Source: a virus | IMG/VR virus record: IMGVR_UViG_3300046048_000257 | Span: 22,879 to 86,878 of that record | DNA length: 64,000 nt | Direction: 5' to 3' (one strand) | Shown: positions 1 through 64,000 of the stretch, piece after piece | Numbering within the stretch: the stretch's first letter is position 1 | Layout: every line of letters starts with the position of its first letter | Position numbers and translations under genes: made by a program | The notes under the pieces: model-generated | What the model was told of the DNA's origin: nothing | Database searches by the model: none | Seen by the model: the letters and a program-made list of their open reading frames with translations, nothing else

Positions 1-89
1 ACCGTGCGGCGGGAGGCCGCTTATTTGTAAAGCACATACCACAGTGCAGCGCCGTGACCAGCAGGGTACACGGCGGGTATGTGTGTACT
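1..89. other. Non-coding segment with two inverted repeats
   Basis: No open frame with a ribosome site is visible here. Two inverted repeats are present: GCGGC at 6-10 with GCCGC at 16-20, and CGCCGTG at 50-56 with CACGGCG at 69-75. They could form RNA hairpins in the 3' end of a transcript entering the window from the left. Function is not known. Confidence 0.4.
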
Positions 90-125
90 GGGCTCAGTGG
101 TGGATGGCCACTGAGCCCTTTTTTT
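90..125 (+). terminator. Rho-independent terminator
   Basis: A perfect 11-bp stem (GGGCTCAGTGG at 90-100 with CCACTGAGCCC at 108-118) has a 7-nt loop and is followed directly by seven T residues. It should end transcription arriving from upstream of the window, ahead of the packaging and head genes. Confidence 0.9.
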
Positions 126-190
126 ATTGATTTACACAGCTTGTGGCTGTAACATGATAGGACCACAATATATAGCTAAGGAGGTGGGGT

Positions 191-616
191 ATGCCGGATT
201 TAATAAAAAAGCTGAGTAATTTACCTAATTTAATGTATGCAATAGTAGGCGCCGTGATTGTGCTGGGCTCAATAGCAGGAGGCGCCTTTTTTATGGAGGA
301 CCGGTACGCTAATGCTGAGCAGACGGTAAAAAGCATGATTATGTTACAGCAGAGCGTGGAAAAGACTAACGTAAAAATAGATATGCACGCTATGCAGCAA
401 AGGATAGATGCCCTCCAGCAGCAGATATGGAAAATGGAGGACCGGTATAACACCACAGACCCCATGGCCATGCCCACAGATGACCGGGCCCGGTATAGAG
501 CGCTGCAAAAGGCAAAAGCAGATGTGGAGTACCAGCTGCGTACAGCAGAGGCGAATTTAGCGCCCTCAGCGCCCTCAGCGCCCAGTACGCCACGGACAAT
601 AGATGGAGGAAACTGA
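191..616 (+). CDS. Small membrane-anchored coiled-coil protein
   Basis: 141 residues with a short basic N-terminus, one hydrophobic segment at about residues 15-36, then a heptad-like helical stretch (about 45-85) and a Pro/Ser/Ala-rich C-terminal tail. It should be an inner-membrane protein with a single span and a coiled-coil domain. A strong AAGGAGG lies 8 bases before the ATG. The stop overlaps the next start (ATGA-type), so the two are translationally coupled. No family is recognised. A lysis-accessory or membrane-tether role is possible but unproven. Confidence 0.75.
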   Translation: MPDLIKKLSNLPNLMYAIVGAVIVLGSIAGGAFFMEDRYANAEQTVKSMIMLQQSVEKTNVKIDMHAMQQRIDALQQQIWKMEDRYNTTDPMAMPTDDRARYRALQKAKADVEYQLRTAEANLAPSAPSAPSTPRTIDGGN

Positions 617-924
617 TGAGGCTGTTAGTGGATATGCCAGATGGCCTGATAAACCATGAGGGGCCCTGCGTGCCTGTGGATGAGTTAAGGAGGGCACTGT
701 GCAGCTATGTAGCCAAAAGCGGTAACGTGGTGGTGCTTATCAGGGACCCCGGTGAGCGCCGCTGTGGTAGGGAGCGCCGCCAGTTTAGCTACACAGCGCA
801 CCTGCCTGAGCGGCGTAATGGTGATGATAGGAGGGGCGCCACCATACGTGAAAATGGAGGCGGGAACCCGCAGCGCTGCCCCCAGCCGGAGGAGGGGGGT
901 ACTTATGAGGATGCCAGCCCATGA
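616..924 (+). CDS. Hypothetical Arg-rich small protein
   Basis: 102 residues. The middle is rich in Arg with two motifs of the type ERRxxxDRR/ERRQF (about residues 47-73), a feature of several uncharacterised bacterial small proteins. The C-terminus is low complexity. The ATG overlaps the stop of the upstream membrane protein, and GGAGG lies 8 bases upstream. It sits in the operon leading to the terminase. No function can be assigned. Confidence 0.65.
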   Translation: MRLLVDMPDGLINHEGPCVPVDELRRALCSYVAKSGNVVVLIRDPGERRCGRERRQFSYTAHLPERRNGDDRRGATIRENGGGNPQRCPQPEEGGTYEDASP

Positions 925-1640
925 CAAAGCAAAAGCAAAAACGCCAGCTGGTGGGCCCACTAACCCACCCACCTGCCCAAAAGTATAACCCTAAAAAGCC
1001 ATGCGGGGCCCGTACACGGTCCGGTGAGCCCTGCACCCGCCCTGCCCTACCGGGTAAAAACCGCTGTAAATTACATGGAGGCATGAGTACAGGAGCGCCG
1101 GGTAATGAAAATGGAAAAATAGGCCGCCTGTACGGTGTGGGCTTTACTCCAGCTGAGGAGGTATTTTTAATAGAGGCTGATAAGTATAAGGGCACACTGG
1201 AGGGTGAGCTGGAGGTGCTGCGGGTGGCCCTGTACCGGGCACAGATATGCCAAAAAATATGGCTGGAGCATAAGGGCATACTGGCCAAAATGGATGATGC
1301 TGCCCCTATGGAGGATTACATGAGGCAGCACGGCCTGTGGGATGATATTGTGCTGCACACTGAAACTGGTGAGGCATGGAGTAAGGAGCATGATATGCCC
1401 ATAGATATTAACAAAAAGCGTGTGGAGCGCAGGCAGCGGGATTACTCAAAGGAAATAAAAGAGATAACTGAGAAAATACGCAGGCTGGAGGAAACACAGC
1501 AGAAACTGATACAGGAGCGGCAGGACCCGGATAAAGTTAGCAAAATAGCAGAGGACTTACAGGTATTTTATGCTAATGCGGCGCAGCTGATGCCGGGGGG
1601 TACTATGGATGAGGAGGCACCAGATGAGCTGGATGAGTGA
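921..1640 (+). CDS. HGGxSTG-type protein, candidate small terminase subunit
   Basis: 239 residues. The N-terminal part has a Cys/His cluster with CGARTRSGEPC (about residues 28-38) followed by CKLHGGMSTG (about 49-58), the signature of phage HGGxSTG-domain proteins often encoded just ahead of the large terminase. The rest is strongly helical with a coiled coil (about 160-205). In this position it may recognise the packaging site for TerL, but the small-terminase role is an inference from family and location. The start overlaps the preceding stop. Confidence 0.75.
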   Translation: MTKQKQKRQLVGPLTHPPAQKYNPKKPCGARTRSGEPCTRPALPGKNRCKLHGGMSTGAPGNENGKIGRLYGVGFTPAEEVFLIEADKYKGTLEGELEVLRVALYRAQICQKIWLEHKGILAKMDDAAPMEDYMRQHGLWDDIVLHTETGEAWSKEHDMPIDINKKRVERRQRDYSKEIKEITEKIRRLEETQQKLIQERQDPDKVSKIAEDLQVFYANAAQLMPGGTMDEEAPDELDE

Positions 1641-1812
1641 CTTAATAAATGAGCTGATAATGGCCAGCCTGTGGTATTACGGGATAGCTCTGGTGGCTGT
1701 ATGTGCTATGGCCTATGGGCTCACTGTTATATACCATAAAATTATAGATAAATTCACACAGGAGGGTGATGATGGCACACGGGCAAAAAACCAGATGGCT
1801 AAAAGGCATTAG
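1633..1812 (+). CDS. Single-span membrane protein
   Basis: 59 residues with one hydrophobic helix at about residues 10-34 followed by a charged cytoplasmic-type tail. An upstream in-frame ATG at 1609 exists, but the start at 1633 overlaps the stop of the previous gene as others do here. Its 3' end overlaps the next gene by about 40 bases. Function unknown. Confidence 0.5.
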   Translation: MSDLINELIMASLWYYGIALVAVCAMAYGLTVIYHKIIDKFTQEGDDGTRAKNQMAKRH

Positions 1813-2344
1813 GCCGGGCTGGCGGACCGCATGGCAGGTGGTAGTGGACCCCGGTGACCCGCAAAATACAGGGGAGCGGCTGGCAGAGCGGTACACATGG
1901 CAGGAGGGTAAATATGAGCTATTTGCTAAGGAGGTGGCCGGAGTAGGTGCCTGCGTTATTACCTTTGACTTTAAAGGGGTACCTAAGCATGCTGGAGGCG
2001 GAGGCCATGACCTGCATGTGAGCTGCTATGGCTATTACAGTGGTAACCATGCTGCGCCTCAGGCCCCTAAGTTTCAGATTTATGATTATGTGGGCACAGA
2101 CTGGGAGGATATTACGGGTATGGTATTCCAGACCGGCCAAAGCGGCTATGAGCGGCTGGAGGGCCGGGTGCCTTATGATGCAAAATACTGGGGCACAGGT
2201 AATAATGTGCGGATACGGATACTGCACCCGGTGATAGGGGGTAACCCGCTGCATGAGTTTCACATTAACCATGTAGGACTGGGCACATATGGTACCACCA
2301 GCACCACCTCCACCACGACCAGCACTACGACCACTGCACCTTAA
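1772..2344 (+). CDS. Putative virion beta-sandwich protein with Thr/Ser tail
   Basis: 190 residues. The body has the alternating hydrophobic pattern of a beta-sandwich (about 20-170). The C-terminus is a Thr/Ser-only tract (codons 2294-2332) ending TTAP, the same kind of tail found on the capsid-, tail- and fibre-region proteins further on. ATG at 1772 is chosen over ATG 1769 or GTG 1766 because GGAGG at 1761-1765 is then 6 bases away. The tail suggests a structural or decoration protein exposed on the particle. That is inference. Confidence 0.65.
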   Translation: MAHGQKTRWLKGIRPGWRTAWQVVVDPGDPQNTGERLAERYTWQEGKYELFAKEVAGVGACVITFDFKGVPKHAGGGGHDLHVSCYGYYSGNHAAPQAPKFQIYDYVGTDWEDITGMVFQTGQSGYERLEGRVPYDAKYWGTGNNVRIRILHPVIGGNPLHEFHINHVGLGTYGTTSTTSTTTSTTTTAP

Positions 2345-2355
2345 GGAGGCCACTA

Positions 2356-2619
2356 ATGCCGGATGCCAAGGGCACCCCACGTGAGGTGCAGAGCCATAAC
2401 CGTAAAGTGCGCTATCAGGCCCGTAAGGAGGTAGAGGATATGCTTACCAAAAAGTATGGAGGTGGTAAGGCAGCCCGTGAGCGGGCCCGCCAGTTTATGG
2501 AGGGTAAGCATGTGCATAAAACAGATAGCGGGCGCCTTATACTTACCAGCCCTGAGGAGCATGGCAAAAAACATGGCCGTGGTAACCGGGGTAAACCAAA
2601 GGCGTACAGGAGGACTTAA
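2356..2619 (+). CDS. Small basic protein
   Basis: 87 residues, very rich in Lys, Arg, Gly and His, with a short helical middle and a flexible basic C-terminus. It could bind nucleic acid. An AAGGAGG lies 7 bases before the ATG, and its stop overlaps the next start (TAATG). It sits between a virion-like gene and TerL. No known family is recognised. Confidence 0.65.
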   Translation: MPDAKGTPREVQSHNRKVRYQARKEVEDMLTKKYGGGKAARERARQFMEGKHVHKTDSGRLILTSPEEHGKKHGRGNRGKPKAYRRT

Positions 2620-2816
2620 TGCCTAAGTTTTGCACGGAGTATTATGTGGGCCCCATGTTATACGGTGATTATGTGGAGGCGCCGGACTGGGATGCTGCAC
2701 AGGCCATATGTGATGAGCGCCGGGCTCACTGTAAGGAGCGTGTGGTGGGTAAGCTGGTGGGCGCCATAGAGGTGGATGATATAACTATGATACAGCTGGG
2801 GGCTATTTTAAACTGA
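2619..2816 (+). CDS. Hypothetical protein
   Basis: 65 residues, acidic, mixed alpha/beta pattern. The start overlaps the previous stop and the stop overlaps the TerL start, so it is coupled to packaging. No motif is recognised. Confidence 0.6.
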   Translation: MPKFCTEYYVGPMLYGDYVEAPDWDAAQAICDERRAHCKERVVGKLVGAIEVDDITMIQLGAILN

Positions 2817-4246
2817 TGCCTGTACTTAAGCCATACAGCCTGCCTCCAGCAGGCACATTAACCCGCAGATGGCACCCTATGTTTGACCACCCGGAGCAGA
2901 TACGACTGGTACGCAGCCGGGCCCGCTTTAACGTGGTGCCTGCTGGGCGCCGCAGTGGCAAAACGGAAATAATTGGAAAGCGTAAGCTGGTGCTCAAAGC
3001 CCTTAATGCACACAGAGCGGACCTGCCCCAGTTTCATATCCCATACCCGGACCCCCGGCTATTTGTGGCTGCCCCTACCCGTGACCAAGTAAAACGCATA
3101 TACTGGAACGATTTAAAGCTATTGATACCACCCCGGTTTATTGTGGGCAGGCCTAATGAAAGCCAGCTGATGATACAGCTGATTAACGGAGCTGAAATAT
3201 GGTGTTTAGGGATGGATAAGCCGGAGCGTGCTGAGGGTGTGGCGTGGGATTACGGTGTGCTGGATGAGTATGGCAACATGAAAAAGGAAACGTGGCCAGA
3301 GCACATACGGGCTGCGCTCAGCGATAGGCGGGGCTCATGTGATTTTATAGGGGTGCCTGAGGGCCGTAACCACTATTATGACTTGTATAAGGATGCACAG
3401 GCCAGAGCTGTGTGGGCCCGTAAAAAGGGCACGCAGACCACATGGGATACTTTTCACTGGATAAGCGCAGATATTCTGGACCCGGAGGAAATAGAGGAGG
3501 CAAAGCGTGATTTAGATGAGCTGACTTACCAGCAGGAGTATGAGGCCAGCTTTATCAATTTTACCGGGCGGGCGTACTGGGCATTTATGGAGCAGTGGCA
3601 CTGTGCCCCGTTGCAATATAATCCAAAGGGTGATTTAGCCTTTTGTTTTGACTTTAACGTGGACCCCGGTGTGGCTGTGGTGGTGCAGGAGCAGCTACTG
3701 CCACAGCGTTTACGTGGAGCGGACCAGCTGGAGGTAGGTGATGGTATTATAGGTGAGGTATTTATACCACGGGCGAGTAACACCGTAAGGGTGTGCGATA
3801 AACTGATACAGGACTGGGGTGAGCACAGGGGGCGTATTATTTTATACGGTGATTTTACTGGGGGCGCCAGAGGCTCTGCTGCTGTGCTGGGCAGTGACTG
3901 GCAGCTGGTAAAGCAGAAAATGTGGGCCCATTTTAATAAGTCTGGTGAGGACCGGGTGGCCACACGGGTAAAGCCTAATCCACGGGAACGTGACCGGATA
4001 AACAGTGTTAACAGCAGGCTGCTCAGTATTGATAAGCATATACGCTGTATGGTGGACCCCTCCAGAGCCCCTAAAACGGTGCGTGATTTTGAGGGGGTGG
4101 CCTTAGTGGAGGGGGGCAGTGGTGAAATTGATAAAACCACCAGCCCGGAGCTAACCCATTTAACTGATGCCTATGGATATAGAACATGGGTGGAGTATCC
4201 GGTAAAAAAGGAGTATGGGCCCAGCAGGCAGACTCACTGGAAATGA
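2816..4246 (+). CDS. terL: Terminase large subunit
   Basis: 476 residues, the usual size for TerL, the motor that translocates and cuts concatemeric DNA at the portal. The ATPase domain has a Walker A motif PAGRRSGKT (residues 42-50) and a Walker B with the catalytic acid pair VLDEYG (about 148-153). The C-terminal nuclease half starts with CFDFNVDP (about 277-284), the first RNase H-like acidic motif, with a second acidic motif DFTGG further on. It is coupled to genes on both sides by start/stop overlaps. Confidence 0.93.
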   Translation: MPVLKPYSLPPAGTLTRRWHPMFDHPEQIRLVRSRARFNVVPAGRRSGKTEIIGKRKLVLKALNAHRADLPQFHIPYPDPRLFVAAPTRDQVKRIYWNDLKLLIPPRFIVGRPNESQLMIQLINGAEIWCLGMDKPERAEGVAWDYGVLDEYGNMKKETWPEHIRAALSDRRGSCDFIGVPEGRNHYYDLYKDAQARAVWARKKGTQTTWDTFHWISADILDPEEIEEAKRDLDELTYQQEYEASFINFTGRAYWAFMEQWHCAPLQYNPKGDLAFCFDFNVDPGVAVVVQEQLLPQRLRGADQLEVGDGIIGEVFIPRASNTVRVCDKLIQDWGEHRGRIILYGDFTGGARGSAAVLGSDWQLVKQKMWAHFNKSGEDRVATRVKPNPRERDRINSVNSRLLSIDKHIRCMVDPSRAPKTVRDFEGVALVEGGSGEIDKTTSPELTHLTDAYGYRTWVEYPVKKEYGPSRQTHWK

Positions 4247-4701
4247 TAAAGGGGGGTGCGGTGGAGTGTAACACGGGGCATGTGCTCATTACAGCAGAGC
4301 GCAGGCCTCCGGGGGTAAAGCCAAAATGTGGGGTGTGTAGGGATTATATAGCTGCGGATACCCCATGTATCAAGATACGGGCACAGTACACGGAGGCCAG
4401 TACATTTTATTTACACGTACAGTGCGCTGGAGGGGTGCTGTTTAACCTTATGCGGGCCTATAACTATTCACACAATGGGCTCAGCAAGGGTAAAGGCGGC
4501 GCAGGGCGTACTTTTGGAGCGCTGCTGGACACGGCGCCTCCGGCCATAGAGGGTTTTGCGGTGTGTAAGCGGGCAGATGGCCTCCATGTGGAGCTGAAAA
4601 AGCGCCGGGGCAGGCCTCCGGGCGCAAAAAACCGATTTAAAAAGCCCAAAAAGCGGGGGCCGGGCAGGCCTAAGGGCAGTAAGAATAAACCAAAGCGGTA
4701 A
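4243..4701 (+). CDS. PARP-like zinc finger protein with two AT-hooks
   Basis: 152 residues. Cys29-x2-Cys32 and His58-x2-Cys61 bracket a segment with a KI and aromatic pattern like PARP-type zinc fingers (family spacing is C-x2-C-x28-30-H-x2-C; here the gap is 25). The basic C-terminus has two AT-hook cores, RGRP (about 122-125) and GRPK (about 141-144), each in a Lys/Arg-rich context. Together they suggest DNA binding, possibly to DNA ends or nicks during packaging. The ATG overlaps the TerL stop. The finger assignment is moderate, the AT-hooks are clear. Confidence 0.75.
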   Translation: MIKGGAVECNTGHVLITAERRPPGVKPKCGVCRDYIAADTPCIKIRAQYTEASTFYLHVQCAGGVLFNLMRAYNYSHNGLSKGKGGAGRTFGALLDTAPPAIEGFAVCKRADGLHVELKKRRGRPPGAKNRFKKPKKRGPGRPKGSKNKPKR

Positions 4702-4711
4702 AGGAGGGCGT

Positions 4712-5353
4712 ATGGGTAAACTTAATGTGGGTGAGTGGAATAAAACCACACCCATAAGCGGCTATGTGATAGAAAACCACCGGGATGTGTGGGAGTCTAA
4801 TGACCGGATAGACCGGCCTAAATGCACACTTTTTGGCAGACCCGCCCAGCAGGCCTTTACGGCCTTTTTTGTGTGGGAGAAACTGCTGGGCCCACTGGAG
4901 TTTAAGCGTTTTGTGGAAGTGGGCACAGGCTTTGGTAACACCAGCGTGTTTTTTATGCTCCACTGTATCCAAAAAGGCGCCATGTTTGTTACCCATGAGC
5001 GGATGGCTAACCGCAGCACTAACAGCAGCCCACTTAAGGAGCTGCTGGACCTAAAAAGCTGCTGTGTGGTGGGTGATGTGTATGGGCCCACTATCTCACA
5101 GGGTATCATGGAGCTGGTGGGCAGGCCGGGGCGCACCGTTATGTTTTTAGATGGCGGTGATAAGCCCCATGAGTTTAGCCTTTTTGTGCCTGCCCTAAAG
5201 GCCGGTGACATAGTGGCGGTCCATGACTGGGGCCGGGCCATAAAGCGCCCATGGGTGGAGCATATCATAGAACTTAAGGGCCTCCAGCCGGTACTGGAGG
5301 AGGATAACATAAAACTTGAAACCCTAACCCGGATGTGGGAGGTGACAAAATGA
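4712..5353 (+). CDS. Class I SAM-dependent methyltransferase-like protein
   Basis: 213 residues. FVEVGTGFGNTS (about 67-78) is a glycine-rich SAM-binding motif I. FLDGGDK (about 145-151) fits the motif II region, and IVAVHDW (about 167-173) resembles the VHD motif of the CmcI/Methyltransf_24 group, which modifies small molecules and sugars. It has its own AAGGAGG site. It is one of several sugar/sulfur/methyl transfer genes in the genome. The substrate is unknown. Confidence 0.7.
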   Translation: MGKLNVGEWNKTTPISGYVIENHRDVWESNDRIDRPKCTLFGRPAQQAFTAFFVWEKLLGPLEFKRFVEVGTGFGNTSVFFMLHCIQKGAMFVTHERMANRSTNSSPLKELLDLKSCCVVGDVYGPTISQGIMELVGRPGRTVMFLDGGDKPHEFSLFVPALKAGDIVAVHDWGRAIKRPWVEHIIELKGLQPVLEEDNIKLETLTRMWEVTK

Positions 5354-5835
5354 TGGCAGAGGATGCACGCAGGAAAGTGGCCACCCAGCTGGCCATGACC
5401 TTTTTGGGCCTGCCCTACCTGTGGGGCGGTGATGACCCTGTGGCAGGCTTTGACTGTTCTGGCATGTGTATTGAGATTTTAAAGGCAGTGGACCTGCTGC
5501 CCCGTAATGGTGACTGGACCGCAGCTGGCCTGTGGCACCACTTTGCCAATAACCACGGCTGTGCGGTGCTGCGTACACAGGTAAGGGAGGGCTGTTTAGT
5601 ATTCTGGCATAGCCCCAGTGATGCTAAGCGCATAATCCATGTGGAGTATGCGATAAATGAGGAGCTGTGCATAGGCGCCTCCGGGGGCGGGAGCGCCACC
5701 ACGGACCGGGCACAGGCCATTAAGCAAAACGCATACATTAAGATACGGCCTTTTAACAGCCGTGCGGGTATTTACGGAGTGGTGGACCCGTTTAAGTTGA
5801 AATACGGAGGCGGCTATACCAGTGAGCCAGTGTGA
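5350..5835 (+). CDS. NlpC/P60-family peptidase
   Basis: 161 residues, a single NlpC/P60 domain. LPYLWGGDDP leads into the catalytic FDCSG with Cys36, and His97 lies in a HVEY motif. These enzymes cut peptide stems in peptidoglycan. The gene overlaps the previous stop (ATGA), with GGGAGG 7 bases before the start. It may be an endolysin or, given its place next to packaging and head genes, a virion-associated wall hydrolase. No signal peptide is seen. Confidence 0.85.
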   Translation: MMAEDARRKVATQLAMTFLGLPYLWGGDDPVAGFDCSGMCIEILKAVDLLPRNGDWTAAGLWHHFANNHGCAVLRTQVREGCLVFWHSPSDAKRIIHVEYAINEELCIGASGGGSATTDRAQAIKQNAYIKIRPFNSRAGIYGVVDPFKLKYGGGYTSEPV

Positions 5836-5965
5836 GCACAGGGGGCGCTGCCCTATGTGCGGTAAACTGAAACCCTACACAGAGCTGTGCACATGCTGGG
5901 AGTTTAAGGATGATAAGATAATCCGTAAGGAGGGTGATGATGCCCACAAAAAGCTGGAAAACTAA
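5822..5965 (+). CDS. Small Cys-rich zinc-ribbon-like protein
   Basis: 47 residues from a GTG start inside the end of the NlpC/P60 gene. Five Cys and one His lie close together near the N-terminus (CPMC and CTC pairs), consistent with a zinc ribbon, followed by a charged helix. An internal ATG at 5855 is an alternative start. Conserved-looking Cys spacing is the only evidence. Confidence 0.45.
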   Translation: MSQCEHRGRCPMCGKLKPYTELCTCWEFKDDKIIRKEGDDAHKKLEN

Positions 5966-6092
5966 AGGTAAGTGGTGAGCCCGCTGGGGTAAAAGCGGTA
6001 AGGTGTACTGCTCTAAAAATAAAAACAGTGCTGTGGCCAGAGCTAATAAGCAGGCCAGAGCGGCATACAGCTCAGGGTATAAAGGCAAATAA
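5940..6092 (+). pseudogene. Small basic protein frame interrupted by in-frame TGA
   Basis: An AAGGAGG precedes ATGATG. The frame reads 12 residues, then TGA (5976-5978), then continues for 37 more Lys/Arg/Ala-rich residues to TAA at 6090. The downstream part looks coding (same codon style, WGKSGKVYCSKNK then a helical basic tail) and ends just before the next gene. Options are a nonsense mutation (one base from TGG), stop readthrough, or a sequencing error. Whole-genome recoding of TGA is excluded because many neighbours stop at TGA. Confidence 0.5.
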
Positions 6093-6093
6093 C

Positions 6094-6801
6094 GTGGCTT
6101 TGAGTTTCGGGGCCCCGGATGGCCGGGGCGCACATGACTGGTTTTTTCATATACCCCGCACAGGGGGTAATTACACGATATACACCATTACCAAGTGCAC
6201 TGAGCAGGAGGGCAGGCTGGTGTATGCCCAGCATAAAGGGCATATGCACTGCGGTCCGCTTAAGGTGCCTCCAGATATTATACGCAGGTGCTTTACCATA
6301 GTGCGCCCGCCGCTGGACTGGTACCGCAGCTTTTACCGGTTTAGGATTACAAAGCACTATGTGGGCCGGAATATGGAGCCCGGCCACCCGCTGGATAAAC
6401 ACATATGGACCGGCCAGCACCAGAATGGTGGGCACATTTACCCGTTTAATGAGTTTGTGGGCTCAGTTTTGGCTGAGCACCCCCACGGGTATCTTACCAA
6501 GCTGTATGGTAAATTTATGCCTTATGTGGATGAAATACTGAGCACAGATGAGCTAACTAAGGAGCTGCCCGCTATGCTGGAGCGCTGGGGCTATGCGGTG
6601 CCACAGGTCCGCAAAAAGCCCCGCAATATTACTAAGGACCGTGATGGTAACTGGCAGCCTCCGGCCATATTCTATGAGCGGGTGAAACGGGGCCACCCTG
6701 TGGATGAGCTGCCCGTGGATATTGCACCTGATATACTGGCAGCCATGGAGGCTGCTGAGCATAAAATCATTAGGGACTTACGTGATAGGAGGATACTATG
6801 A
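6094..6801 (+). CDS. Sulfotransferase-like protein
   Basis: About 235 residues from a GTG start at 6094, preceded by AAAGG. FFHIPRTGGNY (about 17-27) matches the 5'-phosphosulfate loop of sulfotransferases (HIPKTGGT-type). FTIVRPPLDWYRSFY is like the 3'-phosphate motif VRDPxxRxxS. Such enzymes move sulfate from PAPS to sugars or other acceptors. Upstream in-frame codons exist but overlap the interrupted small frame. It is coupled to the next gene by ATGA. A second sulfotransferase-type gene lies at 36.7 kb. Confidence 0.75.
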   Translation: MALSFGAPDGRGAHDWFFHIPRTGGNYTIYTITKCTEQEGRLVYAQHKGHMHCGPLKVPPDIIRRCFTIVRPPLDWYRSFYRFRITKHYVGRNMEPGHPLDKHIWTGQHQNGGHIYPFNEFVGSVLAEHPHGYLTKLYGKFMPYVDEILSTDELTKELPAMLERWGYAVPQVRKKPRNITKDRDGNWQPPAIFYERVKRGHPVDELPVDIAPDILAAMEAAEHKIIRDLRDRRIL

Positions 6802-7343
6802 GCAAAATGGACCTGTATAAGCAGCATGCCCCGCAGATACAGAGCGGCGACCTGATAGAATGGCGCAGCGCCAGCCCGCTGGGGGCGGCCATACGGTTGT
6901 TTACCCGTAAGGAGGTTAACCACTCCAGCATAGCCATACGGCCTAAGGAGTATGCAGCGCTCAGTGACCGGCGTTTTTTAATAGAGGCCTTAAGTGGAGG
7001 GCTGGTACCCCGGCTGCTGAGCACACGGCTGGAGGAGTTTAAAGGTGAGGTGTACTGGTGCGCCCTTAAGCCCTCTGTGGTAAGTGAGGCGCAGCGGGAG
7101 GCCATGGCCTGCTGGGCTATATTGGAAACGGTAAAAGGCACCCGGTACGATTATGGCAGCCTTTTTGGCAACATGGTAAGCCGGGTAAATGTGGATGCCA
7201 GCCGCTGGTTTTGCAGTGAGGCGTACACAGCTATGCTCCAGCATGTGCAGCTGGTAGGCAGAAACGTAAAAGCACGGAGGCCGGGTGAGTTTGGCCCGCT
7301 GGGGCTGCATATACCGCCTGTGCTCATTTATAAAAACACATAA
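6798..7343 (+). CDS. Permuted papain-like amidase (YiiX/YaeF type)
   Basis: 181 residues. The catalytic His42 lies in NHSSIAI and the nucleophile Cys139 in RWFCSEAY, the order seen in circularly permuted NlpC/P60-like enzymes. An N-terminal GDLIEWRS segment is also typical. Possible targets are peptidoglycan or lipid/protein amides. It is the second papain-like fold in this cluster and lies just before the portal gene. The gene has a strong GGAGG. Confidence 0.75.
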   Translation: MSKMDLYKQHAPQIQSGDLIEWRSASPLGAAIRLFTRKEVNHSSIAIRPKEYAALSDRRFLIEALSGGLVPRLLSTRLEEFKGEVYWCALKPSVVSEAQREAMACWAILETVKGTRYDYGSLFGNMVSRVNVDASRWFCSEAYTAMLQHVQLVGRNVKARRPGEFGPLGLHIPPVLIYKNT

Positions 7344-7354
7344 GGAGGTATATT

Positions 7355-9022
7355 ATGGCTAAAACTATGACCATGACTGAGTTAAGGGCCACTCATGTGT
7401 ACTATGATGCTTATAAGTTGTTTTGGGATTTTATGCTGGCCAGCTATGAGGGTATCCGGGCGCTGGTGGCCGGTAACCACGTGCTGTTTAAGCATGAGCG
7501 TGAAACGCAGGCTAATTATGACCGCAGGGTGAGTGAGGCGTATGGCTTTGGGTACAGCCAGAGCATAGTGGATATATTTAATTTTTATCTATTTAAAAAG
7601 CCGCCTAAGCGGGATATGGGCCCACTGGCTAAGGATAAGCAGTGGCTCATGTTTAATGATGACTGTGACCTGTACGGAGCGGACTTTGACCAGTGGATGC
7701 TGGAAAGCCAGCGCTATGCGGCCATACTGGGCCATGTGGGCCTGCTGGTGGATAAGGGCAGCACGGAGTATAAAACCAAAAAGCAGGAGCTGGATAATAA
7801 AGTGTATCCATATGTGGCCCGGTACTTTCCACAGGCCATACTGGACTGGACCTATGACCGGGATGACAATAACCGCCCGTATCTGAGTATGATAAAATTA
7901 CTGGATGATGATGGCCGGTACCGGATATGGACCACAGAGGAGTGGGCAGTGTATGCGCCTACTGATGAGCAGGTGAAAAGTGCCCCGCAGGTGCGGGATG
8001 CACAGACCGGCCAAGTGCGTGGTGGTGGAGGCACCACGGGTGAGGAGCCGGAGGTGGAGCCGGAGGATTTTGGCCCTAATCCATTTATGAAAAATGGAGG
8101 GCGGGGTGAAATACCTTTTGTGTGGATGTATAACCTAAAAAGCAAGCTGCGTAATATCGGCGTGAGTGACATAAAGGATGTGGCGTACATAGATGGCTCC
8201 ATAATCCGTAACCTCAGTGAGGGTGAGGAGGTGATAACTTATGGGGCATTTCCTATGCTGCGCACCCCTATGCGTGAAAAAGGGCTGGCGCCCTCCGATA
8301 AATCAGATGTTAAGGATGTAGGCATAACCGCCCTGATGGAGTTTGACCCGGAGCACCCGGAAAGTAAGCCGGACTGGATGGAGGCGGCGGTAAGTGAGCC
8401 CATAGATGCCATACTGGCGTGGATGCTGCGCAAGGTGGAGGAAATATACCGCAGCTCTAATGCAGGGGGCATGGCGGGCACAGAAATACAGAGCCAAGCT
8501 AAAAGCGGTACCGCCCTTAAGGCTGAGTTTCAGCTGCTTAACTCAAAGCTGGTAAGCAAAGGGGCTAACACGGAGCAGAGTGAGAAAAGCATAGTGCGGT
8601 ACTGGGGCATGTGGCAAAAAATGGATGAGGCACAGATGGAAAAAGTGGTAATTGAGTACAGCCGCACCTATGATATAGAAAATCTAACGCAGGACCTTGA
8701 AAACGCACTAACGGCCAAAACATTAGTGATGAGTAAGACTTTCAGGGCCCAGCTCCAGAAAAACGTGGCCCGCCAGATGCTGCCCGCAGCTGAGCCCCGC
8801 CTGCTGGATGATATAGATAAGGAAATAGATGAGGCTGTGGAGGAGCAGGAGGGCGCACCGGATACCTCCGGCGCCGGTAATATAGATGAGTTTGGAAGTA
8901 AGCCGGGTGAGGGTGCCACTGCTGCGGATGCTGTGGCCAGACCCGGCCAATTAGTACCAATACCCGGAGGTAAAAGCGTTGTACCGCCTGTGGCCTCCGG
9001 TACGGGAGGAGGTGAGCGGTAA
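7355..9022 (+). CDS. Portal protein
   Basis: 555 residues, the common length for portal proteins that form the dodecameric DNA gate and bind TerL. It has the helix-rich N-terminus followed by a mixed region, a DIKDVAYIDGSIIRN-type segment, a stem region with SGTALKAEF (about 386-394), and an acidic, low-complexity C-terminus rich in Gly, Pro and Ala. It follows TerL and precedes the MuF protein, the canonical place. AAGGAGG precedes the start. Confidence 0.88.
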   Translation: MAKTMTMTELRATHVYYDAYKLFWDFMLASYEGIRALVAGNHVLFKHERETQANYDRRVSEAYGFGYSQSIVDIFNFYLFKKPPKRDMGPLAKDKQWLMFNDDCDLYGADFDQWMLESQRYAAILGHVGLLVDKGSTEYKTKKQELDNKVYPYVARYFPQAILDWTYDRDDNNRPYLSMIKLLDDDGRYRIWTTEEWAVYAPTDEQVKSAPQVRDAQTGQVRGGGGTTGEEPEVEPEDFGPNPFMKNGGRGEIPFVWMYNLKSKLRNIGVSDIKDVAYIDGSIIRNLSEGEEVITYGAFPMLRTPMREKGLAPSDKSDVKDVGITALMEFDPEHPESKPDWMEAAVSEPIDAILAWMLRKVEEIYRSSNAGGMAGTEIQSQAKSGTALKAEFQLLNSKLVSKGANTEQSEKSIVRYWGMWQKMDEAQMEKVVIEYSRTYDIENLTQDLENALTAKTLVMSKTFRAQLQKNVARQMLPAAEPRLLDDIDKEIDEAVEEQEGAPDTSGAGNIDEFGSKPGEGATAADAVARPGQLVPIPGGKSVVPPVASGTGGGER

Positions 9023-9252
9023 TGGTGGATAACGGTACAGATACCAAAGGTGCTAATGAACCTTACGCCCGGCAGGGCGGCACTAACCCGGCTAATGAAA
9101 TACCTAAGAAAATGCGCCGGGATGATAAGGCTTACATAGACAGTAAGCTGGGCATGTTTAAAAAGGACCATGCCATGAGTGTGCACCAGCGCCATATGGA
9201 CTTAGTGCGTAAAAATGCGCTGGATAACAGTGTAAAACGTAAACTGCCATAG
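9022..9252 (+). CDS. Small hypothetical head-region protein
   Basis: 76 residues, highly charged, with a helical C-terminal half. The start overlaps the portal stop (TAATG) and GAGGAGG lies upstream. No known motif. It may be a portal-associated small protein. Confidence 0.6.
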   Translation: MVDNGTDTKGANEPYARQGGTNPANEIPKKMRRDDKAYIDSKLGMFKKDHAMSVHQRHMDLVRKNALDNSVKRKLP

Positions 9253-9283
9253 GATGGCAGCCGGTAACCCTAAGCGCCCCGTG

Positions 9284-9316
9284 TAGGGCCTCTGAGTGAG
9301 CCTGAGGGGTATTTTT
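9284..9316 (+). terminator. Possible hairpin terminator
   Basis: Short stem around CCTC...GAGG followed by TATTTTT between the portal-linked gene and the sugar dehydratase. A near-identical 20-mer, CCCCGTGTARGGCCTCTGAG, occurs at 9277-9296 and again at 56214-56233. The stem is weak, so termination would be partial. Confidence 0.4.
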
Positions 9317-9332
9317 GAACAGGAGCAGAACT

Positions 9333-10319
9333 ATGAAAAAGCTACTTATTACCGGTGGCTGCGGTTTTGTAGGGCACCACGTAATAGAGCACTTTTTGAA
9401 AGCTACCAAGTGGCAAATTATTACTTTTGATAAACTAACTTATGCCGCCAGTGGACTGGACCGGGTGCGGGATATTCAGGCCTATGATAGCAAGCGGGTG
9501 GCGTTTTATTCACTGGACTTTAGTGTGCCCATATCCCATGGGGTACTGCGGGAGTGTAGGGATGTGGATTATATACTGCACTTAGGGGCTGAAACCCATG
9601 TGGATAATTCCATAGTGGACTGTATGCCTTTTGTTTACAGTAACGTACTGGGCACGGCTAATATGCTGGAGTTTGCAAGGCTCTGCCAGCGCCTCCGGGC
9701 TTTTATATATTTCAGCACTGATGAGGTGTATGGCCCGGCGCCTCCGGGGGTGGCGTATAAGGAGTGGGACCGGTATAACTGCACTAATCCGTATGCAGCT
9801 ACCAAGGCCGCTGGTGAGGAGCTGGTGCTGGCGTTTATGAATACCTACGGTGTGCCCGGTTTCATAACTCATACCATGAATATCATAGGTGAGCGCCAGC
9901 ACCCGGAAAAATACCTGCCTAAGTGTATCCGGGCCGTGCAGCAGGGCACTAAGTTAACCATACATGGCAGCCCGGAGGGTAAACCGGGCTCACGCTTTTA
10001 TATCCATGCCCGTAATGTGGCCCACGCCCTGCACTGGCTGCTGGATAAGTTTGAGCAGCGAGAAAAATATAACATAGTGGGTGAGCGGGAGGTGGATAAT
10101 TTAGAGCTGGCTAAGCTGGTGGCCTCCGTTATGGAGCAGCCGCTGGACTATGAGCTGGTGGACTTTCACAGTAGCAGACCGGGCCATGACCTGCGCTATG
10201 CGCTGGATGGTACCCGGATGGCGGATATGGGCTGGAGTGTGCCCATGGCTTTTGAGGATACTGTGGCCAGTACGGTGCGCTGGACTTTAGATAACCCGGA
10301 GTGGTTAGATACCAAGTGA
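9333..10319 (+). CDS. RmlB-like NAD-dependent sugar nucleotide 4,6-dehydratase
   Basis: 328 residues of the extended SDR family. TGGCGFVG (about 7-14) binds NAD, FDKLTYAAS (32-40) is typical of RmlB, FSTDEVYG (127-134) carries the Thr-Asp-Glu used in dehydration, and YAATK (154-158) is the catalytic Tyr/Lys pair. It probably acts on dTDP- or UDP-glucose to give a 4-keto-6-deoxy sugar. It sits alone between portal and MuF genes behind a hairpin, like an accessory (moron) gene. ATG 9333 is chosen for AGGAG spacing. Confidence 0.87.
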   Translation: MKKLLITGGCGFVGHHVIEHFLKATKWQIITFDKLTYAASGLDRVRDIQAYDSKRVAFYSLDFSVPISHGVLRECRDVDYILHLGAETHVDNSIVDCMPFVYSNVLGTANMLEFARLCQRLRAFIYFSTDEVYGPAPPGVAYKEWDRYNCTNPYAATKAAGEELVLAFMNTYGVPGFITHTMNIIGERQHPEKYLPKCIRAVQQGTKLTIHGSPEGKPGSRFYIHARNVAHALHWLLDKFEQREKYNIVGEREVDNLELAKLVASVMEQPLDYELVDFHSSRPGHDLRYALDGTRMADMGWSVPMAFEDTVASTVRWTLDNPEWLDTK

Positions 10320-10329
10320 GGAGGTAATT

Positions 10330-10599
10330 ATGTTAAGTGAGCCTAAAACGGATAGGGAGTGGCAGGCCCGTATGGATGCTGAAACACTGGCGCAGGCTGA
10401 AAAAATAAAGGCGGATAAAGCCCGGCTGGAGGCTGCGCAGAAACAGGCTAAACTGATGGCGAATGATAAGCGTGAGGAGGCCACGGCCATGAGCAAGATA
10501 GCCGGGCAGGCCTCTGGTACCGATGATGCAAAAAAACCCGATAAAGAGCCGCTCAGGGGCTCTGGTAACCCTTTTAACATAGGGGTGAGGATAAAGTAA
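10330..10599 (+). CDS. Small coiled-coil protein
   Basis: 89 residues, Lys/Glu/Ala-rich helix over about residues 5-60, then a flexible tail ending in a short hydrophobic motif. GAGGAGG precedes the start. It lies directly upstream of the MuF gene. It may be a small head-assembly helper. No family is recognised. Confidence 0.65.
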   Translation: MLSEPKTDREWQARMDAETLAQAEKIKADKARLEAAQKQAKLMANDKREEATAMSKIAGQASGTDDAKKPDKEPLRGSGNPFNIGVRIK

Positions 10600-10600
10600 C

Positions 10601-13600
10601 ATGCCCAGCACTGATGATGTTATGCAGGCGGCCAATAAAATGGGCCAGACTCTGGCGCAGGAAACTGATAAGCACCTTATCAGGATGCGCCAGAGTATTA
10701 AGCGCCTCCAGCAGCGTATAACTAACCAGCTAAAGGACTTGACCACTGGTAAGGATGGTAAACTTATGGGCCCACGGGTAAACCTTAAGCAGGCCCAAAA
10801 AGTACACCAGCAGCTCATTAACGCTTTTGATGAGGAGTATGGTGAGGTACTGCGCAAGGGGCTGGATAAATCATTTAAGGCCATAGCGGACCAGATACAG
10901 AATACGTTTAGGGATTTAGATATAGCCATGGAGTTTACCGGTGTGGACCGGGATATGATAGCTGCCCTTAAAACGCAGGCGCTTAAGGAGTTTGAGGCCT
11001 ATGGCCAGCAGGCCATGGACCAGATGGCCACGGCTATGTATGATACCGTGGTGGCCCGTGGTACTTTTGCGGAGCTGGTGGCCACACTGGATGGCATACT
11101 GATAGGTGGCGTGGATGCCAGAGGCCAGAGCATGGCCCAGTACAGCGCTCTGTGGGCTAATGATGCCCTTATGAATTTTCAGCAGCGCATACACCTGAAA
11201 AAAGGCCGGGATGCCGGGCTGGACCATTACCTGTATTTTGGTAACGTAATAGAGCGCTCACGGCCTTTTTGCATAGACCGGGCGGGTAAGATATTCAGTG
11301 AGGAGCAGATTAAAAGCTGGGATGCTATGAGCTGGCAGGGTAAAAGTGGGCCCGCCCTTACTAACCGGGGTGGGTGGAATTGCAGGCACCACTGGCAGCC
11401 TGTGGACCCCAGCTGGCTGCCTGAGGAGGGGCTGGATATAGGTGACTATTTTGATGAAACGGGCACACAGCCCGGAGTGGCCCGTGGCTCCACCATGCCC
11501 GTGTGGCCGGGACCGGGGGCCAAGGGTGCTAAGCCGCTGCCACCTAAGCCGCCCCCACGTAAGCCCATAGTTTTTGGTGACCCGGCTACCCGCTGGGTGC
11601 CTCCAGATGGCTTTCACAGTGATGCTAACGCATGGAGTGAGGCCATGTATAAGGCCGGGCAGGATTACCATAAGTGGAGTGGGCTTAATCCCAGTGGGCC
11701 CATAGCGGATAACATAGTGGAGGCACTGGAGGCGCAGGGCCGTAATGGCCGGGTGATGCAGACCACGTTTAGAAACGTATTAGGCGGCGCAAAGGGTGAG
11801 CAGGATAAATTGTTTACCCATTTTGTGGCCGTGGAGCTGGATGATACTGGCAGGGTGATACGGGTATTTGATGTGGGTAATGAGTATCTGGTGAGGGCGG
11901 AGCTGCGGACCATAACGGACCTAATGCCGGGCGGGCAGCTGCCTGAATACTGGCCCACGCTGGCTGATGATATAGACCTTAAGCGGATGAGCCCCACTAT
12001 ATTCAAAAAAGGCCAGTGGGCCCGTGATACCAGCAGCCTGTACTCCATGGATGACCATATGTTTTTCTATGACAAAATGATGGACCCAGCTGTGCTCAGG
12101 GAGGCTGAGCGGATGGCCCGGATAGCCGCAGCGGAGGCCGCTAAACAGGCGGCGGAGGAGGCTGCTAAAAAAGCGGCTAAGGAGGTAGTGGAGGCACCGG
12201 GCACAAAAACGCCACAGGTGGGCATGCAACCGTGGAAAGCCGCTAAAACAAAAGCAGAGGCGCAGAGGCAGCTGATGGATATTATTGAGGAGTGTAAGCG
12301 GCGTGATACTTATGTAACGGTGAGGTGGGGTAATGACATAGGGGCACATTACGTGCGCTTTAGGCATGACCCTACCCACTGGAGCTGGAAGGATAGATAT
12401 AAACCCCATAGATGGAAAGCGGCGAAACTACACGCAGAAATTAAGGTATCAAGTAAAACCACGCTGGAGCAGCTTAACGCCATTAACCGTAAGCTGCATG
12501 AGTTTCAGGCCCGGCTGAGCCTCTATGAGCTGCCTCCGCTGCGGGGGGCTTTTACGTGGGCTGGTAAAGCGGACTGGGCTGCTAATATGGGTGATGGTGT
12601 TATGGGCCTGCACCATGATGCTTTTAGCAGCTGGTTTGATGATTTAGTTTTTGACCGGGTAAAATATGCTAACAATTTAAACAGAGCTGTGGAGCAGCAG
12701 CGGGCGCTGCTTAAAACGATAGCGGATTTAGAGGGCACAAAGTCCACAGCCTATAAAGCCATTAAGGAGCAGATGGACCTCCGGCTGGCAGAGCTAAAAA
12801 AGCTGGATGAGGATATATGGGAGGGCCCGCTGTATGGTAACCATAAGGGTACGGCTACCAAGTGGCGCCCCGGTGATGATACAGTGGACCGCCCGGAAAA
12901 TGTGCGGGACTATTTCAATAACTATGCGGATAGGGGCTATAAAACCATGGAGCATGAGCTGGGCCACCATATCCATCAGCAGATGTTTGTGGATGGCGCC
13001 ACAGACTTGTATGATGATCCGCCTTTTGAAAAGTGGCTGGATTATGTTTTTAATGGGCCCCAGCGCCAGAATATAACCCGGATGGCCCCCAGCCGGTACG
13101 CACTTAAAAACAGCCATGAGTGGTTTGCGGAAAATTACTGCTCATGGCAGATGGGTATGAAACACTTAGTAAATGAGGAGCTGGTGGGCGTGCTGGAGGG
13201 GCTGGATGATTTAGCAGCTGGCCGTATTTCATACCGGGACTTTAAGTATATGATGTTTGATGGCGGTGACTTTGCACGGCCTCTGCTGGTAAAGGCCCGG
13301 CGTGTGTATAAGGAGGCCGCAGAGATGGCAGATAAAGTGGATGAGCTGTATTACCAAGTGCTAAACGCTTTGAAAAAGCAGGAGGGCCGTGTAAGCGCTT
13401 TTGACTTGCATGATGTTTTATCTAAAGAGTGGGATACCATAGTGTGGACCTCCGATGTAGAAAAAGCGCTGGAAAAAGCCCTTAAAGCGGAGCTGGTGAG
13501 TAAAACACCTCAGGGCTGGATGTGGGGCACTAAGAAACTGGGCACGCTGCCAAGTAAGTATATGCTGCCTCCTAATTTATCAGTGCCTCCGGCGCCTAAT

Positions 13601-13846
13601 TTCCAAAAGGCCGTACTGGAAATGTGGGATACTATGGTGCACCGTTCACTGATGGCCGAAACTACCACCATGCAGCAGCTTATGGATACGCTGGGCGTGG
13701 ATGCTCATGTGGCCAAAATATTCATAAATGATATTAAAAAGCAGGGGCTGGCCACGCAGATAGGCGCTTTTGTGGAGGGCCATGAGGCGGCTATAACTAA
13801 CACCACAGAGTTTTTTATTAAGGACCCTAACCAGTTTGTGCGCTAA
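10601..13846 (+). CDS. MuF-type head morphogenesis protein fused to a zinc metallopeptidase
   Basis: 1081 residues, several times longer than simple MuF proteins. The N-terminal domain (about 1-275) has the MuF pattern with a His/Arg/Cys segment IERSRPFCIDRAGK and GGWNCRH. A Pro-rich linker follows, then an unassigned domain (about 325-450), an Ala/Lys coiled coil, and a metallopeptidase domain with HELGH at 785-789 and a downstream Glu in NSHEWFAE. The end looks like winged-helix pairs. MuF proteins ride in the head near the portal, and MuF fusions to toxins and enzymes are known, so the peptidase may be delivered with DNA. Confidence 0.85.
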   Translation: MPSTDDVMQAANKMGQTLAQETDKHLIRMRQSIKRLQQRITNQLKDLTTGKDGKLMGPRVNLKQAQKVHQQLINAFDEEYGEVLRKGLDKSFKAIADQIQNTFRDLDIAMEFTGVDRDMIAALKTQALKEFEAYGQQAMDQMATAMYDTVVARGTFAELVATLDGILIGGVDARGQSMAQYSALWANDALMNFQQRIHLKKGRDAGLDHYLYFGNVIERSRPFCIDRAGKIFSEEQIKSWDAMSWQGKSGPALTNRGGWNCRHHWQPVDPSWLPEEGLDIGDYFDETGTQPGVARGSTMPVWPGPGAKGAKPLPPKPPPRKPIVFGDPATRWVPPDGFHSDANAWSEAMYKAGQDYHKWSGLNPSGPIADNIVEALEAQGRNGRVMQTTFRNVLGGAKGEQDKLFTHFVAVELDDTGRVIRVFDVGNEYLVRAELRTITDLMPGGQLPEYWPTLADDIDLKRMSPTIFKKGQWARDTSSLYSMDDHMFFYDKMMDPAVLREAERMARIAAAEAAKQAAEEAAKKAAKEVVEAPGTKTPQVGMQPWKAAKTKAEAQRQLMDIIEECKRRDTYVTVRWGNDIGAHYVRFRHDPTHWSWKDRYKPHRWKAAKLHAEIKVSSKTTLEQLNAINRKLHEFQARLSLYELPPLRGAFTWAGKADWAANMGDGVMGLHHDAFSSWFDDLVFDRVKYANNLNRAVEQQRALLKTIADLEGTKSTAYKAIKEQMDLRLAELKKLDEDIWEGPLYGNHKGTATKWRPGDDTVDRPENVRDYFNNYADRGYKTMEHELGHHIHQQMFVDGATDLYDDPPFEKWLDYVFNGPQRQNITRMAPSRYALKNSHEWFAENYCSWQMGMKHLVNEELVGVLEGLDDLAAGRISYRDFKYMMFDGGDFARPLLVKARRVYKEAAEMADKVDELYYQVLNALKKQEGRVSAFDLHDVLSKEWDTIVWTSDVEKALEKALKAELVSKTPQGWMWGTKKLGTLPSKYMLPPNLSVPPAPNFQKAVLEMWDTMVHRSLMAETTTMQQLMDTLGVDAHVAKIFINDIKKQGLATQIGAFVEGHEAAITNTTEFFIKDPNQFVR

Positions 13847-13856
13847 GGAGTAACTT

Positions 13857-14072
13857 ATGGAGCCCATATGTCATAACTGTGCTCATTTTTTTGTGCTTAC
13901 GGGTAGCGGGCTGCTGGACCCGGCTGTGGAAACGTGCACAGCCTTTTACCCGGCGCCTATACCGCAGGATATTATGCTGGGTGAGGTGGGGCACAGTGAG
14001 CCACACCCTAACCAGCATAACCGTGAAATATTATTTTTATCTATGAGCCCACTTAAAAAACCACGCTCATAA
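13857..14072 (+). CDS. Small Cys/His zinc-binding phage protein
   Basis: 71 residues. ICHNCAHFF near the N-terminus, ETCTAFYPAPIPQDI, then a His region match a common small phage protein with Cx2Cx2H...C and a PIP motif. It probably folds round zinc. Its last codons form part of the terminator stem that separates it from the capsid operon. Confidence 0.65.
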   Translation: MEPICHNCAHFFVLTGSGLLDPAVETCTAFYPAPIPQDIMLGEVGHSEPHPNQHNREILFLSMSPLKKPRS

Positions 14073-14080
14073 TTTTTTTT
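14042..14080 (+). terminator. Terminator overlapping the gene end
   Basis: TATGAGC (14042-14048) pairs with GCTCATA (14065-14071), followed by eight T residues at 14073-14080. It ends the portal/MuF transcript just before a promoter. Confidence 0.7.
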
Positions 14081-14082
14081 GC

Positions 14083-14111
14083 TTGTGTGCACATAATTGT
14101 GGATGTATAAT
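14083..14111 (+). promoter_or_regulatory. Sigma70-like promoter for the capsid operon
   Basis: A perfect TATAAT at 14106-14111 lies 17 bases after TTGTGT at 14083-14088. It follows a terminator and precedes scaffold and capsid genes, which need high expression. The -35 is weak, so an activator may help. Confidence 0.65.
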
Positions 14112-14116
14112 ATGCA

Positions 14117-14201
14117 ACATACAATATATAGTATGTGCCCATGTGGGCCCAATTTATTAACCATGCAGGAGGGTAACCTACCTGCGGCACCCTGTGGGTG
14201 A
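14117..14201 (+). promoter_or_regulatory. Structured 5' leader with three inverted repeats
   Basis: Downstream of the promoter there is ACATAC (14117-14122) with GTATGT (14131-14136), GCAGG with CCTGC (about 14164-14183), and CACCC with GGGTG (about 14189-14201). The first could be an operator. The others could be RNA hairpins that protect the abundant capsid message. Confidence 0.45.
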
Positions 14202-14226
14202 CCACAAAAAAAGGGAGGCGTGAGCC

Positions 14227-15147
14227 ATGGAATTGACTTTAAAACTTGACCCCGAAACTCAGCAGGCAGTAATACAGGATGGTAAGCCGGTCTATATCCT
14301 TACTGATGGTGACAAAAGTGAGGACTTTGTGGCCGATGTGCCCAGCATGTACCTTAACACCTTAAAACTTAAGGGTGAAAGTAAGCAGCACCGTGACAAG
14401 CTAAAAAGTGCCACGGATGAGTTAACCACCTTTAAGACTATTTTTGATGGTGTGGAGGATGTGGCTGAGTACAGGAGCGCAGCGGATAAAGCGCTGGAAG
14501 TGGTTAAAAATCTGGATGACAAAAAGCTGATAGATGCAGGTAAAGTGGATGAGGTTAAAGCGGAGCTGAAAGCAGCCCATGATAAAAACTTAGCTGCGGC
14601 GCAAAAAAAGTTTGAAAAGCAGCTGGAGGATATGACTGGGCAGCTGGGCAGTAAGGATAATCTCATACGCAAGTTGACTATCGGCCAGCGCTTTGCAACA
14701 GACCAGCACTTTAGTGGAACAGAACCCAAAACTAATGTGCAGCCTGCCATGGCTGAGGCGTACTGGGGCCACCTATTTACCGTGGATGAGAAAAAAACCA
14801 CTGCTGATGGTAAGCCTTTAGTGATAGGGCACCACCCGGTAACCGGTGATGAGATTTTGAGCACACGCCCGGATACCGTGGGTGAAATAGCGGACTTTGG
14901 TGAGGCCATAAGTGTAGTAATTGAGCACAGCCCGCTTAGGGATGCTATTTTAAACAGCGGACCTCCGGGCTCAGGAGCCGGAGGCGGAGGAGGTGGAGGC
15001 GGCGGGGGCTCAGATGAGCTAAGCAAGTTAAAAGCTAAGTATGATGCGGCGGTAAAATCCGGTGATGGCCGGACCGCTGTGGCTCTAAAAAACAGGATTT
15101 TTGCTATGCAGCAAGGCACAGCAGGCCGTACTGCACAGCGCAGATAA
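14227..15147 (+). CDS. Scaffolding protein
   Basis: 306 residues directly before the major capsid gene. It is strongly helical and charged with a long coiled coil (about 55-160), then a globular region and a run of glycines (about 249-259) leading to a short helical C-terminus that is rich in basic residues. This matches phage scaffolds, whose basic C-terminal helix binds the inside of the capsid shell. The function is inferred from composition and position. Confidence 0.75.
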   Translation: MELTLKLDPETQQAVIQDGKPVYILTDGDKSEDFVADVPSMYLNTLKLKGESKQHRDKLKSATDELTTFKTIFDGVEDVAEYRSAADKALEVVKNLDDKKLIDAGKVDEVKAELKAAHDKNLAAAQKKFEKQLEDMTGQLGSKDNLIRKLTIGQRFATDQHFSGTEPKTNVQPAMAEAYWGHLFTVDEKKTTADGKPLVIGHHPVTGDEILSTRPDTVGEIADFGEAISVVIEHSPLRDAILNSGPPGSGAGGGGGGGGGGSDELSKLKAKYDAAVKSGDGRTAVALKNRIFAMQQGTAGRTAQRR

Positions 15148-15150
15148 CCA

Positions 15151-15176
15151 CGCAGGCCGGGTAAGGTGGGCCTGCG
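15151..15176 (+). terminator. Intergenic hairpin between scaffold and capsid
   Basis: CGCAGGCC (15151-15158) pairs with GGCCTGCG (15169-15176). There is no U-tract, so it is more likely a processing or stability hairpin that lets capsid mRNA accumulate over scaffold mRNA. Confidence 0.5.
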
Positions 15177-15210
15177 CTAAAAACTTTATTCGATTAAGGA
15201 GGATTTAGCT

Positions 15211-16170
15211 ATGGCTAATACCAATGCAGCGGCAACCGTATGGAACTGCCCTAACTACACCGGGGAGCTGTACCTTATCGGTGCCAATCAGACCCCGTTT
15301 TTAAACATGATAGGCGGGCTGCAAGGTGGCAATATCCGCACCGTGAGTGACTTTCAGTATCCACTGGCACAACCGTGGGCGCTGGAGGCCGCCAGCCAGC
15401 CAGCCATTACGGAAACCGCCTCACTAACGGCACCTAACCCGTGGACCTATGTGAGGAGCCAAGATGTTAACACCTGCCAGATATGGCAGCGGCAGGTATC
15501 CGTGAGCTATGCCAAGCAAAGTGTTACCGGCCAAGTAACCGCCGATGGCACCACCGGGCTGGTAATGCTGGACCAGCAGCCCGTGCAAAATGAGCTTGAC
15601 TTTCAGATTACCGCCCATATGCGCCAGATAGCTCTGGATGTGGATTACACCTTTTTGAATGGCGCATATCAGCAGGCCACCAGTGCTGCTGTGGCGGCTA
15701 AAACCCGTGGTATCATTACCGGAGCCACGACCAATACCGTGGCCGCAGGCACAGCGGCGCTGGATAAGGCTTTGATAGACCAGCTGCTGCGCACCATGGC
15801 GGCTAACGGTGCAGAGTTTATTAACCCCGTTATTTTTGTTAACGCTTTCCAAAAACAGCAAATATCCAATATCTACGGTTATGCCCCTGAGGACCGTAAC
15901 GTGGGTGGGTATAACATTAAGCAGATAGAAACGGATTTTGCGGTACTGGGTATTGTATGGGCGCCTAACGTGCCTGCGGCTACTTTACTGGTGGCTGACC
16001 TTGCATTTTGTGCCCCGGTTTTTCTGCCCGTGCCCAATAAGGGCGTGCTGTTTTATGAGGAGCTGAGCAAGACCGGCGCCAGCGAAAAAGGCCAGATTTA
16101 TGGCCAGTTAGGGCTGGACTATGGACCTGAGGAGTACCACGGGACCATTACCGGGCTGGCCACTTCTTAA
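15211..16170 (+). CDS. Major capsid protein (SU10/DUF5309-like)
   Basis: 319 residues. The N-terminal NCPNYTGELYLIG and TPFLNMIGG motifs, the conserved DFQY and WQRQVSVSYAKQ segments, and the LDVDYTFLNG helix fit the HK97-fold SU10-type major capsid group (DUF5309). It follows the scaffold and has a strong AAGGAGG. It should form the icosahedral shell. Confidence 0.88.
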   Translation: MANTNAAATVWNCPNYTGELYLIGANQTPFLNMIGGLQGGNIRTVSDFQYPLAQPWALEAASQPAITETASLTAPNPWTYVRSQDVNTCQIWQRQVSVSYAKQSVTGQVTADGTTGLVMLDQQPVQNELDFQITAHMRQIALDVDYTFLNGAYQQATSAAVAAKTRGIITGATTNTVAAGTAALDKALIDQLLRTMAANGAEFINPVIFVNAFQKQQISNIYGYAPEDRNVGGYNIKQIETDFAVLGIVWAPNVPAATLLVADLAFCAPVFLPVPNKGVLFYEELSKTGASEKGQIYGQLGLDYGPEEYHGTITGLATS

Positions 16171-16184
16171 TCCGGGTGGGCGTT

Positions 16185-16201
16185 TTAAGGCTTAGCCTTA
16201 A
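16185..16201 (+). terminator. Hairpin after the capsid gene
   Basis: A perfect inverted repeat, TTAAGGC at 16185-16191 with GCCTTAA at 16195-16201, separated by three bases. There is no T-run afterwards. It probably marks an mRNA end or processing site. Confidence 0.45.
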
Positions 16202-16280
16202 TGGACACGCATAACGGGTGTTTTGGGCCCAGTGCTCAATAGACACACCCCCATAATTTAACTAAGGAGGATTAAGGACC

Positions 16281-16463
16281 ATGACACAGCAAATTAAAAA
16301 GGATGCCATACGGCGCCGGAGGCTGATTAATAACCCAGCCATAAACCCGGAGCTGCGCTGGTATCTAAAACAGCTTAACAGTAAGCTGGGGCAGGATACG
16401 TTTGGCACCACCACTACCACTACCAGCACTACCAGCACCACGACCAGTACCACCACCAGTTAA
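16281..16463 (+). CDS. Small basic protein with Thr/Ser tail
   Basis: 60 residues. The first 40 are helical and basic. The last third is a pure Thr/Ser tract (codons 16407-16460) written with mixed ACC, ACT, ACG, AGC and AGT codons. It lies directly after the major capsid gene and has a strong AAGGAGG, so it could be a small capsid-binding or decoration protein whose tail is exposed. No family is recognised. Confidence 0.7.
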   Translation: MTQQIKKDAIRRRRLINNPAINPELRWYLKQLNSKLGQDTFGTTTTTTSTTSTTTSTTTS

Positions 16464-16507
16464 TGGCGGTATGGTGGGTGGATGCTGTATGTTAGGAGGT
16501 ATCCAAA

Positions 16508-16912
16508 ATGAGTGAGGTAACATATTTTACACGGTTAAGGGGGCTGGCCACAGTAGTGTGGGACCCTGAAAAAAAACGCATGCTGGCTCATTTCAATAAG
16601 CAGGGCCTGCTGGCCACAGAGGATAAAAGGGTGATAGAAACCCTTATGGCCATGGGGTACCGGCAGGTAACTGTGGATGAGCTGGCCAGAGCAGGGCTAC
16701 CTGTGCCCTCTGTTAGTGATGTGCCAGACGCCATGCCCGCAGGAGTGCCCGGCAGGGGTTACACCCAGCCGGGTGAAAGCGGTGTGATGGATGGCGCAGC
16801 CATGAGGGATGGAGGTGGGCCCCGTTTAGGCGGTGATGCTAACCAGCTATTTGAGCCAGACCCCTCAGCGCCACCTCCGGGTGATGCTGGGCGCCGTAAG
16901 TTGATTAAGTAA
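16508..16912 (+). CDS. Hypothetical head protein
   Basis: 134 residues. The N-terminal 60 residues look folded (VVWDPEKKRMLAHF, then a helix), and the remainder is a Gly/Pro/Ala-rich flexible tail. AGGAGG precedes the ATG. It sits between capsid and connector genes, so a head-completion role is plausible. Confidence 0.65.
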   Translation: MSEVTYFTRLRGLATVVWDPEKKRMLAHFNKQGLLATEDKRVIETLMAMGYRQVTVDELARAGLPVPSVSDVPDAMPAGVPGRGYTQPGESGVMDGAAMRDGGGPRLGGDANQLFEPDPSAPPPGDAGRRKLIK

Positions 16913-16924
16913 GGAGGCCCCCTG

Positions 16925-17374
16925 ATGCCATACTGCACTGAGGATGACTTAGAGCAAGTGCGCCCTAATATCATGCAGCTGGGCGTGGATGGCTGGGATG
17001 ACCAGCTGGCAGAGGCTGATGACATTATTAACAGAGTGCTGGAGTCACGGTGGTACCGCACAGCTTGTAAGGAGTACGGGATAGACTACCGGGAAACACC
17101 TTTTGACCCCACGCTTATGCTTAACTCTGCCACGCAGTTAGCCCGGCTGGCCACTTACAAAACACTGGAGCTGGCCTATATGTATCTGCAAAAAGACAAA
17201 GCGGGCCCGGATGGTGACCCGTTTGAGAAACAGGCCGCTAATTTCCGTAAACTATACACCACGGAGCTGAGTGAGGTGCTGGCCTACGGTATAGACTATG
17301 ACTGGGATGCCAGCGGTGATTTAGATTTTACGGAGCAAAAGATGCCTGTAACACGCAGGCTGGCCCGGTGTTAG
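16925..17374 (+). CDS. Head-tail connector (gp6/gp36-like adaptor)
   Basis: 149 residues. The N-terminus MPYCTEDDLEQVRPN is typical of phage adaptor proteins of the DUF1320/gp6 type, which bind under the portal. The rest is helical with a conserved ATQLARLATYKTLE segment. It lies in the usual place between capsid and neck genes. Confidence 0.75.
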   Translation: MPYCTEDDLEQVRPNIMQLGVDGWDDQLAEADDIINRVLESRWYRTACKEYGIDYRETPFDPTLMLNSATQLARLATYKTLELAYMYLQKDKAGPDGDPFEKQAANFRKLYTTELSEVLAYGIDYDWDASGDLDFTEQKMPVTRRLARC

Positions 17375-17377
17375 CTC

Positions 17378-17866
17378 ATGGCTGATAAGATAGTTGAAAT
17401 AAAAGGGGCCATGGAGCTGGAGCTTAAGCTGGATGATGTGGCCATGGCCATAGTGCGTAACAGCGCACTTATGGGCAGGCTGGGTAACTTTATCAATACC
17501 AGCGTAAAAGCCCGGACCTCAGAGGGCATAAGTGCGGAGGGTACACCTTTTCAGCCGTACAGCCCACGGTACGCAGTATGGCGTAAAGAAGTTTTCGGGG
17601 CGCCTGTATCGCATGTGGACCTTACACTTACCGGGGGCATGTTTATAGCCCTAACATACACGGCGCAAAATGACCGTGTTACCTCCTTTTTTATGGATGT
17701 GCCTGATAAACGTAACCCAAAAGTGAGGGCACCAGCTAAGGCTTTTTATAACCAGCAGCTGCGTAATTTTTTTAGTATCAGCGCAGATGAGGTTAAAAAA
17801 GTAGAGAAAATGATTACCGATTATGTTAACCAGCACCTAAGGAGTGACAAGCGTGGCACACAATAG
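17378..17866 (+). CDS. Neck / virion morphogenesis protein (gpG/gp10-like)
   Basis: 162 residues. FINTSVKARTSEG and GTPFQPYSPRYAVWRK followed by LTLTGGMF match phage morphogenesis or head-closure proteins that complete the neck. The basic patch and C-terminal helix fit the family. Its 3' end overlaps the next gene by 14 bases. It has a weak ribosome site, suggesting coupling to the upstream gene. Confidence 0.7.
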   Translation: MADKIVEIKGAMELELKLDDVAMAIVRNSALMGRLGNFINTSVKARTSEGISAEGTPFQPYSPRYAVWRKEVFGAPVSHVDLTLTGGMFIALTYTAQNDRVTSFFMDVPDKRNPKVRAPAKAFYNQQLRNFFSISADEVKKVEKMITDYVNQHLRSDKRGTQ

Positions 17867-18311
17867 CAGGCGGGAGCAGCTGCTTACCAAAATAGTGCGT
17901 GAGCTGGAGGAGCTGAACAGCATTAAAACTGTGGACCGGGTGATGCCCGGTGGGCTCAGTGATTTAGAGCAGTATGCAGCCACTCAGCTACCACTGGCAG
18001 CCGTGGTGGGTAAGCTACCAGACCCCACTTATAAGATGAGCGCCCGAAACGTGCACACCATAGATATGGTGACCAGTGTACTGGGTGTTAATCTATTTGT
18101 GTATGCTGAGGATAACGTGACCCCGGATACAACCGTGAGCACACTGGCTGATGATATATGGGCCAAGCTGCTGGCGGATGAAACCCATGGCTTTAAATGG
18201 GTACTGAGCACACTAATCCACCCGGATGTTAACGTGGCTGTGTGGGCTCCGTATTGCGCTTTTAACATGCTGGTAAACGTAACATACCTACATGATAAAG
18301 GAGGTATTTAA
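17853..18311 (+). CDS. Tail terminator-like protein
   Basis: 152 residues from GTG 17853, which is 8 bases after AAGGAG. It starts with a helix (REQLLTKIVRELEEL), then an alpha/beta fold with LPLAAVVGKLPDP and a long C-terminal strand series. Size, fold pattern and position between neck and tail tube fit tail terminator (gpU-like) proteins that cap the tail tube. Confidence 0.65.
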   Translation: MAHNSRREQLLTKIVRELEELNSIKTVDRVMPGGLSDLEQYAATQLPLAAVVGKLPDPTYKMSARNVHTIDMVTSVLGVNLFVYAEDNVTPDTTVSTLADDIWAKLLADETHGFKWVLSTLIHPDVNVAVWAPYCAFNMLVNVTYLHDKGGI

Positions 18312-18313
18312 AC

Positions 18314-18892
18314 ATGCCACAGCCGCATAGCACTCAAAATTATACGATACTTAAGGGCATATTTTATATAGCAGAGCACGATGCTGAGGGTGTGCCCGGT
18401 GCGTATTCTGATATGGGTAATGTGGTAACCGCTGAAATTGAGCCTCAGGTGGAGCGGCTGCCTCATTATTCTAACCGCAGTGGGTACCGGGTAAAGGATG
18501 CTAACCCGATTATATCCACTGAGTACATGCTGCGCATGACTTTGGATGAGCATGCAGCAGTTAACCTTAACCGCTATCTTATGGGCAGCCTTACGGGCGG
18601 CGGTGATACTATTAATGCTTTGATGAGCATGGATAAAGAGTATGCCATACGCTTTGTGGAGGATAACCCCCGTGGGCCCAATAAGATATGGGACTTGTGG
18701 AAACTAACCCTCAGCCCTGCGGGACCGCTCCAGCTGGTAGGTGATGGCACAGAGTGGGCCGTTATGGAAATGCAAGGGGAGGGTTTAGCTGATACAAAAA
18801 ACCACCCCACCAGTCCGTACATTACCGTGGACTATAAGGGTGGTGAAACCACTACCACTACCAGTACCACCAGCACCACCACCAGCACCTAA
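18314..18892 (+). CDS. Major tail tube protein with Thr/Ser tail
   Basis: 192 residues. It has the NYTILKGIFYIA opening and acidic loops typical of tail tube proteins, and lies just before the chaperone and tape measure genes. The C-terminus is a Thr/Ser tract (18848-18889). Because the tube C-terminus faces outward in many phages, the tract could coat the tail. Strong AAGGAGG. Confidence 0.78.
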   Translation: MPQPHSTQNYTILKGIFYIAEHDAEGVPGAYSDMGNVVTAEIEPQVERLPHYSNRSGYRVKDANPIISTEYMLRMTLDEHAAVNLNRYLMGSLTGGGDTINALMSMDKEYAIRFVEDNPRGPNKIWDLWKLTLSPAGPLQLVGDGTEWAVMEMQGEGLADTKNHPTSPYITVDYKGGETTTTTSTTSTTTST

Positions 18893-18975
18893 TGGGCACA
18901 GTAGTGCTTATGCGGTAGGTGGCGGTATGATGTTTGGCGGTATGGCAGGTGGCGTATGAGCGGAGGTACACAGCT

Positions 18976-19410
18976 ATGGCCAAGTCAAAAAGGCAGCTGG
19001 TGAGTGATGCGCCTAAAGAGGAGCAGCAAGCGCCAGCGCCTGCTATCCACAACACAGATACCGTGGAGATAGGCCCTAAAACCATTACGGTAAAGGAGCT
19101 ATCTGTACGTGATATTATTAATCTGGTAAACGATAAAAACCTGCTGGGCAGTGCCAGCTCAAAAGATGGTTTTGAGCTGGATGCCCTGCGGGAGGAGGCG
19201 GAAAAGTACCTGCCTAAATTTATCAGCGGTGCTAACATGGATGACCTGCTGGATATGAAACCCAGCGAGCTGCGCCGGATTTATGATAAATTTATGGAGA
19301 TAAATAAAACTTTTTTCGCCGTGGCCCGCACAGTGGGGCTGGACCAGATAGTGGCACAGCTGAAACTGGCACTGCAAAGGGACTTTTTGAGGCTGCTTGC
19401 AGACTTATAG
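18976..19410 (+). CDS. Tail assembly chaperone (gpG-like)
   Basis: 144 residues, mostly helical after a variable N-terminus, with KELSVRDIINLVND and a C-terminal helix RDFLRLLADL. It lies between the tail tube and tape measure genes, where chaperones that coat the tape measure are found. ATG 18976 is used because GGAGG lies 9 bases before it. A -1 frameshift near the end gives a longer form. Confidence 0.78.
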   Translation: MAKSKRQLVSDAPKEEQQAPAPAIHNTDTVEIGPKTITVKELSVRDIINLVNDKNLLGSASSKDGFELDALREEAEKYLPKFISGANMDDLLDMKPSELRRIYDKFMEINKTFFAVARTVGLDQIVAQLKLALQRDFLRLLADL

Positions 19411-19577
19411 AGGCGGGCCATTTATACGTTTTAGACTATGGATATAGCTATTTTATCACTGCGCTTAACGTACACCTGAAAATCAGGCATGAGGCTCAGC
19501 GGGATAGGGCCGTGAGTTACAGAATGGCCCGGACCCTTAAAGGCCGTGACTGGCAGCGGTATTTACGTGGAGGGTGA
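18976..19577 (+). CDS. Tail assembly chaperone, -1 frameshift extension (gpGT-like)
   Basis: At 19383-19389 the zero frame reads C TTT TTG. Slipping back one base opens a frame of about 62 residues that starts GAG GCT GCT, continues through YVLDYGYSYF, and stops at TGA 19575-19577, four bases before the tape measure ATG. No start codon opens this frame on its own. The heptamer differs by one base from the T TTT TTG site of phage P2. The exact slip position is an inference. Confidence 0.65.
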
Positions 19578-19580
19578 TAA

Positions 19581-22166
19581 ATGGCTATAACCAGCGATAC
19601 CTTACAAATTGTAATAAAGCTGCGGGACCAAGCCACTAAAGGCCTGCGGGGTATAGGCACCACGCTGGGTAAAATGCGCAACAGCGTGAGCGGCCTGATA
19701 CCTAAGTTTTCAGGCTTACAGGTGGCCATAGCCGGTGCTTTTGGTGCAATCAGCGCCGGACTCATAGCCCGCAGTTTCATACAGGCCGCAGACGCAGCAG
19801 AGGGCTACCGTGTGCGGCTTTCCGTTTTACTGGGCTCACAGCGTGAGGCCAATATGCTGTTTAAGGATATGGCTGATTTTGCTGGAAACGTGAGCTTTCA
19901 GTATGAGGAAATTATGGGCGCCGCTACCTCACTGGCCGGTGTAATGGAGGGGGGCCGTGAGGAGGTAAGTAAGTGGATGCCCGTACTGGCCGACCTATCC
20001 GCCGCCTCCGGGCTTACCATGGAGGAGGCCACTTCTAATTTTATCCGCATGTATAGCTCAGGAGCAGCAGCTGCTGATGCCTTTAGGGATAAAGGCATAC
20101 TGGCCATGCTGGGCTTTAAAGCTAAAACCCAATATACCGCAGAGGAAACACGTAAGATACTTATGGAGGCGTGGGAGGCGCCCACCAGCAAGTTTAGGGA
20201 TGCTGCCCTTAAACTGGCTAACACGTGGGGCGGCCTTATGAGCATGATGGCTGATAGGTGGTTTCAGTTACGTGTGTATATCATGGAGGAGGGCGGTGTA
20301 CTGGATTACATGAAAGCGGCGGCTAAAACGCTGCTGGAGTTTATTGCTAACCTGAAAAAGGAGGGCAGGCTGGATGAGTGGGCCGCACAGATGGCCCAGC
20401 GGATACTTACCGTTTTTGAAAAGGTGGCCATAGGCGTGGGCTGGCTGGTGGATAGTTTCAGAGGCTGGAAAATGATACTGGAGGGGCTGGCTATGACTTG
20501 GAACGCCATAGGCATAGCCGGGCACTGGGTTTTTGAGCAGTTTAGAAAATTCGGGATATGGCTGGATGAGCTGTTTATCAAAATGATGAATATACGGCTT
20601 ACAATACTGAAATTTTTTAGCAAGCTGGAGGAGGGGGTAAAGGATGAGATAGCCGCCACTAAGAAACTGATAGCTGAGCGTGAAAAAATGGTGGAGCAGA
20701 ACAGGATAGGGCTTACACAGGAGGAGGCCCTGCGTAAAATCCATGAGGCCAGACTGGAGCAGGCACTGGCCCGCCTCCAGATTATAGCCGCTGAGGTGCC
20801 TTATAATGAAAAAATAAAACAGCAGCTGGAGGAAATAAAGAAACTGGCAGAGGAGTACCGTAAGGAGCGTGAGGGTGCAGGTGATACAGGTGTGCCCCGG
20901 CCTAAGCCCACACCTGATGTGGATACCAAGCTGATAGAGGCCCGGCTTAATGCGGAGGCCAAGATAGCCCTTGAAAAAAATAAAACCATGATGGCGGCTA
21001 TTGAGGGGCAGTGGAGTGAGCACACCATAGCCATGAAAAAGTATTTTGAGGAGCGCCTTACGTTAATTAATGAGGCTCACGCCATACAGATTAAATTACT
21101 GGAGGAGGAGGCTGCACTTGAAAAGGACCCGGCCAAAAAGGAGGCCCTGCGGGCACAAAAGGCTGCGCTGGAGGAGGAGTACATGCGCACCATTATACAG
21201 CTCCAGCTTGACCTAAATGCTGCCACACGTGAGGAGGTGGATGCCCGTAAGGATGCTGCGGATGTAATTAGTGAGATAGACCGCAGGCTGGCGCAGAGCC
21301 GTGCCAGTGGTGGCGGACTGGCTGAGCAGTTTAGGATGGAGCAGGAGCAGCTGAGGCAGCAGCAGGAGGCCGATATACAGCGGCTGCTGGATATGAAAGC
21401 CAAGGGCTATGATATGGAGGCTGAGCTGCAAGAGGCTAAAAATAAGCACCTGCTGGAGCAGGAGCAGCTGGCTATGAACCAGCGTAAGCAGCTGTGGCAG
21501 ACCTATGTGGATAGCATACAGACCACGCTGGGCTCTATGACCTCCATGTTTAATGACTGGTACCAAGCGGCGGGCTCAAAGCATAAGGAACTGTTTAACC
21601 TCTATAAGGCGGCCAGCATAGCGGAAACGATTATAGCCACATACAGCGCCGCACAAAAGGCCTATGATGCCATGGCTAAGGTGCCCTATGTGGGCCCGGC
21701 GCTGGCGGCCTCTGCTGCGGCCATAGCCGTGGCAGCCGGTCTGGCCCGTGTGCAGTTAATCCGCCAGCAACAGATGGCCAGCGGTGGACTGGTAGGCGGA
21801 GTGAGCCCCACCCCCACAGCAGATAACATACCCATAAAAGCCACAGCCGGTGAGTTTATGCACCCGGTGAGCACAGTAAAATATTACGGTGTAAGGGCCA
21901 TGGAGGCCATACGCAAAAGACTGGTGCCCCGTGAGCTGCTTTTACAGTTTGCAGCCAAAATACCTAACATTAAAATGAGGACCCTGCACCAGTTTGCCAC
22001 AGGCGGGGCCATAACTGGTGCGGCGGCAGCCTCTGGAGGTGATACTAACCTGAGCATGCCTGTGAGTATCCGGCTGCCTGAGCAGCTTAGTTTTATAGGC
22101 CGCAGGCTGGAGGCTGAAATAGAGCCTGTGATACTGCGGGTATTACGGGAGGAGCTGAGGTATTGA
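19581..22166 (+). CDS. Tape measure protein
   Basis: 861 residues. The N-terminus has a hydrophobic helix (GAFGAISAGLIARSF, about 53-67) and the QAADAAEG/LGSQREAN motifs of tape measures. A long coiled-coil middle follows (about 340-640), and a hydrophobic Ala/Gly-rich segment (about 700-735) with GGLVGG near the end. It sets tail length and helps DNA entry. Its size predicts a siphovirus tail of moderate length. Confidence 0.88.
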   Translation: MAITSDTLQIVIKLRDQATKGLRGIGTTLGKMRNSVSGLIPKFSGLQVAIAGAFGAISAGLIARSFIQAADAAEGYRVRLSVLLGSQREANMLFKDMADFAGNVSFQYEEIMGAATSLAGVMEGGREEVSKWMPVLADLSAASGLTMEEATSNFIRMYSSGAAAADAFRDKGILAMLGFKAKTQYTAEETRKILMEAWEAPTSKFRDAALKLANTWGGLMSMMADRWFQLRVYIMEEGGVLDYMKAAAKTLLEFIANLKKEGRLDEWAAQMAQRILTVFEKVAIGVGWLVDSFRGWKMILEGLAMTWNAIGIAGHWVFEQFRKFGIWLDELFIKMMNIRLTILKFFSKLEEGVKDEIAATKKLIAEREKMVEQNRIGLTQEEALRKIHEARLEQALARLQIIAAEVPYNEKIKQQLEEIKKLAEEYRKEREGAGDTGVPRPKPTPDVDTKLIEARLNAEAKIALEKNKTMMAAIEGQWSEHTIAMKKYFEERLTLINEAHAIQIKLLEEEAALEKDPAKKEALRAQKAALEEEYMRTIIQLQLDLNAATREEVDARKDAADVISEIDRRLAQSRASGGGLAEQFRMEQEQLRQQQEADIQRLLDMKAKGYDMEAELQEAKNKHLLEQEQLAMNQRKQLWQTYVDSIQTTLGSMTSMFNDWYQAAGSKHKELFNLYKAASIAETIIATYSAAQKAYDAMAKVPYVGPALAASAAAIAVAAGLARVQLIRQQQMASGGLVGGVSPTPTADNIPIKATAGEFMHPVSTVKYYGVRAMEAIRKRLVPRELLLQFAAKIPNIKMRTLHQFATGGAITGAAAASGGDTNLSMPVSIRLPEQLSFIGRRLEAEIEPVILRVLREELRY

Positions 22167-22167
22167 T

Positions 22168-22584
22168 ATGATAGAAACCGGGCAGCAAAAGCTGGGTGGT
22201 TATACGTTTTACTGGGACCCGGATAATATGACCATACCAGAAAAACAAAAGCAGGTAGCGGTGGCGGATACATATGGTGGCTCCGCCATTTTTGAATGGG
22301 CCGCCTTACTGGAGGGCACACAGGTGCAGCTGGAGTGGGATATGATGCCTAAGGGCATGTATAAGCAGCTGCGCACCATGTACCTCCAGACCGGGGTGAC
22401 TTTTGTGTGGGACCCTAATACCGGGGGTAACACATACACGGTGGTGATAGAGAAACTGGAGGGCGCTTATATGGGTACTGTGCTGCATGAGGGGCAGTTT
22501 CGGCAAAATGTAAAGCTAACGCTTAATATCAGGAGTCTGGCTGCCATACTCCAGAGTACCACCAGCACCACCACTACTGAATAA
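22168..22584 (+). CDS. Small tail protein with short Thr/Ser tail
   Basis: 138 residues of beta-rich sequence with a YTFYWDPDNM opening and a strand-turn-strand pattern. It lies between tape measure and hub genes, where small distal-tail proteins occur. It ends in TTSTTTTE (22558-22581). It may form a ring between tail tube and hub. The family is not certain. Confidence 0.65.
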   Translation: MIETGQQKLGGYTFYWDPDNMTIPEKQKQVAVADTYGGSAIFEWAALLEGTQVQLEWDMMPKGMYKQLRTMYLQTGVTFVWDPNTGGNTYTVVIEKLEGAYMGTVLHEGQFRQNVKLTLNIRSLAAILQSTTSTTTTE

Positions 22585-22589
22585 AATAG

Positions 22590-22628
22590 GGCCTCAGGAG
22601 CCGCCAGAGGCTGTATATGAGGACTTTA
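22590..22628 (+). promoter_or_regulatory. Hairpin plus shared 16-nt motif, copy 1
   Basis: GCCTC (22591-22595) and GAGGC (22607-22611) form a hairpin followed by GTATATGAGGACTTTA (22613-22628) and GGGTAGGG. The same 16-mer after a hairpin occurs at 38512-38527. Each contains ATGAGGACTTTA opening a tiny frame ending GGGTAG. It could be a promoter, processing signal or leader peptide upstream of the hub gene. Confidence 0.5.
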
Positions 22629-22647
22629 GGGTAGGGGTAATACACTT

Positions 22648-25600
22648 ATGGCCTTAACACTGGATAGCGCTTTACAGAGCCGTTTAGATAGCATGCACCG
22701 GCAGCCTGCTATTGAGCTGCTTAGTAATGAGTTTTTAGCGAGTATCCCATTTCAGGGTAACAGCTTTGGGATAGCTCAGGGCGGTACTTTTAGGCCGCAT
22801 TTAATACAGCACAGCAGCGGGCGGCTGGCTCAGGTGTACGTGGATGAGGATGGTGAGTTGCAGTGGATGTTTACGGATACCGCCCGTAACCAGTGGACCA
22901 CGGTAAACCTATCCTCAATTACCACAGGGGCCGTGGCTGCCTCCGCAGTGGAGCTGGCTAACGGTAACATAGGGCTGGTATATACCACCAGCTATTTGGG
23001 TAATGACAAGCTGATGCAGGCCACTATCAGCGTGACCGGCGCCGTGGTGGCCAGCCAGAGCCAGATAGCGGACTTAACGGATGCTTACGCTTATAGCGCC
23101 CCATATGTTACCCGGCTGGGTAATGGCACTTACTATCTGATATATGTGCAAAAGGATACCACCACGCCCTTATATACGATTTACGGGCAGACCTGCACCA
23201 CATGGGGCTCATGGGGTGCAGCCTCCAATATAACCCCCTCAGGGCTCAATACAGCCGCTGAAATAGATAACCCCAGCCTATTTGAAACCACAGAGGGTGA
23301 CCTTTTTCTGCTGGTGGACCACGTGACCTCCACGCAGGATGATGTAACCATAAAAAATATATTTAGCTCCATAAGCACTAACAATGGCGCCAGCTTTGGG
23401 GCAGCCTCCGCCCGGACTAATTACACAGCTTTTGGCAGCAACGGGCTGGACCCTATAATGATACAAAAGCAAAACGGGACCGTGTGGCTCATATTCTATG
23501 AGTCTATTAACGTGCTGCACATGGATAGCTCCGCCACGGGCTTTTTACAGTGCAGGAGCTATGGCATGGGAGTTAAGGACCTGCACTGTGATTATGCTAA
23601 CCGTAAAATACTGGTGGCCTATGGTAACAGCCAAGGGGGTGTAAAGTATTTAACCGGTGTGGCCGTGGTGGATATGGCCACATGGAGTATTGATAAAATT
23701 TACTATAACAGCAGCACCCCGGCCATTAATCAAATATTTTGTGACCAGCACGTGTGGAATAATAGCCTTATACACGCTGATGGTAAGTACATGGCCATGG
23801 CCACGACTTATGGTACGGGCCACATGGTGCTGTGTGTGATAGACCACACCACAGATAGCGTGACTCATTACGTGATAGATGATGTGGGGGTGGGTGGTAT
23901 AAGTGATGGCGTACCGGCTTACTATCTGGACCGTAATGTGGAGTATAACAGTAACCCTCCGTATGGCTTTTTAGGTATAGGGCCTGCCTGTATCAGAGTG
24001 GATGCCTCACGGGACCGGGTGTATATTGGCTGGGATGGCGGCTATTACCGCCAGTATCACATTTTTAGCTACATAGACCTCACTGAGGCCCCGGATGGTG
24101 AGGGCATGTATAGTATAACGTGGGTAAATGGGCCCACCTCCGGCATAAGTGTGCCCGGACAAAATAGGGTATGGTATGAGTACGGCTGGCAGTTTGAGAT
24201 AGATACGGAGCGCCAGTATCTGGTGGCCTACCACCCCGGAGGCGGCAGCGTGGGGGCTATTAACTGGAATGGGGGCTTATCAATACATGCCGAAAATGCC
24301 GGGGCTGCGATAGTTAAATATTATACCCCGCAAAGTAATAACAGCATGTGCCTGTGGGGCCCCCGGCAGGCTGTTGTTTATAACGGGGCGGTGTATGGTG
24401 ATTTTTATTACTCCGCTACTTTTCCGTACACAGACCAGCGTGGGCTCATTAAAATAGACTATTTGACTGATACAATAACCTATCACAGGCCCAGCTTTGT
24501 AACGGCTAACAGCCATACATTTTATGATTTTGCCATAGATGAGGAGGAGGAGTACCTATACATGGCGTGTGGGTGGGGTGTGGCTAAATTTAGTATGGCC
24601 AGTGGAGCATGGAGCATATTTAATAGTGATACACTGCCCGGCTTTGTGCGCAGCGGTGAGGTGGATAGCATGGGCTTTGTGGCATGGGACCCCACAGACC
24701 GTAATGTGCTCATGGGTGCGTGGAATGATTACATAAGTAATTACCTCAGTGGTATAGGTATGTTTAGTGAAAATGGCGCTTATAATCAGCTCCAGTATAT
24801 CACAGCTTATAAGGCTGCCAGCTGGGACTGGGATGCCCAGCAGGACCTGAGCTATTACACTAAGGAGGCAAAGCCCACAGCCGTGGTGGCTCTGGATGAT
24901 GTGGCGTGGGTGGTGTGGAATCACATAGACTGGGAGCAGGCGCAAAATGTGCTTTACTGGGATAATGATTTAGGTGAGATAGATATAACTGATGATATAA
25001 CGGGCCCAGTTACTATTAAGTGGGAGCTTAAGCGTGAAAACAAGCTGGATTTTAAGCTGGCTAATGGATACCTGTATGACCCGCAGAACCTGCTGAGCAC
25101 AAAAAACGTGGTGGGCCAAAAAGGCCGCAAGGTGGCGGTGCGTATAGGTGAGATTATAAGCGGGTATAACTACTGGGTAAACCAAGGCACATTTATAGTG
25201 GATACTGTGCAGCTGAGTTACAAACGGGGTGACCACCCTGTGCTCAGCCTGAGCTGTACGGGTAAAACTACTATATGGCGGTACCAGCAGGTAGCGGTGA
25301 GTGCACTTTACAGCGGGAGCATGCCTGATGATGTTATTAGGGACCTGTTAGATGACCATACCACATGGCTAAATTCTGATTACAGCATACCGGTTTTTAG
25401 TGCTGAGCACAGCCTTTATTACCAGTGGATAGATAAAACCCTGTGGGAAATAATTGAGGAAATATGTGACCACTTTTTTTATGCCATGTTTGAGGATGCA
25501 GATGGTGTATTTACATGCAGGCCCGTGAGCCTTACGCAGAGTGTGGACCATGAGTATGGTGATGATACCAAGCTGCAAAATTTTAGCCCGGATGATAATT

Positions 25601-26424
25601 ATAGTGACTACACTAACCGGGTGCGGGTGATAGGTGAAAGTAATGACTATACAGAGGTACTGCATGATGAGGAAATGATAACCAGCCGCAGCGGTACTGT
25701 GGGCTGGTGGGTTAAAAAAACCACTGAGGATATTTACTATGATGAGGATGGTGAGCGCCAGTGCAGAAACCCACGGCTGGAAGTGATACACAGCCCAAAG
25801 GAGTACGGGCTGCTGCTGGACCAGCTGGCCATGGGTGATGGCGGTGTAGAGATAACATATGTGGACCCGTATGAGAAGTATATAACGGTTACCATACGGG
25901 TAAAGGATTTAACCGCAGCGCTGGTGGGCGCCATTATAGCCATGGTGGTAAGTGCATGGGGTGCATGGGGCTGCGTGTACTGCGGGCCATGGATAGTGGC
26001 GCTGGCCATAGCCGCCAGCTTAGTGATGTATATACTGGCAGCCATGGCGCAGTATCAATATGAAGTGTGGGCCCGCCCGCTGGGCCGGGTGAAAAATACC
26101 ATACAGTATGAGGCTAATGACTATGAAATGCAGCAAAAGCTAAATGGTGAAATAATTACAGAGGAAATAACAGACCCCCTGTGTAACAGCGTAACAGAGT
26201 GCAGGCGTGTGGCTGAGGGTAACCTTGCTATGGTTAAGGCACAGCGCAGCCGCATACGTTTTACAAAGCTGGCACATTTACAGGATGAGCTGCTGGATAA
26301 AATAAAAGTGTACCACCCATATAGCGGTGAGGGCATGGAGCTGCTGATGGTGAGTCTGGAGCGCACGTACACAAAGGGGGAGGGTGTTTTTGATGAGATA
26401 GATGGCTGGAGGTATATACCCTAA
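22648..26424 (+). CDS. Baseplate hub / tail tip protein
   Basis: 1258 residues. Residues 1-750 look like repeated beta-blades (propeller-like). From about 765 there is a hub-like part: KWELKRENKLDFKLANG, RGDHPVLSLSCTGKTT and NDYTEVLHDEEM segments as in gp27-like hub proteins. A hydrophobic hairpin rich in Ala, Val and Trp spans about 1092-1135, unusual for a hub, and could insert in the membrane during DNA entry. It follows tape measure and small tail genes. No catalytic motif was seen. Confidence 0.75.
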   Translation: MALTLDSALQSRLDSMHRQPAIELLSNEFLASIPFQGNSFGIAQGGTFRPHLIQHSSGRLAQVYVDEDGELQWMFTDTARNQWTTVNLSSITTGAVAASAVELANGNIGLVYTTSYLGNDKLMQATISVTGAVVASQSQIADLTDAYAYSAPYVTRLGNGTYYLIYVQKDTTTPLYTIYGQTCTTWGSWGAASNITPSGLNTAAEIDNPSLFETTEGDLFLLVDHVTSTQDDVTIKNIFSSISTNNGASFGAASARTNYTAFGSNGLDPIMIQKQNGTVWLIFYESINVLHMDSSATGFLQCRSYGMGVKDLHCDYANRKILVAYGNSQGGVKYLTGVAVVDMATWSIDKIYYNSSTPAINQIFCDQHVWNNSLIHADGKYMAMATTYGTGHMVLCVIDHTTDSVTHYVIDDVGVGGISDGVPAYYLDRNVEYNSNPPYGFLGIGPACIRVDASRDRVYIGWDGGYYRQYHIFSYIDLTEAPDGEGMYSITWVNGPTSGISVPGQNRVWYEYGWQFEIDTERQYLVAYHPGGGSVGAINWNGGLSIHAENAGAAIVKYYTPQSNNSMCLWGPRQAVVYNGAVYGDFYYSATFPYTDQRGLIKIDYLTDTITYHRPSFVTANSHTFYDFAIDEEEEYLYMACGWGVAKFSMASGAWSIFNSDTLPGFVRSGEVDSMGFVAWDPTDRNVLMGAWNDYISNYLSGIGMFSENGAYNQLQYITAYKAASWDWDAQQDLSYYTKEAKPTAVVALDDVAWVVWNHIDWEQAQNVLYWDNDLGEIDITDDITGPVTIKWELKRENKLDFKLANGYLYDPQNLLSTKNVVGQKGRKVAVRIGEIISGYNYWVNQGTFIVDTVQLSYKRGDHPVLSLSCTGKTTIWRYQQVAVSALYSGSMPDDVIRDLLDDHTTWLNSDYSIPVFSAEHSLYYQWIDKTLWEIIEEICDHFFYAMFEDADGVFTCRPVSLTQSVDHEYGDDTKLQNFSPDDNYSDYTNRVRVIGESNDYTEVLHDEEMITSRSGTVGWWVKKTTEDIYYDEDGERQCRNPRLEVIHSPKEYGLLLDQLAMGDGGVEITYVDPYEKYITVTIRVKDLTAALVGAIIAMVVSAWGAWGCVYCGPWIVALAIAASLVMYILAAMAQYQYEVWARPLGRVKNTIQYEANDYEMQQKLNGEIITEEITDPLCNSVTECRRVAEGNLAMVKAQRSRIRFTKLAHLQDELLDKIKVYHPYSGEGMELLMVSLERTYTKGEGVFDEIDGWRYIP

Positions 26425-27560
26425 TGCGGCTGTATAATAAAAGCATAACACGCAAAAGGCTGGACCAGCTGAGGCGCTGGACCATTACAGACCGTGATGC
26501 CATAGTGTGGAGCGTGGATACCAATAACTTTTATGCGCTGGTTAAAATACAGGGCAGTAATAACACGATAAAGGTACACTATCCACGTAACTGGAAAGTG
26601 ACCCCTACATGGCTTAAGCGGGGTAACGCTGTGCGCATAAGGCACCGGTCCGGGGCTCAGGGTTTCATAGAACTGGTGGGCCATGGCCGGGCCATACCCA
26701 GCCCTGTGGAGGGTGACCAGCTGCCCACGCCCACAGAGCTAACTGATGGTATAGTAACTGGTATGCAGATACTGGAGTACGGTGGCGGGGGTATGAATAT
26801 TTACGTTAATGATGGCACTTACCGCATAAATGGCACCACTTATGTTTATACCATAGATATAACCGGGTACATAGTAATGGATGACCCGGCGCCCATGACC
26901 ATGGGAGTGGGCACACTTATGGGCTGGGGTGATGATGTAACCCCGGTGACCATAGAGGCGGCGCCCAGTGCAGGCTCTGGCCGGTATGATGCTTTAGTGA
27001 TAGGGGCAGATGGCACAGTGGATGTGGTTAAGGGCACAGCTGTTAGCCTGAGCACTGAGCCCACTAAGCCCGCAGTGCCCTCCGGGCATGTGCTTATAGG
27101 CTATCTGTTTATTTACGGAGGCATGACCTCCATACCACAGAACTGGATAGGAGTGGAGTGGACCGCTCCATATCCTAATACAGTTACAATTTCAGCCGGG
27201 GCGCCGATTTATAAGGATGGCACCTATGGCACCTTAACTATGACATGGAGCGCTGTGGATGATACACCTTATGGCTCCATAACTTTTTCGATAAAGGACC
27301 AGTATGGTGTTAGCCGCAGTATAAGCCAGACCGCCACCCTAAGCCTGCTGGCGGGCACAGGCGGAGTGAGCGCCAGCACCTCAGGCTTTGGCAGCAGCGC
27401 CTCCAAAACATGCACCAGCTCATGCACATTTTATTATGAGCGTAACCAGCTGGCTACGCCAGAGGTGAGCCCACTTTTGCGCATAGATTTTAATAATTAC
27501 CCCAGCCTTACACAGGTGGTACCTATAACTTTACTGGACTCTGGAGGTGACCCCGTATGA
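26424..27560 (+). CDS. Tail tip / baseplate-associated protein
   Basis: 378 residues. The first 85 are a small basic beta-barrel-like domain, followed by a domain with YVNDGTYRINGTTY and repeated Gly/Thr-rich strands, as in upper-fibre or baseplate adaptors. The start overlaps the hub stop (TAATG) and its end overlaps the next gene by 4 bases. It probably connects hub to fibres. Confidence 0.65.
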   Translation: MRLYNKSITRKRLDQLRRWTITDRDAIVWSVDTNNFYALVKIQGSNNTIKVHYPRNWKVTPTWLKRGNAVRIRHRSGAQGFIELVGHGRAIPSPVEGDQLPTPTELTDGIVTGMQILEYGGGGMNIYVNDGTYRINGTTYVYTIDITGYIVMDDPAPMTMGVGTLMGWGDDVTPVTIEAAPSAGSGRYDALVIGADGTVDVVKGTAVSLSTEPTKPAVPSGHVLIGYLFIYGGMTSIPQNWIGVEWTAPYPNTVTISAGAPIYKDGTYGTLTMTWSAVDDTPYGSITFSIKDQYGVSRSISQTATLSLLAGTGGVSASTSGFGSSASKTCTSSCTFYYERNQLATPEVSPLLRIDFNNYPSLTQVVPITLLDSGGDPV

Positions 27561-27775
27561 GTGAGCTAACTGATAAACTGGATGAAATAATAAAAAACCA
27601 GCACACAATTATGAGTATGTTAAGTGACATACTGGAGGCCATGCCGGACCCCAGCCAGCGCCCGGATATAGCGGCAGCCTTTAAGCCGCTTATGGATAAT
27701 CCTTTATTTAAGGATAATCCGGCTATGCAGAGCCTGCTGGGCTCATTTATAAAAAAGGGAGGTAATACCCCATGA
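27557..27775 (+). CDS. Small helical tail-region protein
   Basis: 72 residues. The N-terminal helix (LDEIIKNQHTIMSMLSDILEAM) could form a coiled coil, followed by a Pro-rich link. GGAGG lies upstream and both ends overlap neighbours by 4 bases. It may be a fibre chaperone or trimerisation factor. No family is recognised. Confidence 0.65.
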   Translation: MSELTDKLDEIIKNQHTIMSMLSDILEAMPDPSQRPDIAAAFKPLMDNPLFKDNPAMQSLLGSFIKKGGNTP

Positions 27776-28275
27776 GTGAATTTTACCATACACCGTATAG
27801 TGATGGTGTAACAGAATACAAAGCGGCGGATATGAACGCCCCTTTAGGTGAGCTGGACCAAGCGCTTAATGATATACGTGGGCCCCGGCGTTTTGATTTT
27901 ATGGGGCAGTATTTAGGTGATGTGCTTAACAGCGGAGCGCTGCTTATGCAGGGTATCACTGGCAGGCAGATGAAACTTAAAGCCGGGGCGCCGGGCAGTA
28001 AGCTATATGTGGGCACAGGGCCTACTGCTCCACGGGTGTTTAGCATAAAGCGCAACGGTGTGCAGGTAGGCACGGCCACGGTAAACACCGGAGGCCACTG
28101 GGCCAGCTTTAGTGTGGCCGCAGATGTGCAGTTTTATAACGGTGACCTGCTGGAGTTAACCGGGCCTAACCCTGCGGATGGCAGTATGCAGGATGTGAGC
28201 TGGAATATTATTTTAGAGCGCCCGGATGTGGCGGACCGGACCACGACCACTACGACCACCACCACTACCGTTTAG
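27772..28275 (+). CDS. Small fibre-type protein with Thr tail
   Basis: 167 residues. An N-terminal attachment-like part (YSDGVTEYKAADMNAPLGELDQAL) is like the start of many fibre proteins, then a small beta-domain that resembles receptor-binding modules, then a ten-Thr C-terminus (28240-28269) followed by Val. It is the first of the adhesin set. Confidence 0.65.
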   Translation: MSEFYHTPYSDGVTEYKAADMNAPLGELDQALNDIRGPRRFDFMGQYLGDVLNSGALLMQGITGRQMKLKAGAPGSKLYVGTGPTAPRVFSIKRNGVQVGTATVNTGGHWASFSVAADVQFYNGDLLELTGPNPADGSMQDVSWNIILERPDVADRTTTTTTTTTTV

Positions 28276-28287
28276 GGAGGCAGAATA

Positions 28288-29376
28288 ATGACGCTCTTGA
28301 TGTGTGAGGGTTTTGAAACTATACCAGCGAATAACCCCGGCTTAGTATTTACAGGATACGGAACGCCACCGACTGATATGACCCAATATACAGGGAGGTT
28401 TGGCCGTGGTAAGGCATGGGGTAGGCCGGGGAGTAATACCACTACTTCGTGGTGGTATTTAAACGGCACAGTGTGGGGCTATTCGGCGGATACAGTTGGT
28501 TATATTGTGGGATTTGCCGCTAAAAGAACTAATTGGAATAACTCTTTTTCCGTGCACTCATACATGACCTCCGGCTCATATACTGATGCGTTTCAAGTTA
28601 GATTTATTCAGGATTATATACGGGTTAAAATGTGGAATACGGACTATCCGGCATATGATGTTTATTTGCCAGAGGGTACATGGGCTTATGTGGAATGGTA
28701 TTACAAGCGGCATAGCTCAACAGGCAGATACCATTTAAAAGTAAATGGAAATACCATTCGTGATTTTACCGGCGATACCCGATATTCAACCGGAGCAAGC
28801 CACGTGGGTGTTACATTTAGGGGCGATGCGTGGGCAGGGTTTCAATTTGATGATCTATATTTCCTTGCAGTGGATGGCTCAGGGTTAAATGATTTTCTTG
28901 GAAAATGCAGGGTTGACCCTGCCTTACCAAATGGTGCTGGTAATTATGGCCAATTTACTCCAAGTGCTGGGAGTAATTATGAGTGCGTGGATGATGACCC
29001 ATACAGTGAAACTGATTATGTTGAGGCTGATACTGATGGTGACAGAGATTCATATACGATTGCAAGTGTGGATTCAGATATAGTGGATAGGCGAATAAAA
29101 GCCATTCAGCTTACGCCAGCCATAGCACGAACGGAGGACCTTGCTAATTTAGATATGACGCCATTTTTAAGGAAAAGCTCAGTTGATTATGATGGGACTT
29201 TATGGAATGTACCTAATACTGCTTATAGAATACGGCGTGGCTTGTGGACCGCTGACCCCAGCGATAGTAACCCGTGGACAAAGGCCAAAATAAATGCGTG
29301 TGAAATAGGAGTTAAATTAAGTAAGGAAGTCACGACCTCCACAACCTCAACCTCTACAACCTCAACAGCAGCGTAA
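28288..29376 (+). CDS. Adhesin with LamG/ConA-like domain, atypical codon use
   Basis: 362 residues. The first 200 form a LamG-like beta-sandwich pattern (FEGFETIPANN-type start, FQFDDLYFLAVDG end). The second half looks like another beta-domain, and the tail is Thr/Ser (29332-29367). Base and codon use differ from neighbours: GGC before GAT, TCA, ATT and AGA codons, and one of only two GATC sites (28854). That points to recent acquisition of a host-binding module. Confidence 0.72.
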   Translation: MTLLMCEGFETIPANNPGLVFTGYGTPPTDMTQYTGRFGRGKAWGRPGSNTTTSWWYLNGTVWGYSADTVGYIVGFAAKRTNWNNSFSVHSYMTSGSYTDAFQVRFIQDYIRVKMWNTDYPAYDVYLPEGTWAYVEWYYKRHSSTGRYHLKVNGNTIRDFTGDTRYSTGASHVGVTFRGDAWAGFQFDDLYFLAVDGSGLNDFLGKCRVDPALPNGAGNYGQFTPSAGSNYECVDDDPYSETDYVEADTDGDRDSYTIASVDSDIVDRRIKAIQLTPAIARTEDLANLDMTPFLRKSSVDYDGTLWNVPNTAYRIRRGLWTADPSDSNPWTKAKINACEIGVKLSKEVTTSTTSTSTTSTAA

Positions 29377-29385
29377 GGTTTTGTG

Positions 29386-32300
29386 ATGAGCCAAGAAACA
29401 AATGACCTGCGAGTTTCACAGATACGGCTGCAAGTGCTGTGGGCGTTTACTTCTACCACCACCACCACGACCAGCACCACCAGCCATTACTGGGAGGAGG
29501 ATTTTGAGGGCATGGTGGAGGATGACCCGCCTACGGGCTGGACTGAAACGTGGGATACAGCTAACGTGGATACCTCCGTAAAAGCAGCTAAGGGGGCGCT
29601 GAGTTTATTTTTAGATAAAACCAGTAATGCTAAGATAGCGGTAACCCGTAATATAGGCATAAAGGCACGGGGTGAGCTGCTGGGACTATTGCAGGCTAAG
29701 GATGCGTTTAGCACTTTTGCAGGAGGACTGGGGGCCCGGATAAGCGGGGCAGTGGGCACAGAAACCGGATACGTGGTATTTATGGACCCGGCTGATAATA
29801 AGCTGAAACTGCGCCGGTATAATAATGGCACCAGCAGTGACCGGGCGGAGGCCAGTAAAACTATTAATGCAGATAGCTGGTACTGGATACGCATGAGGCT
29901 GGATGGCGCTGTGATTAAAGCCCGCCTGTGGGGTAGGATGGCCGCAGAGCCGGGCACATGGGATATAGACCATACAGATACCAGCCCGGTGACCGCAGCA
30001 GGTGAGTGGGGTGTATGCACATTTAATGCGGATGTGTACTGTGAGCACATATTGTATGAGCATGATAGTAACTTATGGCCCATAGCACAGCCCAGCTATG
30101 ATACCACCTCCACCAGCACCACGACCACCACCACGACCACCACCAGCACCACGACCACAGGCACTACCACTACCAGTTTGCCAGTGCCTTTGACTATTGC
30201 GAACTGCATAGAGTGGCTGGATGCCTCAGACCCGGCCACGCTTTATAAGGATACAGGTAAGGTTGAAAATGTTAGTTTAGATAGTGATGAGGTGGCTCTG
30301 TGGGCAGATAAATCTGGTGAGGGCGTGGATGTGCAGCAGAGTAACGCTGGTGAGAAACCACTTTATAAAACCGCTGTTTTAAATGGTCTATCGGTGGTGC
30401 AGTTTGATGGCAGTAATGACTGGCTCCAGTCCACCTCCCAGTTAGAGATTACCGATACACAGCATACGATTTTTGCAGTAATTAAAAAAACCAGCTCTGC
30501 TGCTACCTGGGGAGGTTTAGTGGATTTAGACCAAGCGGAGGGCACACGTATATTTAACCTCCGTGCCAGAAATGATGGTAATGTAGAGTATGGGCCAATT
30601 TCAGGCACCACTGGGTACATGGATTATGAGCCGTACACAGTGGGTGCATGGATGCTGATAGTAGGTAAAAATACAGACTCAGTGGTGCAGACGCATGTAA
30701 ACCTAAATTCGGATGGCGCTTCTGCTATAAGTGGCACCCCTAATACTGGTTTCCATGATGTACTTATAGGCGCACACCGTATAGGCACCTCATGGGAGTG
30801 GAATTTAGCGGGGCAAATAGCAGAGGTTATAATATATGACCGCAGACTGAGCCCCATACAGACTGAAAAAATAACACATTATCTAAATATCAAGTGGGGG
30901 CTGGGATTAAATTTTGCTACCACGACCACCAGCACCTCCACCACTACACATACCACCACAACCGTTTATGAGGGTGAGCTGGTGCGAGTAAACGGTGAGT
31001 GGAGTGATATGCGTGTGAGTAATTATACTAATTTTTCGGAGCACGCTGCTTTGTGTGATGGCAGCATAGCTTATGCAGGCTATATGGGATATGGTGGCCA
31101 GCCTTACTGGGTGACGCAGGAGCTGGTTAAAGCGTACACTGTGTATAAAATAAGATGGTACAGCACGGGCGCAGATGGCCGGGATATGAAAAGTTTTGAC
31201 CTGCTGGCCAGTAATACCGGTGCTTTTGGGGGTGAGGAGGTAACCTTGCTGCAAGTCACTAACCAGACCGGATGGACTGGTGAGTGGCGTGAGTGGTATG
31301 TACCTAATGATACAGCCTATAAGTTTTACCGGGTAGCCAATATTTACGGCAATAATTCTTTTTATATCTATTATTATGAAATGGAGCTACTGGCACCTCC
31401 CAGTGAGGTGGAAAGTTTCGGAGCAGACCAGACCGGTAGCGCCAGCATGAGTGCAGGCTCAGGTACTCCAGCTAACTGCGTGGATGATAATTTAAGTACA
31501 TACTGGTCCACTGGCAGCACCACAGACTGGTTACAGGCTTACTGGCCAGATGGTAAAGTGATACGTAAGGTAACCATGCAGCCCAGCAGTGTTAACTCCA
31601 GCCGTGTGCCACATGAGTGGACCCTTAAAGCCAGCATGACCGGTGCTTTTGGGGGTGAGGAGGTAACCCTGTTAGATGTAGCTGGTGGACTTTATGATAA
31701 CGCAAACGAAAAACGAACGTGGATTTTTGCTAATGCTGTGGCCTATAAATATTACCGCTTTGACCCTATACATACACTCGGTAGCTCATATATTTATCTG
31801 GCAGAGCTGGAAATGATGGAGGCGGGTGCAATTACCACCACCACGACCACCACGACCACCAGCGCCAGCACGACCAGCAGCGCCACCATAGAGGCGGGGG
31901 CTCAGTATTCCACTAACTGGAGCGGATACAGCCCGGATGTGGCGCCCAGTGACTGGACTGAGCGCTGGGAGGCGCCTGTGGCAGCCATTACGGTAAAGGA
32001 TGATGGCGGCCAATATGGGGCCCAGTACCTGCTGATAGACCACAGCACTTTTGGCCATTACATGGCAGACTGGAATGATGTGGGCGTGGCTAAGGATGTG
32101 GATGTGCTGGCCAAAGTGCAGTTTAATGACCCCAGCCCACTGGCCGGGCAGAATTATTTTAGCGTGATATTGAGGCAGACCGGAGGCACCAGTAATAAAA
32201 ACGGCTATACGCTGCGCCTATTTCCTAATGATGACCAGATTAAGGCATACAAGTGGGTAAATAATGTAGCCAGCCAGATAGGGCCCACCAAGGCCAAAAC

Positions 32301-32652
32301 ACTGAGCACATATTGGTATTGGGTACGCTTTCAGGTAATAGGTAATGCTGTAAAAGCCAAAGTGTGGACCGGGCAGCCCTCAGACCAGCCCGGCACATGG
32401 GATATTGAGGTAACCGATAGTGCCCACGCAGGTGTGTATGGTACAGTGGGGCTGGGCAGTTACAATGGTGATGCCACGTGGGTGGACTATTTTAGCGTGG
32501 GCACAGGTGGGCAGAGTGCGCCAGCCCTTGCGGATTATATAAGCACGACCACCAGCACCACGACCACCACCAGCACTACGACCACAGGCACCACAGAAAC
32601 ACCTATGGAGCCCGCCACGTATATATCAGTGGGCTCATTACAGGGCGCATAA
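29386..32652 (+). CDS. Giant modular adhesin with five lectin-like domains on Thr/Ser linkers
   Basis: 1088 residues. Order: Thr/Ser linker (29449-29484), ConA-like domain, linker (30103-30177), LamG-like domain with VVQFDGSNDW, linker (30919-30963), two F5/8 type C (discoidin)-like domains sharing TGAFGGEEVTLL, linker (31834-31887), a ConA-like domain similar to the first (both have GTWDI), and a last Thr/Ser tract (32541-32603). It should bind several glycans on the host surface. ATG 29386 fits AAGG spacing better than GTG 29383. Confidence 0.8.
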   Translation: MSQETNDLRVSQIRLQVLWAFTSTTTTTTSTTSHYWEEDFEGMVEDDPPTGWTETWDTANVDTSVKAAKGALSLFLDKTSNAKIAVTRNIGIKARGELLGLLQAKDAFSTFAGGLGARISGAVGTETGYVVFMDPADNKLKLRRYNNGTSSDRAEASKTINADSWYWIRMRLDGAVIKARLWGRMAAEPGTWDIDHTDTSPVTAAGEWGVCTFNADVYCEHILYEHDSNLWPIAQPSYDTTSTSTTTTTTTTTSTTTTGTTTTSLPVPLTIANCIEWLDASDPATLYKDTGKVENVSLDSDEVALWADKSGEGVDVQQSNAGEKPLYKTAVLNGLSVVQFDGSNDWLQSTSQLEITDTQHTIFAVIKKTSSAATWGGLVDLDQAEGTRIFNLRARNDGNVEYGPISGTTGYMDYEPYTVGAWMLIVGKNTDSVVQTHVNLNSDGASAISGTPNTGFHDVLIGAHRIGTSWEWNLAGQIAEVIIYDRRLSPIQTEKITHYLNIKWGLGLNFATTTTSTSTTTHTTTTVYEGELVRVNGEWSDMRVSNYTNFSEHAALCDGSIAYAGYMGYGGQPYWVTQELVKAYTVYKIRWYSTGADGRDMKSFDLLASNTGAFGGEEVTLLQVTNQTGWTGEWREWYVPNDTAYKFYRVANIYGNNSFYIYYYEMELLAPPSEVESFGADQTGSASMSAGSGTPANCVDDNLSTYWSTGSTTDWLQAYWPDGKVIRKVTMQPSSVNSSRVPHEWTLKASMTGAFGGEEVTLLDVAGGLYDNANEKRTWIFANAVAYKYYRFDPIHTLGSSYIYLAELEMMEAGAITTTTTTTTTSASTTSSATIEAGAQYSTNWSGYSPDVAPSDWTERWEAPVAAITVKDDGGQYGAQYLLIDHSTFGHYMADWNDVGVAKDVDVLAKVQFNDPSPLAGQNYFSVILRQTGGTSNKNGYTLRLFPNDDQIKAYKWVNNVASQIGPTKAKTLSTYWYWVRFQVIGNAVKAKVWTGQPSDQPGTWDIEVTDSAHAGVYGTVGLGSYNGDATWVDYFSVGTGGQSAPALADYISTTTSTTTTTSTTTTGTTETPMEPATYISVGSLQGA

Positions 32653-32657
32653 ATTTA

Positions 32658-32685
32658 TTGATAATACAGGTAGGTACTGTATAAT
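32658..32685 (+). promoter_or_regulatory. Sigma70-like promoter of the sugar/sulfur island
   Basis: TTGATA (32658-32663), a 16-base spacer, and TATAAT (32680-32685), in the gap directly before the glycosyltransferase cluster. It is the best-matched promoter in the late region. Confidence 0.75.
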
Positions 32686-32719
32686 AAAACACATTATGTG
32701 GCGTTTTTTAACGTGTACG

Positions 32720-32739
32720 GCCACCAGATATGGGGTGGC
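32720..32739 (+). promoter_or_regulatory. Leader hairpin
   Basis: GCCACC (32720-32725) pairs with GGTGGC (32734-32739) in the leader between the promoter and the first glycosyltransferase. It may control or protect the leader. There is no T-run. Confidence 0.4.
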
Positions 32740-32768
32740 GTAACTTTAAAAAAGTAAGGAGGATAATT

Positions 32769-34127
32769 ATGAGGGTAGCTATTTTGTCACACTTTCAGAG
32801 CTTTGCACCCAGCTATGCGCTGGCTGTGGGGTGGTATGAGCGGGCTAAGATGCTGGAATATTTTGGCGTGGACTTTACTTTTTTTACAGCCAAAAACTGC
32901 CCGCCGGGCTCATATCCTAACCAGCAGAGCGTACTTTACACCATACCGGGCTCCAGACCGTATAAGGAAAAAGTGGAGCGTTTTACGGAGCAGTACGTGA
33001 GTCTGCTGGCTGATTATGATGTGGTGCTAACCCCGGATATTATTTACCAGCGCAAGGGTAATTTTTTGGCATGGAATCAGGCCGCCCGTAACGCAGCCAG
33101 AGTGATACGGCCATGGTGGTGCCACTGGATACACAGCAGCTGGGTAACCCGCCCTAATAATCTAAACTTAAAGGACCCGGATAGCCTGCGCTTTCAGATG
33201 ATGGACCGCAGCTTTTTAGTTTATCTTAATGAGTCTGAAAGCCTCCAGCTGTGCCAGATGTATGATACAGAGCCTAAGTGGGTGCGCTTTGTGCATAACC
33301 CTAAGGACCCCCGTGTATTTTTTAACATGCACCCATTTAGCTGGAAAATCATTAAGCAGCTTAAGCTGTATGAAAAGGAGGCCGTGTGTGTGTTTCCACA
33401 CTGCTCCACCCGGATGGATGCCAAGGGTATAGATGGCGTGATACGGGTAATGGCTGGGCTCAAAAGGGCCGGGCATAGTGTGGGGCTGGTATTTTGTAAT
33501 GCTAACGCCCGTAAGGTGCAGCATGAGATAGGCCAAAAGCGCCAGTATATTGCACAGCGGGGCCTGATAGAGGGTGAGGATTATATGTTTACCCATGAGC
33601 TGGATGATTACCGGCCTATGCCCCGCAAGGTGGTGCGGGACCTGATGCAAATATCTAACCTTTTTGTTTTTGCCAGCTGGCGTGAAACCACTGGAAACGC
33701 TTTTCAGGAGGCGCAGATAAGCGGTAACCTGCTGGTGCTTAATCAGCACCTGCCTTGCTTACAGGAGCTGGCCGATAAGGACCGGACCCTGTGGCTGGAT
33801 ACCTCATATAAAACACCGGGCCGCATGGATGGCCAGACCGGTGACCTCCAGCAGGTAAACTACATGCCCAGTGAGGAGCCGTATTTTGACCATTTAGCCA
33901 AGGTGCGCATTATACCTAACCTATGGCCTAAAAAACATATGTGGGCTTTTAGTTTTGAGCGCATATGGCACACACAGTTTAAGCCTCTGCTGGATGAGGC
34001 CTGTAAGCTGGCTCACAGCATAGACCCCCCGGATATGCCTAAAACTGAAATACTGGAGGTGGATGCCCCTGAGCACACGGGTGAGGCTTGTGATATTAGT
34101 GAGGTGGAGGGAGGTGCGGCATGTTAG
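32769..34127 (+). CDS. GT-B fold glycosyltransferase (GT4-like)
   Basis: 452 residues. The N-terminal half begins RVAILSHFQSFAPSYALA and the C-terminal half has VCVFPHCSTRMDAKGID and the nucleotide-sugar motif FASWRETTGNAFQEA (E-x7-E type), followed by a long tail. It should transfer a sugar from a nucleotide donor. It starts the island and has AAGGAGG. The acidic last 40 residues look disordered. Confidence 0.78.
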   Translation: MRVAILSHFQSFAPSYALAVGWYERAKMLEYFGVDFTFFTAKNCPPGSYPNQQSVLYTIPGSRPYKEKVERFTEQYVSLLADYDVVLTPDIIYQRKGNFLAWNQAARNAARVIRPWWCHWIHSSWVTRPNNLNLKDPDSLRFQMMDRSFLVYLNESESLQLCQMYDTEPKWVRFVHNPKDPRVFFNMHPFSWKIIKQLKLYEKEAVCVFPHCSTRMDAKGIDGVIRVMAGLKRAGHSVGLVFCNANARKVQHEIGQKRQYIAQRGLIEGEDYMFTHELDDYRPMPRKVVRDLMQISNLFVFASWRETTGNAFQEAQISGNLLVLNQHLPCLQELADKDRTLWLDTSYKTPGRMDGQTGDLQQVNYMPSEEPYFDHLAKVRIIPNLWPKKHMWAFSFERIWHTQFKPLLDEACKLAHSIDPPDMPKTEILEVDAPEHTGEACDISEVEGGAAC

Positions 34128-34969
34128 TGCACTCCTATCTGACTAATGGTTTTGTGCCCATGGCTGAGGTATTTTTATTGAGTCTGCATAAGGTTATGGG
34201 CACAGCGGCGCCTCTGGTGTGGCTGGATACCCGGAGCCTGAGCCCGGTGCAGATACAAAGCCTGCGGCTGTGTTACCCGGAGGAGCTGCTGCATATCGTA
34301 AACAGGTCTATACCTATGGAGGACTGGGCTAAGCAGGCGGGAGTGGATGTACCCACCCTTAGGAAATATAAGCGGGAGTGTGAGGGCCGTTTTGTATCGA
34401 ATAAAAACCGGGTATGGAAACTAATGACCGCTGGTGATGACCGGATAAAAGCGCTGTATGATTTAATATGGGGTGTGCCCACCCGGCCACGTAATGAGTT
34501 ACCAGACTGGGAGGGCGTTATGCCCAATTTTGTAGCACATTTTGATATTGATACACTTTTTAGGCGCCCGCTGGAGGGCCTGCCTGCTATGATGGAGGAG
34601 GCTGATATATGGCTTAAACTGAGGCCGGGGCACCCCACGCTTAAGGCCCGGATAACCATAGACTGTATTTTTTTAAAAGGCAGTAATGGGGTACGGCATT
34701 TTTTTGACCGGTGGCGGTATCACATAGACCGTGTGCCCCCTCCACAGCGCCCGGTAGGCTGGGGGCAGGCCAGCTGCTGGCACGGATTTACTGAGGTAAT
34801 GCCGGACCTGAAATATAGCACCCTGCCTTTATCTTACGGCCTACCGGGCCGTAACCATCCTGATGATGTAATATGGACCGGTAATGTGCATAAGCTAACT
34901 AAGGATGATTGTGTAAAACTATTCAAAAGGGAGCTAAAACATGGCCCGTATAATAGTGCTGGGCGGTGA
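34121..34969 (+). CDS. GT-A type glycosyltransferase-like protein
   Basis: 282 residues. It begins with a Rossmann-like strand-helix (LVHSYLTNGFVPMAEVFLLSL), and FDID near residue 142 is a DxD-type metal site. WGQASCWHGFT and GLPGRNHPDDVIWTG fit the acceptor side of retaining GT-A enzymes. It overlaps both the GT4-like gene (7 bases) and the SQD1 gene (29 bases). Family assignment is moderate. Confidence 0.6.
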   Translation: MLVHSYLTNGFVPMAEVFLLSLHKVMGTAAPLVWLDTRSLSPVQIQSLRLCYPEELLHIVNRSIPMEDWAKQAGVDVPTLRKYKRECEGRFVSNKNRVWKLMTAGDDRIKALYDLIWGVPTRPRNELPDWEGVMPNFVAHFDIDTLFRRPLEGLPAMMEEADIWLKLRPGHPTLKARITIDCIFLKGSNGVRHFFDRWRYHIDRVPPPQRPVGWGQASCWHGFTEVMPDLKYSTLPLSYGLPGRNHPDDVIWTGNVHKLTKDDCVKLFKRELKHGPYNSAGR

Positions 34970-36176
34970 TGGATTTTGTGGCTGGCCCACTGCGCTGCAC
35001 CTGAGTGCAGCCGGATATGATGTAACTGTGGTGGATAACTTTAGCAGGCGCACCATAGATGTGGAGCTGGGCTGTGGGAGCTTAACCCCCATAACCACTA
35101 TGGATAACCGGGTAAACCGGTGGCGTAAGCTAACTGGCAAAAAGCTATTTTTTAAGCGGGTGGATATAGCCCGTAATTATCATGGCCTGTATGATGTGTT
35201 AAAAAAGCTGGAGCCAGATGCAGTGGTACATTTTGCAGAGCAGCGGGCAGCTCCGTACTCCATGAAAAACGCAGCGCATAAACTTTACACGGTGCGTAAT
35301 AATATCATGGCCACCCATAACCTGCTGTGCGCTCTGGTGGACCTCCGGCTGGATACGCACGTGGTGCATTTAGGCACCACAGGAGTGTATGGATACAGCG
35401 GTGACTCAGATTTTAAAATACCGGAGGGGTATATAGATGCTGAGCTGCGCAGCGGTGAGCACACTTTAGTTAAGCAGATAATGTACCCGCCAGACCCCGG
35501 CAGCGTTTATCACATGACCAAGGTAATGGATGGCATGCTGTTTTATTACTATAATAAAAATGACCGCATGCGAATAACAGACCTGCACCAAGGTGTGGTT
35601 TGGGGCACTGAAACAGAGGATACAGCCCTGCACCCGGAGCTGGTTAACCGCTATGACTATGATGGTGATTATGGCACGGTGCTTAACCGCTTTATCATGC
35701 AGGGCGCCACAGGCCACCCGCTTACAGTGTACGGTACCGGTGAGCAGGTCCGGGCATTTATCCATATACAGAATACCGTGCAGTGTGTGCGGATGGCCAT
35801 AGAGGCGCCGCCTGAGCGCTCACGTGTGCATGTTTTTAATCAGACCACGGAGCAGCTTAGGCTTATGGACTTAGCGCAGCGTATAGCGCAAATAACAGGC
35901 GCTGAAATACGTTTTTATGCTAACCCACGGGTGGAGGCGGTAAGTAATGCGCTGCGGCTGGATAATGCCCAGTTTTTGGATTTAGGGCTGGAGCCCATAA
36001 CTTTGAGTGATGACCAGATACTTAAAGCGCTGGAGGTGGTGCACCGGCATAAGGACCGGGTTAACTTTAAGCACATTATATGCACCAGCACATGGCGCCA
36101 TGATATTGAGGTGGACCATAAAGGAGTAGCCGGTGAGTTTCAACAGCAGGCAGCTGGTAAAGCTGCTAACGGATAG
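34941..36176 (+). CDS. sqdB: UDP-sulfoquinovose synthase (SQD1/SqdB homologue)
   Basis: 411 residues. It has GGDGFCGWPTALHL (8-21), RRTIDVELG and SLTPI (about 37-51), YHMTK catalytic pair Y190/K194, TDLHQGVVWGTETE (about 213-226), LNRFIMQ, GHPLTVYG and NPRVEA. All are hallmarks of SQD1, which makes UDP-sulfoquinovose from UDP-glucose and sulfite. Known roles are sulfolipid in photosynthetic cells and S-layer N-glycans in Sulfolobus (Agl3). In a phage beside glycosyltransferases, a sulfonated glycan is the likely product. Confidence 0.9.
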   Translation: MARIIVLGGDGFCGWPTALHLSAAGYDVTVVDNFSRRTIDVELGCGSLTPITTMDNRVNRWRKLTGKKLFFKRVDIARNYHGLYDVLKKLEPDAVVHFAEQRAAPYSMKNAAHKLYTVRNNIMATHNLLCALVDLRLDTHVVHLGTTGVYGYSGDSDFKIPEGYIDAELRSGEHTLVKQIMYPPDPGSVYHMTKVMDGMLFYYYNKNDRMRITDLHQGVVWGTETEDTALHPELVNRYDYDGDYGTVLNRFIMQGATGHPLTVYGTGEQVRAFIHIQNTVQCVRMAIEAPPERSRVHVFNQTTEQLRLMDLAQRIAQITGAEIRFYANPRVEAVSNALRLDNAQFLDLGLEPITLSDDQILKALEVVHRHKDRVNFKHIICTSTWRHDIEVDHKGVAGEFQQQAAGKAANG

Positions 36177-36687
36177 ACCCCATGAGGTAGGAGCAGAGGT
36201 GGGTGTATTTAGAGGTGATACCTCTAAAGGCCTGCTGGAGGCTCTGCCCGGTTTGCGTAAATTGATATGTGTGGACCCGTGGACTGAGCTGGATGAGTTT
36301 AAGCGCCACTGCCCTAATAAAGCAGGGTATGTATATAATGCTAACTGGGCACACATACGGGACCGTTTTGTTAAGCATGTGATGGGGCCCTATGGTGAGC
36401 GGGTGCTGCCCCTCCAGATGCTAAGCACGCATGCAGCGGACCTGCTACCTAACAGTGGGCTGGACTTTGTTTTTATAGATGGTAACCATGGATACCCTTA
36501 TGTACGTGAGGATATAATAGCGTGGTGGCCTAAAGTAAAGCCGGGTGGGCTCATAGCAGGTGATGACTATATTAATAAACCTACTTACGGAGTAATACAG
36601 GCGGTGCATGAGCTGTTTAATGGGGCGCATGGCAATAGGGGCCGCATATGGTTTGTGCGTAAGGATAACGTAACTTTAAACGTGTAA
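36133..36687 (+). CDS. Class I methyltransferase (Methyltransf_24-like)
   Basis: 184 residues from a GTG start 6 bases after AAGGAG. GAEVGVFRGDTS (20-31) is the SAM motif, VFIDGNHGYPYVREDI and KPGGLIAGDDY are typical of this group, often found in glycan and secondary-metabolite loci. It may cap or decorate the glycan made by the island. It overlaps the SQD1 gene by 44 bases. Confidence 0.78.
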   Translation: MSFNSRQLVKLLTDRPHEVGAEVGVFRGDTSKGLLEALPGLRKLICVDPWTELDEFKRHCPNKAGYVYNANWAHIRDRFVKHVMGPYGERVLPLQMLSTHAADLLPNSGLDFVFIDGNHGYPYVREDIIAWWPKVKPGGLIAGDDYINKPTYGVIQAVHELFNGAHGNRGRIWFVRKDNVTLNV

Positions 36688-36698
36688 AGGAGGCCATG

Positions 36699-37385
36699 AT
36701 GATAGTTTTAGTGGTAGGCATGCACAGGAGCGGTACCAGTGCGCTGGCTGGCATGCTACACAGTAATGGTATCATAATGGGCCGGGAGGGTAGCTGGTAC
36801 CCGCCCCCTATGAAAGAAAACCCTAAGGGCTTTTATGAAAATAAGGAGTTTAGGGTGCTAAATGACCAGATACTGCGGGACCATGCGTATAGGGTGAAAA
36901 GTTTTGACCCGGTTGTGCCTACTATAACGGTGGAGCGGGTAAGATATGAAACCCGGATGCAGATGCAGATACTGGTGGAGGAGTATGATAGAACGTATGC
37001 AGACTGGGGCTTTAAGGACCCCCGGACCTGCCTAACCCTGCCCATATGGCTGGGGGTGATAGGTGCGGCGGGTATTAACTCAGAGGATGTGCGGATACTA
37101 TTAACGTGCAGGCCCACTGATGATATAGTGGGCAGTATGCTGCGCCGTGGTAATAAGGAGCGGGAGGGTGGGCAGTTTAGGGATTTAGCCATAGCCTACC
37201 AAAAGGCGGCGCTGGAGGCCTGTAATGGCTGGGTAAAATACAAAACTGTGGATTATGCGGACCTGATGTATAGGACCAAGGCCACGGCGCTTATCATTAG
37301 TGAGTTTATAGGGCGCTCCATAGATGATACTGAGCACATAACCCCGGAGCTGGCCGATAGGGCCAAAAGGAGGAGCCATGGATAA
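36699..37385 (+). CDS. Sulfotransferase family protein
   Basis: 228 residues. VVGMHRSGTSALAGML is the classic 5'-phosphosulfate-binding P-loop, WGFKDPR lies mid-protein, and CRPTDDIVGSMLRR is the 3'-phosphate region. It transfers sulfate from PAPS to sugars or similar acceptors. ATG 36699 sits 5 bases after GGAGG; ATG 36696 is possible. The context with SQD1 and glycosyltransferases suggests a sulfated glycan. Confidence 0.82.
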   Translation: MIVLVVGMHRSGTSALAGMLHSNGIIMGREGSWYPPPMKENPKGFYENKEFRVLNDQILRDHAYRVKSFDPVVPTITVERVRYETRMQMQILVEEYDRTYADWGFKDPRTCLTLPIWLGVIGAAGINSEDVRILLTCRPTDDIVGSMLRRGNKEREGGQFRDLAIAYQKAALEACNGWVKYKTVDYADLMYRTKATALIISEFIGRSIDDTEHITPELADRAKRRSHG

Positions 37386-37965
37386 AATAACCGTGGGCAT
37401 ACCTTATAAGCCGGGGCGCCAGCTGGCTGCTGCATATAATGAGTATATGCAGGCCGCTACCACAGAGTGGGTGCTTATGCTGGACCATGACCTGTTTAAT
37501 TGTAACCCTCACTGGTATGATTGCTGTGTGAGCGCCATAGAGCAGGTGGGCGGGGATGCTGGCTGGATTACGTGCGTAACTAACCGCATAGGCAGCAACA
37601 GCCAAAAGGCCGCCCGGTTTATGCCAGATGACCCTCCGCCACAGAGCCATGATGTTACTGAGCACATAGCGTATGCCCAAAAAATGCACCAGCAGTATAA
37701 CGTGACCGATGGTAACGGCCTGCTGATTAAGACCACTGTAAAACGCATACCGGGGGCCCTGAGCGGGTTTTTTATTCTAACCAGTAAAACTGCATGGACC
37801 GCAGCCGGGGGCTTTGATGAAAACCGTAAGCGCCTAATGGGTGTTGATAATGCGTACAGCCGTGATGTGAGTAAGGCCGGTTATAAACTTTACTGCATGC
37901 CGGGGCTTTACTTTTATCACATTTACCGTGAAAAAAATCGTTTTTGGAAGGGCAGAGGCCATTAA
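37378..37965 (+). CDS. GT2-like glycosyltransferase (GT-A fold)
   Basis: 195 residues. ITVGIPYKPGRQLAAAYNE at the start, MLDHDLF with a DxD-type motif (D36, D38), then GFFILTSKTAW, GGFDEN and GVDNAYSRDV, all common in GT2 enzymes. It is shorter than a full GT2, so it may be a compact form. It starts inside the end of the sulfotransferase gene. Confidence 0.72.
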   Translation: MDKITVGIPYKPGRQLAAAYNEYMQAATTEWVLMLDHDLFNCNPHWYDCCVSAIEQVGGDAGWITCVTNRIGSNSQKAARFMPDDPPPQSHDVTEHIAYAQKMHQQYNVTDGNGLLIKTTVKRIPGALSGFFILTSKTAWTAAGGFDENRKRLMGVDNAYSRDVSKAGYKLYCMPGLYFYHIYREKNRFWKGRGH

Positions 37966-37991
37966 TAACATAACTTAACGGAGGTAAAAAA

Positions 37992-38462
37992 ATGATGAGC
38001 AGATTTAAAAAACACTGGATTATGGCAGCCTTTATGGCCGTATTATTAACGGCCACGGTTGCATGGGCGCTGGAATGGCATACGGCTAATCAGGCCACGG
38101 TGGCATGGGATGCAGTGACCACGGATGTATCTGGTAACCCTGTACCGGCTGCTGGTGAGCGTGTAACGTATGTGGTGTATCTGGCTAATGCAGCAACAGA
38201 CCCCAATAAAACTAACCCTGCTGAGGTGGGCAGTACGCAAAACACCACGCTTACTTTTACGCTGGGCGCTAAGGGCTCATACTTTGTGGGCTTAAAGTCC
38301 GTGCTGGAGGCAGATGATGGTGCAGGTAACTGGACCAAGGCCAGTGAAAGTGAGGTAGCATGGAGTGATGACCCTCAGTATGCGCAGGGTGGAGTAACTT
38401 TTGGTATAAGGTACTACCCTGCCCCCAGTGCGCCGGGTGGCCTAAGGCCCGGTACAGAGTGA
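37992..38462 (+). CDS. Secreted fibronectin III-like protein
   Basis: 156 residues. A clear signal peptide covers residues 1-27 (basic start, hydrophobic helix, cleavage after AWA). The mature part has a fibronectin III/Ig-like strand pattern (VAWDAVTTD, YVVYLAN, YFVGLKSV). Secreted proteins are uncommon in structural gene blocks. It may alter the host envelope or assist the glycan island products outside the cytoplasm. AGGAGG upstream. Confidence 0.7.
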   Translation: MMSRFKKHWIMAAFMAVLLTATVAWALEWHTANQATVAWDAVTTDVSGNPVPAAGERVTYVVYLANAATDPNKTNPAEVGSTQNTTLTFTLGAKGSYFVGLKSVLEADDGAGNWTKASESEVAWSDDPQYAQGGVTFGIRYYPAPSAPGGLRPGTE

Positions 38463-38486
38463 TGTACTTCAAATATTAGTCAAAAT

Positions 38487-38527
38487 GGCCCCTCAGGCCG
38501 CCTGAGGGGCCGTATATGAGGACTTTA
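38487..38527 (+). promoter_or_regulatory. Hairpin plus shared 16-nt motif, copy 2
   Basis: A perfect 11-bp stem (GGCCCCTCAGG with CCTGAGGGGCC, 38487-38511) is followed directly by GTATATGAGGACTTTA (38512-38527) and a GGGTAGGG motif. It matches the element at 22590-22628. The tiny frame ATGAGGACTTTA here also ends in GGGTAG. Possible termination-plus-restart signal between operons. Confidence 0.55.
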
Positions 38528-38552
38528 ACCCTTACCGGGTAGGGATGGTACC

Positions 38553-38780
38553 ATGCCAGAGGATAATGGGCTTAAAAACATGATAAAGGACTTGACCCGC
38601 ACGCTGGCGCCCTATGATGAGCGCAGCGCCATACTCATAGATGTGCGGGTATTCGACCACAGCGCCCCACAGGAGGAGCTGGCGCAGGAGTGGGAGGTGC
38701 TGCATGACCAGCCATATGGGCGTAATGAGCGCCACAGGCTGAAAATAGGGCGGATGCCCAAAGGAGTGCCCCATGGCTAA
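38553..38780 (+). CDS. Hypothetical protein
   Basis: 75 residues, mixed charge, with a short strand-helix pattern (AILIDVRVFD). It is the first gene after the hairpin element and overlaps the next gene by 8 bases. No known motif. Confidence 0.6.
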   Translation: MPEDNGLKNMIKDLTRTLAPYDERSAILIDVRVFDHSAPQEELAQEWEVLHDQPYGRNERHRLKIGRMPKGVPHG

Positions 38781-38982
38781 GGTGGATGTAACACGGACTG
38801 TGATGCTTAAGGCCAAGGCGGATAAAGTGCCTTTTTGGGAGCTGGCACAGGAGCTGGGTATGAGCAGTGTGCACCTGAGCCAGTGCCTGAGGGGTGAGCG
38901 GGAGCTGGCGCCAGAACGCATAAACAAGCTGGAAAAAAAGCTAAGTATTAAGCTGCCTGATAAAATGAAAATAAAAGGATAA
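38773..38982 (+). CDS. Small HTH DNA-binding protein (Cro/CI-like fold)
   Basis: 69 residues. A helix-turn-helix is visible at about 20-45 (VPFWELAQELGMSSVHLSQCLRG, central 23 residues described here by their ends), followed by a third helix. The pattern fits XRE/Cro-type regulators. Its place after a hairpin element and before virion genes suggests it controls a late or accessory operon. AAGGAG precedes the start. Confidence 0.65.
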   Translation: MAKVDVTRTVMLKAKADKVPFWELAQELGMSSVHLSQCLRGERELAPERINKLEKKLSIKLPDKMKIKG

Positions 38983-38986
38983 AAAG

Positions 38987-41290
38987 ATGGCCATAGCCAC
39001 TCCATTAAATTGTACCACGTATGCAAAAGACAGCACAGGTGAGGCGCTGCCCTCACAGGCTGCTGCTGCCAGTGATGAGATAATTTTTAGTAACCCTATG
39101 GGTACTAACAATAATGGCAACGTGGTGGGCCCACCTACTGATGGCACGGCCACTTATGTGGGCAGGCTGGTGCACTTAGATAAGGGCGGTGCTAAGGACC
39201 AAGTGCGGTATATAACAGCTCAAAGCGGGACTGGGCCTGTAACCTGCACAGTTAATGAGCCGTGGGATAGCCAGCCCGCCTCAGGTGATGCTTACGGTAT
39301 TCCATATGTAACTACGGATATGGATAGCAAGGGCAACAGCTTTAAGGAACTGCTTAAGCGGGTAACTGACTGGGCCGCTGCTGCTGTAATTGAAGTAAGC
39401 AGCGGTGGAGGCTTTGCACTGCTGGATGGGCACAGTATTGAAACTGTGGATAATAGCAGTACCACTAATGCAGATATAGTGGTGTATAGCGGCGGCAGTT
39501 TATATGTGGGGTATTTATCAGGTGGTAAGCCCGTAAGTGGTGGGTATATTGTGCCCACACCGGCTGTGGATGGTGAGCTGGCTTTTGATATTAAAAGCGG
39601 CGGATATGGGTGGTTATATGACTTTTTTATGAGTGCAGTTAAAAATAACCGCTCATATTTTGCGGGCACAGTTGTGATGCGCCGGGCCAAGCTATTTAAG
39701 TGCTCATATCAAATGAATTTAACCGGCGCACTGGAAATTTACGATAGCATTATACAAGGGCTGGAGGGCGGCAGTGAGCAGGTAACTGTGGATGGCTCCA
39801 CAGATATACAGTCACTGGTTTTAGTAGCCGTGAATGGCTTTGATACTGATAATGATAGCAGCCCGGATACCATTACGCTTAAAAATGTTAGCTTTGTTAA
39901 CATGGCCAAGTTTATCACGGTCTATGATGAAAAATACTGGAAAATAGTAAACCCTGTGTGGACCATAGATGTGGATACGCAGGACCAGATAGACTTCGTG
40001 GTGAGTACACCTAATGGTGAGTATGTGCAGGAGCTGTTTAGCTTTGATACCCTGATAACCACCCCAGCGGGCACGGCCATACAGACCGCCCGTGTGCTCA
40101 TTTATGAGGGCCTGCTGGCTCAGGATGTGCCCCACTATGGCGCCACGGATAGCTTAGGTGAGTACAGTGTGGATATTTTAAAGCGGGAGTTTACTAACCC
40201 GGATGAGCAGACCACCACGACCACTACCAGCGCAGGCGGGCCCGGTATTGTGCCCACAGTCCGGGGTGATTTTGCGCTGCATATTTATAAACATGGGTAC
40301 ACACCCTTTATCGGCGCCCTTGCAGTAAGTGAGGCCATAGACCAGCCCATAGGGCTCAGCGTGGATAATGCAGTGGCTGAAACTAACCAAGCCACGGCAC
40401 TGGCTGCGGGCTCCGGCATTACAATAGAAAAACATGGCACAGGTGAAACTGATACCCGCCCCATGAAAGTGCTTAACTATGATGGCGGTACGGGCTCTGT
40501 GCCCAGTGTAGGTGAAACGATTACGCAGGCCACCTCCGGGGCCTCCGGTACCGTGGTGGAATATTTAGGGACCGCCACGGAGGGTACGCTTGTGCTGGAT
40601 GGCTGGAACGGTACAGAGTTTGTAAATGACTTAGCCCTGAGCGGCGGAGTTTCCAGCTTTGCAGCATATGCGCACCTGAGTGGTACAGGCAGCTTTTATG
40701 ATGAGTACACATGGGAAATTAACTGCAACAGCCTGAGCCTCCAGACCGTTTATGATTATTTAGCAGCCTTTATGGCCAGCAGCCCGGCCACGTACAGCCA
40801 GATACTGGATATAGTGGCGTGGGGTGAGGATGAGCAGAGCCAGATGCTTTACAGCGGTACCTCTGGATATTATACAGCCCGTAATGTAAACCTCACAGAG
40901 GGTGTGTGGCTGCGTAACAGAGGCAGTGGGACTGTGGCATATTTTACAGCGGATGATGGCACCCAGTATTACCCGGCTGTGCAGTACACGCATAAGCTAA
41001 CTGGCGTGAGGCCGGGCACAGAGGTGACTTACATGCAGGGCGCCTCTGAGGTATTCCATGTGGAAAACGTAACCGCCTCCGGTGAAACTAATTTTACTTA
41101 TGTGTATGCGGGTGACATAACCGTGGATATTTTAATACACCATGAGTGCTATGAGTTTATAGCTATTGAAAATGTGCTGATAACTAACCAAAATGCTGAG
41201 ATACCAATACAGCAGCGTAAGGATAAAAACGTAACATACTTAGGGCGGTGCACCACTACCAGCACCACCAGTACGACCACTACCACGTAA
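38987..41290 (+). CDS. Large virion protein, fibre or baseplate type, with Thr/Ser linker and tail
   Basis: 767 residues. Beta-rich, with right-handed beta-helix-like repeats (about 130-320), a carboxypeptidase-regulatory-like or Ig domain (about 335-405), a Thr/Ser linker (40211-40232), further beta domains and a Thr/Ser tail (41252-41287). It is the first of a second virion protein set and may be a fibre or spike. No catalytic motif was seen. Confidence 0.68.
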   Translation: MAIATPLNCTTYAKDSTGEALPSQAAAASDEIIFSNPMGTNNNGNVVGPPTDGTATYVGRLVHLDKGGAKDQVRYITAQSGTGPVTCTVNEPWDSQPASGDAYGIPYVTTDMDSKGNSFKELLKRVTDWAAAAVIEVSSGGGFALLDGHSIETVDNSSTTNADIVVYSGGSLYVGYLSGGKPVSGGYIVPTPAVDGELAFDIKSGGYGWLYDFFMSAVKNNRSYFAGTVVMRRAKLFKCSYQMNLTGALEIYDSIIQGLEGGSEQVTVDGSTDIQSLVLVAVNGFDTDNDSSPDTITLKNVSFVNMAKFITVYDEKYWKIVNPVWTIDVDTQDQIDFVVSTPNGEYVQELFSFDTLITTPAGTAIQTARVLIYEGLLAQDVPHYGATDSLGEYSVDILKREFTNPDEQTTTTTTSAGGPGIVPTVRGDFALHIYKHGYTPFIGALAVSEAIDQPIGLSVDNAVAETNQATALAAGSGITIEKHGTGETDTRPMKVLNYDGGTGSVPSVGETITQATSGASGTVVEYLGTATEGTLVLDGWNGTEFVNDLALSGGVSSFAAYAHLSGTGSFYDEYTWEINCNSLSLQTVYDYLAAFMASSPATYSQILDIVAWGEDEQSQMLYSGTSGYYTARNVNLTEGVWLRNRGSGTVAYFTADDGTQYYPAVQYTHKLTGVRPGTEVTYMQGASEVFHVENVTASGETNFTYVYAGDITVDILIHHECYEFIAIENVLITNQNAEIPIQQRKDKNVTYLGRCTTTSTTSTTTTT

Positions 41291-41337
41291 GTGCGGCGTG
41301 CGCACTTAGTACCCGGCTGGGCACACAGGGGTGCCAG
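41291..41337 (+). terminator. Two adjacent intergenic hairpins
   Basis: GTGCG/CGCAC (41291-41305) and CTGGGCAC/GTGCCAG (41317-41337) follow the preceding stop. There is no T-run. They are likely 3'-end protection or processing hairpins. Confidence 0.45.
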
Positions 41338-41377
41338 TGGGGAGGTAAAAATTAAAAACCCATAAGGAGGTAATGAC

Positions 41378-43267
41378 ATGGCTAAGATAGTTGACCCTGA
41401 TTTTTTGAGTTTGGATGTGGATGGCACGCCCACGACTGAGGAGGTGGCAATAGTAACCGCCGCTAAAACCATAGAGCTTAGGGTAGCTGGTAGCTTAAGT
41501 GATGCCAGCCCCGGCAGTGGCTCTGGCGTGACAAAGCAGTGCCTGTACTCTTTTCTTAAGGAGGAGTGGAAAAGTAACAGCGTACTTAATAAATTTAAGT
41601 TTCCGATTAAAGCCATTTATGAGGCTAAATTTATTATGCAGTATGGCTGGAGCTTTGCTAATGCGCAGACCCGTGACCTCATTAGGGATGCAGGCTGGCA
41701 GGAAATAGATGGCTCTGAGTATGCGTGTATCATTTCACTGGGTAGCCAGTATGATGATACGCAGCAGGCCAATTATCAGCAGGTGGCGGGCTTTGACCAG
41801 AACGTGACCAATTTTGATAAAACGGGCCCACTGGATGAGCCCATACAGATTTATGATGGCGGCAGTAATGATTACCGGGACTTTTTAAAAGTGTTTTTGC
41901 GCATGTGGCAGCGCACGTACAGTGATTACAACCTGCTCACAGAGCAGGGGTACAGTGCGCTTACTTACATAGCGTACAGGCTGCCTTTATCTAATGCCGA
42001 TGATATTAAAAATACCGGCACCACTGAGGCGTATATAGATACTGCTGTGGACCCTTATCAGGATATGGAGCTGCAATATTATACGGGCCAACTTTTTGAA
42101 ACCGCCGCAGCTCAGAGCTATGTGGCAGATGATGTGGTGCAGGATGGTGCAGGCCGGTGGGCACGGTGTACCAGCCCCGGTACGGTGGTGAGTCCGGGTG
42201 GTGCGTGGGCCTCTTTTGGCGGGACTTCCTCATGGGAGGCATACCCCGGTGAGCGCCAGATAGGTGCTAATTACTATGCGTTTAACCGGGCAGTGCAGTA
42301 TAACGGTGTGGCCACGGAGCCGGATGACTCTGAGATTTATAAATTCTGCCAGCAGCGCCTCCGTAAATCCTCTAACATAAATGATGACCCGGAAACGGAT
42401 GGCTATGGCACTGTTAACGGTGAGGTGGCCGTGCGGCTGTGCTACTATGTGGGTGATACGCTGCACAGCTGGCCGGGTGTATGTTTTGATAATTTTAATA
42501 GCAATATCACTAATGACATAGTGCTGCATGATATTACCGTGGATGGCGGCGGGCTGGATAGTGAGGATGTGCCCGTAACCAGCGGCGACCAGACTTACCC
42601 TTTTGTGGCCGCAGGCACTATGGTGTTTAGCTCTAATTTAGTTAATGAAACTAACGCTGATACTCTGTACCGCATGTATTTTAGAAATGTGCGCAGCCAG
42701 AGTGGTAATGATGTGAGTATCAGCGGGGCCTCCGGGGCCGCTGCTACCATAAACAGCACGGCGCTGGTGGACTTTAGTAACCTAACCACAAATGACCATT
42801 TTTATGTAAGTGGTTTTTTAGCTAACCCGGCTAACAATGGGCTTAAAAAGGCCACTGCCCCCGGAGCGGCCACCAGCATAGCTTATACAGATACGCTGGG
42901 CCGCACGCAGGTAAATGAGTCCGCTGGTGATACGGTAACTGTGGAGGAAAAACCCTTTGACTCTGTGGATGCCATAGTGGTTAATGATAATGGGAGCAGC
43001 CCAATACAGGGGCAGATTACCCAGCAAAATATTAGTTTTGATTTTGACTATGACAATAACGTGCAAGGTGGGCGGGACTCTGGTGAGGATGCCCCGGTGG
43101 TAATAGTGGCGCAGGGCCTTAATGATAGTGAGTGGGTATTCGCAGAGTTTACCATTACGGCTAACACGGGGCTCAGCTTTCCGATTAACGCCCCGGATGA
43201 GCGTACTTACCTTAATCCGGCTGGCGGACCTACCACCACCAGCTCTACCACCACAACAGCACCTTAA
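41378..43267 (+). CDS. Large virion protein with Thr/Ser tail
   Basis: 629 residues. The N-terminal part contains LYSFLKEEWKSNSVLNKFKFPI and MQYGWSF (given in pieces), a module repeated in the protein at 43709 (DWLNNGALNKFKFPF, LQYGWQM). The rest is beta-rich with DITVDGGGLDSE-type loops and a C-terminal Thr/Ser tract (43232-43258). It is probably part of a fibre or collar. The exact role is unknown. Confidence 0.68.
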   Translation: MAKIVDPDFLSLDVDGTPTTEEVAIVTAAKTIELRVAGSLSDASPGSGSGVTKQCLYSFLKEEWKSNSVLNKFKFPIKAIYEAKFIMQYGWSFANAQTRDLIRDAGWQEIDGSEYACIISLGSQYDDTQQANYQQVAGFDQNVTNFDKTGPLDEPIQIYDGGSNDYRDFLKVFLRMWQRTYSDYNLLTEQGYSALTYIAYRLPLSNADDIKNTGTTEAYIDTAVDPYQDMELQYYTGQLFETAAAQSYVADDVVQDGAGRWARCTSPGTVVSPGGAWASFGGTSSWEAYPGERQIGANYYAFNRAVQYNGVATEPDDSEIYKFCQQRLRKSSNINDDPETDGYGTVNGEVAVRLCYYVGDTLHSWPGVCFDNFNSNITNDIVLHDITVDGGGLDSEDVPVTSGDQTYPFVAAGTMVFSSNLVNETNADTLYRMYFRNVRSQSGNDVSISGASGAAATINSTALVDFSNLTTNDHFYVSGFLANPANNGLKKATAPGAATSIAYTDTLGRTQVNESAGDTVTVEEKPFDSVDAIVVNDNGSSPIQGQITQQNISFDFDYDNNVQGGRDSGEDAPVVIVAQGLNDSEWVFAEFTITANTGLSFPINAPDERTYLNPAGGPTTTSSTTTTAP

Positions 43268-43282
43268 TAAAGGGAGGGTGAT

Positions 43283-43696
43283 ATGGCTAAGCAAAAAAAG
43301 GCGCCAGATGGCAACATGCGCCGGTATAAGGGTGACCTGCTGGCCGGGCAGGATTACCCGGAGGGCCTGCGCAAGCGTATGAACCTAAGGCGGGCCCGGT
43401 ACTGGTGTAACCGTTTTAGGCAGGAGCAGCTGGAGGGCATACCCGCTGAGGGGGCCCCGGAGGGCTTTAAAACTTTTGTGGAGGCGCTGCCTAATTTTGG
43501 CGGGTGGCACCTTTTTGCAGATAGCTGGGACCTCCGTGGGGGTAACCCGTTTATGGTGGTGTACCGCCTCCAGAGTGTGTGGGATGAGTGGGATAGTGTT
43601 ATGCGCCGGGTATCCATACCGCTGGACTTAGATGCCAAGGCACGCCACATGCGGATGAAAGCACTGGAGGAGGCTTACCAGAAAAATAACCAGTAA
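43283..43696 (+). CDS. Hypothetical basic protein
   Basis: 137 residues. A basic N-terminus, then a helical domain with several Trp and Phe (WHLFADSWDLRGG). It sits between two virion proteins that share a module, suggesting an assembly partner. No family is recognised. Strong GGGAGG. Confidence 0.65.
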   Translation: MAKQKKAPDGNMRRYKGDLLAGQDYPEGLRKRMNLRRARYWCNRFRQEQLEGIPAEGAPEGFKTFVEALPNFGGWHLFADSWDLRGGNPFMVVYRLQSVWDEWDSVMRRVSIPLDLDAKARHMRMKALEEAYQKNNQ

Positions 43697-43708
43697 AGGT
43701 GGGCACAG

Positions 43709-44518
43709 ATGGCTGCACATTTAGATTATGATGTAAATAACCGTGTGATGTACGTGACCAGTGCCCCGATGGCTGGAGCGCTGGCTTTGGATGTGCGCCG
43801 TGATATTTATAGTGCTGTTAAAAAGGACTGGCTTAATAATGGAGCCCTTAATAAATTTAAGTTTCCGTTTAGGACCTCCGGTGGTGATACTGTTATACCC
43901 GGCCAGCAGTACATAGGTAATTATGTGTTTTTACAGTATGGCTGGCAGATGAGGCCTTATGAGGCAGACCATGCGCTGTATCTGGTTAACGGGTATCTGC
44001 TGGTGGATGGAGGTGGTGAGCCATGGCTGCCCACAGTGGGTGAGTACACAGTAAATATACGGGATACAGTGCCTGCGGATGCCATAGTGCTGGAAACTGG
44101 AGTAAGTGGGCTCACTGAGTCCGAAAGTGCAGCGCTTATAAGTATTGAGGCGGACCAGACTGTGATACAGGCTGATATAGCCACCATTAAAGGTAACGTG
44201 GCCAGCATACAGGTGGATATAGCCGCCGTGGTGGCCACACAGGCCAGTATAGAGGCGGAGCTAATTAGAGCACTGGGGCTAATGCAAGAAAATTACCAGA
44301 TGGACCAGTGCACCTATGTGGATTACCAAGGCCAGAAACTTTTAACCAGTGCCCGGATACGGTTATATGATACACGGAATAAGGCCCAGTGGAATCAGGG
44401 CCATTTATCAGCGGAGTATCAGGTATATGCTAACTGGAGCGGGCAGGAACTGGTAACATATCAGGTAAGCCGGGTAACTTTAACCACCACCAGCACCACC
44501 AGCACCACGACCAGCTGA
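43709..44518 (+). CDS. Virion protein with coiled coil and Thr/Ser tail
   Basis: 269 residues. The N-terminal module with ALNKFKFPF and LQYGW is shared with the 629-residue protein upstream. A coiled coil of hydrophobic Ile/Val heptads (about 140-190) suggests a trimer, then a small domain and a Thr/Ser tail (44483-44515). The layout resembles a fibre or whisker protein. Confidence 0.68.
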   Translation: MAAHLDYDVNNRVMYVTSAPMAGALALDVRRDIYSAVKKDWLNNGALNKFKFPFRTSGGDTVIPGQQYIGNYVFLQYGWQMRPYEADHALYLVNGYLLVDGGGEPWLPTVGEYTVNIRDTVPADAIVLETGVSGLTESESAALISIEADQTVIQADIATIKGNVASIQVDIAAVVATQASIEAELIRALGLMQENYQMDQCTYVDYQGQKLLTSARIRLYDTRNKAQWNQGHLSAEYQVYANWSGQELVTYQVSRVTLTTTSTTSTTTS

Positions 44519-44529
44519 GGACTGAGCCC

Positions 44530-44706
44530 ATGGGTGATGCACTGAGCATGAGCACAAAGGGGCGCCCTTTTGGCCCTGAAAGCAAAGCCAGCCAAGGGTA
44601 TTTATTTAAGCGGGGTATATTTCAAATATACGCAGCAGTAAAAGCCAAGTGGGTATTTAAGCGTGAGCGGGTGCTGCGTGTATTTAAGCGGGAGCGTGAG
44701 CAGTAA
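44530..44706 (+). CDS. Short protein with VFKRE 9-residue repeats
   Basis: 58 residues, overlooked by a 60-residue cut-off. It ends in WVFKRERVLR then VFKREREQ, two units of a 9-residue repeat that continues in the next gene. Many Lys/Arg and Glu residues alternate with a Val/Phe pair. The stop overlaps the next ATG (TAATG). Function unknown. Confidence 0.6.
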   Translation: MGDALSMSTKGRPFGPESKASQGYLFKRGIFQIYAAVKAKWVFKRERVLRVFKREREQ

Positions 44707-44942
44707 TGGCTACCACGACCACGACCACCACAGCACAGGGTACCACCAGCACCACGACCACTGCGCTGGATATAAGCGGGATAACCCCGCACAAAGTATT
44801 TAAGCGTGAGCCCGCCATACACGTGTTTAAGCGTGAGGCTGTACCACGGGTATTTAGGCGTGAGCCTGTGGAGCGTGTGTTTAACCGTGAGCGGGTACTG
44901 CGCATATTTAAACGGGAGGCACAGCATGGCACTCAATACTAA
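44706..44942 (+). CDS. Thr/Ser N-terminus plus VFKRE repeats
   Basis: 78 residues. The N-terminus is a Thr/Ser tract (44709-44765), the only one at this end in the window. Then come five copies of a 9-residue repeat: VFKREPAIH, VFKREAVPR, VFRREPVER, VFNRERVLR and IFKREAQ. The repeats are 27 nt apart but differ in codons, so selection on protein is likely. It may be a zipper or a docking ladder for the virion proteins around it. Confidence 0.68.
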   Translation: MATTTTTTTAQGTTSTTTTALDISGITPHKVFKREPAIHVFKREAVPRVFRREPVERVFNRERVLRIFKREAQHGTQY

Positions 44943-45354
44943 TCAGATTAAGCCGGGTAAATTGAAAAAACAGCCGTGGGAGGAGTGGGTAATAGCTGCG
45001 GACTTTTCAGATAACATGGATATAGCTGGAGGTGAGGACCTTGACCTGCCCAGCTGCTCCATAGAGGCCGTGGATGCGCAGGGTAATGATGCCACGGAAA
45101 ATGGCACTCTTAATGCAGCTGCGCAGATAGTACAAGTAAGCACTATGGCTAAGGGCACGGGCAGTGAAAAGGGGTACCTTAAGGTACTGATGCGGGCCGG
45201 ACTTGAAAATGAGGTGGTGGGTGAGGGTGAGGAGCAGACTACTGAGGACCGCAGCCCATACACAATAACTTTTAAGGGAGTAACTACTGCCCCGGAAAAA
45301 TGGGAAAAGGATGTAATAGTCACGGTACGTAATTTAACCGGGCAGAGGGCATGA
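44926..45354 (+). CDS. Small beta-rich virion-associated protein
   Basis: 142 residues from ATG 44926, 7 bases after GGAGG. After a basic start the sequence has an Ig-like strand pattern (WVIAADFSDNMDIAGG, YLKVLMRAGLEN, SPYTITFKGVT). It overlaps the repeat protein. Position suggests a fibre or collar component. Family not known. Confidence 0.6.
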   Translation: MALNTNQIKPGKLKKQPWEEWVIAADFSDNMDIAGGEDLDLPSCSIEAVDAQGNDATENGTLNAAAQIVQVSTMAKGTGSEKGYLKVLMRAGLENEVVGEGEEQTTEDRSPYTITFKGVTTAPEKWEKDVIVTVRNLTGQRA

Positions 45355-45355
45355 A

Positions 45356-45598
45356 ATGCCAGATAATAATATTGATACTAACGGATGGCCACAGTGGAGT
45401 AGATATGTGCTCACTTCTATTAAGGAAATAAAAGAGCTACGGGATGTTGTAAACCAGTTTAGGGTGGAGCTGGCTGTGCTTAGGATAAAGGTGGCGTTTT
45501 GGGGTGCTGTGGGAGCTATACTGGGCACTACTTTGGGCACACTTGTAATACAGATTATATTACACGTTATAAAGGATAAGGTGGGAGGTATGCCATGA
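45356..45598 (+). CDS. Putative holin-like (XhlA-type) membrane protein
   Basis: 80 residues. A coiled-coil region (about 20-45) is followed by one hydrophobic helix (about 46-70) and a short basic end. This order is typical of small phage membrane proteins of the XhlA/holin-associated type. It is adjacent to other membrane genes of the probable lysis block. Either a holin or an unrelated anchor is possible. Confidence 0.55.
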   Translation: MPDNNIDTNGWPQWSRYVLTSIKEIKELRDVVNQFRVELAVLRIKVAFWGAVGAILGTTLGTLVIQIILHVIKDKVGGMP

Positions 45599-46722
45599 TA
45601 CATGACTTTTTACGCACTTACTATGCCCGCAGTGACCGGGCTTTTTTGTGCGGATTAATACAGACCATAGGCATATCCGTTTCGATTTTTATATGCTTTA
45701 AGTTAGCAGACTGGTTTATAGCAGCACCACTACATGAGCATACTCATTTTGGATTACTGTGCTCATTAACATGGGTGGGCTGGATAGTGCAGTTTTTTGC
45801 TTTTATAGGAGCAGGGCTTACTGTGTTTTTTATACGCCAGTGGCGCATAGCCATAGCACACCCGCATGAGGTAAATTTAGAGGAGTGGGCAGCACTAACC
45901 AAGGCCCTCCAGCAGCGGGATGAGGAGCTGCAAATAGAGCGGCGCCGCTTTAAGCAGGTAGTGGATATGCAGATGGAGTACGTTAATAAGCATGACCCGG
46001 ATGGCACACTTACTTTTATAAATAAAGCACTGTATGAAATTATGGGATACGATAGCTGGGAGGCTTTAGAGGGCCGCAGTATATATGAATTTTTAGAGGA
46101 GGCGGATGCTGAGCGCCTGCGCATACTGCATGGGCGTTTAACACCCGATAACCCCCGTGCATATGCCACGCAGCGCATAGAGGTGGCCGGAGGTAGGCTG
46201 CGCTGGGTGGAGTGGCAAAACTGTGGCATATTTAACCCGGATGGTAGCTTGCATAAAGTGCTGGCTGTGGGCCGGGATATTACAGAGCGGTACGCTCTGG
46301 AGTCACAGCTGCTGGCCAGTGAGGACCGGTACCGGCGCCTATTTAGGCACATGATTGCAGGCTTTGCGGTGCACAGTATAGTGTGCAGACTTGACCCGAA
46401 CACAGGCCGTGAGGCGCCCTGTGATTATATTTTTTTAGAGGTAAACCCAGCTTTTGAGCGCATGTTTAATCTTACTGGCCGGGATATTGTGGGCCGGACT
46501 GTGCTGGAGGTGATGCCTAACACTGAGCCCAGTTTAATTGAGCGCTTTGGTAGAGTAGCTACCACAGGCCAGCCTGATAATTTTAGATGTAGGTTTAAGG
46601 ATATAAATAAATGGTTTGAGGTGACCGCTTTTAGTAACCAGCCCACGCAATTTGCGGCCACTTTTTTGGATGTTACCAGTGAGTGTGACCGTGCTGGTAA
46701 GCGTGAGCGTAAAACAGATTAA
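45595..46722 (+). CDS. Membrane protein with two PAS domains
   Basis: 375 residues. Two transmembrane helices near the start (about 20-40 and 58-80), a short coiled coil, a PAS-PAC domain (about 115-235 ending VLAVGRDITERYALESQL), and a second PAS (about 240-360 with LEVNPAFERMFNLTG and TFLDVTSE). There is no histidine kinase, GGDEF or HTH output domain. PAS domains sense redox, light or ligands. It may bind host signalling proteins, or report membrane state to lysis genes next to it. Confidence 0.85.
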   Translation: MIHDFLRTYYARSDRAFLCGLIQTIGISVSIFICFKLADWFIAAPLHEHTHFGLLCSLTWVGWIVQFFAFIGAGLTVFFIRQWRIAIAHPHEVNLEEWAALTKALQQRDEELQIERRRFKQVVDMQMEYVNKHDPDGTLTFINKALYEIMGYDSWEALEGRSIYEFLEEADAERLRILHGRLTPDNPRAYATQRIEVAGGRLRWVEWQNCGIFNPDGSLHKVLAVGRDITERYALESQLLASEDRYRRLFRHMIAGFAVHSIVCRLDPNTGREAPCDYIFLEVNPAFERMFNLTGRDIVGRTVLEVMPNTEPSLIERFGRVATTGQPDNFRCRFKDINKWFEVTAFSNQPTQFAATFLDVTSECDRAGKRERKTD

Positions 46723-46732
46723 GGAGGCTATC

Positions 46733-47269
46733 ATGGACTTTAGTAAGGACAGCTGGATAAGGGCACTGGCAGGCGCCGTGGGCGTGGGTATAATGATAGT
46801 GTATATACTTATGGGATGTGCTCAGATGGGTGTGCAGGTGCAGGGCCCTAACCCTTTTGAGCCAGACCCTAAGTGTACCATTTATCAGGATATGGGTATA
46901 GACCCGGCCACCAGCACTGGGGTGATACCGCAGTACATTATAAACCCATGTGCTGCCCAAAACATTATAGTGGCCGTGGCCCGCTCAGGTGCGGTATTAG
47001 AGGCGTATCAAGTGGAGGATGTGCGGGCTTTTGTGGAGCAGGCCAAGGCATACATTACGGTAGGTAAGGACTTTGGTGGAGTTAAGCTGTGGGTGGGCGC
47101 ACAAATAGGTAAATTAAATAAAAAGTTTGGGCTGATGTTTTTCACTATCAGTGACCTGTTTATAGTGCTACCTGATACCGCACTGCTCCAGCCGGATGAT
47201 GTAACCTTAACCCACGCCAGCTTAGATGATATGCTAAAACACGTGGAGGAAATAGCCGGGCTGCTGTGA
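46733..47269 (+). CDS. Membrane or lipoprotein-like protein
   Basis: 178 residues from ATG 46733, 6 bases after AAGGAGG. A hydrophobic N-terminal helix ends in YILMGC, a weak lipobox, so it may be a lipoprotein facing the periplasm, or an anchored protein. The rest is mixed alpha/beta with a helix ending in MLKHVEEIAGLL. Its place beside PAS and holin candidates suggests a lysis or envelope role (spanin-like is possible). Confidence 0.55.
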   Translation: MDFSKDSWIRALAGAVGVGIMIVYILMGCAQMGVQVQGPNPFEPDPKCTIYQDMGIDPATSTGVIPQYIINPCAAQNIIVAVARSGAVLEAYQVEDVRAFVEQAKAYITVGKDFGGVKLWVGAQIGKLNKKFGLMFFTISDLFIVLPDTALLQPDDVTLTHASLDDMLKHVEEIAGLL

Positions 47270-47480
47270 GCCCCCTATATATAAGGTGTAAATTTAGTGG
47301 GCACACTTAATGGGCCCAGTGGCAGATTTTTAAAAAATTAGCGTTTAACCTGCGGCCTCTGAGGGCCCTTAAAAACGATTTTTAAAAACCTAATGCACTG
47401 GGCCCACTTTTTTGCAAAGTGCCCGTAAAACGCAAATAAAGTGGGCCCACGTTGATTTTGATTTTTGCTTAAATTTAGCC
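47270..47480 (+). other. Non-coding region with long inverted repeats
   Basis: No gene is visible. GGGCCCAGTG (47312-47321) pairs with CACTGGGCCC (47396-47405), and GGGCCCACTTT (47400-47410) pairs with AAAGTGGGCCC (47438-47448). Because the middle arm GGGCCC is shared, the two pairings exclude each other. A T-run follows the middle arm. It could be a terminator/anti-terminator switch. Confidence 0.55.
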
Positions 47481-47520
47481 GTAACTGGGTGTAACTGCCC
47501 GTAACCGCCCATAACTGGAA
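47481..47520 (+). repeat. Four 10-bp iterons
   Basis: GTAACTGGGT, GTAACTGCCC, GTAACCGCCC and ATAACTGGAA follow in exact 10-bp register, one turn of the helix. This arrangement suits a protein binding on one face of DNA, at an origin or control site. No AT-rich melting segment is adjacent on the right, while the left side is T-rich. Confidence 0.6.
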
Positions 47521-47529
47521 ACGGCCTTT

Positions 47530-47562
47530 GTAAACCCCCGTGGTTAGCGGGTTTACGTTTTT
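47530..47562 (+). terminator. Rho-independent terminator
   Basis: GTAAACCC (47530-47537) pairs with GGGTTTAC (47549-47556), then GTTTTT. It lies between the iterons and the holin-like gene. Confidence 0.7.
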
Positions 47563-47589
47563 GGTAATGGGCACACTTAGGAGGTAAAT

Positions 47590-47988
47590 ATGGATGATTT
47601 AATGATGCAGATAGCAGAGCCACTGGGCGCCCTGCTGTTGGTAATGGCTAATGCAGCGCTGGCTATGGCGGTAAGATGGATAAACCAGCATACTAAAAAC
47701 CAAAAGGTGCAGCAGGCAGCCACCACGCTTAATGAGGTGGTGACCGCTGAGGTGGCCCGGCTTAATCAGCAGGTGGTGGATGCACTTAAAAATGATGGTA
47801 AATTCGATGATAATGAACGGTACCAGATTAAGCAGACCGCCCTAAACGCCATTACAAAGCAGTTACCTGCTGGCACGCAAAAGGCCGCACAGTATATGGT
47901 GCAGGACTTGGAGGCGTACATAAGCGCACTGATAGAGCGGGCCGTGGCTGCTGCTAAGGGACCCCCTGCCCCTCCAAAGCTGCTCTGA
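47590..47988 (+). CDS. Holin_LLH-like membrane protein
   Basis: 132 residues. One hydrophobic helix near the N-terminus (about 10-30), then a long charged helical region with DGKFDDNERYQIKQTALNAI and an Ala-rich end. The order and length fit the LLH holin family, which controls release of endolysin across the membrane. Strong AGGAGG. Terminators on both sides make it a separate unit. Confidence 0.6.
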   Translation: MDDLMMQIAEPLGALLLVMANAALAMAVRWINQHTKNQKVQQAATTLNEVVTAEVARLNQQVVDALKNDGKFDDNERYQIKQTALNAITKQLPAGTQKAAQYMVQDLEAYISALIERAVAAAKGPPAPPKLL

Positions 47989-48015
47989 GTGCTGGAGGAT
48001 GAGGACTAAAGGCGT

Positions 48016-48050
48016 GGCCGGGTGTTAGTTTACCCGGCCATTTTTTTTTT
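48016..48050 (+). terminator. Rho-independent terminator
   Basis: GGCCGGGT (48016-48023) pairs with ACCCGGCC (48032-48039), followed by about ten T residues. It ends the lysis-block transcript before the early control region. Confidence 0.92.
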
Positions 48051-48052
48051 GC

Positions 48053-48100
48053 TTGACATACCCCGTGTGGACCATGGTAAGGTCCGTATGTTTGCGGGGT
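48053..48100 (+). promoter_or_regulatory. Perfect -35 box with nested palindromes
   Basis: TTGACA at 48053-48058 is a consensus -35, but no good -10 lies 16-18 bases on. Instead GGACC (48069-48073) and GGTCC (48081-48085) are nested in ACCCCG (48060-48065) and CGGGGT (48095-48100). This may be an activator-dependent promoter or a repressor operator, or an RNA structure. Confidence 0.5.
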
Positions 48101-48109
48101 GTTACATAA

Positions 48110-48240
48110 TGTGCCCAGTTTTGGGTAAAAAGGTAAATAATTTTGGGCACAGTTTTACATAGAGTGTGTCCAGTTTTGTCAAAAAGTGGGCACAGTACCC
48201 TCCGCTAACCTATTAAAATCATTACACAAAAAATTACAGA
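48110..48240 (+). other. Non-coding AT-rich stretch with CCAGTTTTG repeats
   Basis: TGTGCCCAGTTTTG (about 48110) and TGTGTCCAGTTTTG (about 48166) are near-identical direct repeats, with the reverse-type GGGCACAG between and after them. No gene is seen. Probably protein-binding sites of the early control region. Confidence 0.4.
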
Positions 48241-48290
48241 GTGACAATTTTCGTCAAAACGCCCAAAAAGTGACATTTTACGTCACTTTT
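48241..48290 (+). promoter_or_regulatory. Pair of dyad operators
   Basis: GTGAC-N7-GTCA (48241-48256) and AAAAGTGAC-N7-GTCACTTTT (48266-48290) are two copies of the same dyad with centres about 29 bp apart. This is typical for a dimeric repressor. A good promoter lies about 80 bp downstream. Confidence 0.6.
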
Positions 48291-48366
48291 CCACCCTACG
48301 TTAAAATTTAGAGGTGTGTAACTATATGATTTTACAGCAAATAAAAAATCGTATAGTGGGCTCATT

Positions 48367-48394
48367 TTGGCACGTAACTTGCTATACTTATAAG
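48367..48394 (+). promoter_or_regulatory. Early promoter candidate
   Basis: TTGGCA (48367-48372), a 16-base spacer and TATAAG (48389-48394). It would start a transcript near 48401 that reads the small-gene region. Confidence 0.6.
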
Positions 48395-48395
48395 T

Positions 48396-48475
48396 ACCCG
48401 GCAACGGAGGCCGGGCCGGACCCCGAAACGCCCCCAGCGGGCATAACAGAGTAAGCAAGACCCGCTGCAAAGCGC
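48396..48475 (+). ncRNA. Structured early leader
   Basis: CCCGGC and GCCGGG (about 48397-48416) and AGCGGG with CCCGCT (about 48437-48466) form two stems in the leader before the first small gene. The leader may be regulatory. No known riboswitch is recognised. Confidence 0.4.
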
Positions 48476-48489
48476 AAAGGAGGATAAGG

Positions 48490-48594
48490 ATGCCTAAGGC
48501 TAACGGTGGTGGCCGCATGGAAGTGAGCGGCTGCAAAGCATACACGAAAAAGCACCACACGCACTTAGGACTTAAACAACACCGGGAGGCGTGA
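48490..48594 (+). CDS. 34-residue basic leader peptide
   Basis: A strong AAAGGAGG lies 6 bases before the ATG. The product is rich in Lys, His and Gly. Its TGA stop lies in the loop of the first two-state RNA element (GGAGGC-GTGA-GCCTCC), so a terminating ribosome would open that hairpin. It may be a real small protein or a regulatory leader peptide. Confidence 0.6.
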   Translation: MPKANGGGRMEVSGCKAYTKKHHTHLGLKQHREA

Positions 48595-48642
48595 GCCTCC
48601 ACATAAGCGGCCAGCACGCTGGCTGCTTATTTGATGGCTCAC
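48584..48642 (+). promoter_or_regulatory. Two-state RNA element, copy 1
   Basis: Hairpin A: GGAGGC-GTGA-GCCTCC. Central hairpin B: ATAAGC...GCTTAT. The 3' half of A (GTGAGCC, 48591-48597) can also pair with GGCTCAC (48636-48642) around B. Here both arms of the outer stem differ from the other copies in a compensatory way, supporting the pairing. Confidence 0.65.
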
Positions 48643-48665
48643 ACTAACTTTAAATAGGAGGCAAT

Positions 48666-48971
48666 ATGTTTACGGTAATTAAAGCTGAGCACAGTGACTT
48701 TACTGGCGGGCACACTGCCCTCACTTTCACTAATATAGGTAACAGCCGATATAAGGGCACCACCACGGTATGGGTGCTGGTAAGTGATGACTTTCCTACT
48801 GCTGAGGATGGCCTGATAGCTCTGTACCGCAAAAAGGATGCAGAGGCCATGGCCGCTCACTTTAATAAAGTGGGCTATGATGGCAGCACAGGTGACCCCA
48901 TGATGGTTTTTCAGAAGCACCTGCGGGATATTGAGGACTGGGATACACTGGATAAAATTAAGGAGGTGTAA
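48666..48971 (+). CDS. Hypothetical early protein
   Basis: 101 residues, alpha/beta, with a WVLVSDDFP motif and an acidic C-terminus. It is flanked by two-state RNA elements. AGGAGG precedes it. No family is recognised. Confidence 0.65.
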   Translation: MFTVIKAEHSDFTGGHTALTFTNIGNSRYKGTTTVWVLVSDDFPTAEDGLIALYRKKDAEAMAAHFNKVGYDGSTGDPMMVFQKHLRDIEDWDTLDKIKEV

Positions 48972-48981
48972 ATATGAGTGT

Positions 48982-49040
48982 GGGGCTTTGAGCCCCCACT
49001 TAAGTGGGCACAGTGTGCCTGCTTAATTGTGGGCTCAAAA
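48982..49040 (+). promoter_or_regulatory. Two-state RNA element, copy 2
   Basis: Hairpin A GGGGCT-TTG-AGCCCC. Hairpin B TTAAG..GGCACAGTGTGCC..CTTAA. The arm TTTGAGCC can instead pair with GGCTCAAA at the 3' end. It ends about 20 bases before the next ribosome site. Confidence 0.65.
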
Positions 49041-49066
49041 CTTTAACCTTTTATGGAGGTGCTTTT

Positions 49067-49480
49067 ATGGATACCAAGTTTTCAGTTTTCACTGGTGTTA
49101 AGTTTTATTACCTTAACTCACTGGCTGAGATAGCTAAAACTTTTACCCGTAATGACCTGAGCAAGCCCGGCGTGCATGTGCAGGTACTGGCGGGCGCCGT
49201 GGTGGTGGGTGAGCTGAATACGGCTAAGCTGCTGGATGAGCTGTATGAGCCGGAGCTGGTGACCTGCCCGGCATGCAGCGGGCGGGTGGCTGATGTTGCA
49301 GGCCTGCCTAATGTTAAAGGCCAGTGCACTGAGTGCGGCGGTCTGTTGCTCAGTGACCATGGCGATATGGCCACCAGCTGGTGTGAGTGCGGTGGTAAGG
49401 ATGAGCGGTATTACTGGCGCCCGGATGGCAGCCACGGCTGGCTGTGTACCGGTTGCCACGGTATCACTCAGACCGGTTAG
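49067..49480 (+). CDS. Early protein with double zinc ribbon
   Basis: 137 residues. The first 65 look like a small alpha/beta domain. The rest has four CxxC or CxC pairs (CPAC, CTEC, CEC, CTGC), consistent with two zinc ribbons. Such proteins bind RNA polymerase, DNA or tRNA-modifying factors. The ATG at 49067 follows GGAGG. Confidence 0.72.
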   Translation: MDTKFSVFTGVKFYYLNSLAEIAKTFTRNDLSKPGVHVQVLAGAVVVGELNTAKLLDELYEPELVTCPACSGRVADVAGLPNVKGQCTECGGLLLSDHGDMATSWCECGGKDERYYWRPDGSHGWLCTGCHGITQTG

Positions 49481-49485
49481 GGTGT

Positions 49486-49544
49486 GGGGCTTTGAGCCCC
49501 CACTTAAGTGGGCACAGTGTGCCTGCTTAATTGTGGGCTCAAAA
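49486..49544 (+). promoter_or_regulatory. Two-state RNA element, copy 3
   Basis: Nearly the same sequence as copy 2, with hairpin A, hairpin B, and outer arm GTGGGCTCAAAA. Confidence 0.65.
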
Positions 49545-49571
49545 TTAACCTTAATATAATAGGAGGCTAAA

Positions 49572-50165
49572 ATGATGTTTAAGGATATTAACCACGGGCT
49601 GGACCGCATTTTTTGCAAGCGTGAAACTGAGGCTGATGAGTGGCGGTACTTTTACCGGGGCACAGAATACGCCACGCTGGATGAGGCTGAGGCTGATGAG
49701 TGGCGGTACTTTTACCGGGGCACAGAATACGCCACGCTGGATGAGGCCAAGGCCGCTGTGGATGCCTTAATGGGCCCGGATGTGATACCCGCAGCTATTG
49801 AGGCGGCTAATACCACTGACTGGGGTAAAAAGGGCAGCATGACTGATACACAGCGCCACGTACTTTACCAGCTGGCCAGAGCCCTGATGGAGCGGGGTGG
49901 GCTGGGTGAAAAGCACATGGCCGGGTATGAGTTTAAGCAGTTTGATATTACATGGGGGCTGAGTAACAGCTTTTATGTGGTGGCTGAGATAGGCCGTAAG
50001 GGTGATGAGGGCAGCATGGCCTCTATTATATGCCGGGACCGCTGGCACATAGCAGTGGGCCCACGGGGTGGACTTACTAATATGAACGCTGCCCGGTACA
50101 GCAAGCGGCGCAAGGGCTTTCATAACTGTGTTAACTGGGGCTGCACCGGCTTTGGGAGGAGCTGA
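49572..50165 (+). CDS. Early protein with 20-residue tandem duplication
   Basis: 197 residues. EADEWRYFYRGTEYATLDEA occurs twice in a row due to an exact 60-nt tandem copy. The rest has an alpha/beta pattern ending in a basic, Cys-containing tail. Both repeat copies being identical at DNA level means a recent event. No family is recognised. Confidence 0.68.
   Translation: MMFKDINHGLDRIFCKRETEADEWRYFYRGTEYATLDEAEADEWRYFYRGTEYATLDEAKAAVDALMGPDVIPAAIEAANTTDWGKKGSMTDTQRHVLYQLARALMERGGLGEKHMAGYEFKQFDITWGLSNSFYVVAEIGRKGDEGSMASIICRDRWHIAVGPRGGLTNMNAARYSKRRKGFHNCVNWGCTGFGRS
49627..49746 (+). repeat. Exact 60-nt tandem duplication
   Basis: 49627-49686 and 49687-49746 are identical, giving an in-frame 20-residue duplication. 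It is long enough to be lost by recombination, so it is either recent or selected. Confidence 0.95.
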
Positions 50166-50171
50166 TGCGCC

Positions 50172-50231
50172 GGAGGCTTTGAGCCTCCACTTAAGTGGGC
50201 ACACTGTGCCTGCTTAATTGTGGGCTCAAAA
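50172..50231 (+). promoter_or_regulatory. Two-state RNA element, copy 4
   Basis: Hairpin A is GGAGGCT-TTG-AGCCTCC (both arms changed versus copies 2 and 3). Hairpin B and the outer arm GTGGGCTCAAAA are kept. Confidence 0.65.
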
Positions 50232-50255
50232 TTAACTAACTTAATGGAGGTGCTT

Positions 50256-50615
50256 ATGTTTTCAAATGGTGATTATTCTAATGAGTTTGAGGCTGCTTAT
50301 GATAAGGCCCGGCAGGAGTATGACCCTGCGGATGAGCTGGACAAAATTGTGGCTCATATTGAGGCCGGTAAGTTTGTGGTGGTAATTGAGGTGGAGGCCT
50401 GCTGCCCCTACACGGATGCCCTGCTGGGTGTAGAGCGCCGGGTGGGCTCAGTGCATGATACTAAGGATGCAGCCATGGCTGATGCTAAAGCGCTGGGTGG
50501 TGGCGCTTATGTTATGGGCCCGGATGACCGGCTGCCTACTGAGCGGGCCATGGATGCTGCACTGGGTGAGCTGCTGTATGACTATGATAATGATGATGAG
50601 GATATACCTTTTTAA
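50256..50615 (+). CDS. Acidic early protein
   Basis: 119 residues, acidic, with DELDKIVAHIEAGKF and a very acidic C-terminus (DYDNDDEDIPF). Such acidic small proteins sometimes mimic DNA or bind host enzymes. This is only compositional. Strong ATGGAGG ribosome site. Confidence 0.65.
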   Translation: MFSNGDYSNEFEAAYDKARQEYDPADELDKIVAHIEAGKFVVVIEVEACCPYTDALLGVERRVGSVHDTKDAAMADAKALGGGAYVMGPDDRLPTERAMDAALGELLYDYDNDDEDIPF

Positions 50616-50628
50616 AGGAGGTGAGCAC

Positions 50629-50835
50629 ATGCGCCAGTTTTACATAGACCCCAGCCGTGGGCTCATGCTCACGGCTTTGCCGGATGCTGAAACCTTTACA
50701 GATGAGGATGGCCTGTGGTACTGGTGGCCCTGCTTTCCGGGCTGCCTGCCTGATGGTGACCCGCTGGGCCCCTTTGATACTGAGGAGGAGGCCATAGAGG
50801 ATGCCCGCCAGTTTAATGACTGGTGCACAGGCTAA
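50629..50835 (+). CDS. Small acidic Trp-rich protein
   Basis: 68 residues from ATG 50629, 6 bases after AAAGGAGG. The GLWYWWPCFPGC segment and acidic C-terminal helix (DTEEEAIEDARQF) are notable. No known function. Confidence 0.65.
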   Translation: MRQFYIDPSRGLMLTALPDAETFTDEDGLWYWWPCFPGCLPDGDPLGPFDTEEEAIEDARQFNDWCTG

Positions 50836-50841
50836 ACTCAC

Positions 50842-50897
50842 GGAGGCTTTGAGCCTCCACTTATGGGCATACTGTGCCCATAATTGTGGGCTCAAAA
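50842..50897 (+). promoter_or_regulatory. Two-state RNA element, copy 5
   Basis: Hairpin B differs (TTATGGGCA...TGCCCATAA) but remains fully paired, which is covariation support. Hairpin A and the outer arm are as in copy 4. Confidence 0.65.
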
Positions 50898-50923
50898 TTA
50901 ACCTTTTAAATAGGAGGTACGGT

Positions 50924-51352
50924 ATGAACTACATTAAAAAGATGCAGCACACAGTGACCATTTATGAGCAGGCCATTAAGGAGCTGCGCAGCTATCTGGC
51001 GCTGCCTAAGTTTTACAGCCCTAATGACTATGTGCACACTGCGGACCTGCACCTGCGGCTGCGGGAGCTGGTGGATGACAAGCTGAGTGCTTTGGAGGCT
51101 GGTGAGTACCCGGAGCATAAACCGCAGGCTTTTGCAGCGCTGGATAAACATGACCGCAGCATAGTGACCATACTGGCCATGGACCCGGTGGAGGCAGATG
51201 CCATGGTACAGCGTGAGCTTACACTTAACCCCAGCCGTGAGCCGTATTACAGATGGTGGGATGCTGCTGGGCGCCGGATGCGCACGGATAGTGGTGAGGT
51301 ATGGACTAAGGCCGACTATCAGGACTATCTGGCCGAAACACAGGGCGCCTAA
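50924..51352 (+). CDS. Helical early protein
   Basis: 142 residues. Helical N-terminal half (HTVTIYEQAIKELRSYL), a middle with heptads, and a C-terminal part with YYRWWDAAG. AGGAGG is 7 bases upstream. No known family. Confidence 0.65.
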   Translation: MNYIKKMQHTVTIYEQAIKELRSYLALPKFYSPNDYVHTADLHLRLRELVDDKLSALEAGEYPEHKPQAFAALDKHDRSIVTILAMDPVEADAMVQRELTLNPSREPYYRWWDAAGRRMRTDSGEVWTKADYQDYLAETQGA

Positions 51353-51358
51353 AGCGCC

Positions 51359-51418
51359 GGAGGCTTTGAGCCTCCACATGGTGGGCCCTGCGGGGCCCCC
51401 TATGTGGATGTTTAAAAC
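51359..51418 (+). promoter_or_regulatory. Two-state RNA element, copy 6 (divergent)
   Basis: Hairpin A is GGAGGCTTTGAGCCTCC. Hairpin B has CACAT..GGGCCC..GGGGCCC..ATGTG. The outer 3' arm is degenerate (GATGTTTAAAAC), so this copy may only form A and B. Confidence 0.5.
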
Positions 51419-51440
51419 TAACCTTAAATAGGAGGTGCGT

Positions 51441-51635
51441 ATGAGTTTAGTAACCATAGACTACTATGAGGCGGATGATAGTGTGCACGTTTTTGTGGCC
51501 GGGTATGCCATTAACAAAGCAGATGCCACTGTGCACGCTGCTGTGGCTATCGCCAAAGCAGCGGGGCAGGCTGAGGTGCCCATAACTACATACTGTAAGG
51601 CGGGCCCGCCACAGCGCACTGCCATTACCGTTTAA
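51441..51635 (+). CDS. Small early protein
   Basis: 64 residues, alternating strand-helix pattern with VAGYAINKADATVHAAV. Strong AGGAGG. No known motif. Confidence 0.6.
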   Translation: MSLVTIDYYEADDSVHVFVAGYAINKADATVHAAVAIAKAAGQAEVPITTYCKAGPPQRTAITV

Positions 51636-51640
51636 TGTGT

Positions 51641-51699
51641 GGGGCTTTGAGCCCCCACTTAAGTGGGCCCACAGGGCCTGCTTAATTGTGGGCTCAAAA
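51641..51699 (+). promoter_or_regulatory. Two-state RNA element, copy 7
   Basis: Hairpin A GGGGCTTTGAGCCCC. Hairpin B TTAAG..GGCCC-ACA-GGGCC..CTTAA, with paired changes relative to copy 2. Outer arm GTGGGCTCAAAA. Confidence 0.65.
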
Positions 51700-51720
51700 C
51701 TTTAACTAAGGAGGTAACAT

Positions 51721-52050
51721 ATGGCCACAGTAAGGCGTAACACTAAGATGTTTAAAGAAGTGCTCAACAGCGCCACCGGGTGTGTGGTGTACTCAGAGCA
51801 TAACCAGTACCAAGGCAAAAAATGCAGCCCTGAGGCGGCTGTGCAGGCGCTGGAAAAATTCAGCTTTGCCAAGCTGGTGGAGCAGGATGGCGGGCGCTTT
51901 GTGGTGCACGTACATGACCGCTGCTGGTTTGAGCTGGAGCATGGGCAGGCGCTGCCCAGCACATGCAGGCGCTGTGGTGGTGAGGTAACCACTGCGGGTG
52001 AGGGTAACCTGCGGTACACCGGCTGTGAGGTGTGCGGTGAGCCGCACTAA
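51721..52050 (+). CDS. Early protein with C-terminal zinc ribbon
   Basis: 109 residues. The first 75 residues form an alpha/beta domain and the end has CRRCGG and CEVCG pairs of a zinc ribbon. It lies just upstream of the large helicase gene and its RNA element. May act in transcription or replication. Confidence 0.68.
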   Translation: MATVRRNTKMFKEVLNSATGCVVYSEHNQYQGKKCSPEAAVQALEKFSFAKLVEQDGGRFVVHVHDRCWFELEHGQALPSTCRRCGGEVTTAGEGNLRYTGCEVCGEPH

Positions 52051-52058
52051 TACTAACC

Positions 52059-52113
52059 GGGCCCTGTGGGCCCATATGAGCCACCCAGCCGGGTGGCTGA
52101 TATGCACCCACAG
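52059..52113 (+). promoter_or_regulatory. Two-state RNA element, copy 8 (very divergent, same layout)
   Basis: Hairpin A GGGCCC-TGT-GGGCCC. Hairpin B ATATGAGCCACCC..GGGTGGCTGATAT. The CTGTGGG arm of A can pair with CCCACAG (52107-52113). The sequence is different from other copies but the layout is the same. Confidence 0.5.
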
Positions 52114-52150
52114 AGTGCAGTAACTAAAACCCATAATAAGGAGGCCCATA

Positions 52151-54910
52151 ATGAGCCAATTTGTAACGATTACTAAGAGTGAGTTTGAGGATATGCTTAA
52201 CAGTATCCACAGAGGCACAGAGCTGGTGAGCGGTAATGAGGATACCAGCTGCTGGGAGTATGTTTATGAAGTGCCCACCAGCCGTGATGATGTGGCCGTG
52301 CGTATTTACAGCACCGTGGATAAGCGCAGTGGGCACACCCGTGGTAAGGGTGAGGATGCCATACGGGTGGTGTTTTGGGATACCCGTAATGACCGCCCTG
52401 TGGGTAAGGGTAAGAAAATCCTGAGGGTGGAGGGCGCCACTACCATACAGGACCGCATTAAGGCCCGTGTTAATGACTTTTTGAATAATGCCCACGGTGT
52501 GAGCATTATAGACTTTGGCTATGTGCGTGCGGTGCTGGAGGCTAACAGCGGTGCTAATTTTGCCCGCAAGCTGCTGGAAAATCTGGACCAGTGGGGCAGC
52601 CTTACTGATAACCAGCTGGCCTATGTGCTGGGTGATAAAACCCCTAAAGGCTGGGATACTTTTGAGGCCAAGGCTAAAAAAGATAATCCCACGTTTTTGG
52701 AGGACTACATGGCCGCTAACGGTGAGGATGACCCGGATAGCCCTGAGGGTAATGATGGTGGCCAAAATGGCCCCTCAGGCGCCCCCAGTGGCCCCTCAGG
52801 AGGCCGTACACCTGTGGCAGGTGCCTCAGGCCCCACGGTGGTGCCCGGTGGTACCACCAGCGTTATAGAGCAGCAGGAGCAGACCAGCCAGCCTATCTAT
52901 GGAGGCCTCCGGGGCACTGCCCAGTATCCGTACTGGCAGTATCCGTTTAAAGAGTTTAACCCGGTGCAGACCGCCACGCTGCCTTATGCGCACCAGACTT
53001 GTAACCTTATCATAGGGGCTAACACCAGCGCTGGTAAGACTATTTGCGCAGAGCTGCTGATGGACCATATCCTGCGGCAGGAGCACCATAACCGGGTAAT
53101 TTACCTGAGCCCGCTTAAGTCACTTACGCAGGAAAAATATGAGGACTGGCAAAAGCGGTACCCGGAGCATGAGATAACCATTTTAACGGGTGACTACACG
53201 CTGAGTGAGGCCATGAAAGCCAAGCTGGCTAAAAGCCACATTATTGTTATGACCTCTGAAATGTGTGACTCACGCACCCGGCGCATGCACAGTGAAAAAA
53301 ATTACTGGCTGCGTGAGGTGGGGCTGGTGATAGTGGATGAGTCACACATACTGAGCACAGGCCGTGGCCATGCTGTGGAGTCTGGTATAATGCGCTTTAC
53401 CCGTATCAATAAGGCCGCCCGTGTGCTTTTTCTGAGTGCCACCATGCCTAACTGTGATGAGCTGGCCCAGTGGGTAACTAAGTTAAATGATAGGCCCACT
53501 GAGGTGGTATTTAGTACGTGGCGCCCGGTGGCTTTGGAAATGCACTACATGGGCCACCGTGTGGCTGATAGGGATTACTGGGCCACGCAGGAGTATAAGC
53601 GCCGCATGGCCGTGGATATTGTTATGGGGCGCCACCCGGCTGCTGCGGGTAAAGCCACGGAAAAGTTTTTAGTATTCTGCCATGATAAGGGCACAGGCCG
53701 TAATATCGTAAAGCGGCTGGAGCAGGAGGGCGTGGCTGCTCACTTCCATAATGCTGATTTAGATATGGCGGAGCGGCTGGGCATAGAGGCCAGTTTTGCG
53801 GACCGCAGCAACGGCCTCCGGGTGCTGGTATCGACCAGCACGCTGGCATGGGGCCGTAACCTGCCTGCCCGTAATGTGGTGATAGTGGGCGTAAATCGTG
53901 GGCTCAGTGAGGTGGATGAGCTGGATATTATACAGATGGCTGGCCGTGCAGGCCGGTACGGTATAGACCCGGCTGGTACCGTGTATCTGCTGTGCCCGGA
54001 GGGCAGTGAGCGTACATGGGAGCATACTTTTAAAAACCCCCGCCCGGTAACCTCTGTGCTCAATAGCCGTGAGGTAATGGCTTTCCACGTACTGGCTGAG
54101 GTGGAAAACCGTGAAATAAAAAGCGTGCGGGACCTGCTGAAATGGTACCAGCGCTCACTGGCCGGGCACCAGAGTCTTAAGCCCTTTGAGCTGGAGGATG
54201 CACAGGACCTTTTTGATGACCTGCGTGATATGGAAATGCTGGAAACTAAGGGCGATAATTACATGCACCCCAGTATCACGGGACTGGGCCGGGTATCTGC
54301 ATGGCTCTATTTTAGCCCGTATGATGTATATGACTGGTACTGTAACTTTAACACCTATTTTGACCCGGCCACGGAGCAGAATGACTTAACGCTGGCATGG
54401 GCACTGGGTGATGTTACCAGTAATGACTGGGGCTATGTGCCCGCTGAGCTGCGTGAGCAGGCTGATGAGTACGCATACCAGCTGCGGGCCAAGGGTGTGC
54501 GGACCGGTGGGGGTATCTGCTCAGCTATCGCAGCGCACCTGCTTATCACTGGCCAAAAAGGCACCGGGACCCTGCGGGCCCTTATGCGCCAGATTGTTTA
54601 CGATATTAGGCGCCAGAGCCAAGCGCTGGGCCTGATAGATAGCATGTACGCTAAGTGGCAGCAGGATGGCCTGTGGCAGATTTTACCCCAGCGGATTATG
54701 TACGGGGTGACCATGGATATGGTGGAGTTAACCCGTGTGCCCGGTATAGGCGGAGCCACTGCCCGCAAGTTGTTTGATAGGGGCATAACCAGCATTAAGG
54801 CGCTGGCGGATGAGGCTAACTTTACCGTGGTGCTGCAAGTGGTGACTCCAGCTAAGGCCAAGGCTTTTGCGGAGGCTGCACGCAGCCTAACGGATGAGCC
54901 CCCGTTTTAA
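52151..54910 (+). CDS. Hel308/Ski2-like SF2 DNA helicase with novel N-terminal domain
   Basis: 919 residues. An unusual N-terminal domain (about 1-110) with VVFWDTRNDRPVGKGKK, a helical part, a Gly/Ser/Pro linker (about 196-240), then the helicase: Walker A GANTSAGKT (289-297), DESH (396-399), SAT (429-431), QMAGRAGR (595-602), a winged-helix/ratchet part and a helix-hairpin-helix PGIGGATARKLF (about 864-875). It probably unwinds or restarts forks. The neighbours are early small genes. Confidence 0.88.
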   Translation: MSQFVTITKSEFEDMLNSIHRGTELVSGNEDTSCWEYVYEVPTSRDDVAVRIYSTVDKRSGHTRGKGEDAIRVVFWDTRNDRPVGKGKKILRVEGATTIQDRIKARVNDFLNNAHGVSIIDFGYVRAVLEANSGANFARKLLENLDQWGSLTDNQLAYVLGDKTPKGWDTFEAKAKKDNPTFLEDYMAANGEDDPDSPEGNDGGQNGPSGAPSGPSGGRTPVAGASGPTVVPGGTTSVIEQQEQTSQPIYGGLRGTAQYPYWQYPFKEFNPVQTATLPYAHQTCNLIIGANTSAGKTICAELLMDHILRQEHHNRVIYLSPLKSLTQEKYEDWQKRYPEHEITILTGDYTLSEAMKAKLAKSHIIVMTSEMCDSRTRRMHSEKNYWLREVGLVIVDESHILSTGRGHAVESGIMRFTRINKAARVLFLSATMPNCDELAQWVTKLNDRPTEVVFSTWRPVALEMHYMGHRVADRDYWATQEYKRRMAVDIVMGRHPAAAGKATEKFLVFCHDKGTGRNIVKRLEQEGVAAHFHNADLDMAERLGIEASFADRSNGLRVLVSTSTLAWGRNLPARNVVIVGVNRGLSEVDELDIIQMAGRAGRYGIDPAGTVYLLCPEGSERTWEHTFKNPRPVTSVLNSREVMAFHVLAEVENREIKSVRDLLKWYQRSLAGHQSLKPFELEDAQDLFDDLRDMEMLETKGDNYMHPSITGLGRVSAWLYFSPYDVYDWYCNFNTYFDPATEQNDLTLAWALGDVTSNDWGYVPAELREQADEYAYQLRAKGVRTGGGICSAIAAHLLITGQKGTGTLRALMRQIVYDIRRQSQALGLIDSMYAKWQQDGLWQILPQRIMYGVTMDMVELTRVPGIGGATARKLFDRGITSIKALADEANFTVVLQVVTPAKAKAFAEAARSLTDEPPF

Positions 54911-54921
54911 TCTTTAACCAT

Positions 54922-54953
54922 GGCGCCGGGTAAGGAGGGCCCGGCGCCATTTT
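54922..54953 (+). terminator. Rho-independent terminator
   Basis: GGCGCCGGG (54922-54930) pairs with CCCGGCGCC (54940-54948), followed by ATTTT. It ends the helicase transcript. Bases 54954-55057 hold no gene I can support. Confidence 0.75.
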
Positions 54954-55057
54954 GTCACTTTTTGTGCAGTGTACTGGGTAAACACCTGAGCCCCTATGAG
55001 GGCCAGATGCCCCGCCAAAGCGGATGAGGTGGGCGGCGGAGGTACCCGGAGGCTGTT

Positions 55058-55285
55058 ATGCAGCACATAGTTAAAATATTTCACAGCAGCGGTAAGCGGC
55101 TGGAGGATGCAGTAAATACTTTCATGGATGAGTGGGCTGAGGAGCATTTAGGCCACCTCACTATTTTTGGAGTTACTGCGCTGGATATTCAAAAAATAGG
55201 TGGCGTGGATATTGAGATATGGGTGACTTTTGAGCGCCACGCTGCCACAGATATGGAGCTGGCCCTGCTGGAGGGCAGCCGGTAG
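55058..55285 (+). CDS. Small early protein
   Basis: 75 residues with a strand-helix pattern (IVKIFHSSGKRLEDAVNTF) similar in outline to ribosome-hibernation-like folds, but not enough to assign. GGAGG precedes it. An RNA element follows. Confidence 0.6.
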   Translation: MQHIVKIFHSSGKRLEDAVNTFMDEWAEEHLGHLTIFGVTALDIQKIGGVDIEIWVTFERHAATDMELALLEGSR

Positions 55286-55290
55286 GCTCC

Positions 55291-55352
55291 GGGGGCTTTG
55301 AGCCCCCACTTAAGTGGGTGCAGTGGGCGCCTGCTTAATTGTGGGCTCAAAA
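55291..55352 (+). promoter_or_regulatory. Two-state RNA element, copy 9
   Basis: Hairpin A GGGGGCT-TTG-AGCCCCC. Hairpin B TTAAG..GGGCGCC-type stem..CTTAA. Outer arm GTGGGCTCAAAA. Confidence 0.65.
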
Positions 55353-55376
55353 CTAACTAACTTATGGAGGTGTACT

Positions 55377-56123
55377 ATGACTTTAATGAGCAGCAGCAGT
55401 GTAACCAAGCGTGTGGATGAGGCAGAGGTAATGGCCATACCAGCCCCGGAGTGGACTGATACATGGCACCCGGTAAGCCATGGGCTTATCATTAACGCAC
55501 TTAACAAAGCCTGCCACGGCGCCGGTATTGAGGTGACCGGGCGGGCGTACAGCGTAAATGAGCCGGGCAGCCGGATGTTTGGGGTGTGGAATTTAGCTTT
55601 AGGTAATGGCGCCATGCAGTATGCGCTGGGCTTTAGAAACTCCACGGATAAAACCATGGTGGTGGGTATCACAGCAGGCACTAATGTGCTGGTGTGTGAT
55701 AACCTCTGTTTTAGCGGTGATTTTATAGCCTTTAGGAAACACACCAGCGGGCTGGATGAGGATGAGCTGCGCCAGATAGCAGCGGAGGCTGTAAAGGGCG
55801 CCGTGGTGAAAATGGACCGCTTTTATGAGTGGCATAAAAGCCTCCATAAATACTATGTGCCCCGCACTGATTTAAAAGTGCTCACTTTTGATATGATTAA
55901 CCGGGGTGTGTTTAGCGGCGGGCAGTTTAGTAACTTTATGAGCGCACTGGATGAGGAGCGGGCCATAATCCATGGCACGGCGCTGGATGGTGCCACCTCA
56001 CTGTATAGCGTGCACGGAGCGGCCACCCGCCTCATGCGTACATGGAACCTGCTAAGGGTATCAGATGCCACCAAGCTGCTTAACGGTATCTGTGATGATT
56101 ACCTGCTGAGCAGAGCAGCGTAA
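55377..56123 (+). CDS. DUF932-like protein
   Basis: 248 residues. ALGFRNSTDKTMVVGITAGT and VLVCDNLCFSGDF followed by a KHT motif match the DUF932 family, found in many phages and plasmids in replication or DNA metabolism regions. The biochemical role is not established. It has a strong GGAGG and follows a two-state RNA element. Confidence 0.75.
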   Translation: MTLMSSSSVTKRVDEAEVMAIPAPEWTDTWHPVSHGLIINALNKACHGAGIEVTGRAYSVNEPGSRMFGVWNLALGNGAMQYALGFRNSTDKTMVVGITAGTNVLVCDNLCFSGDFIAFRKHTSGLDEDELRQIAAEAVKGAVVKMDRFYEWHKSLHKYYVPRTDLKVLTFDMINRGVFSGGQFSNFMSALDEERAIIHGTALDGATSLYSVHGAATRLMRTWNLLRVSDATKLLNGICDDYLLSRAA

Positions 56124-56129
56124 CCACGG

Positions 56130-56198
56130 AGGCGCTGGGCATGGAGGGCTCAGCGCCCTTATACATGAGCCCTGCTGTATCGGCAGGCCTCATGTATG
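56130..56198 (+). other. Pair of strong inverted repeats
   Basis: GGCGCTG/CAGCGCC (about 56130-56157) and ATACATGAG/CTCATGTAT (about 56160-56196) lie between DUF932 and the next gene. An open frame from 56141 runs through them, but the dense palindromes and a good start at 56264 argue for non-coding DNA. Confidence 0.5.
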
Positions 56199-56263
56199 GG
56201 AGTGGACTAAAAACCCCGTGTAAGGCCTCTGAGGGGGCCACAGACCCTAAAATGGAGGTGATT

Positions 56264-56566
56264 ATGGCAGACCATACTTTTTGCAGGCTTATGCTCAGGC
56301 AGGTAATGCCATGGGTAAACAGAGTAACCACCCCGGAGGTGCGTAAGGCCACGTGGCCGTGGCACTTCCATAGGGACCACCATGAGTGGCATGGGCCGGG
56401 TGGATTTTACTGGCATGGCAGTGCCTGCTGTAAGTACATGGCCCGATATGAGGGCTGGTGCGCATGGCTTAAGCAGCACCACCCGGATGCTTATGTAGCT
56501 ATGGAGCAGGAGGCTACGGAGGCGGCTGATAAATTATATAGGGAGGAGGTGAGTAAAGATGGCTAA
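56264..56566 (+). CDS. His/Trp-rich small protein
   Basis: 100 residues with an unusual density of His, Trp and Cys (WPWHFHRDHHEWHGPGGFYWHGSACC described in pieces), suggesting metal binding. The C-terminal helix is acidic. ATG 56264 follows GGAGG by 6 bases. Function unknown. Confidence 0.65.
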   Translation: MADHTFCRLMLRQVMPWVNRVTTPEVRKATWPWHFHRDHHEWHGPGGFYWHGSACCKYMARYEGWCAWLKQHHPDAYVAMEQEATEAADKLYREEVSKDG

Positions 56567-56753
56567 AAAACCGCATGACTTTAGGGATATGAGCACCATA
56601 GTGTGTGCCCACCCCGGATGCACACGTAAGATTAAAAAAAATGTGGTGGCACGTAAGGCGCCTAAAACCCGGCTGCTGTGTAAATACCATTACTGGGTAG
56701 GCCATGGGCACTTAAGCCACAGGGCAGGTAAACTGCCTGCACAGCCGGTATGA
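56559..56753 (+). CDS. Small zinc-finger protein
   Basis: 64 residues, very basic, with CAHPGC and CKYH, a Cys/His set fit for one zinc. It may bind nucleic acid. It overlaps the preceding gene by 8 bases. Confidence 0.65.
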   Translation: MAKKPHDFRDMSTIVCAHPGCTRKIKKNVVARKAPKTRLLCKYHYWVGHGHLSHRAGKLPAQPV

Positions 56754-56758
56754 TGTAC

Positions 56759-56817
56759 GGGGGCTTTGAGCCCCCACTTAAGTGGGCCCACAGGGCCTGC
56801 TTAATTGTGGGCTTAAA
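56759..56817 (+). promoter_or_regulatory. Two-state RNA element, copy 10
   Basis: Hairpin A GGGGGCT-TTG-AGCCCCC. Hairpin B as in copy 7. The outer arm is GGCTTAAA, which still pairs with TTTGAGCC through one G-U pair. Confidence 0.6.
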
Positions 56818-56851
56818 CTTAATTATTAACCATTTTGCTAAGGAGGTAAGT

Positions 56852-57361
56852 ATGCCACGTTTACATTTTGTGAAAAAGGCCCGTAAGGATAACCCGGTAG
56901 CCAAAGCTGGTGAAAGCTATTACTGGTGGCAGCACGCTTTTAGCCGTATCAGTTATAGTAAGGAGCGGCCAAAGCCCAGCCAGATGACGCAGAGTGAATT
57001 TATGAGCGAGTACCTGAGCATGGGTGAGGACTTTGAGGAGGCCGTAAACGGTGCTGTGAGTATGGAGGAGCTGGATGATGCCCGGCGTGAGCTGATAGAA
57101 CGGGCGGAGCAGCTGCGGGATGATACTGAGGAAAAGCTGGGTAATATGCCGGACTCTTTACAGGAGGCTGATACCGGGCAGATGATGCAGGAGCGCATAG
57201 ATGGACTGGATGGCTGGATAAGTGACTTAGAGGCTGTGGATTTAGATGAGCTGGGCCCGGATGAGGATGACCTTGACCCGGAGGAGGATATGGATGAGGC
57301 CCTGAGTAACTGGCTGGATGAAAAAAAGAAGGAGCTTACCGGGCTGGACCCCGGACTTTAA
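56852..57361 (+). CDS. Acidic coiled-coil protein
   Basis: 169 residues. A basic N-terminal 45 residues, then helical acidic coiled coil (about 60-130) and a very acidic stretch (DELGPDEDDLDPEEDMDEA). May be a DNA mimic or adaptor. No family is recognised. Confidence 0.65.
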   Translation: MPRLHFVKKARKDNPVAKAGESYYWWQHAFSRISYSKERPKPSQMTQSEFMSEYLSMGEDFEEAVNGAVSMEELDDARRELIERAEQLRDDTEEKLGNMPDSLQEADTGQMMQERIDGLDGWISDLEAVDLDELGPDEDDLDPEEDMDEALSNWLDEKKKELTGLDPGL

Positions 57362-57371
57362 GGAGGTGACT

Positions 57372-57470
57372 ATGGCACAGACTATTTTACTAACTGCTAT
57401 AAGCATGGGCATAGCCCTGCTGATGGCCGTAACCTTACACCGGCTGTTTAGCCAGCTGGTGCTGTTTTAG
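57372..57470 (+). CDS. 32-residue membrane peptide
   Basis: A single hydrophobic helix (TILLTAISMGIALLMAVTL) with a short basic end. AAGGAGG is 6 bases upstream and the next gene follows at once. The strong ribosome site supports expression. It could alter host membrane processes or be a small regulator. Confidence 0.6.
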   Translation: MAQTILLTAISMGIALLMAVTLHRLFSQLVLF

Positions 57471-57481
57471 GGAGGTACACT

Positions 57482-57877
57482 ATGGTACTAAGGACTATGG
57501 ACTTACTCAAAAGCGGCATTAATGTGCTCATGGACCGTGAGCTGCTAACGGTTACCACTATTAAAAAGAAGTTTGTGGACCAGATGCCTGAGCTGGGATA
57601 CGGTGAGTTTTGTAAGGCAGTAGTGCATGGCCGTGATACCACAGATGCGCTGGGCTTTGTAGGCCGGGTGCGTGATGCACTGGTGGTGATTAAGGTGGGT
57701 GGTAACTTTAAAAAAGTCACTGCCCGTGACTGGGTGGAGTGGCGGACTAACCAGATATTTTTTGATGCACCGGGCGCTGATACCCAGCTGGCAGAGCAGC
57801 GTAAGCGTATAGGTGCGGACTCACAGCAGCAGGCACGGGCGGAGTGGGAGGCTCTGCCTCAGTTATTTGAGGACTAA
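57482..57877 (+). CDS. Hypothetical early protein
   Basis: 131 residues. Helical start (LKSGINVLMDRELLTVTTI), then beta-type VVIKVGGNFKKVTARDW and a Gln/Ala-rich end. No known motif. GGGAGG precedes it. Confidence 0.6.
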   Translation: MVLRTMDLLKSGINVLMDRELLTVTTIKKKFVDQMPELGYGEFCKAVVHGRDTTDALGFVGRVRDALVVIKVGGNFKKVTARDWVEWRTNQIFFDAPGADTQLAEQRKRIGADSQQQARAEWEALPQLFED

Positions 57878-57883
57878 TGTACC

Positions 57884-57941
57884 GGGGGCTTAAGCCCCCA
57901 CATATGAGCCCATTTACTGGGCCCATATTTGTGGGCTTAAA
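57884..57941 (+). promoter_or_regulatory. Two-state RNA element, copy 11
   Basis: Hairpin A is GGGGGCTTAAGCCCCC and the outer arm is GGCTTAAA. Both the 5' arm (TTAAGCC) and the 3' arm changed together, which supports the outer stem. Hairpin B ATATGAGCCCA..TGGGCCCATAT. Confidence 0.65.
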
Positions 57942-57968
57942 CTTAACTATTTAACTAAGGAGGTAAAT

Positions 57969-58352
57969 ATGGACCGTGAGCAAAGTATTTTTTTAGTGCC
58001 CTCTATGTATGCGGATATGCTGGATAGGTTTACAAAAGCAGCTATGGAGGCGGATGATTATGAGGAGCTGGGGGCAGCTGTGGAGGGGCTGTGTGAGGAT
58101 GTGGATAATTTAAAGGCCACCCTCAGTGTATGGGCGGGTGAGGTATATGACTTTGTGCATAACCCGCCTATGTACCCAAAACATGAAAACTGGCCCGGTG
58201 AGATTTTGCCAGACTTTCACGCCATGAGTGAGGAGGAGCGGCACCTGTGGCATTTTAGATGGCACAGGCGTATAATTACTGATTTAATGCCCTCTAAATA
58301 TACTCTGGCAGAGGCTATGGAGCGGGATGATTTTATACCAGATGACTGTTAA
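57969..58352 (+). CDS. Acidic helical early protein
   Basis: 127 residues. Helical and acidic, with a Pro/His-rich middle (VHNPPMYPKHENWPG). AAGGAGG lies 7 bases upstream. No family is recognised. Confidence 0.6.
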   Translation: MDREQSIFLVPSMYADMLDRFTKAAMEADDYEELGAAVEGLCEDVDNLKATLSVWAGEVYDFVHNPPMYPKHENWPGEILPDFHAMSEEERHLWHFRWHRRIITDLMPSKYTLAEAMERDDFIPDDC

Positions 58353-58358
58353 TAACCC

Positions 58359-58418
58359 GGAGGCTTTGAGCCTCCACATATGAGCCCAGTAAGTGGGCTC
58401 ATATTTGTGGGCTCAAAA
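58359..58418 (+). promoter_or_regulatory. Two-state RNA element, copy 12
   Basis: Hairpin A GGAGGCT-TTG-AGCCTCC. Hairpin B is a perfect 11-bp stem ATATGAGCCCA/TGGGCTCATAT. Outer arm GTGGGCTCAAAA. It ends 20 bases before the next ribosome site. Confidence 0.65.
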
Positions 58419-58444
58419 TTAACTATTTAACTAAGGAGGTAAAT

Positions 58445-59335
58445 ATGCCTAAAATCTGTTATGTAAGCTGGAGCCCGGCGCCGGATAGCATAGCCATGGT
58501 GGATACCGCTAATGAGATTATAACGGGGTATCTGGCCAAAGGCTTTGACCTAACCCTGCGCCAGTTGTATTACCAGTTTGTGGCCCGTGACCTGATACCT
58601 AATAACATTAAAAGCTATAACCGGCTTAAGGATGTTATGAACCGGGCCCGGCTGGCAGGACTGGTGGACTGGGAGGCCATTACGGACCGCACCCGCAATT
58701 TAGAGCAAAACAGCCACTGGACTAACCCCGGCAGCATTATCCGCAGTGCTGCGTATAGCTTTATGGTGGACCACTGGGCGGACCAGCCTAACCGGGTGGA
58801 GGTATGGATAGAAAAGGATGCCCTTAAGGGTGTAATAGCCGGTATCTGTGAGCGGCTGGATGTGCCTTACTTTTCATGCCGGGGATATACCAGCGTAAGT
58901 GAAATGTGGCGGGCTGGTAACCGGCTGATAGCTAACCGCAAGGCTGGCCAGACCTCATGGGTAATACACTTAGGTGACCATGACCCCTCCGGCATAGATA
59001 TGAGCCGGGATATTGAGGAGCGGCTGGAGCTGTTTACTGGGCACACTGTGCACCTTAACCGCATAGCACTTAACATGGACCAGATAGAGGAGCTGGACCT
59101 GCCCCCTAATCCGGCTAAGTTAAGTGATAGCCGGGCACAGGCTTACATAGCTAATTATGGCCGTGATAGCTGGGAGCTGGATGCACTGGACCCGCAGTAT
59201 ATGAGTGATATGATAGCAGCTGTGGTTAAAAAGCTGCGGGACCCGGACCTGTACGCAGCCACCCGTGAGCGTGAGGCCGCTATGAAAGCCAAGCTGGATG
59301 AGCTGGCGGAGGAGTATGGCCATGATAACTGGTAA
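58445..59335 (+). CDS. TOPRIM protein related to topoisomerase VI A / Mini-A
   Basis: 296 residues. TLRQLYYQFV (about 37-46) is an RxxYY motif like the catalytic Tyr region of Spo11/TopVIA. Then a winged-helix-like region, EKDALKG with Glu123, and LGDHDPSGIDM with Asp178 and Asp180, the TOPRIM DxD. This size and layout match the Mini-A group described from phages and plasmids, possibly a DNA cleaving or remodelling enzyme. No B (ATPase) subunit is seen. Confidence 0.75.
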   Translation: MPKICYVSWSPAPDSIAMVDTANEIITGYLAKGFDLTLRQLYYQFVARDLIPNNIKSYNRLKDVMNRARLAGLVDWEAITDRTRNLEQNSHWTNPGSIIRSAAYSFMVDHWADQPNRVEVWIEKDALKGVIAGICERLDVPYFSCRGYTSVSEMWRAGNRLIANRKAGQTSWVIHLGDHDPSGIDMSRDIEERLELFTGHTVHLNRIALNMDQIEELDLPPNPAKLSDSRAQAYIANYGRDSWELDALDPQYMSDMIAAVVKKLRDPDLYAATREREAAMKAKLDELAEEYGHDNW

Positions 59336-59474
59336 TATTTTTATGTGTGTGTATTTTATCGGTGGAGTGCTGGCTGGCCTGCTAATGCGGGCCACCAGCA
59401 GCTGGCCACGGATGTGTGGCTGGGTAATAATGATGAGCACACTTTTATGGATGAGTAAGGAGGTGATACGCTAA
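59322..59474 (+). CDS. Small two-span membrane protein
   Basis: 50 residues with two hydrophobic stretches (about 6-22 and 31-44) and a short basic turn. GGAGGAG precedes ATG 59322. Its stop overlaps the next ATG. Function unknown. Confidence 0.55.
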   Translation: MITGNIFMCVYFIGGVLAGLLMRATSSWPRMCGWVIMMSTLLWMSKEVIR

Positions 59475-59671
59475 TGGCAAAATGTGGGACCTGTGGCCAT
59501 TACGATAAGCCACAAAAAATCCGTAACTATCCTAATACCGATAATGAGGCTGAGGGCTGGCGCACCTGTGCAGCGGGCTGCACTATTCGCAAAGATAGCA
59601 CGGCCTGCGTGCAGCACACTGATATACAAAGCGGACCTCCGCCAGACCAGAAACGGAGGCTCATAAAATGA
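59474..59671 (+). CDS. Small Cys-rich protein
   Basis: 65 residues with CGTCGHY, then CAAGC and CVQH. The set of five Cys and two His could bind zinc. AAGGAGG is 9 bases upstream. It overlaps the next gene by 4 bases. Confidence 0.62.
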   Translation: MAKCGTCGHYDKPQKIRNYPNTDNEAEGWRTCAAGCTIRKDSTACVQHTDIQSGPPPDQKRRLIK

Positions 59672-60081
59672 CCGAAAAAATAGCAAGTGTGGAAAGCCCT
59701 GAGGAGGTAATAGAAACCGCCCTTTTAAACTTATGGCACCTGCGGCTGGTGGAGCAGCAGGCATGGCTTAAGGAGCTGCCTTACCGGGATGTGGAGCAGG
59801 AGGTAATAGTACGGGATGCACATGCACAGCTGAGTGAGCCCGCCCGTGATATTTTAGGGCTGGTGCTGCATTACCCGGATGAGGTGGCAGAGCTGCTTAA
59901 TAAACTGCCTGCACCTAATAGCTCATATGTACGCAAGGGCCAAAAGCAGCCATTTAACACTGGCCGGGTAGTGACTTTAACCCGGTACAGGTGGGGCATG
60001 AGCATACGTGAGGGCCAGCGGGTGGTGGATGAGTTAAGTGAGTTTATCCATACGCTGGCCCGCAGGCAGATTTTTTCATAA
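59668..60081 (+). CDS. Hypothetical helical protein
   Basis: 137 residues, helical with a basic C-terminus (YRWGMSIREGQRVVDELSEF). No known motif. It precedes the helicase with its own promoter. Confidence 0.62.
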   Translation: MTEKIASVESPEEVIETALLNLWHLRLVEQQAWLKELPYRDVEQEVIVRDAHAQLSEPARDILGLVLHYPDEVAELLNKLPAPNSSYVRKGQKQPFNTGRVVTLTRYRWGMSIREGQRVVDELSEFIHTLARRQIFS

Positions 60082-60099
60082 ACCTTTTAGGACTCATGG

Positions 60100-60112
60100 T
60101 ATAATGGCACCA
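60100..60112 (+). promoter_or_regulatory. Promoter for a leaderless transcript (candidate)
   Basis: TATAAT (60100-60105) lies 6 bases before ATG 60112, so a transcript would start at about the ATG itself. No Shine-Dalgarno is present at the usual distance. A clear -35 is lacking. Confidence 0.45.
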
Positions 60113-61482
60113 TGACTGATAAAATTGAAATTTTAGATAATGTGTATGCTAAGGCTGCTAAGCCGCTGTGGGACCATATAGGTGCCTGCCTGTATTATAA
60201 GCGCAAGTTTGTAAAACAAAAGCAGCATGGTACTGAGGTAAAGCAGGAGGATGCCAGTATGCTGGACCGGCGCAGTGGTAAGTTTTTAGCTGGGCTGCTG
60301 CCCCGTGTAATGCAATACCTCAGGAGCCAAGGTGTGGACTTTGAGCTGGCCGGGATGATGGAGCCGATGGCCCCCGCCCGGCCACCCACACTTAAGGGCA
60401 TTACCCTGCGCCCGGAGCAGCAGGAGCTGATACAGCAAGTAAACGCATACCAGCGGGGCGTGATAAAGGCGCCCACGGGCAGCGGTAAGACTATCATGGC
60501 GCTGGGCGCCATAAGCCAGTGGCCGGATGCCCGTGTGCTTATACTGGTGCACCGTAAGGAGCTGCTTACTCAATTTGCGGACCGGATAATGGCGCACATG
60601 GACCGGATACACATGCAGACTATCATGGAGGGCTGTACCAAGCGCATAGAGGCCCCCCTGATAGTGGCCATGGTGCAGACTCTGATAAAGCGGGACTGGC
60701 AGGAGCTGTATAACCGTTTTGACATATTAATAGTGGATGAGGTGCACCATGCTGTGGATGAGGATAGCCAGCTGGGCACACTGATAACCCAAAACATAAG
60801 CCCCATAAAAATAGGCTTTACGGCTACCCCTCCAGATATGGTGCATGACTTAAATAAGGCACTAACACTGGAGGGCATGATAGGCCCGGTGATAGGTGAC
60901 CTGAGTGTTAAAAAAGGGCAGGAGCTGGGCATAATAGCGCACCCATATGTTACCCTCATGGGTGTGCCCTATAACACCGATATAGCAGAGCTGCGTAAGT
61001 ACCGGGATATTTACGTGGCTGGGGTGGTGGAAAATACCGCCCGTAATGCTATCCTAACCAAAGCAGCCAAAGCACGTGCTATGGCCGGACTGAGCAGCCT
61101 TACCATAATTAAAGAGATAGACCACGGTAACCGGCTGGTGGCCATGGCGGAGCGCTTTGGGCTCACTTCTATTTTTATCCATGGCGGGACCTCCGCAGAC
61201 CAGCGGCAGGCTGTAAAGCAGGCGCTGGAAAATAAAACCCATTTAAACGTGATAGTAACTGACATATGGCGTGAGGGTGTGGATATACCCACGCTGGACT
61301 GTGTAATAATAGGCGCCGCCCCTAAAAGCCAGATTTATACTTTACAGGCCGTGGGCCGGGGTATGCGGACCGCTGAGGGTAAGGAGTGGGTGGAAATAGT
61401 GGATTTTTTGGACCCATATAAATATCTGGCCCGCCACTGCGTGGGCCGGTTAAATATGTATAAGGAGGGTGGGTGGCTCTAA
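60112..61482 (+). CDS. SF2 DNA helicase (UvsW/RAD25-like)
   Basis: 456 residues. APTGSGKT (120-127), DEVHH (209-213), FTATPP and QAVGRGMR are the SF2 motifs in order, with a helical N-terminal domain of about 95 residues. The pattern matches phage UvsW-like helicases that unwind R-loops and branched DNA. It probably helps the switch from origin-based to recombination-based replication. It may be translated without a leader. Confidence 0.87.
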   Translation: MTDKIEILDNVYAKAAKPLWDHIGACLYYKRKFVKQKQHGTEVKQEDASMLDRRSGKFLAGLLPRVMQYLRSQGVDFELAGMMEPMAPARPPTLKGITLRPEQQELIQQVNAYQRGVIKAPTGSGKTIMALGAISQWPDARVLILVHRKELLTQFADRIMAHMDRIHMQTIMEGCTKRIEAPLIVAMVQTLIKRDWQELYNRFDILIVDEVHHAVDEDSQLGTLITQNISPIKIGFTATPPDMVHDLNKALTLEGMIGPVIGDLSVKKGQELGIIAHPYVTLMGVPYNTDIAELRKYRDIYVAGVVENTARNAILTKAAKARAMAGLSSLTIIKEIDHGNRLVAMAERFGLTSIFIHGGTSADQRQAVKQALENKTHLNVIVTDIWREGVDIPTLDCVIIGAAPKSQIYTLQAVGRGMRTAEGKEWVEIVDFLDPYKYLARHCVGRLNMYKEGGWL

Positions 61483-61499
61483 CAAAAAAGGAGGTAATT

Positions 61500-62891
61500 A
61501 TGTTTGATTATAAAATGTATGTGGAGCTGGGTAACACTATGCTGGATAAAATAAAGGAGGCCGGGGCTGCTATTACTGCGGCGGAGGCGGAAATGGCCGT
61601 GGTGGATACAGAGCTGGCTGAGGCCGTGACCAAAAAGGAGCAGGTGGATGCTTTGGTGAGGCAGATTAATGCTAAAAAAGCGGAGCTTAGGGCTTTGATA
61701 GCAGCGAAAAAGCAGGCGGAGCGTGAGGCGGAGGAGGAGTTTATACGCACTGTGCTCATACCAGCTAACCGGGCATTATCTAAAGAGGGTAACCCTAATA
61801 AAGGGGCAGATGGTAAGTTTACACCATCCGGCGCAGATAGTACAGGCGGTGCGCCGGATGGTGAAACATGGGCGGACTTTTGTAAGGATATAGGTAAGTA
61901 CAGGTATAATGCTGAATGGCAGGAGGGTGTGGTGCCTGTGGTGCTGGGCTCATATACGGATGATGATATGATAGGCCTATTTACTGGTGATAATTTTGAC
62001 CGCAGAGGTAGTGTAAGTGCCCTGCTGGAAACCATAGCAGTGAACCGAAAACGGATAATTGAGATTTTGCAAGAGTCTGAAACTATTGAATATTTTAACA
62101 CCCACTTCTCAGAAATTTCTGAGAAGTGCCAAAAGGCAGGGATTTTAAAAACACAAAAGGCGCTGGATACTGCCCGTGGTAAACGTGGAGGCATGCCTTT
62201 ATTACGTGTTTATTTAGGTAAAAATTTTGAGAAAATTTTAAGCTGGCATATAGATGAGGCACTGGCTGCCCTTAACGCCATAGAGGCCGGGCGCCTAAGT
62301 AAAAAGGCTTATCTTAAATTTGATGACTTAGCGCTGGCTAAGGCTTTCAGGCAAAAAATGACAAGTGGTAACGGTGATAAACCGCTGGTGGCACCCACCC
62401 GCCAGCCACGTGTGGCCAAAAAGATAGTAAAGCAGCGGACTAAAACAGCTGAAACACGGGCCAAAGTAGAGGCCCAGTATGATGAGGATGTGGAAAAAGC
62501 CAAGGCCGAAAAAAAGCCAGCGCCTAAAAAGCCTACCATGCTGGTAACTGGCCGGGTACCTGCCCGGACCACAGTGGATGAGGTGGTGGATGACTATGTG
62601 GATGAGGAGCAGGATGAGCCTGTGGAGCACCCGGAGGTAACTGTGGACCCGGTACTGGAGCTGCTGGCAGCTTTAGGTAAGCGCTTTGATAATGCAGAGC
62701 AGTATTTAACATATGCAGCAGATGAGTGCAGGGCGCTTACTAAATTTATAAAAAAAGAAAAACTGGATTTAATGGAGGCGGATGTGGTGAAAGTAAAGAA
62801 GTGGCACACGCTGTTAACGTCTTTAGATGAGGCAGTTAAAGGTGTGCTGGTGTATTTTGTGAAAGCTAAAAACACAAAACACTTAACTTAA
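61500..62891 (+). CDS. Large coiled-coil protein of unknown function
   Basis: 463 residues from ATG 61500, 7 bases after AAGGAGG. N-terminal coiled coil (about 15-80), a globular region (about 110-290), a Lys/Ala/Pro-rich linker, and a C-terminal helical bundle ending VKAKNTKHLT. It may be a nucleoid or replication scaffold. No catalytic motif was found. Confidence 0.65.
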   Translation: MFDYKMYVELGNTMLDKIKEAGAAITAAEAEMAVVDTELAEAVTKKEQVDALVRQINAKKAELRALIAAKKQAEREAEEEFIRTVLIPANRALSKEGNPNKGADGKFTPSGADSTGGAPDGETWADFCKDIGKYRYNAEWQEGVVPVVLGSYTDDDMIGLFTGDNFDRRGSVSALLETIAVNRKRIIEILQESETIEYFNTHFSEISEKCQKAGILKTQKALDTARGKRGGMPLLRVYLGKNFEKILSWHIDEALAALNAIEAGRLSKKAYLKFDDLALAKAFRQKMTSGNGDKPLVAPTRQPRVAKKIVKQRTKTAETRAKVEAQYDEDVEKAKAEKKPAPKKPTMLVTGRVPARTTVDEVVDDYVDEEQDEPVEHPEVTVDPVLELLAALGKRFDNAEQYLTYAADECRALTKFIKKEKLDLMEADVVKVKKWHTLLTSLDEAVKGVLVYFVKAKNTKHLT

Positions 62892-62904
62892 TAAGGAGGC
62901 CAAT

Positions 62905-63693
62905 ATGCCTAACAAAAAAAGAGTTATTCACGTACAGCATGAAACTAAAACCAGAGTAATAACCACACTGGGCTCACGCAGAGTATTACAAAAACAATTT
63001 TACACGGGATATGTGGAAAAAGATAACCCATACCATATATGGCAGCTGCTGTATTTTATCCGTAAAACGTGGGGGCTCACTAACTGGCAGATAGATGATA
63101 TGAGCATAGATAAATTTTTAGACCGGCTGCGCCGGGCCCGTGCTCATATTGCTAAGGAGCTGGAAAACCAGCAGCGCCGTGAGGCCATAGTATGGTGGCA
63201 GGATTACAACCTCAGCAGAATAAAACTTGCACTTAATGATTTAGATAAAGTGTATGGTTATAAAACTGAGGGCACTAAAGGCCTAAGTACCATGTGGGCT
63301 TACACAGATATAGACAGTAAGCTGTATAATGAGAAAATGAGCACAGCCCACCAGAGTGAGGTAAAACGCCATATCAATACGGTGCACCGTAATAATAGGC
63401 CTATTTTAGAAATGGAAAACGTAACCAATTTAGAAAAACAGGAGGCAGCACATAGGATAAGCTGCGCTAATGGCTATAAGAGGCTGCTTAATGGTGAGGC
63501 TCAGCTGGTGGATGATGATAAGCTGCTATTTATAGCACGGGCAGCTGTGGATTATGAACGGGGTAACCTTAGTAAGGTTATGGAGGCAGCATATCCTGAG
63601 TTTAAGGATAAGGTAATGGCTGAGCTTAACGAAAAATATAAGCTGGAGCCAAAGGATGTGCTGCTGATAACTGGCCGTACATTAGTACAGTAA
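62905..63693 (+). CDS. Hypothetical helical DNA-metabolism-region protein
   Basis: 262 residues, basic, helical. A segment WQDYNLSRIKLALNDLDKVYGYK and a C-terminal ITGRTLVQ are notable. No known family. Strong AAGGAGG. It follows the coiled-coil gene, and both may work together. Confidence 0.62.
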   Translation: MPNKKRVIHVQHETKTRVITTLGSRRVLQKQFYTGYVEKDNPYHIWQLLYFIRKTWGLTNWQIDDMSIDKFLDRLRRARAHIAKELENQQRREAIVWWQDYNLSRIKLALNDLDKVYGYKTEGTKGLSTMWAYTDIDSKLYNEKMSTAHQSEVKRHINTVHRNNRPILEMENVTNLEKQEAAHRISCANGYKRLLNGEAQLVDDDKLLFIARAAVDYERGNLSKVMEAAYPEFKDKVMAELNEKYKLEPKDVLLITGRTLVQ

Positions 63694-63705
63694 CTATTTT
63701 TAACC

Positions 63706-63728
63706 GGGCCCGCCTATATGGTGGGCCC
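63706..63728 (+). terminator. Intergenic hairpin
   Basis: GGGCCC (63706-63711) and GGGCCC (63723-63728) with GCC/GGT continuing the stem. It has no T-run. Possible mRNA end or processing site. Confidence 0.4.
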
Positions 63729-63753
63729 ATGTATTTAAGGAGGCAGGCTGGCT

Positions 63754-63936
63754 ATGATGGTACCAAGGCGGACCCTAAAGGATTATATGTGGGTGTGGAT
63801 AGCCATGATTTTTGTAAGGATAGCATGGTGGCTGCCCGGCAGGCCTCACAGGTGGGCGTGCAGATTACAGCAGGAGCGGGCGGCCATGTTAACAGCTGAA
63901 AAAATAGCTAAAAGGAGGTATGAGGATGCCAATTAA
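63754..63936 (+). CDS. Small membrane protein
   Basis: 60 residues with one hydrophobic helix (about 11-27, YMWVWIAMIFVRIAWW) and a basic tail. ATG 63757 is an alternative start. It overlaps the next gene. Confidence 0.55.
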   Translation: MMVPRRTLKDYMWVWIAMIFVRIAWWLPGRPHRWACRLQQERAAMLTAEKIAKRRYEDAN

Positions 63937-64000
63937 AAGAGCATTTTACGTGGAGGACTATGATGAGGTGCTGGCCAGTATGCCAGATAACTTTAAGCGG
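63926..64000 (+). CDS. Partial gene running off the window
   Basis: Starts at ATG 63926 behind AAAGGAGG. The first 25 residues (PIKRAFYVEDYDEVLASM then PDNFKR) are seen, and the frame continues past the window end. No assignment is possible. Confidence 0.6.
   Translation, partial: MPIKRAFYVEDYDEVLASMPDNFKR

Follow-up and report, generated by a model that had tools for sequence, protein, structure and literature searches.

Intercistronic elements with two competing folds

What does an RNA element that recurs in twelve gaps of one phage gene block, and that can fold in two ways, do for its genome? The locus lies in the window, the whole stretch of 64,000 nucleotides analysed here (positions 22,879 to 86,878 of IMG/VR record IMGVR_UViG_3300046048_000257). 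The array occupies a single 9.8-kb block, with no copies elsewhere in the 86.9-kb phage contig, and gene content points to early transcription of this block. The copies, a divergent relative and the adjoining features are listed below; bit scores are from R1, a covariance model built without copy 8.

48585–48642, + strand: copy 1, 5’ half of hairpin A (A5) GGAGGC, outer arm GTGAGCC/GGCTCAC, hairpin B 12 bp, R1 64 bits
48643–48668, + strand: downstream half after copy 1, with AT-rich linker, Shine-Dalgarno site (SD) GGAGG and ATG at 48666
48981–49039, + strand: copy 2, bulged A (GTGGGGC/GCCCCCAC), outer arm TTTGAGCCC/GGGCTCAAA, B 12 bp, R1 87 bits
49485–49543, + strand: copy 3, core identical to that of copy 2, R1 87 bits
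50172–50230, + strand: copy 4, A GGAGGC-TTTGA-GCCTCC, outer arm 9 bp, B 12 bp, R1 86 bits
50842–50896, + strand: copy 5, B only 10 bp with a compensating change (TTATGGGCAT/GTGCCCATAA), R1 66 bits
51359–51416, + strand: copy 6, outer arm 7 bp TTTGAGC/GTTTAAA with two G.U, mismatch zone replaced by a middle helix TCCACATGG/CTATGTGGA, R1 58 bits
51640–51698, + strand: copy 7, R1 85 bits
52059–52113, + strand: copy 8, A GGGCCC-TGT-GGGCCC, outer arm CTGTGGG/CCCACAG, recovered as the held-out copy
52151–54910, + strand: helicase gene (919 aa), preceded by copy 8
55291–55351, + strand: copy 9, R1 78 bits
56124–56207, + strand: divergent relative (by folding), 4-bp arm CCAC/GTGG around hairpin A (GGCGCTGGGC..) and hairpin B (CTTATACATGAG..)
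56759–56817, + strand: copy 10, outer arm TTTGAGCCC/GGGCTTAAA with one G.U, R1 83 bits
57884–57940, + strand: copy 11, A GGGGGC-TTAA-GCCCCC, outer arm TTAAGCCC/GGGCTTAA, R1 60 bits
58359–58417, + strand: copy 12, B ATATGAGCCCA/TGGGCTCATAT, R1 73 bits
58445–59335: topoisomerase-like gene, preceded by copy 12
60112–61482, + strand: DEAH-type helicase gene, the block anchor

Folding of each gap places all twelve copies at these coordinates with the same arrangement, in which the 3’ half of hairpin A pairs either with its own 5’ half or, across hairpin B, with a distal arm. A sequence-blind detector of this layout finds 10 of the 12 copies on the + strand and none on the – strand, and the same layout appears 0, 0, 0, 1 and 0 times in five dinucleotide shuffles; the two copies that it misses, 6 and 10, both have G.U pairs in the outer arm. 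Copy 8, whose structure is kept despite a different sequence, is recovered by R1 at the correct place (20 bits, E 0.006), and an R1 scan of the 86.9-kb contig yields no further credible copy. Folding z-scores of the elements range from –2.5 to –6.2. Coordinates, folding, detector and R1 together bear out the claim, first made from the letters alone, of a twelve-copy repeated element with two competing folds.

Covariation was assessed by pair counts against shuffles. The two strands of the outer arm pair at 100% of positions with their own partner and at 63% when partners are swapped between copies; the corresponding values are 99% and 53% for hairpin B, and 95% and 81% for hairpin A. The joint arm changes pointed out by the sequence-only reading in copies 1, 8 and 11, and in hairpin B, are real. 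On the + strand the elements contain 22 G.U pairs versus one A.C apposition, and selection therefore acts on the + strand RNA. Every copy forms an imperfect duplex of 20–23 bp, and hairpin A has a loop of 3–5 nt. The mismatch-zone sequence is not conserved in copies 1, 6 and 8, with pairing retained in 6 and 8. In a nearest-neighbour model at 37 °C, which leaves out tertiary contacts, the fold with outer arm and B differs from that with A and B by –4.2 to +1.5 kcal/mol across copies, and isolated 5’ products refold hairpin A.

The two folds are mutually exclusive, as had been proposed, in the twelve copies, but not in the divergent gap (56124–56263), a gap of the same kind, where A and B sit together inside one arm. 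R1 does not detect this relative, and a hammerhead-like outer arm around both A and B, which is seen in that gap only, was discarded as a general scheme.

The elements are also uniform in their placement. All begin 4–8 nt past a stop codon except copy 1, where the stop codon of an upstream 34-aa ORF (48490–48594) lies inside the loop of A. An AT-rich linker, an SD and a start codon follow every copy, and the distance from element end to AGGAGG-type SD is 11–26 nt throughout, which corrects the 15–35 bases originally given. An anti-SD action of the 3’ half of A (A3, CCTCC) on the downstream GGAGG was rejected, A3 reading CCCCC in half of the copies. Pairing of the distal TCAAA with the loop of A to form a pseudoknot was rejected too, because this loop has only 3 nt in copy 8 and 4 nt in copy 11.

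Ribozymes in matching gaps of related phages

Relatives with a major capsid protein 75–84% identical to that of the window phage are separate contigs whose early genes are mostly unrelated to those of the window phage, only helicase genes being shared. Rfam Hammerhead_II matches at or above the gathering threshold lie in early-block gaps of G001, G002, G004, G005 and G012, with up to 14 matches per relative genome; hammerheads in gaps were counted by reading the gaps, a regular-expression count being too strict. The block of G014 combines five pistol ribozymes with two Rfam hammerhead matches. Gap geometry is alike in the window phage and the ribozyme-bearing relatives (stop codon, element ~3–13 nt on, AU-rich linker, SD, ATG), and gap lengths are ~80–120 nt in both. 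The array is followed by a DEAH helicase ortholog in the window phage, G001, G003, G004, G005 and G014, and also in G002 provided that its contig is circularly permuted. The sole block gap without a recognisable ribozyme in G002 and in G014 has a long imperfect hairpin. Judged by position and gene order, the window elements and the relatives’ ribozymes may be functionally equivalent.

The sister phage G003 has eight copies of a different structured element after stop codons in the homologous block, and its ortholog of the 52151–54910 helicase is preceded by its own element. This element has a core, TCATCGG..CTCATTGGAG, and is not in Rfam. It resembles the window element in having a freely varying complementary outer arm around an inner hairpin, but differs in that its internal-loop sequence is strongly conserved and hairpin A is absent.

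Copies of the window element itself were not detected in other genomes. R1 has no match among 66 other viral records (sets of 18 and 48, with one record common to both), the block has no megablast match in the phage collection, and exact pattern scans of IMG/VR gave 0 matches for one pattern and, for the other, 2 unrelated chance matches. Two helicase relatives, G017 and G018, have the helicase in common and lack the window element. The topoisomerase-like gene was not recovered from the capsid relatives, and those of its own relatives that were searched are without a copy of the element. Ten block products have no Pfam match.

Proposed processing sites and rival readings

The reading that we favour, at about even odds (probability roughly 0.5), is that the elements are intercistronic processing sites cut by RNase III, with hairpin A then capping the upstream 3’ end. 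A processing role is preferred because hammerhead and pistol ribozymes sit in the relatives’ corresponding gaps, and a host enzyme is assumed because a recognisable RNase III gene (rnc) was looked for in the phage and not found. Every copy resembles T7-type RNase III sites in being an imperfect hairpin of 20–23 bp, roughly two helical turns, between genes of a putatively early block. Before the cut, TTTGAGCCY as the 5’ strand would pair with GGGCTCAAA around hairpin B to form the covariation-supported duplex. This duplex would be cut near the mismatch zone between its lower and upper helix, most likely by host RNase III, whereupon the 3’ half of hairpin A, freed from its distal partner, would pair with its own 5’ half. 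Hairpin A may then cap the 3’ end newly formed on the upstream message, and the downstream message would keep hairpin B and the AU-rich linker close to its start or lose them by trimming. The predicted net effect is that one long early transcript becomes a set of messages, each with a single gene and structured ends, as would be achieved by self-cleavage of the relatives’ ribozymes. Refolding after cleavage is the most economical use of two balanced folds.

It is possible, though unlikely, that the elements act uncut, as passive intercistronic hairpins that block ribosomes or exonucleases and keep the SD free of upstream structure, an end that the relatives’ ribozymes would reach by cutting. 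Placement directly after the stop codon and before the AU-rich linker and SD is consistent with such insulation, as is near independence of sequence, exemplified by copy 8. However, a simple hairpin would be enough, there would be no need to conserve a hairpin A that competes with, and is balanced against, the outer arm, and the RNAs in the relatives cleave. We regard as quite improbable a regulatory switch or regulon in which ribosome termination, a phage protein or a pause of RNA polymerase would decide between A and the outer arm, even though the copies have two near-isoenergetic folds and a stop codon 4–8 nt ahead of A5, where a ribosome that terminates would also occupy A5. In no copy is the SD part of one of the folds, as it would be in a translational riboswitch or thermosensor, nor is A or the outer arm followed by the U-run that an attenuator or intrinsic terminator would have; the sole + strand terminator match at the elements is a weak 5-bp site within copy 11. 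A conserved ligand- or protein-binding loop is likewise absent. Where the sequence-only reading had offered switches, attenuators or processing sites, the ribozymes in the relatives’ gaps thus favour processing, the lack of a U-run speaks against attenuation, and the position of the SD outside the folds speaks against a switch acting on it.

The gaps in which relatives have two known ribozyme classes could also house a new one, self-cleaving and protein-free, beside hammerhead and pistol, and the A+B fold does set its hairpins 0–2 nt apart, comparable to stems III and I flanking the type II hammerhead cut. Against this stand the lack of a conserved unpaired core, the retention of pairing rather than mismatch-zone sequence in copies 6 and 8, and the absence of any Rfam ribozyme match here, which together leave the idea decidedly unlikely. 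The wider proposal that the early block is a reservoir of interchangeable RNA cutters (hammerhead, pistol and at least two undescribed), with the window or the G003 element a new self-cleaving class, is doubtful; within it, the more plausible candidate is not the window element but that of G003, whose TCATCGG/CTCATTGGAG core is invariant. A mobile or recombinogenic palindromic DNA repeat (REP/MITE-like), spreading among gaps with no RNA role, would account for several near-identical copies, two of them with identical cores, but is very improbable given one orientation in 12/12, the excess of G.U over A.C, the exact placement after stop codons, the compensatory changes and the absence of copies from the rest of the genome. 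The window elements do not show the two orientations and strand-equal structure of REP/BIME repeats.

If RNase III processing is correct, RNA elements that are cut by protein or work in some other way would repeatedly have been exchanged for self-cleaving ribozymes at matching early-gene positions within one phage lineage. This would supply a role for the intergenic hammerhead and pistol ribozymes of phages, long a puzzle, in the splitting of early polycistronic mRNA, and a positional rule for new ribozymes would be to inspect gaps that match a relative’s hammerhead. The second fold suggests a simple design, in which the cut of one hairpin frees another that protects the new end.

Comparison with known systems

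The statement that the element belongs to no described family holds within Rfam 15 at gathering and loose thresholds. No family matches the element at the gathering threshold over the whole window, and loose thresholds applied to the window block, G003 and G014 give nothing credible except the pistol and hammerhead ribozymes of G014. Type II hammerheads (RF02276) of the relatives are like the window element in their corresponding gaps, equal spacing to stop codon, linker and SD, and tandem arrangement; they differ in pairing scheme and in their CUGAUGA/GAAA core, which is absent here by eye, and the window element has no Rfam match, with no hammerhead at E up to 10 in 48400–58700. The pistol ribozyme (RF02679) likewise occupies corresponding gaps, in G014, and begins with a small hairpin, but the window phage (G000) has no RF02679 match versus five in G014, and in copies 8 and 11 hairpin A has too short a loop to form a loop pseudoknot like that of a pistol.

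Cluster K mycobacteriophages carry ESAS, repeated inverted sequences of unknown function upstream of the start codons of many small genes (PMC3203893). Each ESAS consists of imperfect 17-bp inverted repeats whose sequence is conserved and whose spacer is mostly 4–13 bp, and it is tied to the conserved SAS (PMC3203893). Compared by that paper’s description only, the window elements differ in arms that vary freely and in a third, competing helix.

The early RNase III sites of T7 are ~60-nt imperfect hairpins among the early genes of one polycistronic transcript (PMC6121014, PMC4858673), and one of them, R1.1, folds as a 60-nt hairpin that has an internal loop and lies between genes 1.0 and 1.1 (PMC4858673, PMC6121014). 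Sites of the R1.1 type share with the window elements a lower helix, an irregular middle and an upper helix (PMC6121014, PMC4858673). Relative to R1.1, the window elements have a smaller mismatch zone, which copy 6 replaces by a full helix, and they lack a large asymmetric internal loop. Cleavage here is predicted, and the window elements differ further from the T7 sites in forming twelve near-uniform copies in which a competing 5’ hairpin A is conserved.

Structure and setting of the repeated RNA element

The window, positions 22,879-86,878 of an 86,878-bp IMG/VR virus contig, encodes a tailed phage, with terminase, helicases and holin, and the gaps that hold the element separate small genes on the + strand between 48.6 and 58.4 kb. 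Judged by its gene content (replication-type helicases and small orphan genes, with no structural genes downstream), this block of small genes is probably early. Just before it, at 48008-48047, a hairpin followed by a T run probably terminates transcription of the lysis-type genes before it; inside the block, the gene at 49572-50165 carries a ~60 bp tandem duplication at 49627-49746 (EADEWRYFYRGTEYATLDEA twice).

The sequence-only reading had described twelve copies sharing one layout, and all twelve carry, in this order, the 5' half of hairpin A (A5), a 3–5 nt loop, its 3' half (A3), the central hairpin B and a distal arm. A5 is GGAGGC or GGGGGC and A3 is GCCTCC or GCCCCC; in a second pairing, the loop and most of A3 (TTTGAGCCY) form a helix with the distal arm, GGGCTCAAA, that encloses B. 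In most copies two C.U mismatches, one on either side of a CA/TG step, separate this outer arm from B; every copy totals 20–23 pairs. The outer arm with B is the minimum free energy fold (−29 to −42 kcal/mol including flanks; core folding z-scores −2.5 to −6.2). Forcing A with B loses at most 4.2 kcal/mol, and nothing in copies 6 and 11, the constrained fold of copy 6 not being hairpin A itself. The near-balance of two competing helices, maintained despite extensive sequence change, suggests a use for both.

In copies 2–12, A5 starts 4–9 nt, mostly 4–6 nt, past the upstream gene's stop codon; at copy 1, an upstream 34-aa ORF ends within the loop of A. The element ends shortly before the SD, as had been proposed, at a distance of 11–26 nt rather than the 15–35 first given, and the linker is 69–89% A+T. 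The SD lies outside both folds, which argues against a switch acting via the ribosome site, and no U-run follows either fold, which argues against an attenuator. The covariance model described below detects no further copies outside the block, within which each gap of >60 nt holds a copy except two:

56124-56263 (gap), + strand: divergent relative of the element
54911-55057 (gap): a different, G+C-rich 12-bp hairpin at 54920-54950, after the 919-aa helicase gene; the only large block gap without any form of the element

Pairing, covariation and strand

A sequence-blind layout detector matched 10 copies and nothing on the opposite strand; five window shuffles gave it a single false match. A covariance model, a kind of check proposed by the sequence-only reading, was built from 11 copies and finds copy 8 at the right place despite the little sequence that copy 8 shares with the rest. 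With hand-set arms, own-partner pairing exceeds swapped-partner pairing in the outer arm (100% vs 63%), B (99% vs 53%) and A (95% vs 81%), which bears out the proposal that A3 has two alternative pairings whose arms change jointly. Pair counting over the alignment gives 91% paired cells vs 22–50% for slid partners, and the covariation score is equalled in 0/500 shuffles (a weaker score for hairpin A, in 10/500), all of these pairing and covariation figures being descriptions and not probabilities, since related copies are not independent. The helices combined contain 242 Watson-Crick pairs, 22 G.U and 1 A.C, counting both copies 2 and 3, whose cores are the same. Because G.U would turn into A.C on the other strand, these counts argue that selection targets the mRNA-sense RNA rather than a palindrome in the DNA.

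Fillers of the corresponding gaps in related phages

Searches of the collections turned up no near relative of the early block. The capsid protein retrieved 80 contigs at 60–97% identity, several of them 75–95 kb; one of the relatives, at 69%, comes from a Desulfovibrio genome bin (L184, DIXN01000059.1) and hints at Desulfovibrio-like hosts for the family. Five related phages carry 40 hammerhead matches at E <=0.1, many above the curated cut-off, in arrays of 3–14 in consecutive early-block gaps.

Hammerhead-array phages: record; capsid identity to the window phage; Rfam type II hammerhead places at E <=0.1 (whole-record searches)
G001: L150/L151; 83%; 11
G002: L173; 84%; 14
G005: L176; 78%; 8
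G004: L175; 80%; 4
G012: L182; 75%; 3

A sixth relative, G014 (L183; capsid 79%), combines five pistol ribozymes with two Rfam hammerhead matches in gaps of one operon (4000-11500, − strand). Read gap by gap, the layout in relatives is that of the window: stop codon, ribozyme a few bases on, AU-rich linker, SD and ATG. Nearly all gaps of ~80–120 nt in the ribozyme relatives are filled, and the arrays lie, like the window's block, upstream of an ortholog of its DEAH helicase gene (60112-61482), in G002 only if the contig is a circular permutation. The relatives' early genes mostly lack homology to the window's, which weighs against the processing reading set out below.

Other structures occupy some corresponding gaps. 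One of 13 gaps read in G002 holds a long imperfect hairpin instead of a ribozyme, and one in G014, from 9517 downward, has a long imperfect hairpin with arms TAATTTGAAT/ATTCAAATTA and no ribozyme. The sister phage G003 (capsid 81%) has no hammerhead; eight copies of another, undescribed structured element follow stop codons there (L148, 209-9026, − strand). This element has a 7–8 bp outer arm whose sequence varies freely while staying complementary (95% own vs 50% swapped pairing), an inner hairpin and an internal loop that is invariant, TCATCGG/CTCATTGGAG; it is absent from Rfam 15 and is a candidate new ribozyme or protein-binding RNA. The gene of the window's 919-aa helicase, which comes after copy 8, stands after one such element in G003, where the protein is ~49% identical over its length. 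A single G003-type core with inner hairpin directly follows a TAG stop in a G+C-rich viral contig of another, apparently unrelated phage (L194, 7976-8014, +), its GGAG being the likely SD. G008 has a further type, distinct from those of the window and G003: two long bubble-containing hairpins in early gaps upstream of the DEAH helicase (L178, − strand, gaps at 17875 and 16668), each with a loop that complements the bubble's 3' side (GTCAAG/CTTGAC; CAATTG). In another record, L009, a helicase ortholog lies at 1096-4953 as two pieces; between them are a distinct 240-aa ORF and a long hairpin whose end is an SD, an arrangement resembling the insertion of a gene or of something intron-like.

A putative processing element of the early transcript

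The pairing, strand and positions of the copies, and the ribozyme matches in relatives, are direct results of sequence analysis. A passive insulator would account for much of the layout, which also weighs against a processing role. The window element is also a possible new ribozyme class, but it lacks a conserved unpaired core; a stronger candidate is the G003 element, whose internal loop is invariant. Given that two RNA classes known to cut themselves fill the matching gaps of relatives, the simplest reading is that the early transcript may be cut at these gaps and that the window element is this phage's means of having it cut. We rate it as a putative intercistronic processing element.

Since no RNase III gene could be recognised in the phage, the enzyme is assumed to be host RNase III, which would cut the element. 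Hairpin A would be outcompeted so long as the distal arm is attached; cutting would remove that arm, and the 3' end of the upstream message would then fold into A, a refolding predicted by computation. We infer for A the role of an end cap, analogous to stem III of the type II hammerhead, which closes the upstream product.

Published work already describes hammerheads between phage genes and in tandem in bacterial genomes (PMC3088659), and pistol ribozymes close to phage genes (PMC4604425). The searchable literature, outside which most subscription papers lie, yielded no description of the window element or of ribozyme arrays filling most gaps in an early operon of a phage. Mycobacteriophage ESAS offer a looser parallel to the element (PMC3203893). 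The window element's shape matches the RNase III sites of T7, whose early mRNA of ~7,000 nt is cut by the host enzyme at five sites, among them R1.1, which lies between genes 1.0 and 1.1 and is a 60-nt hairpin containing an internal loop (PMC4858673, PMC6121014).
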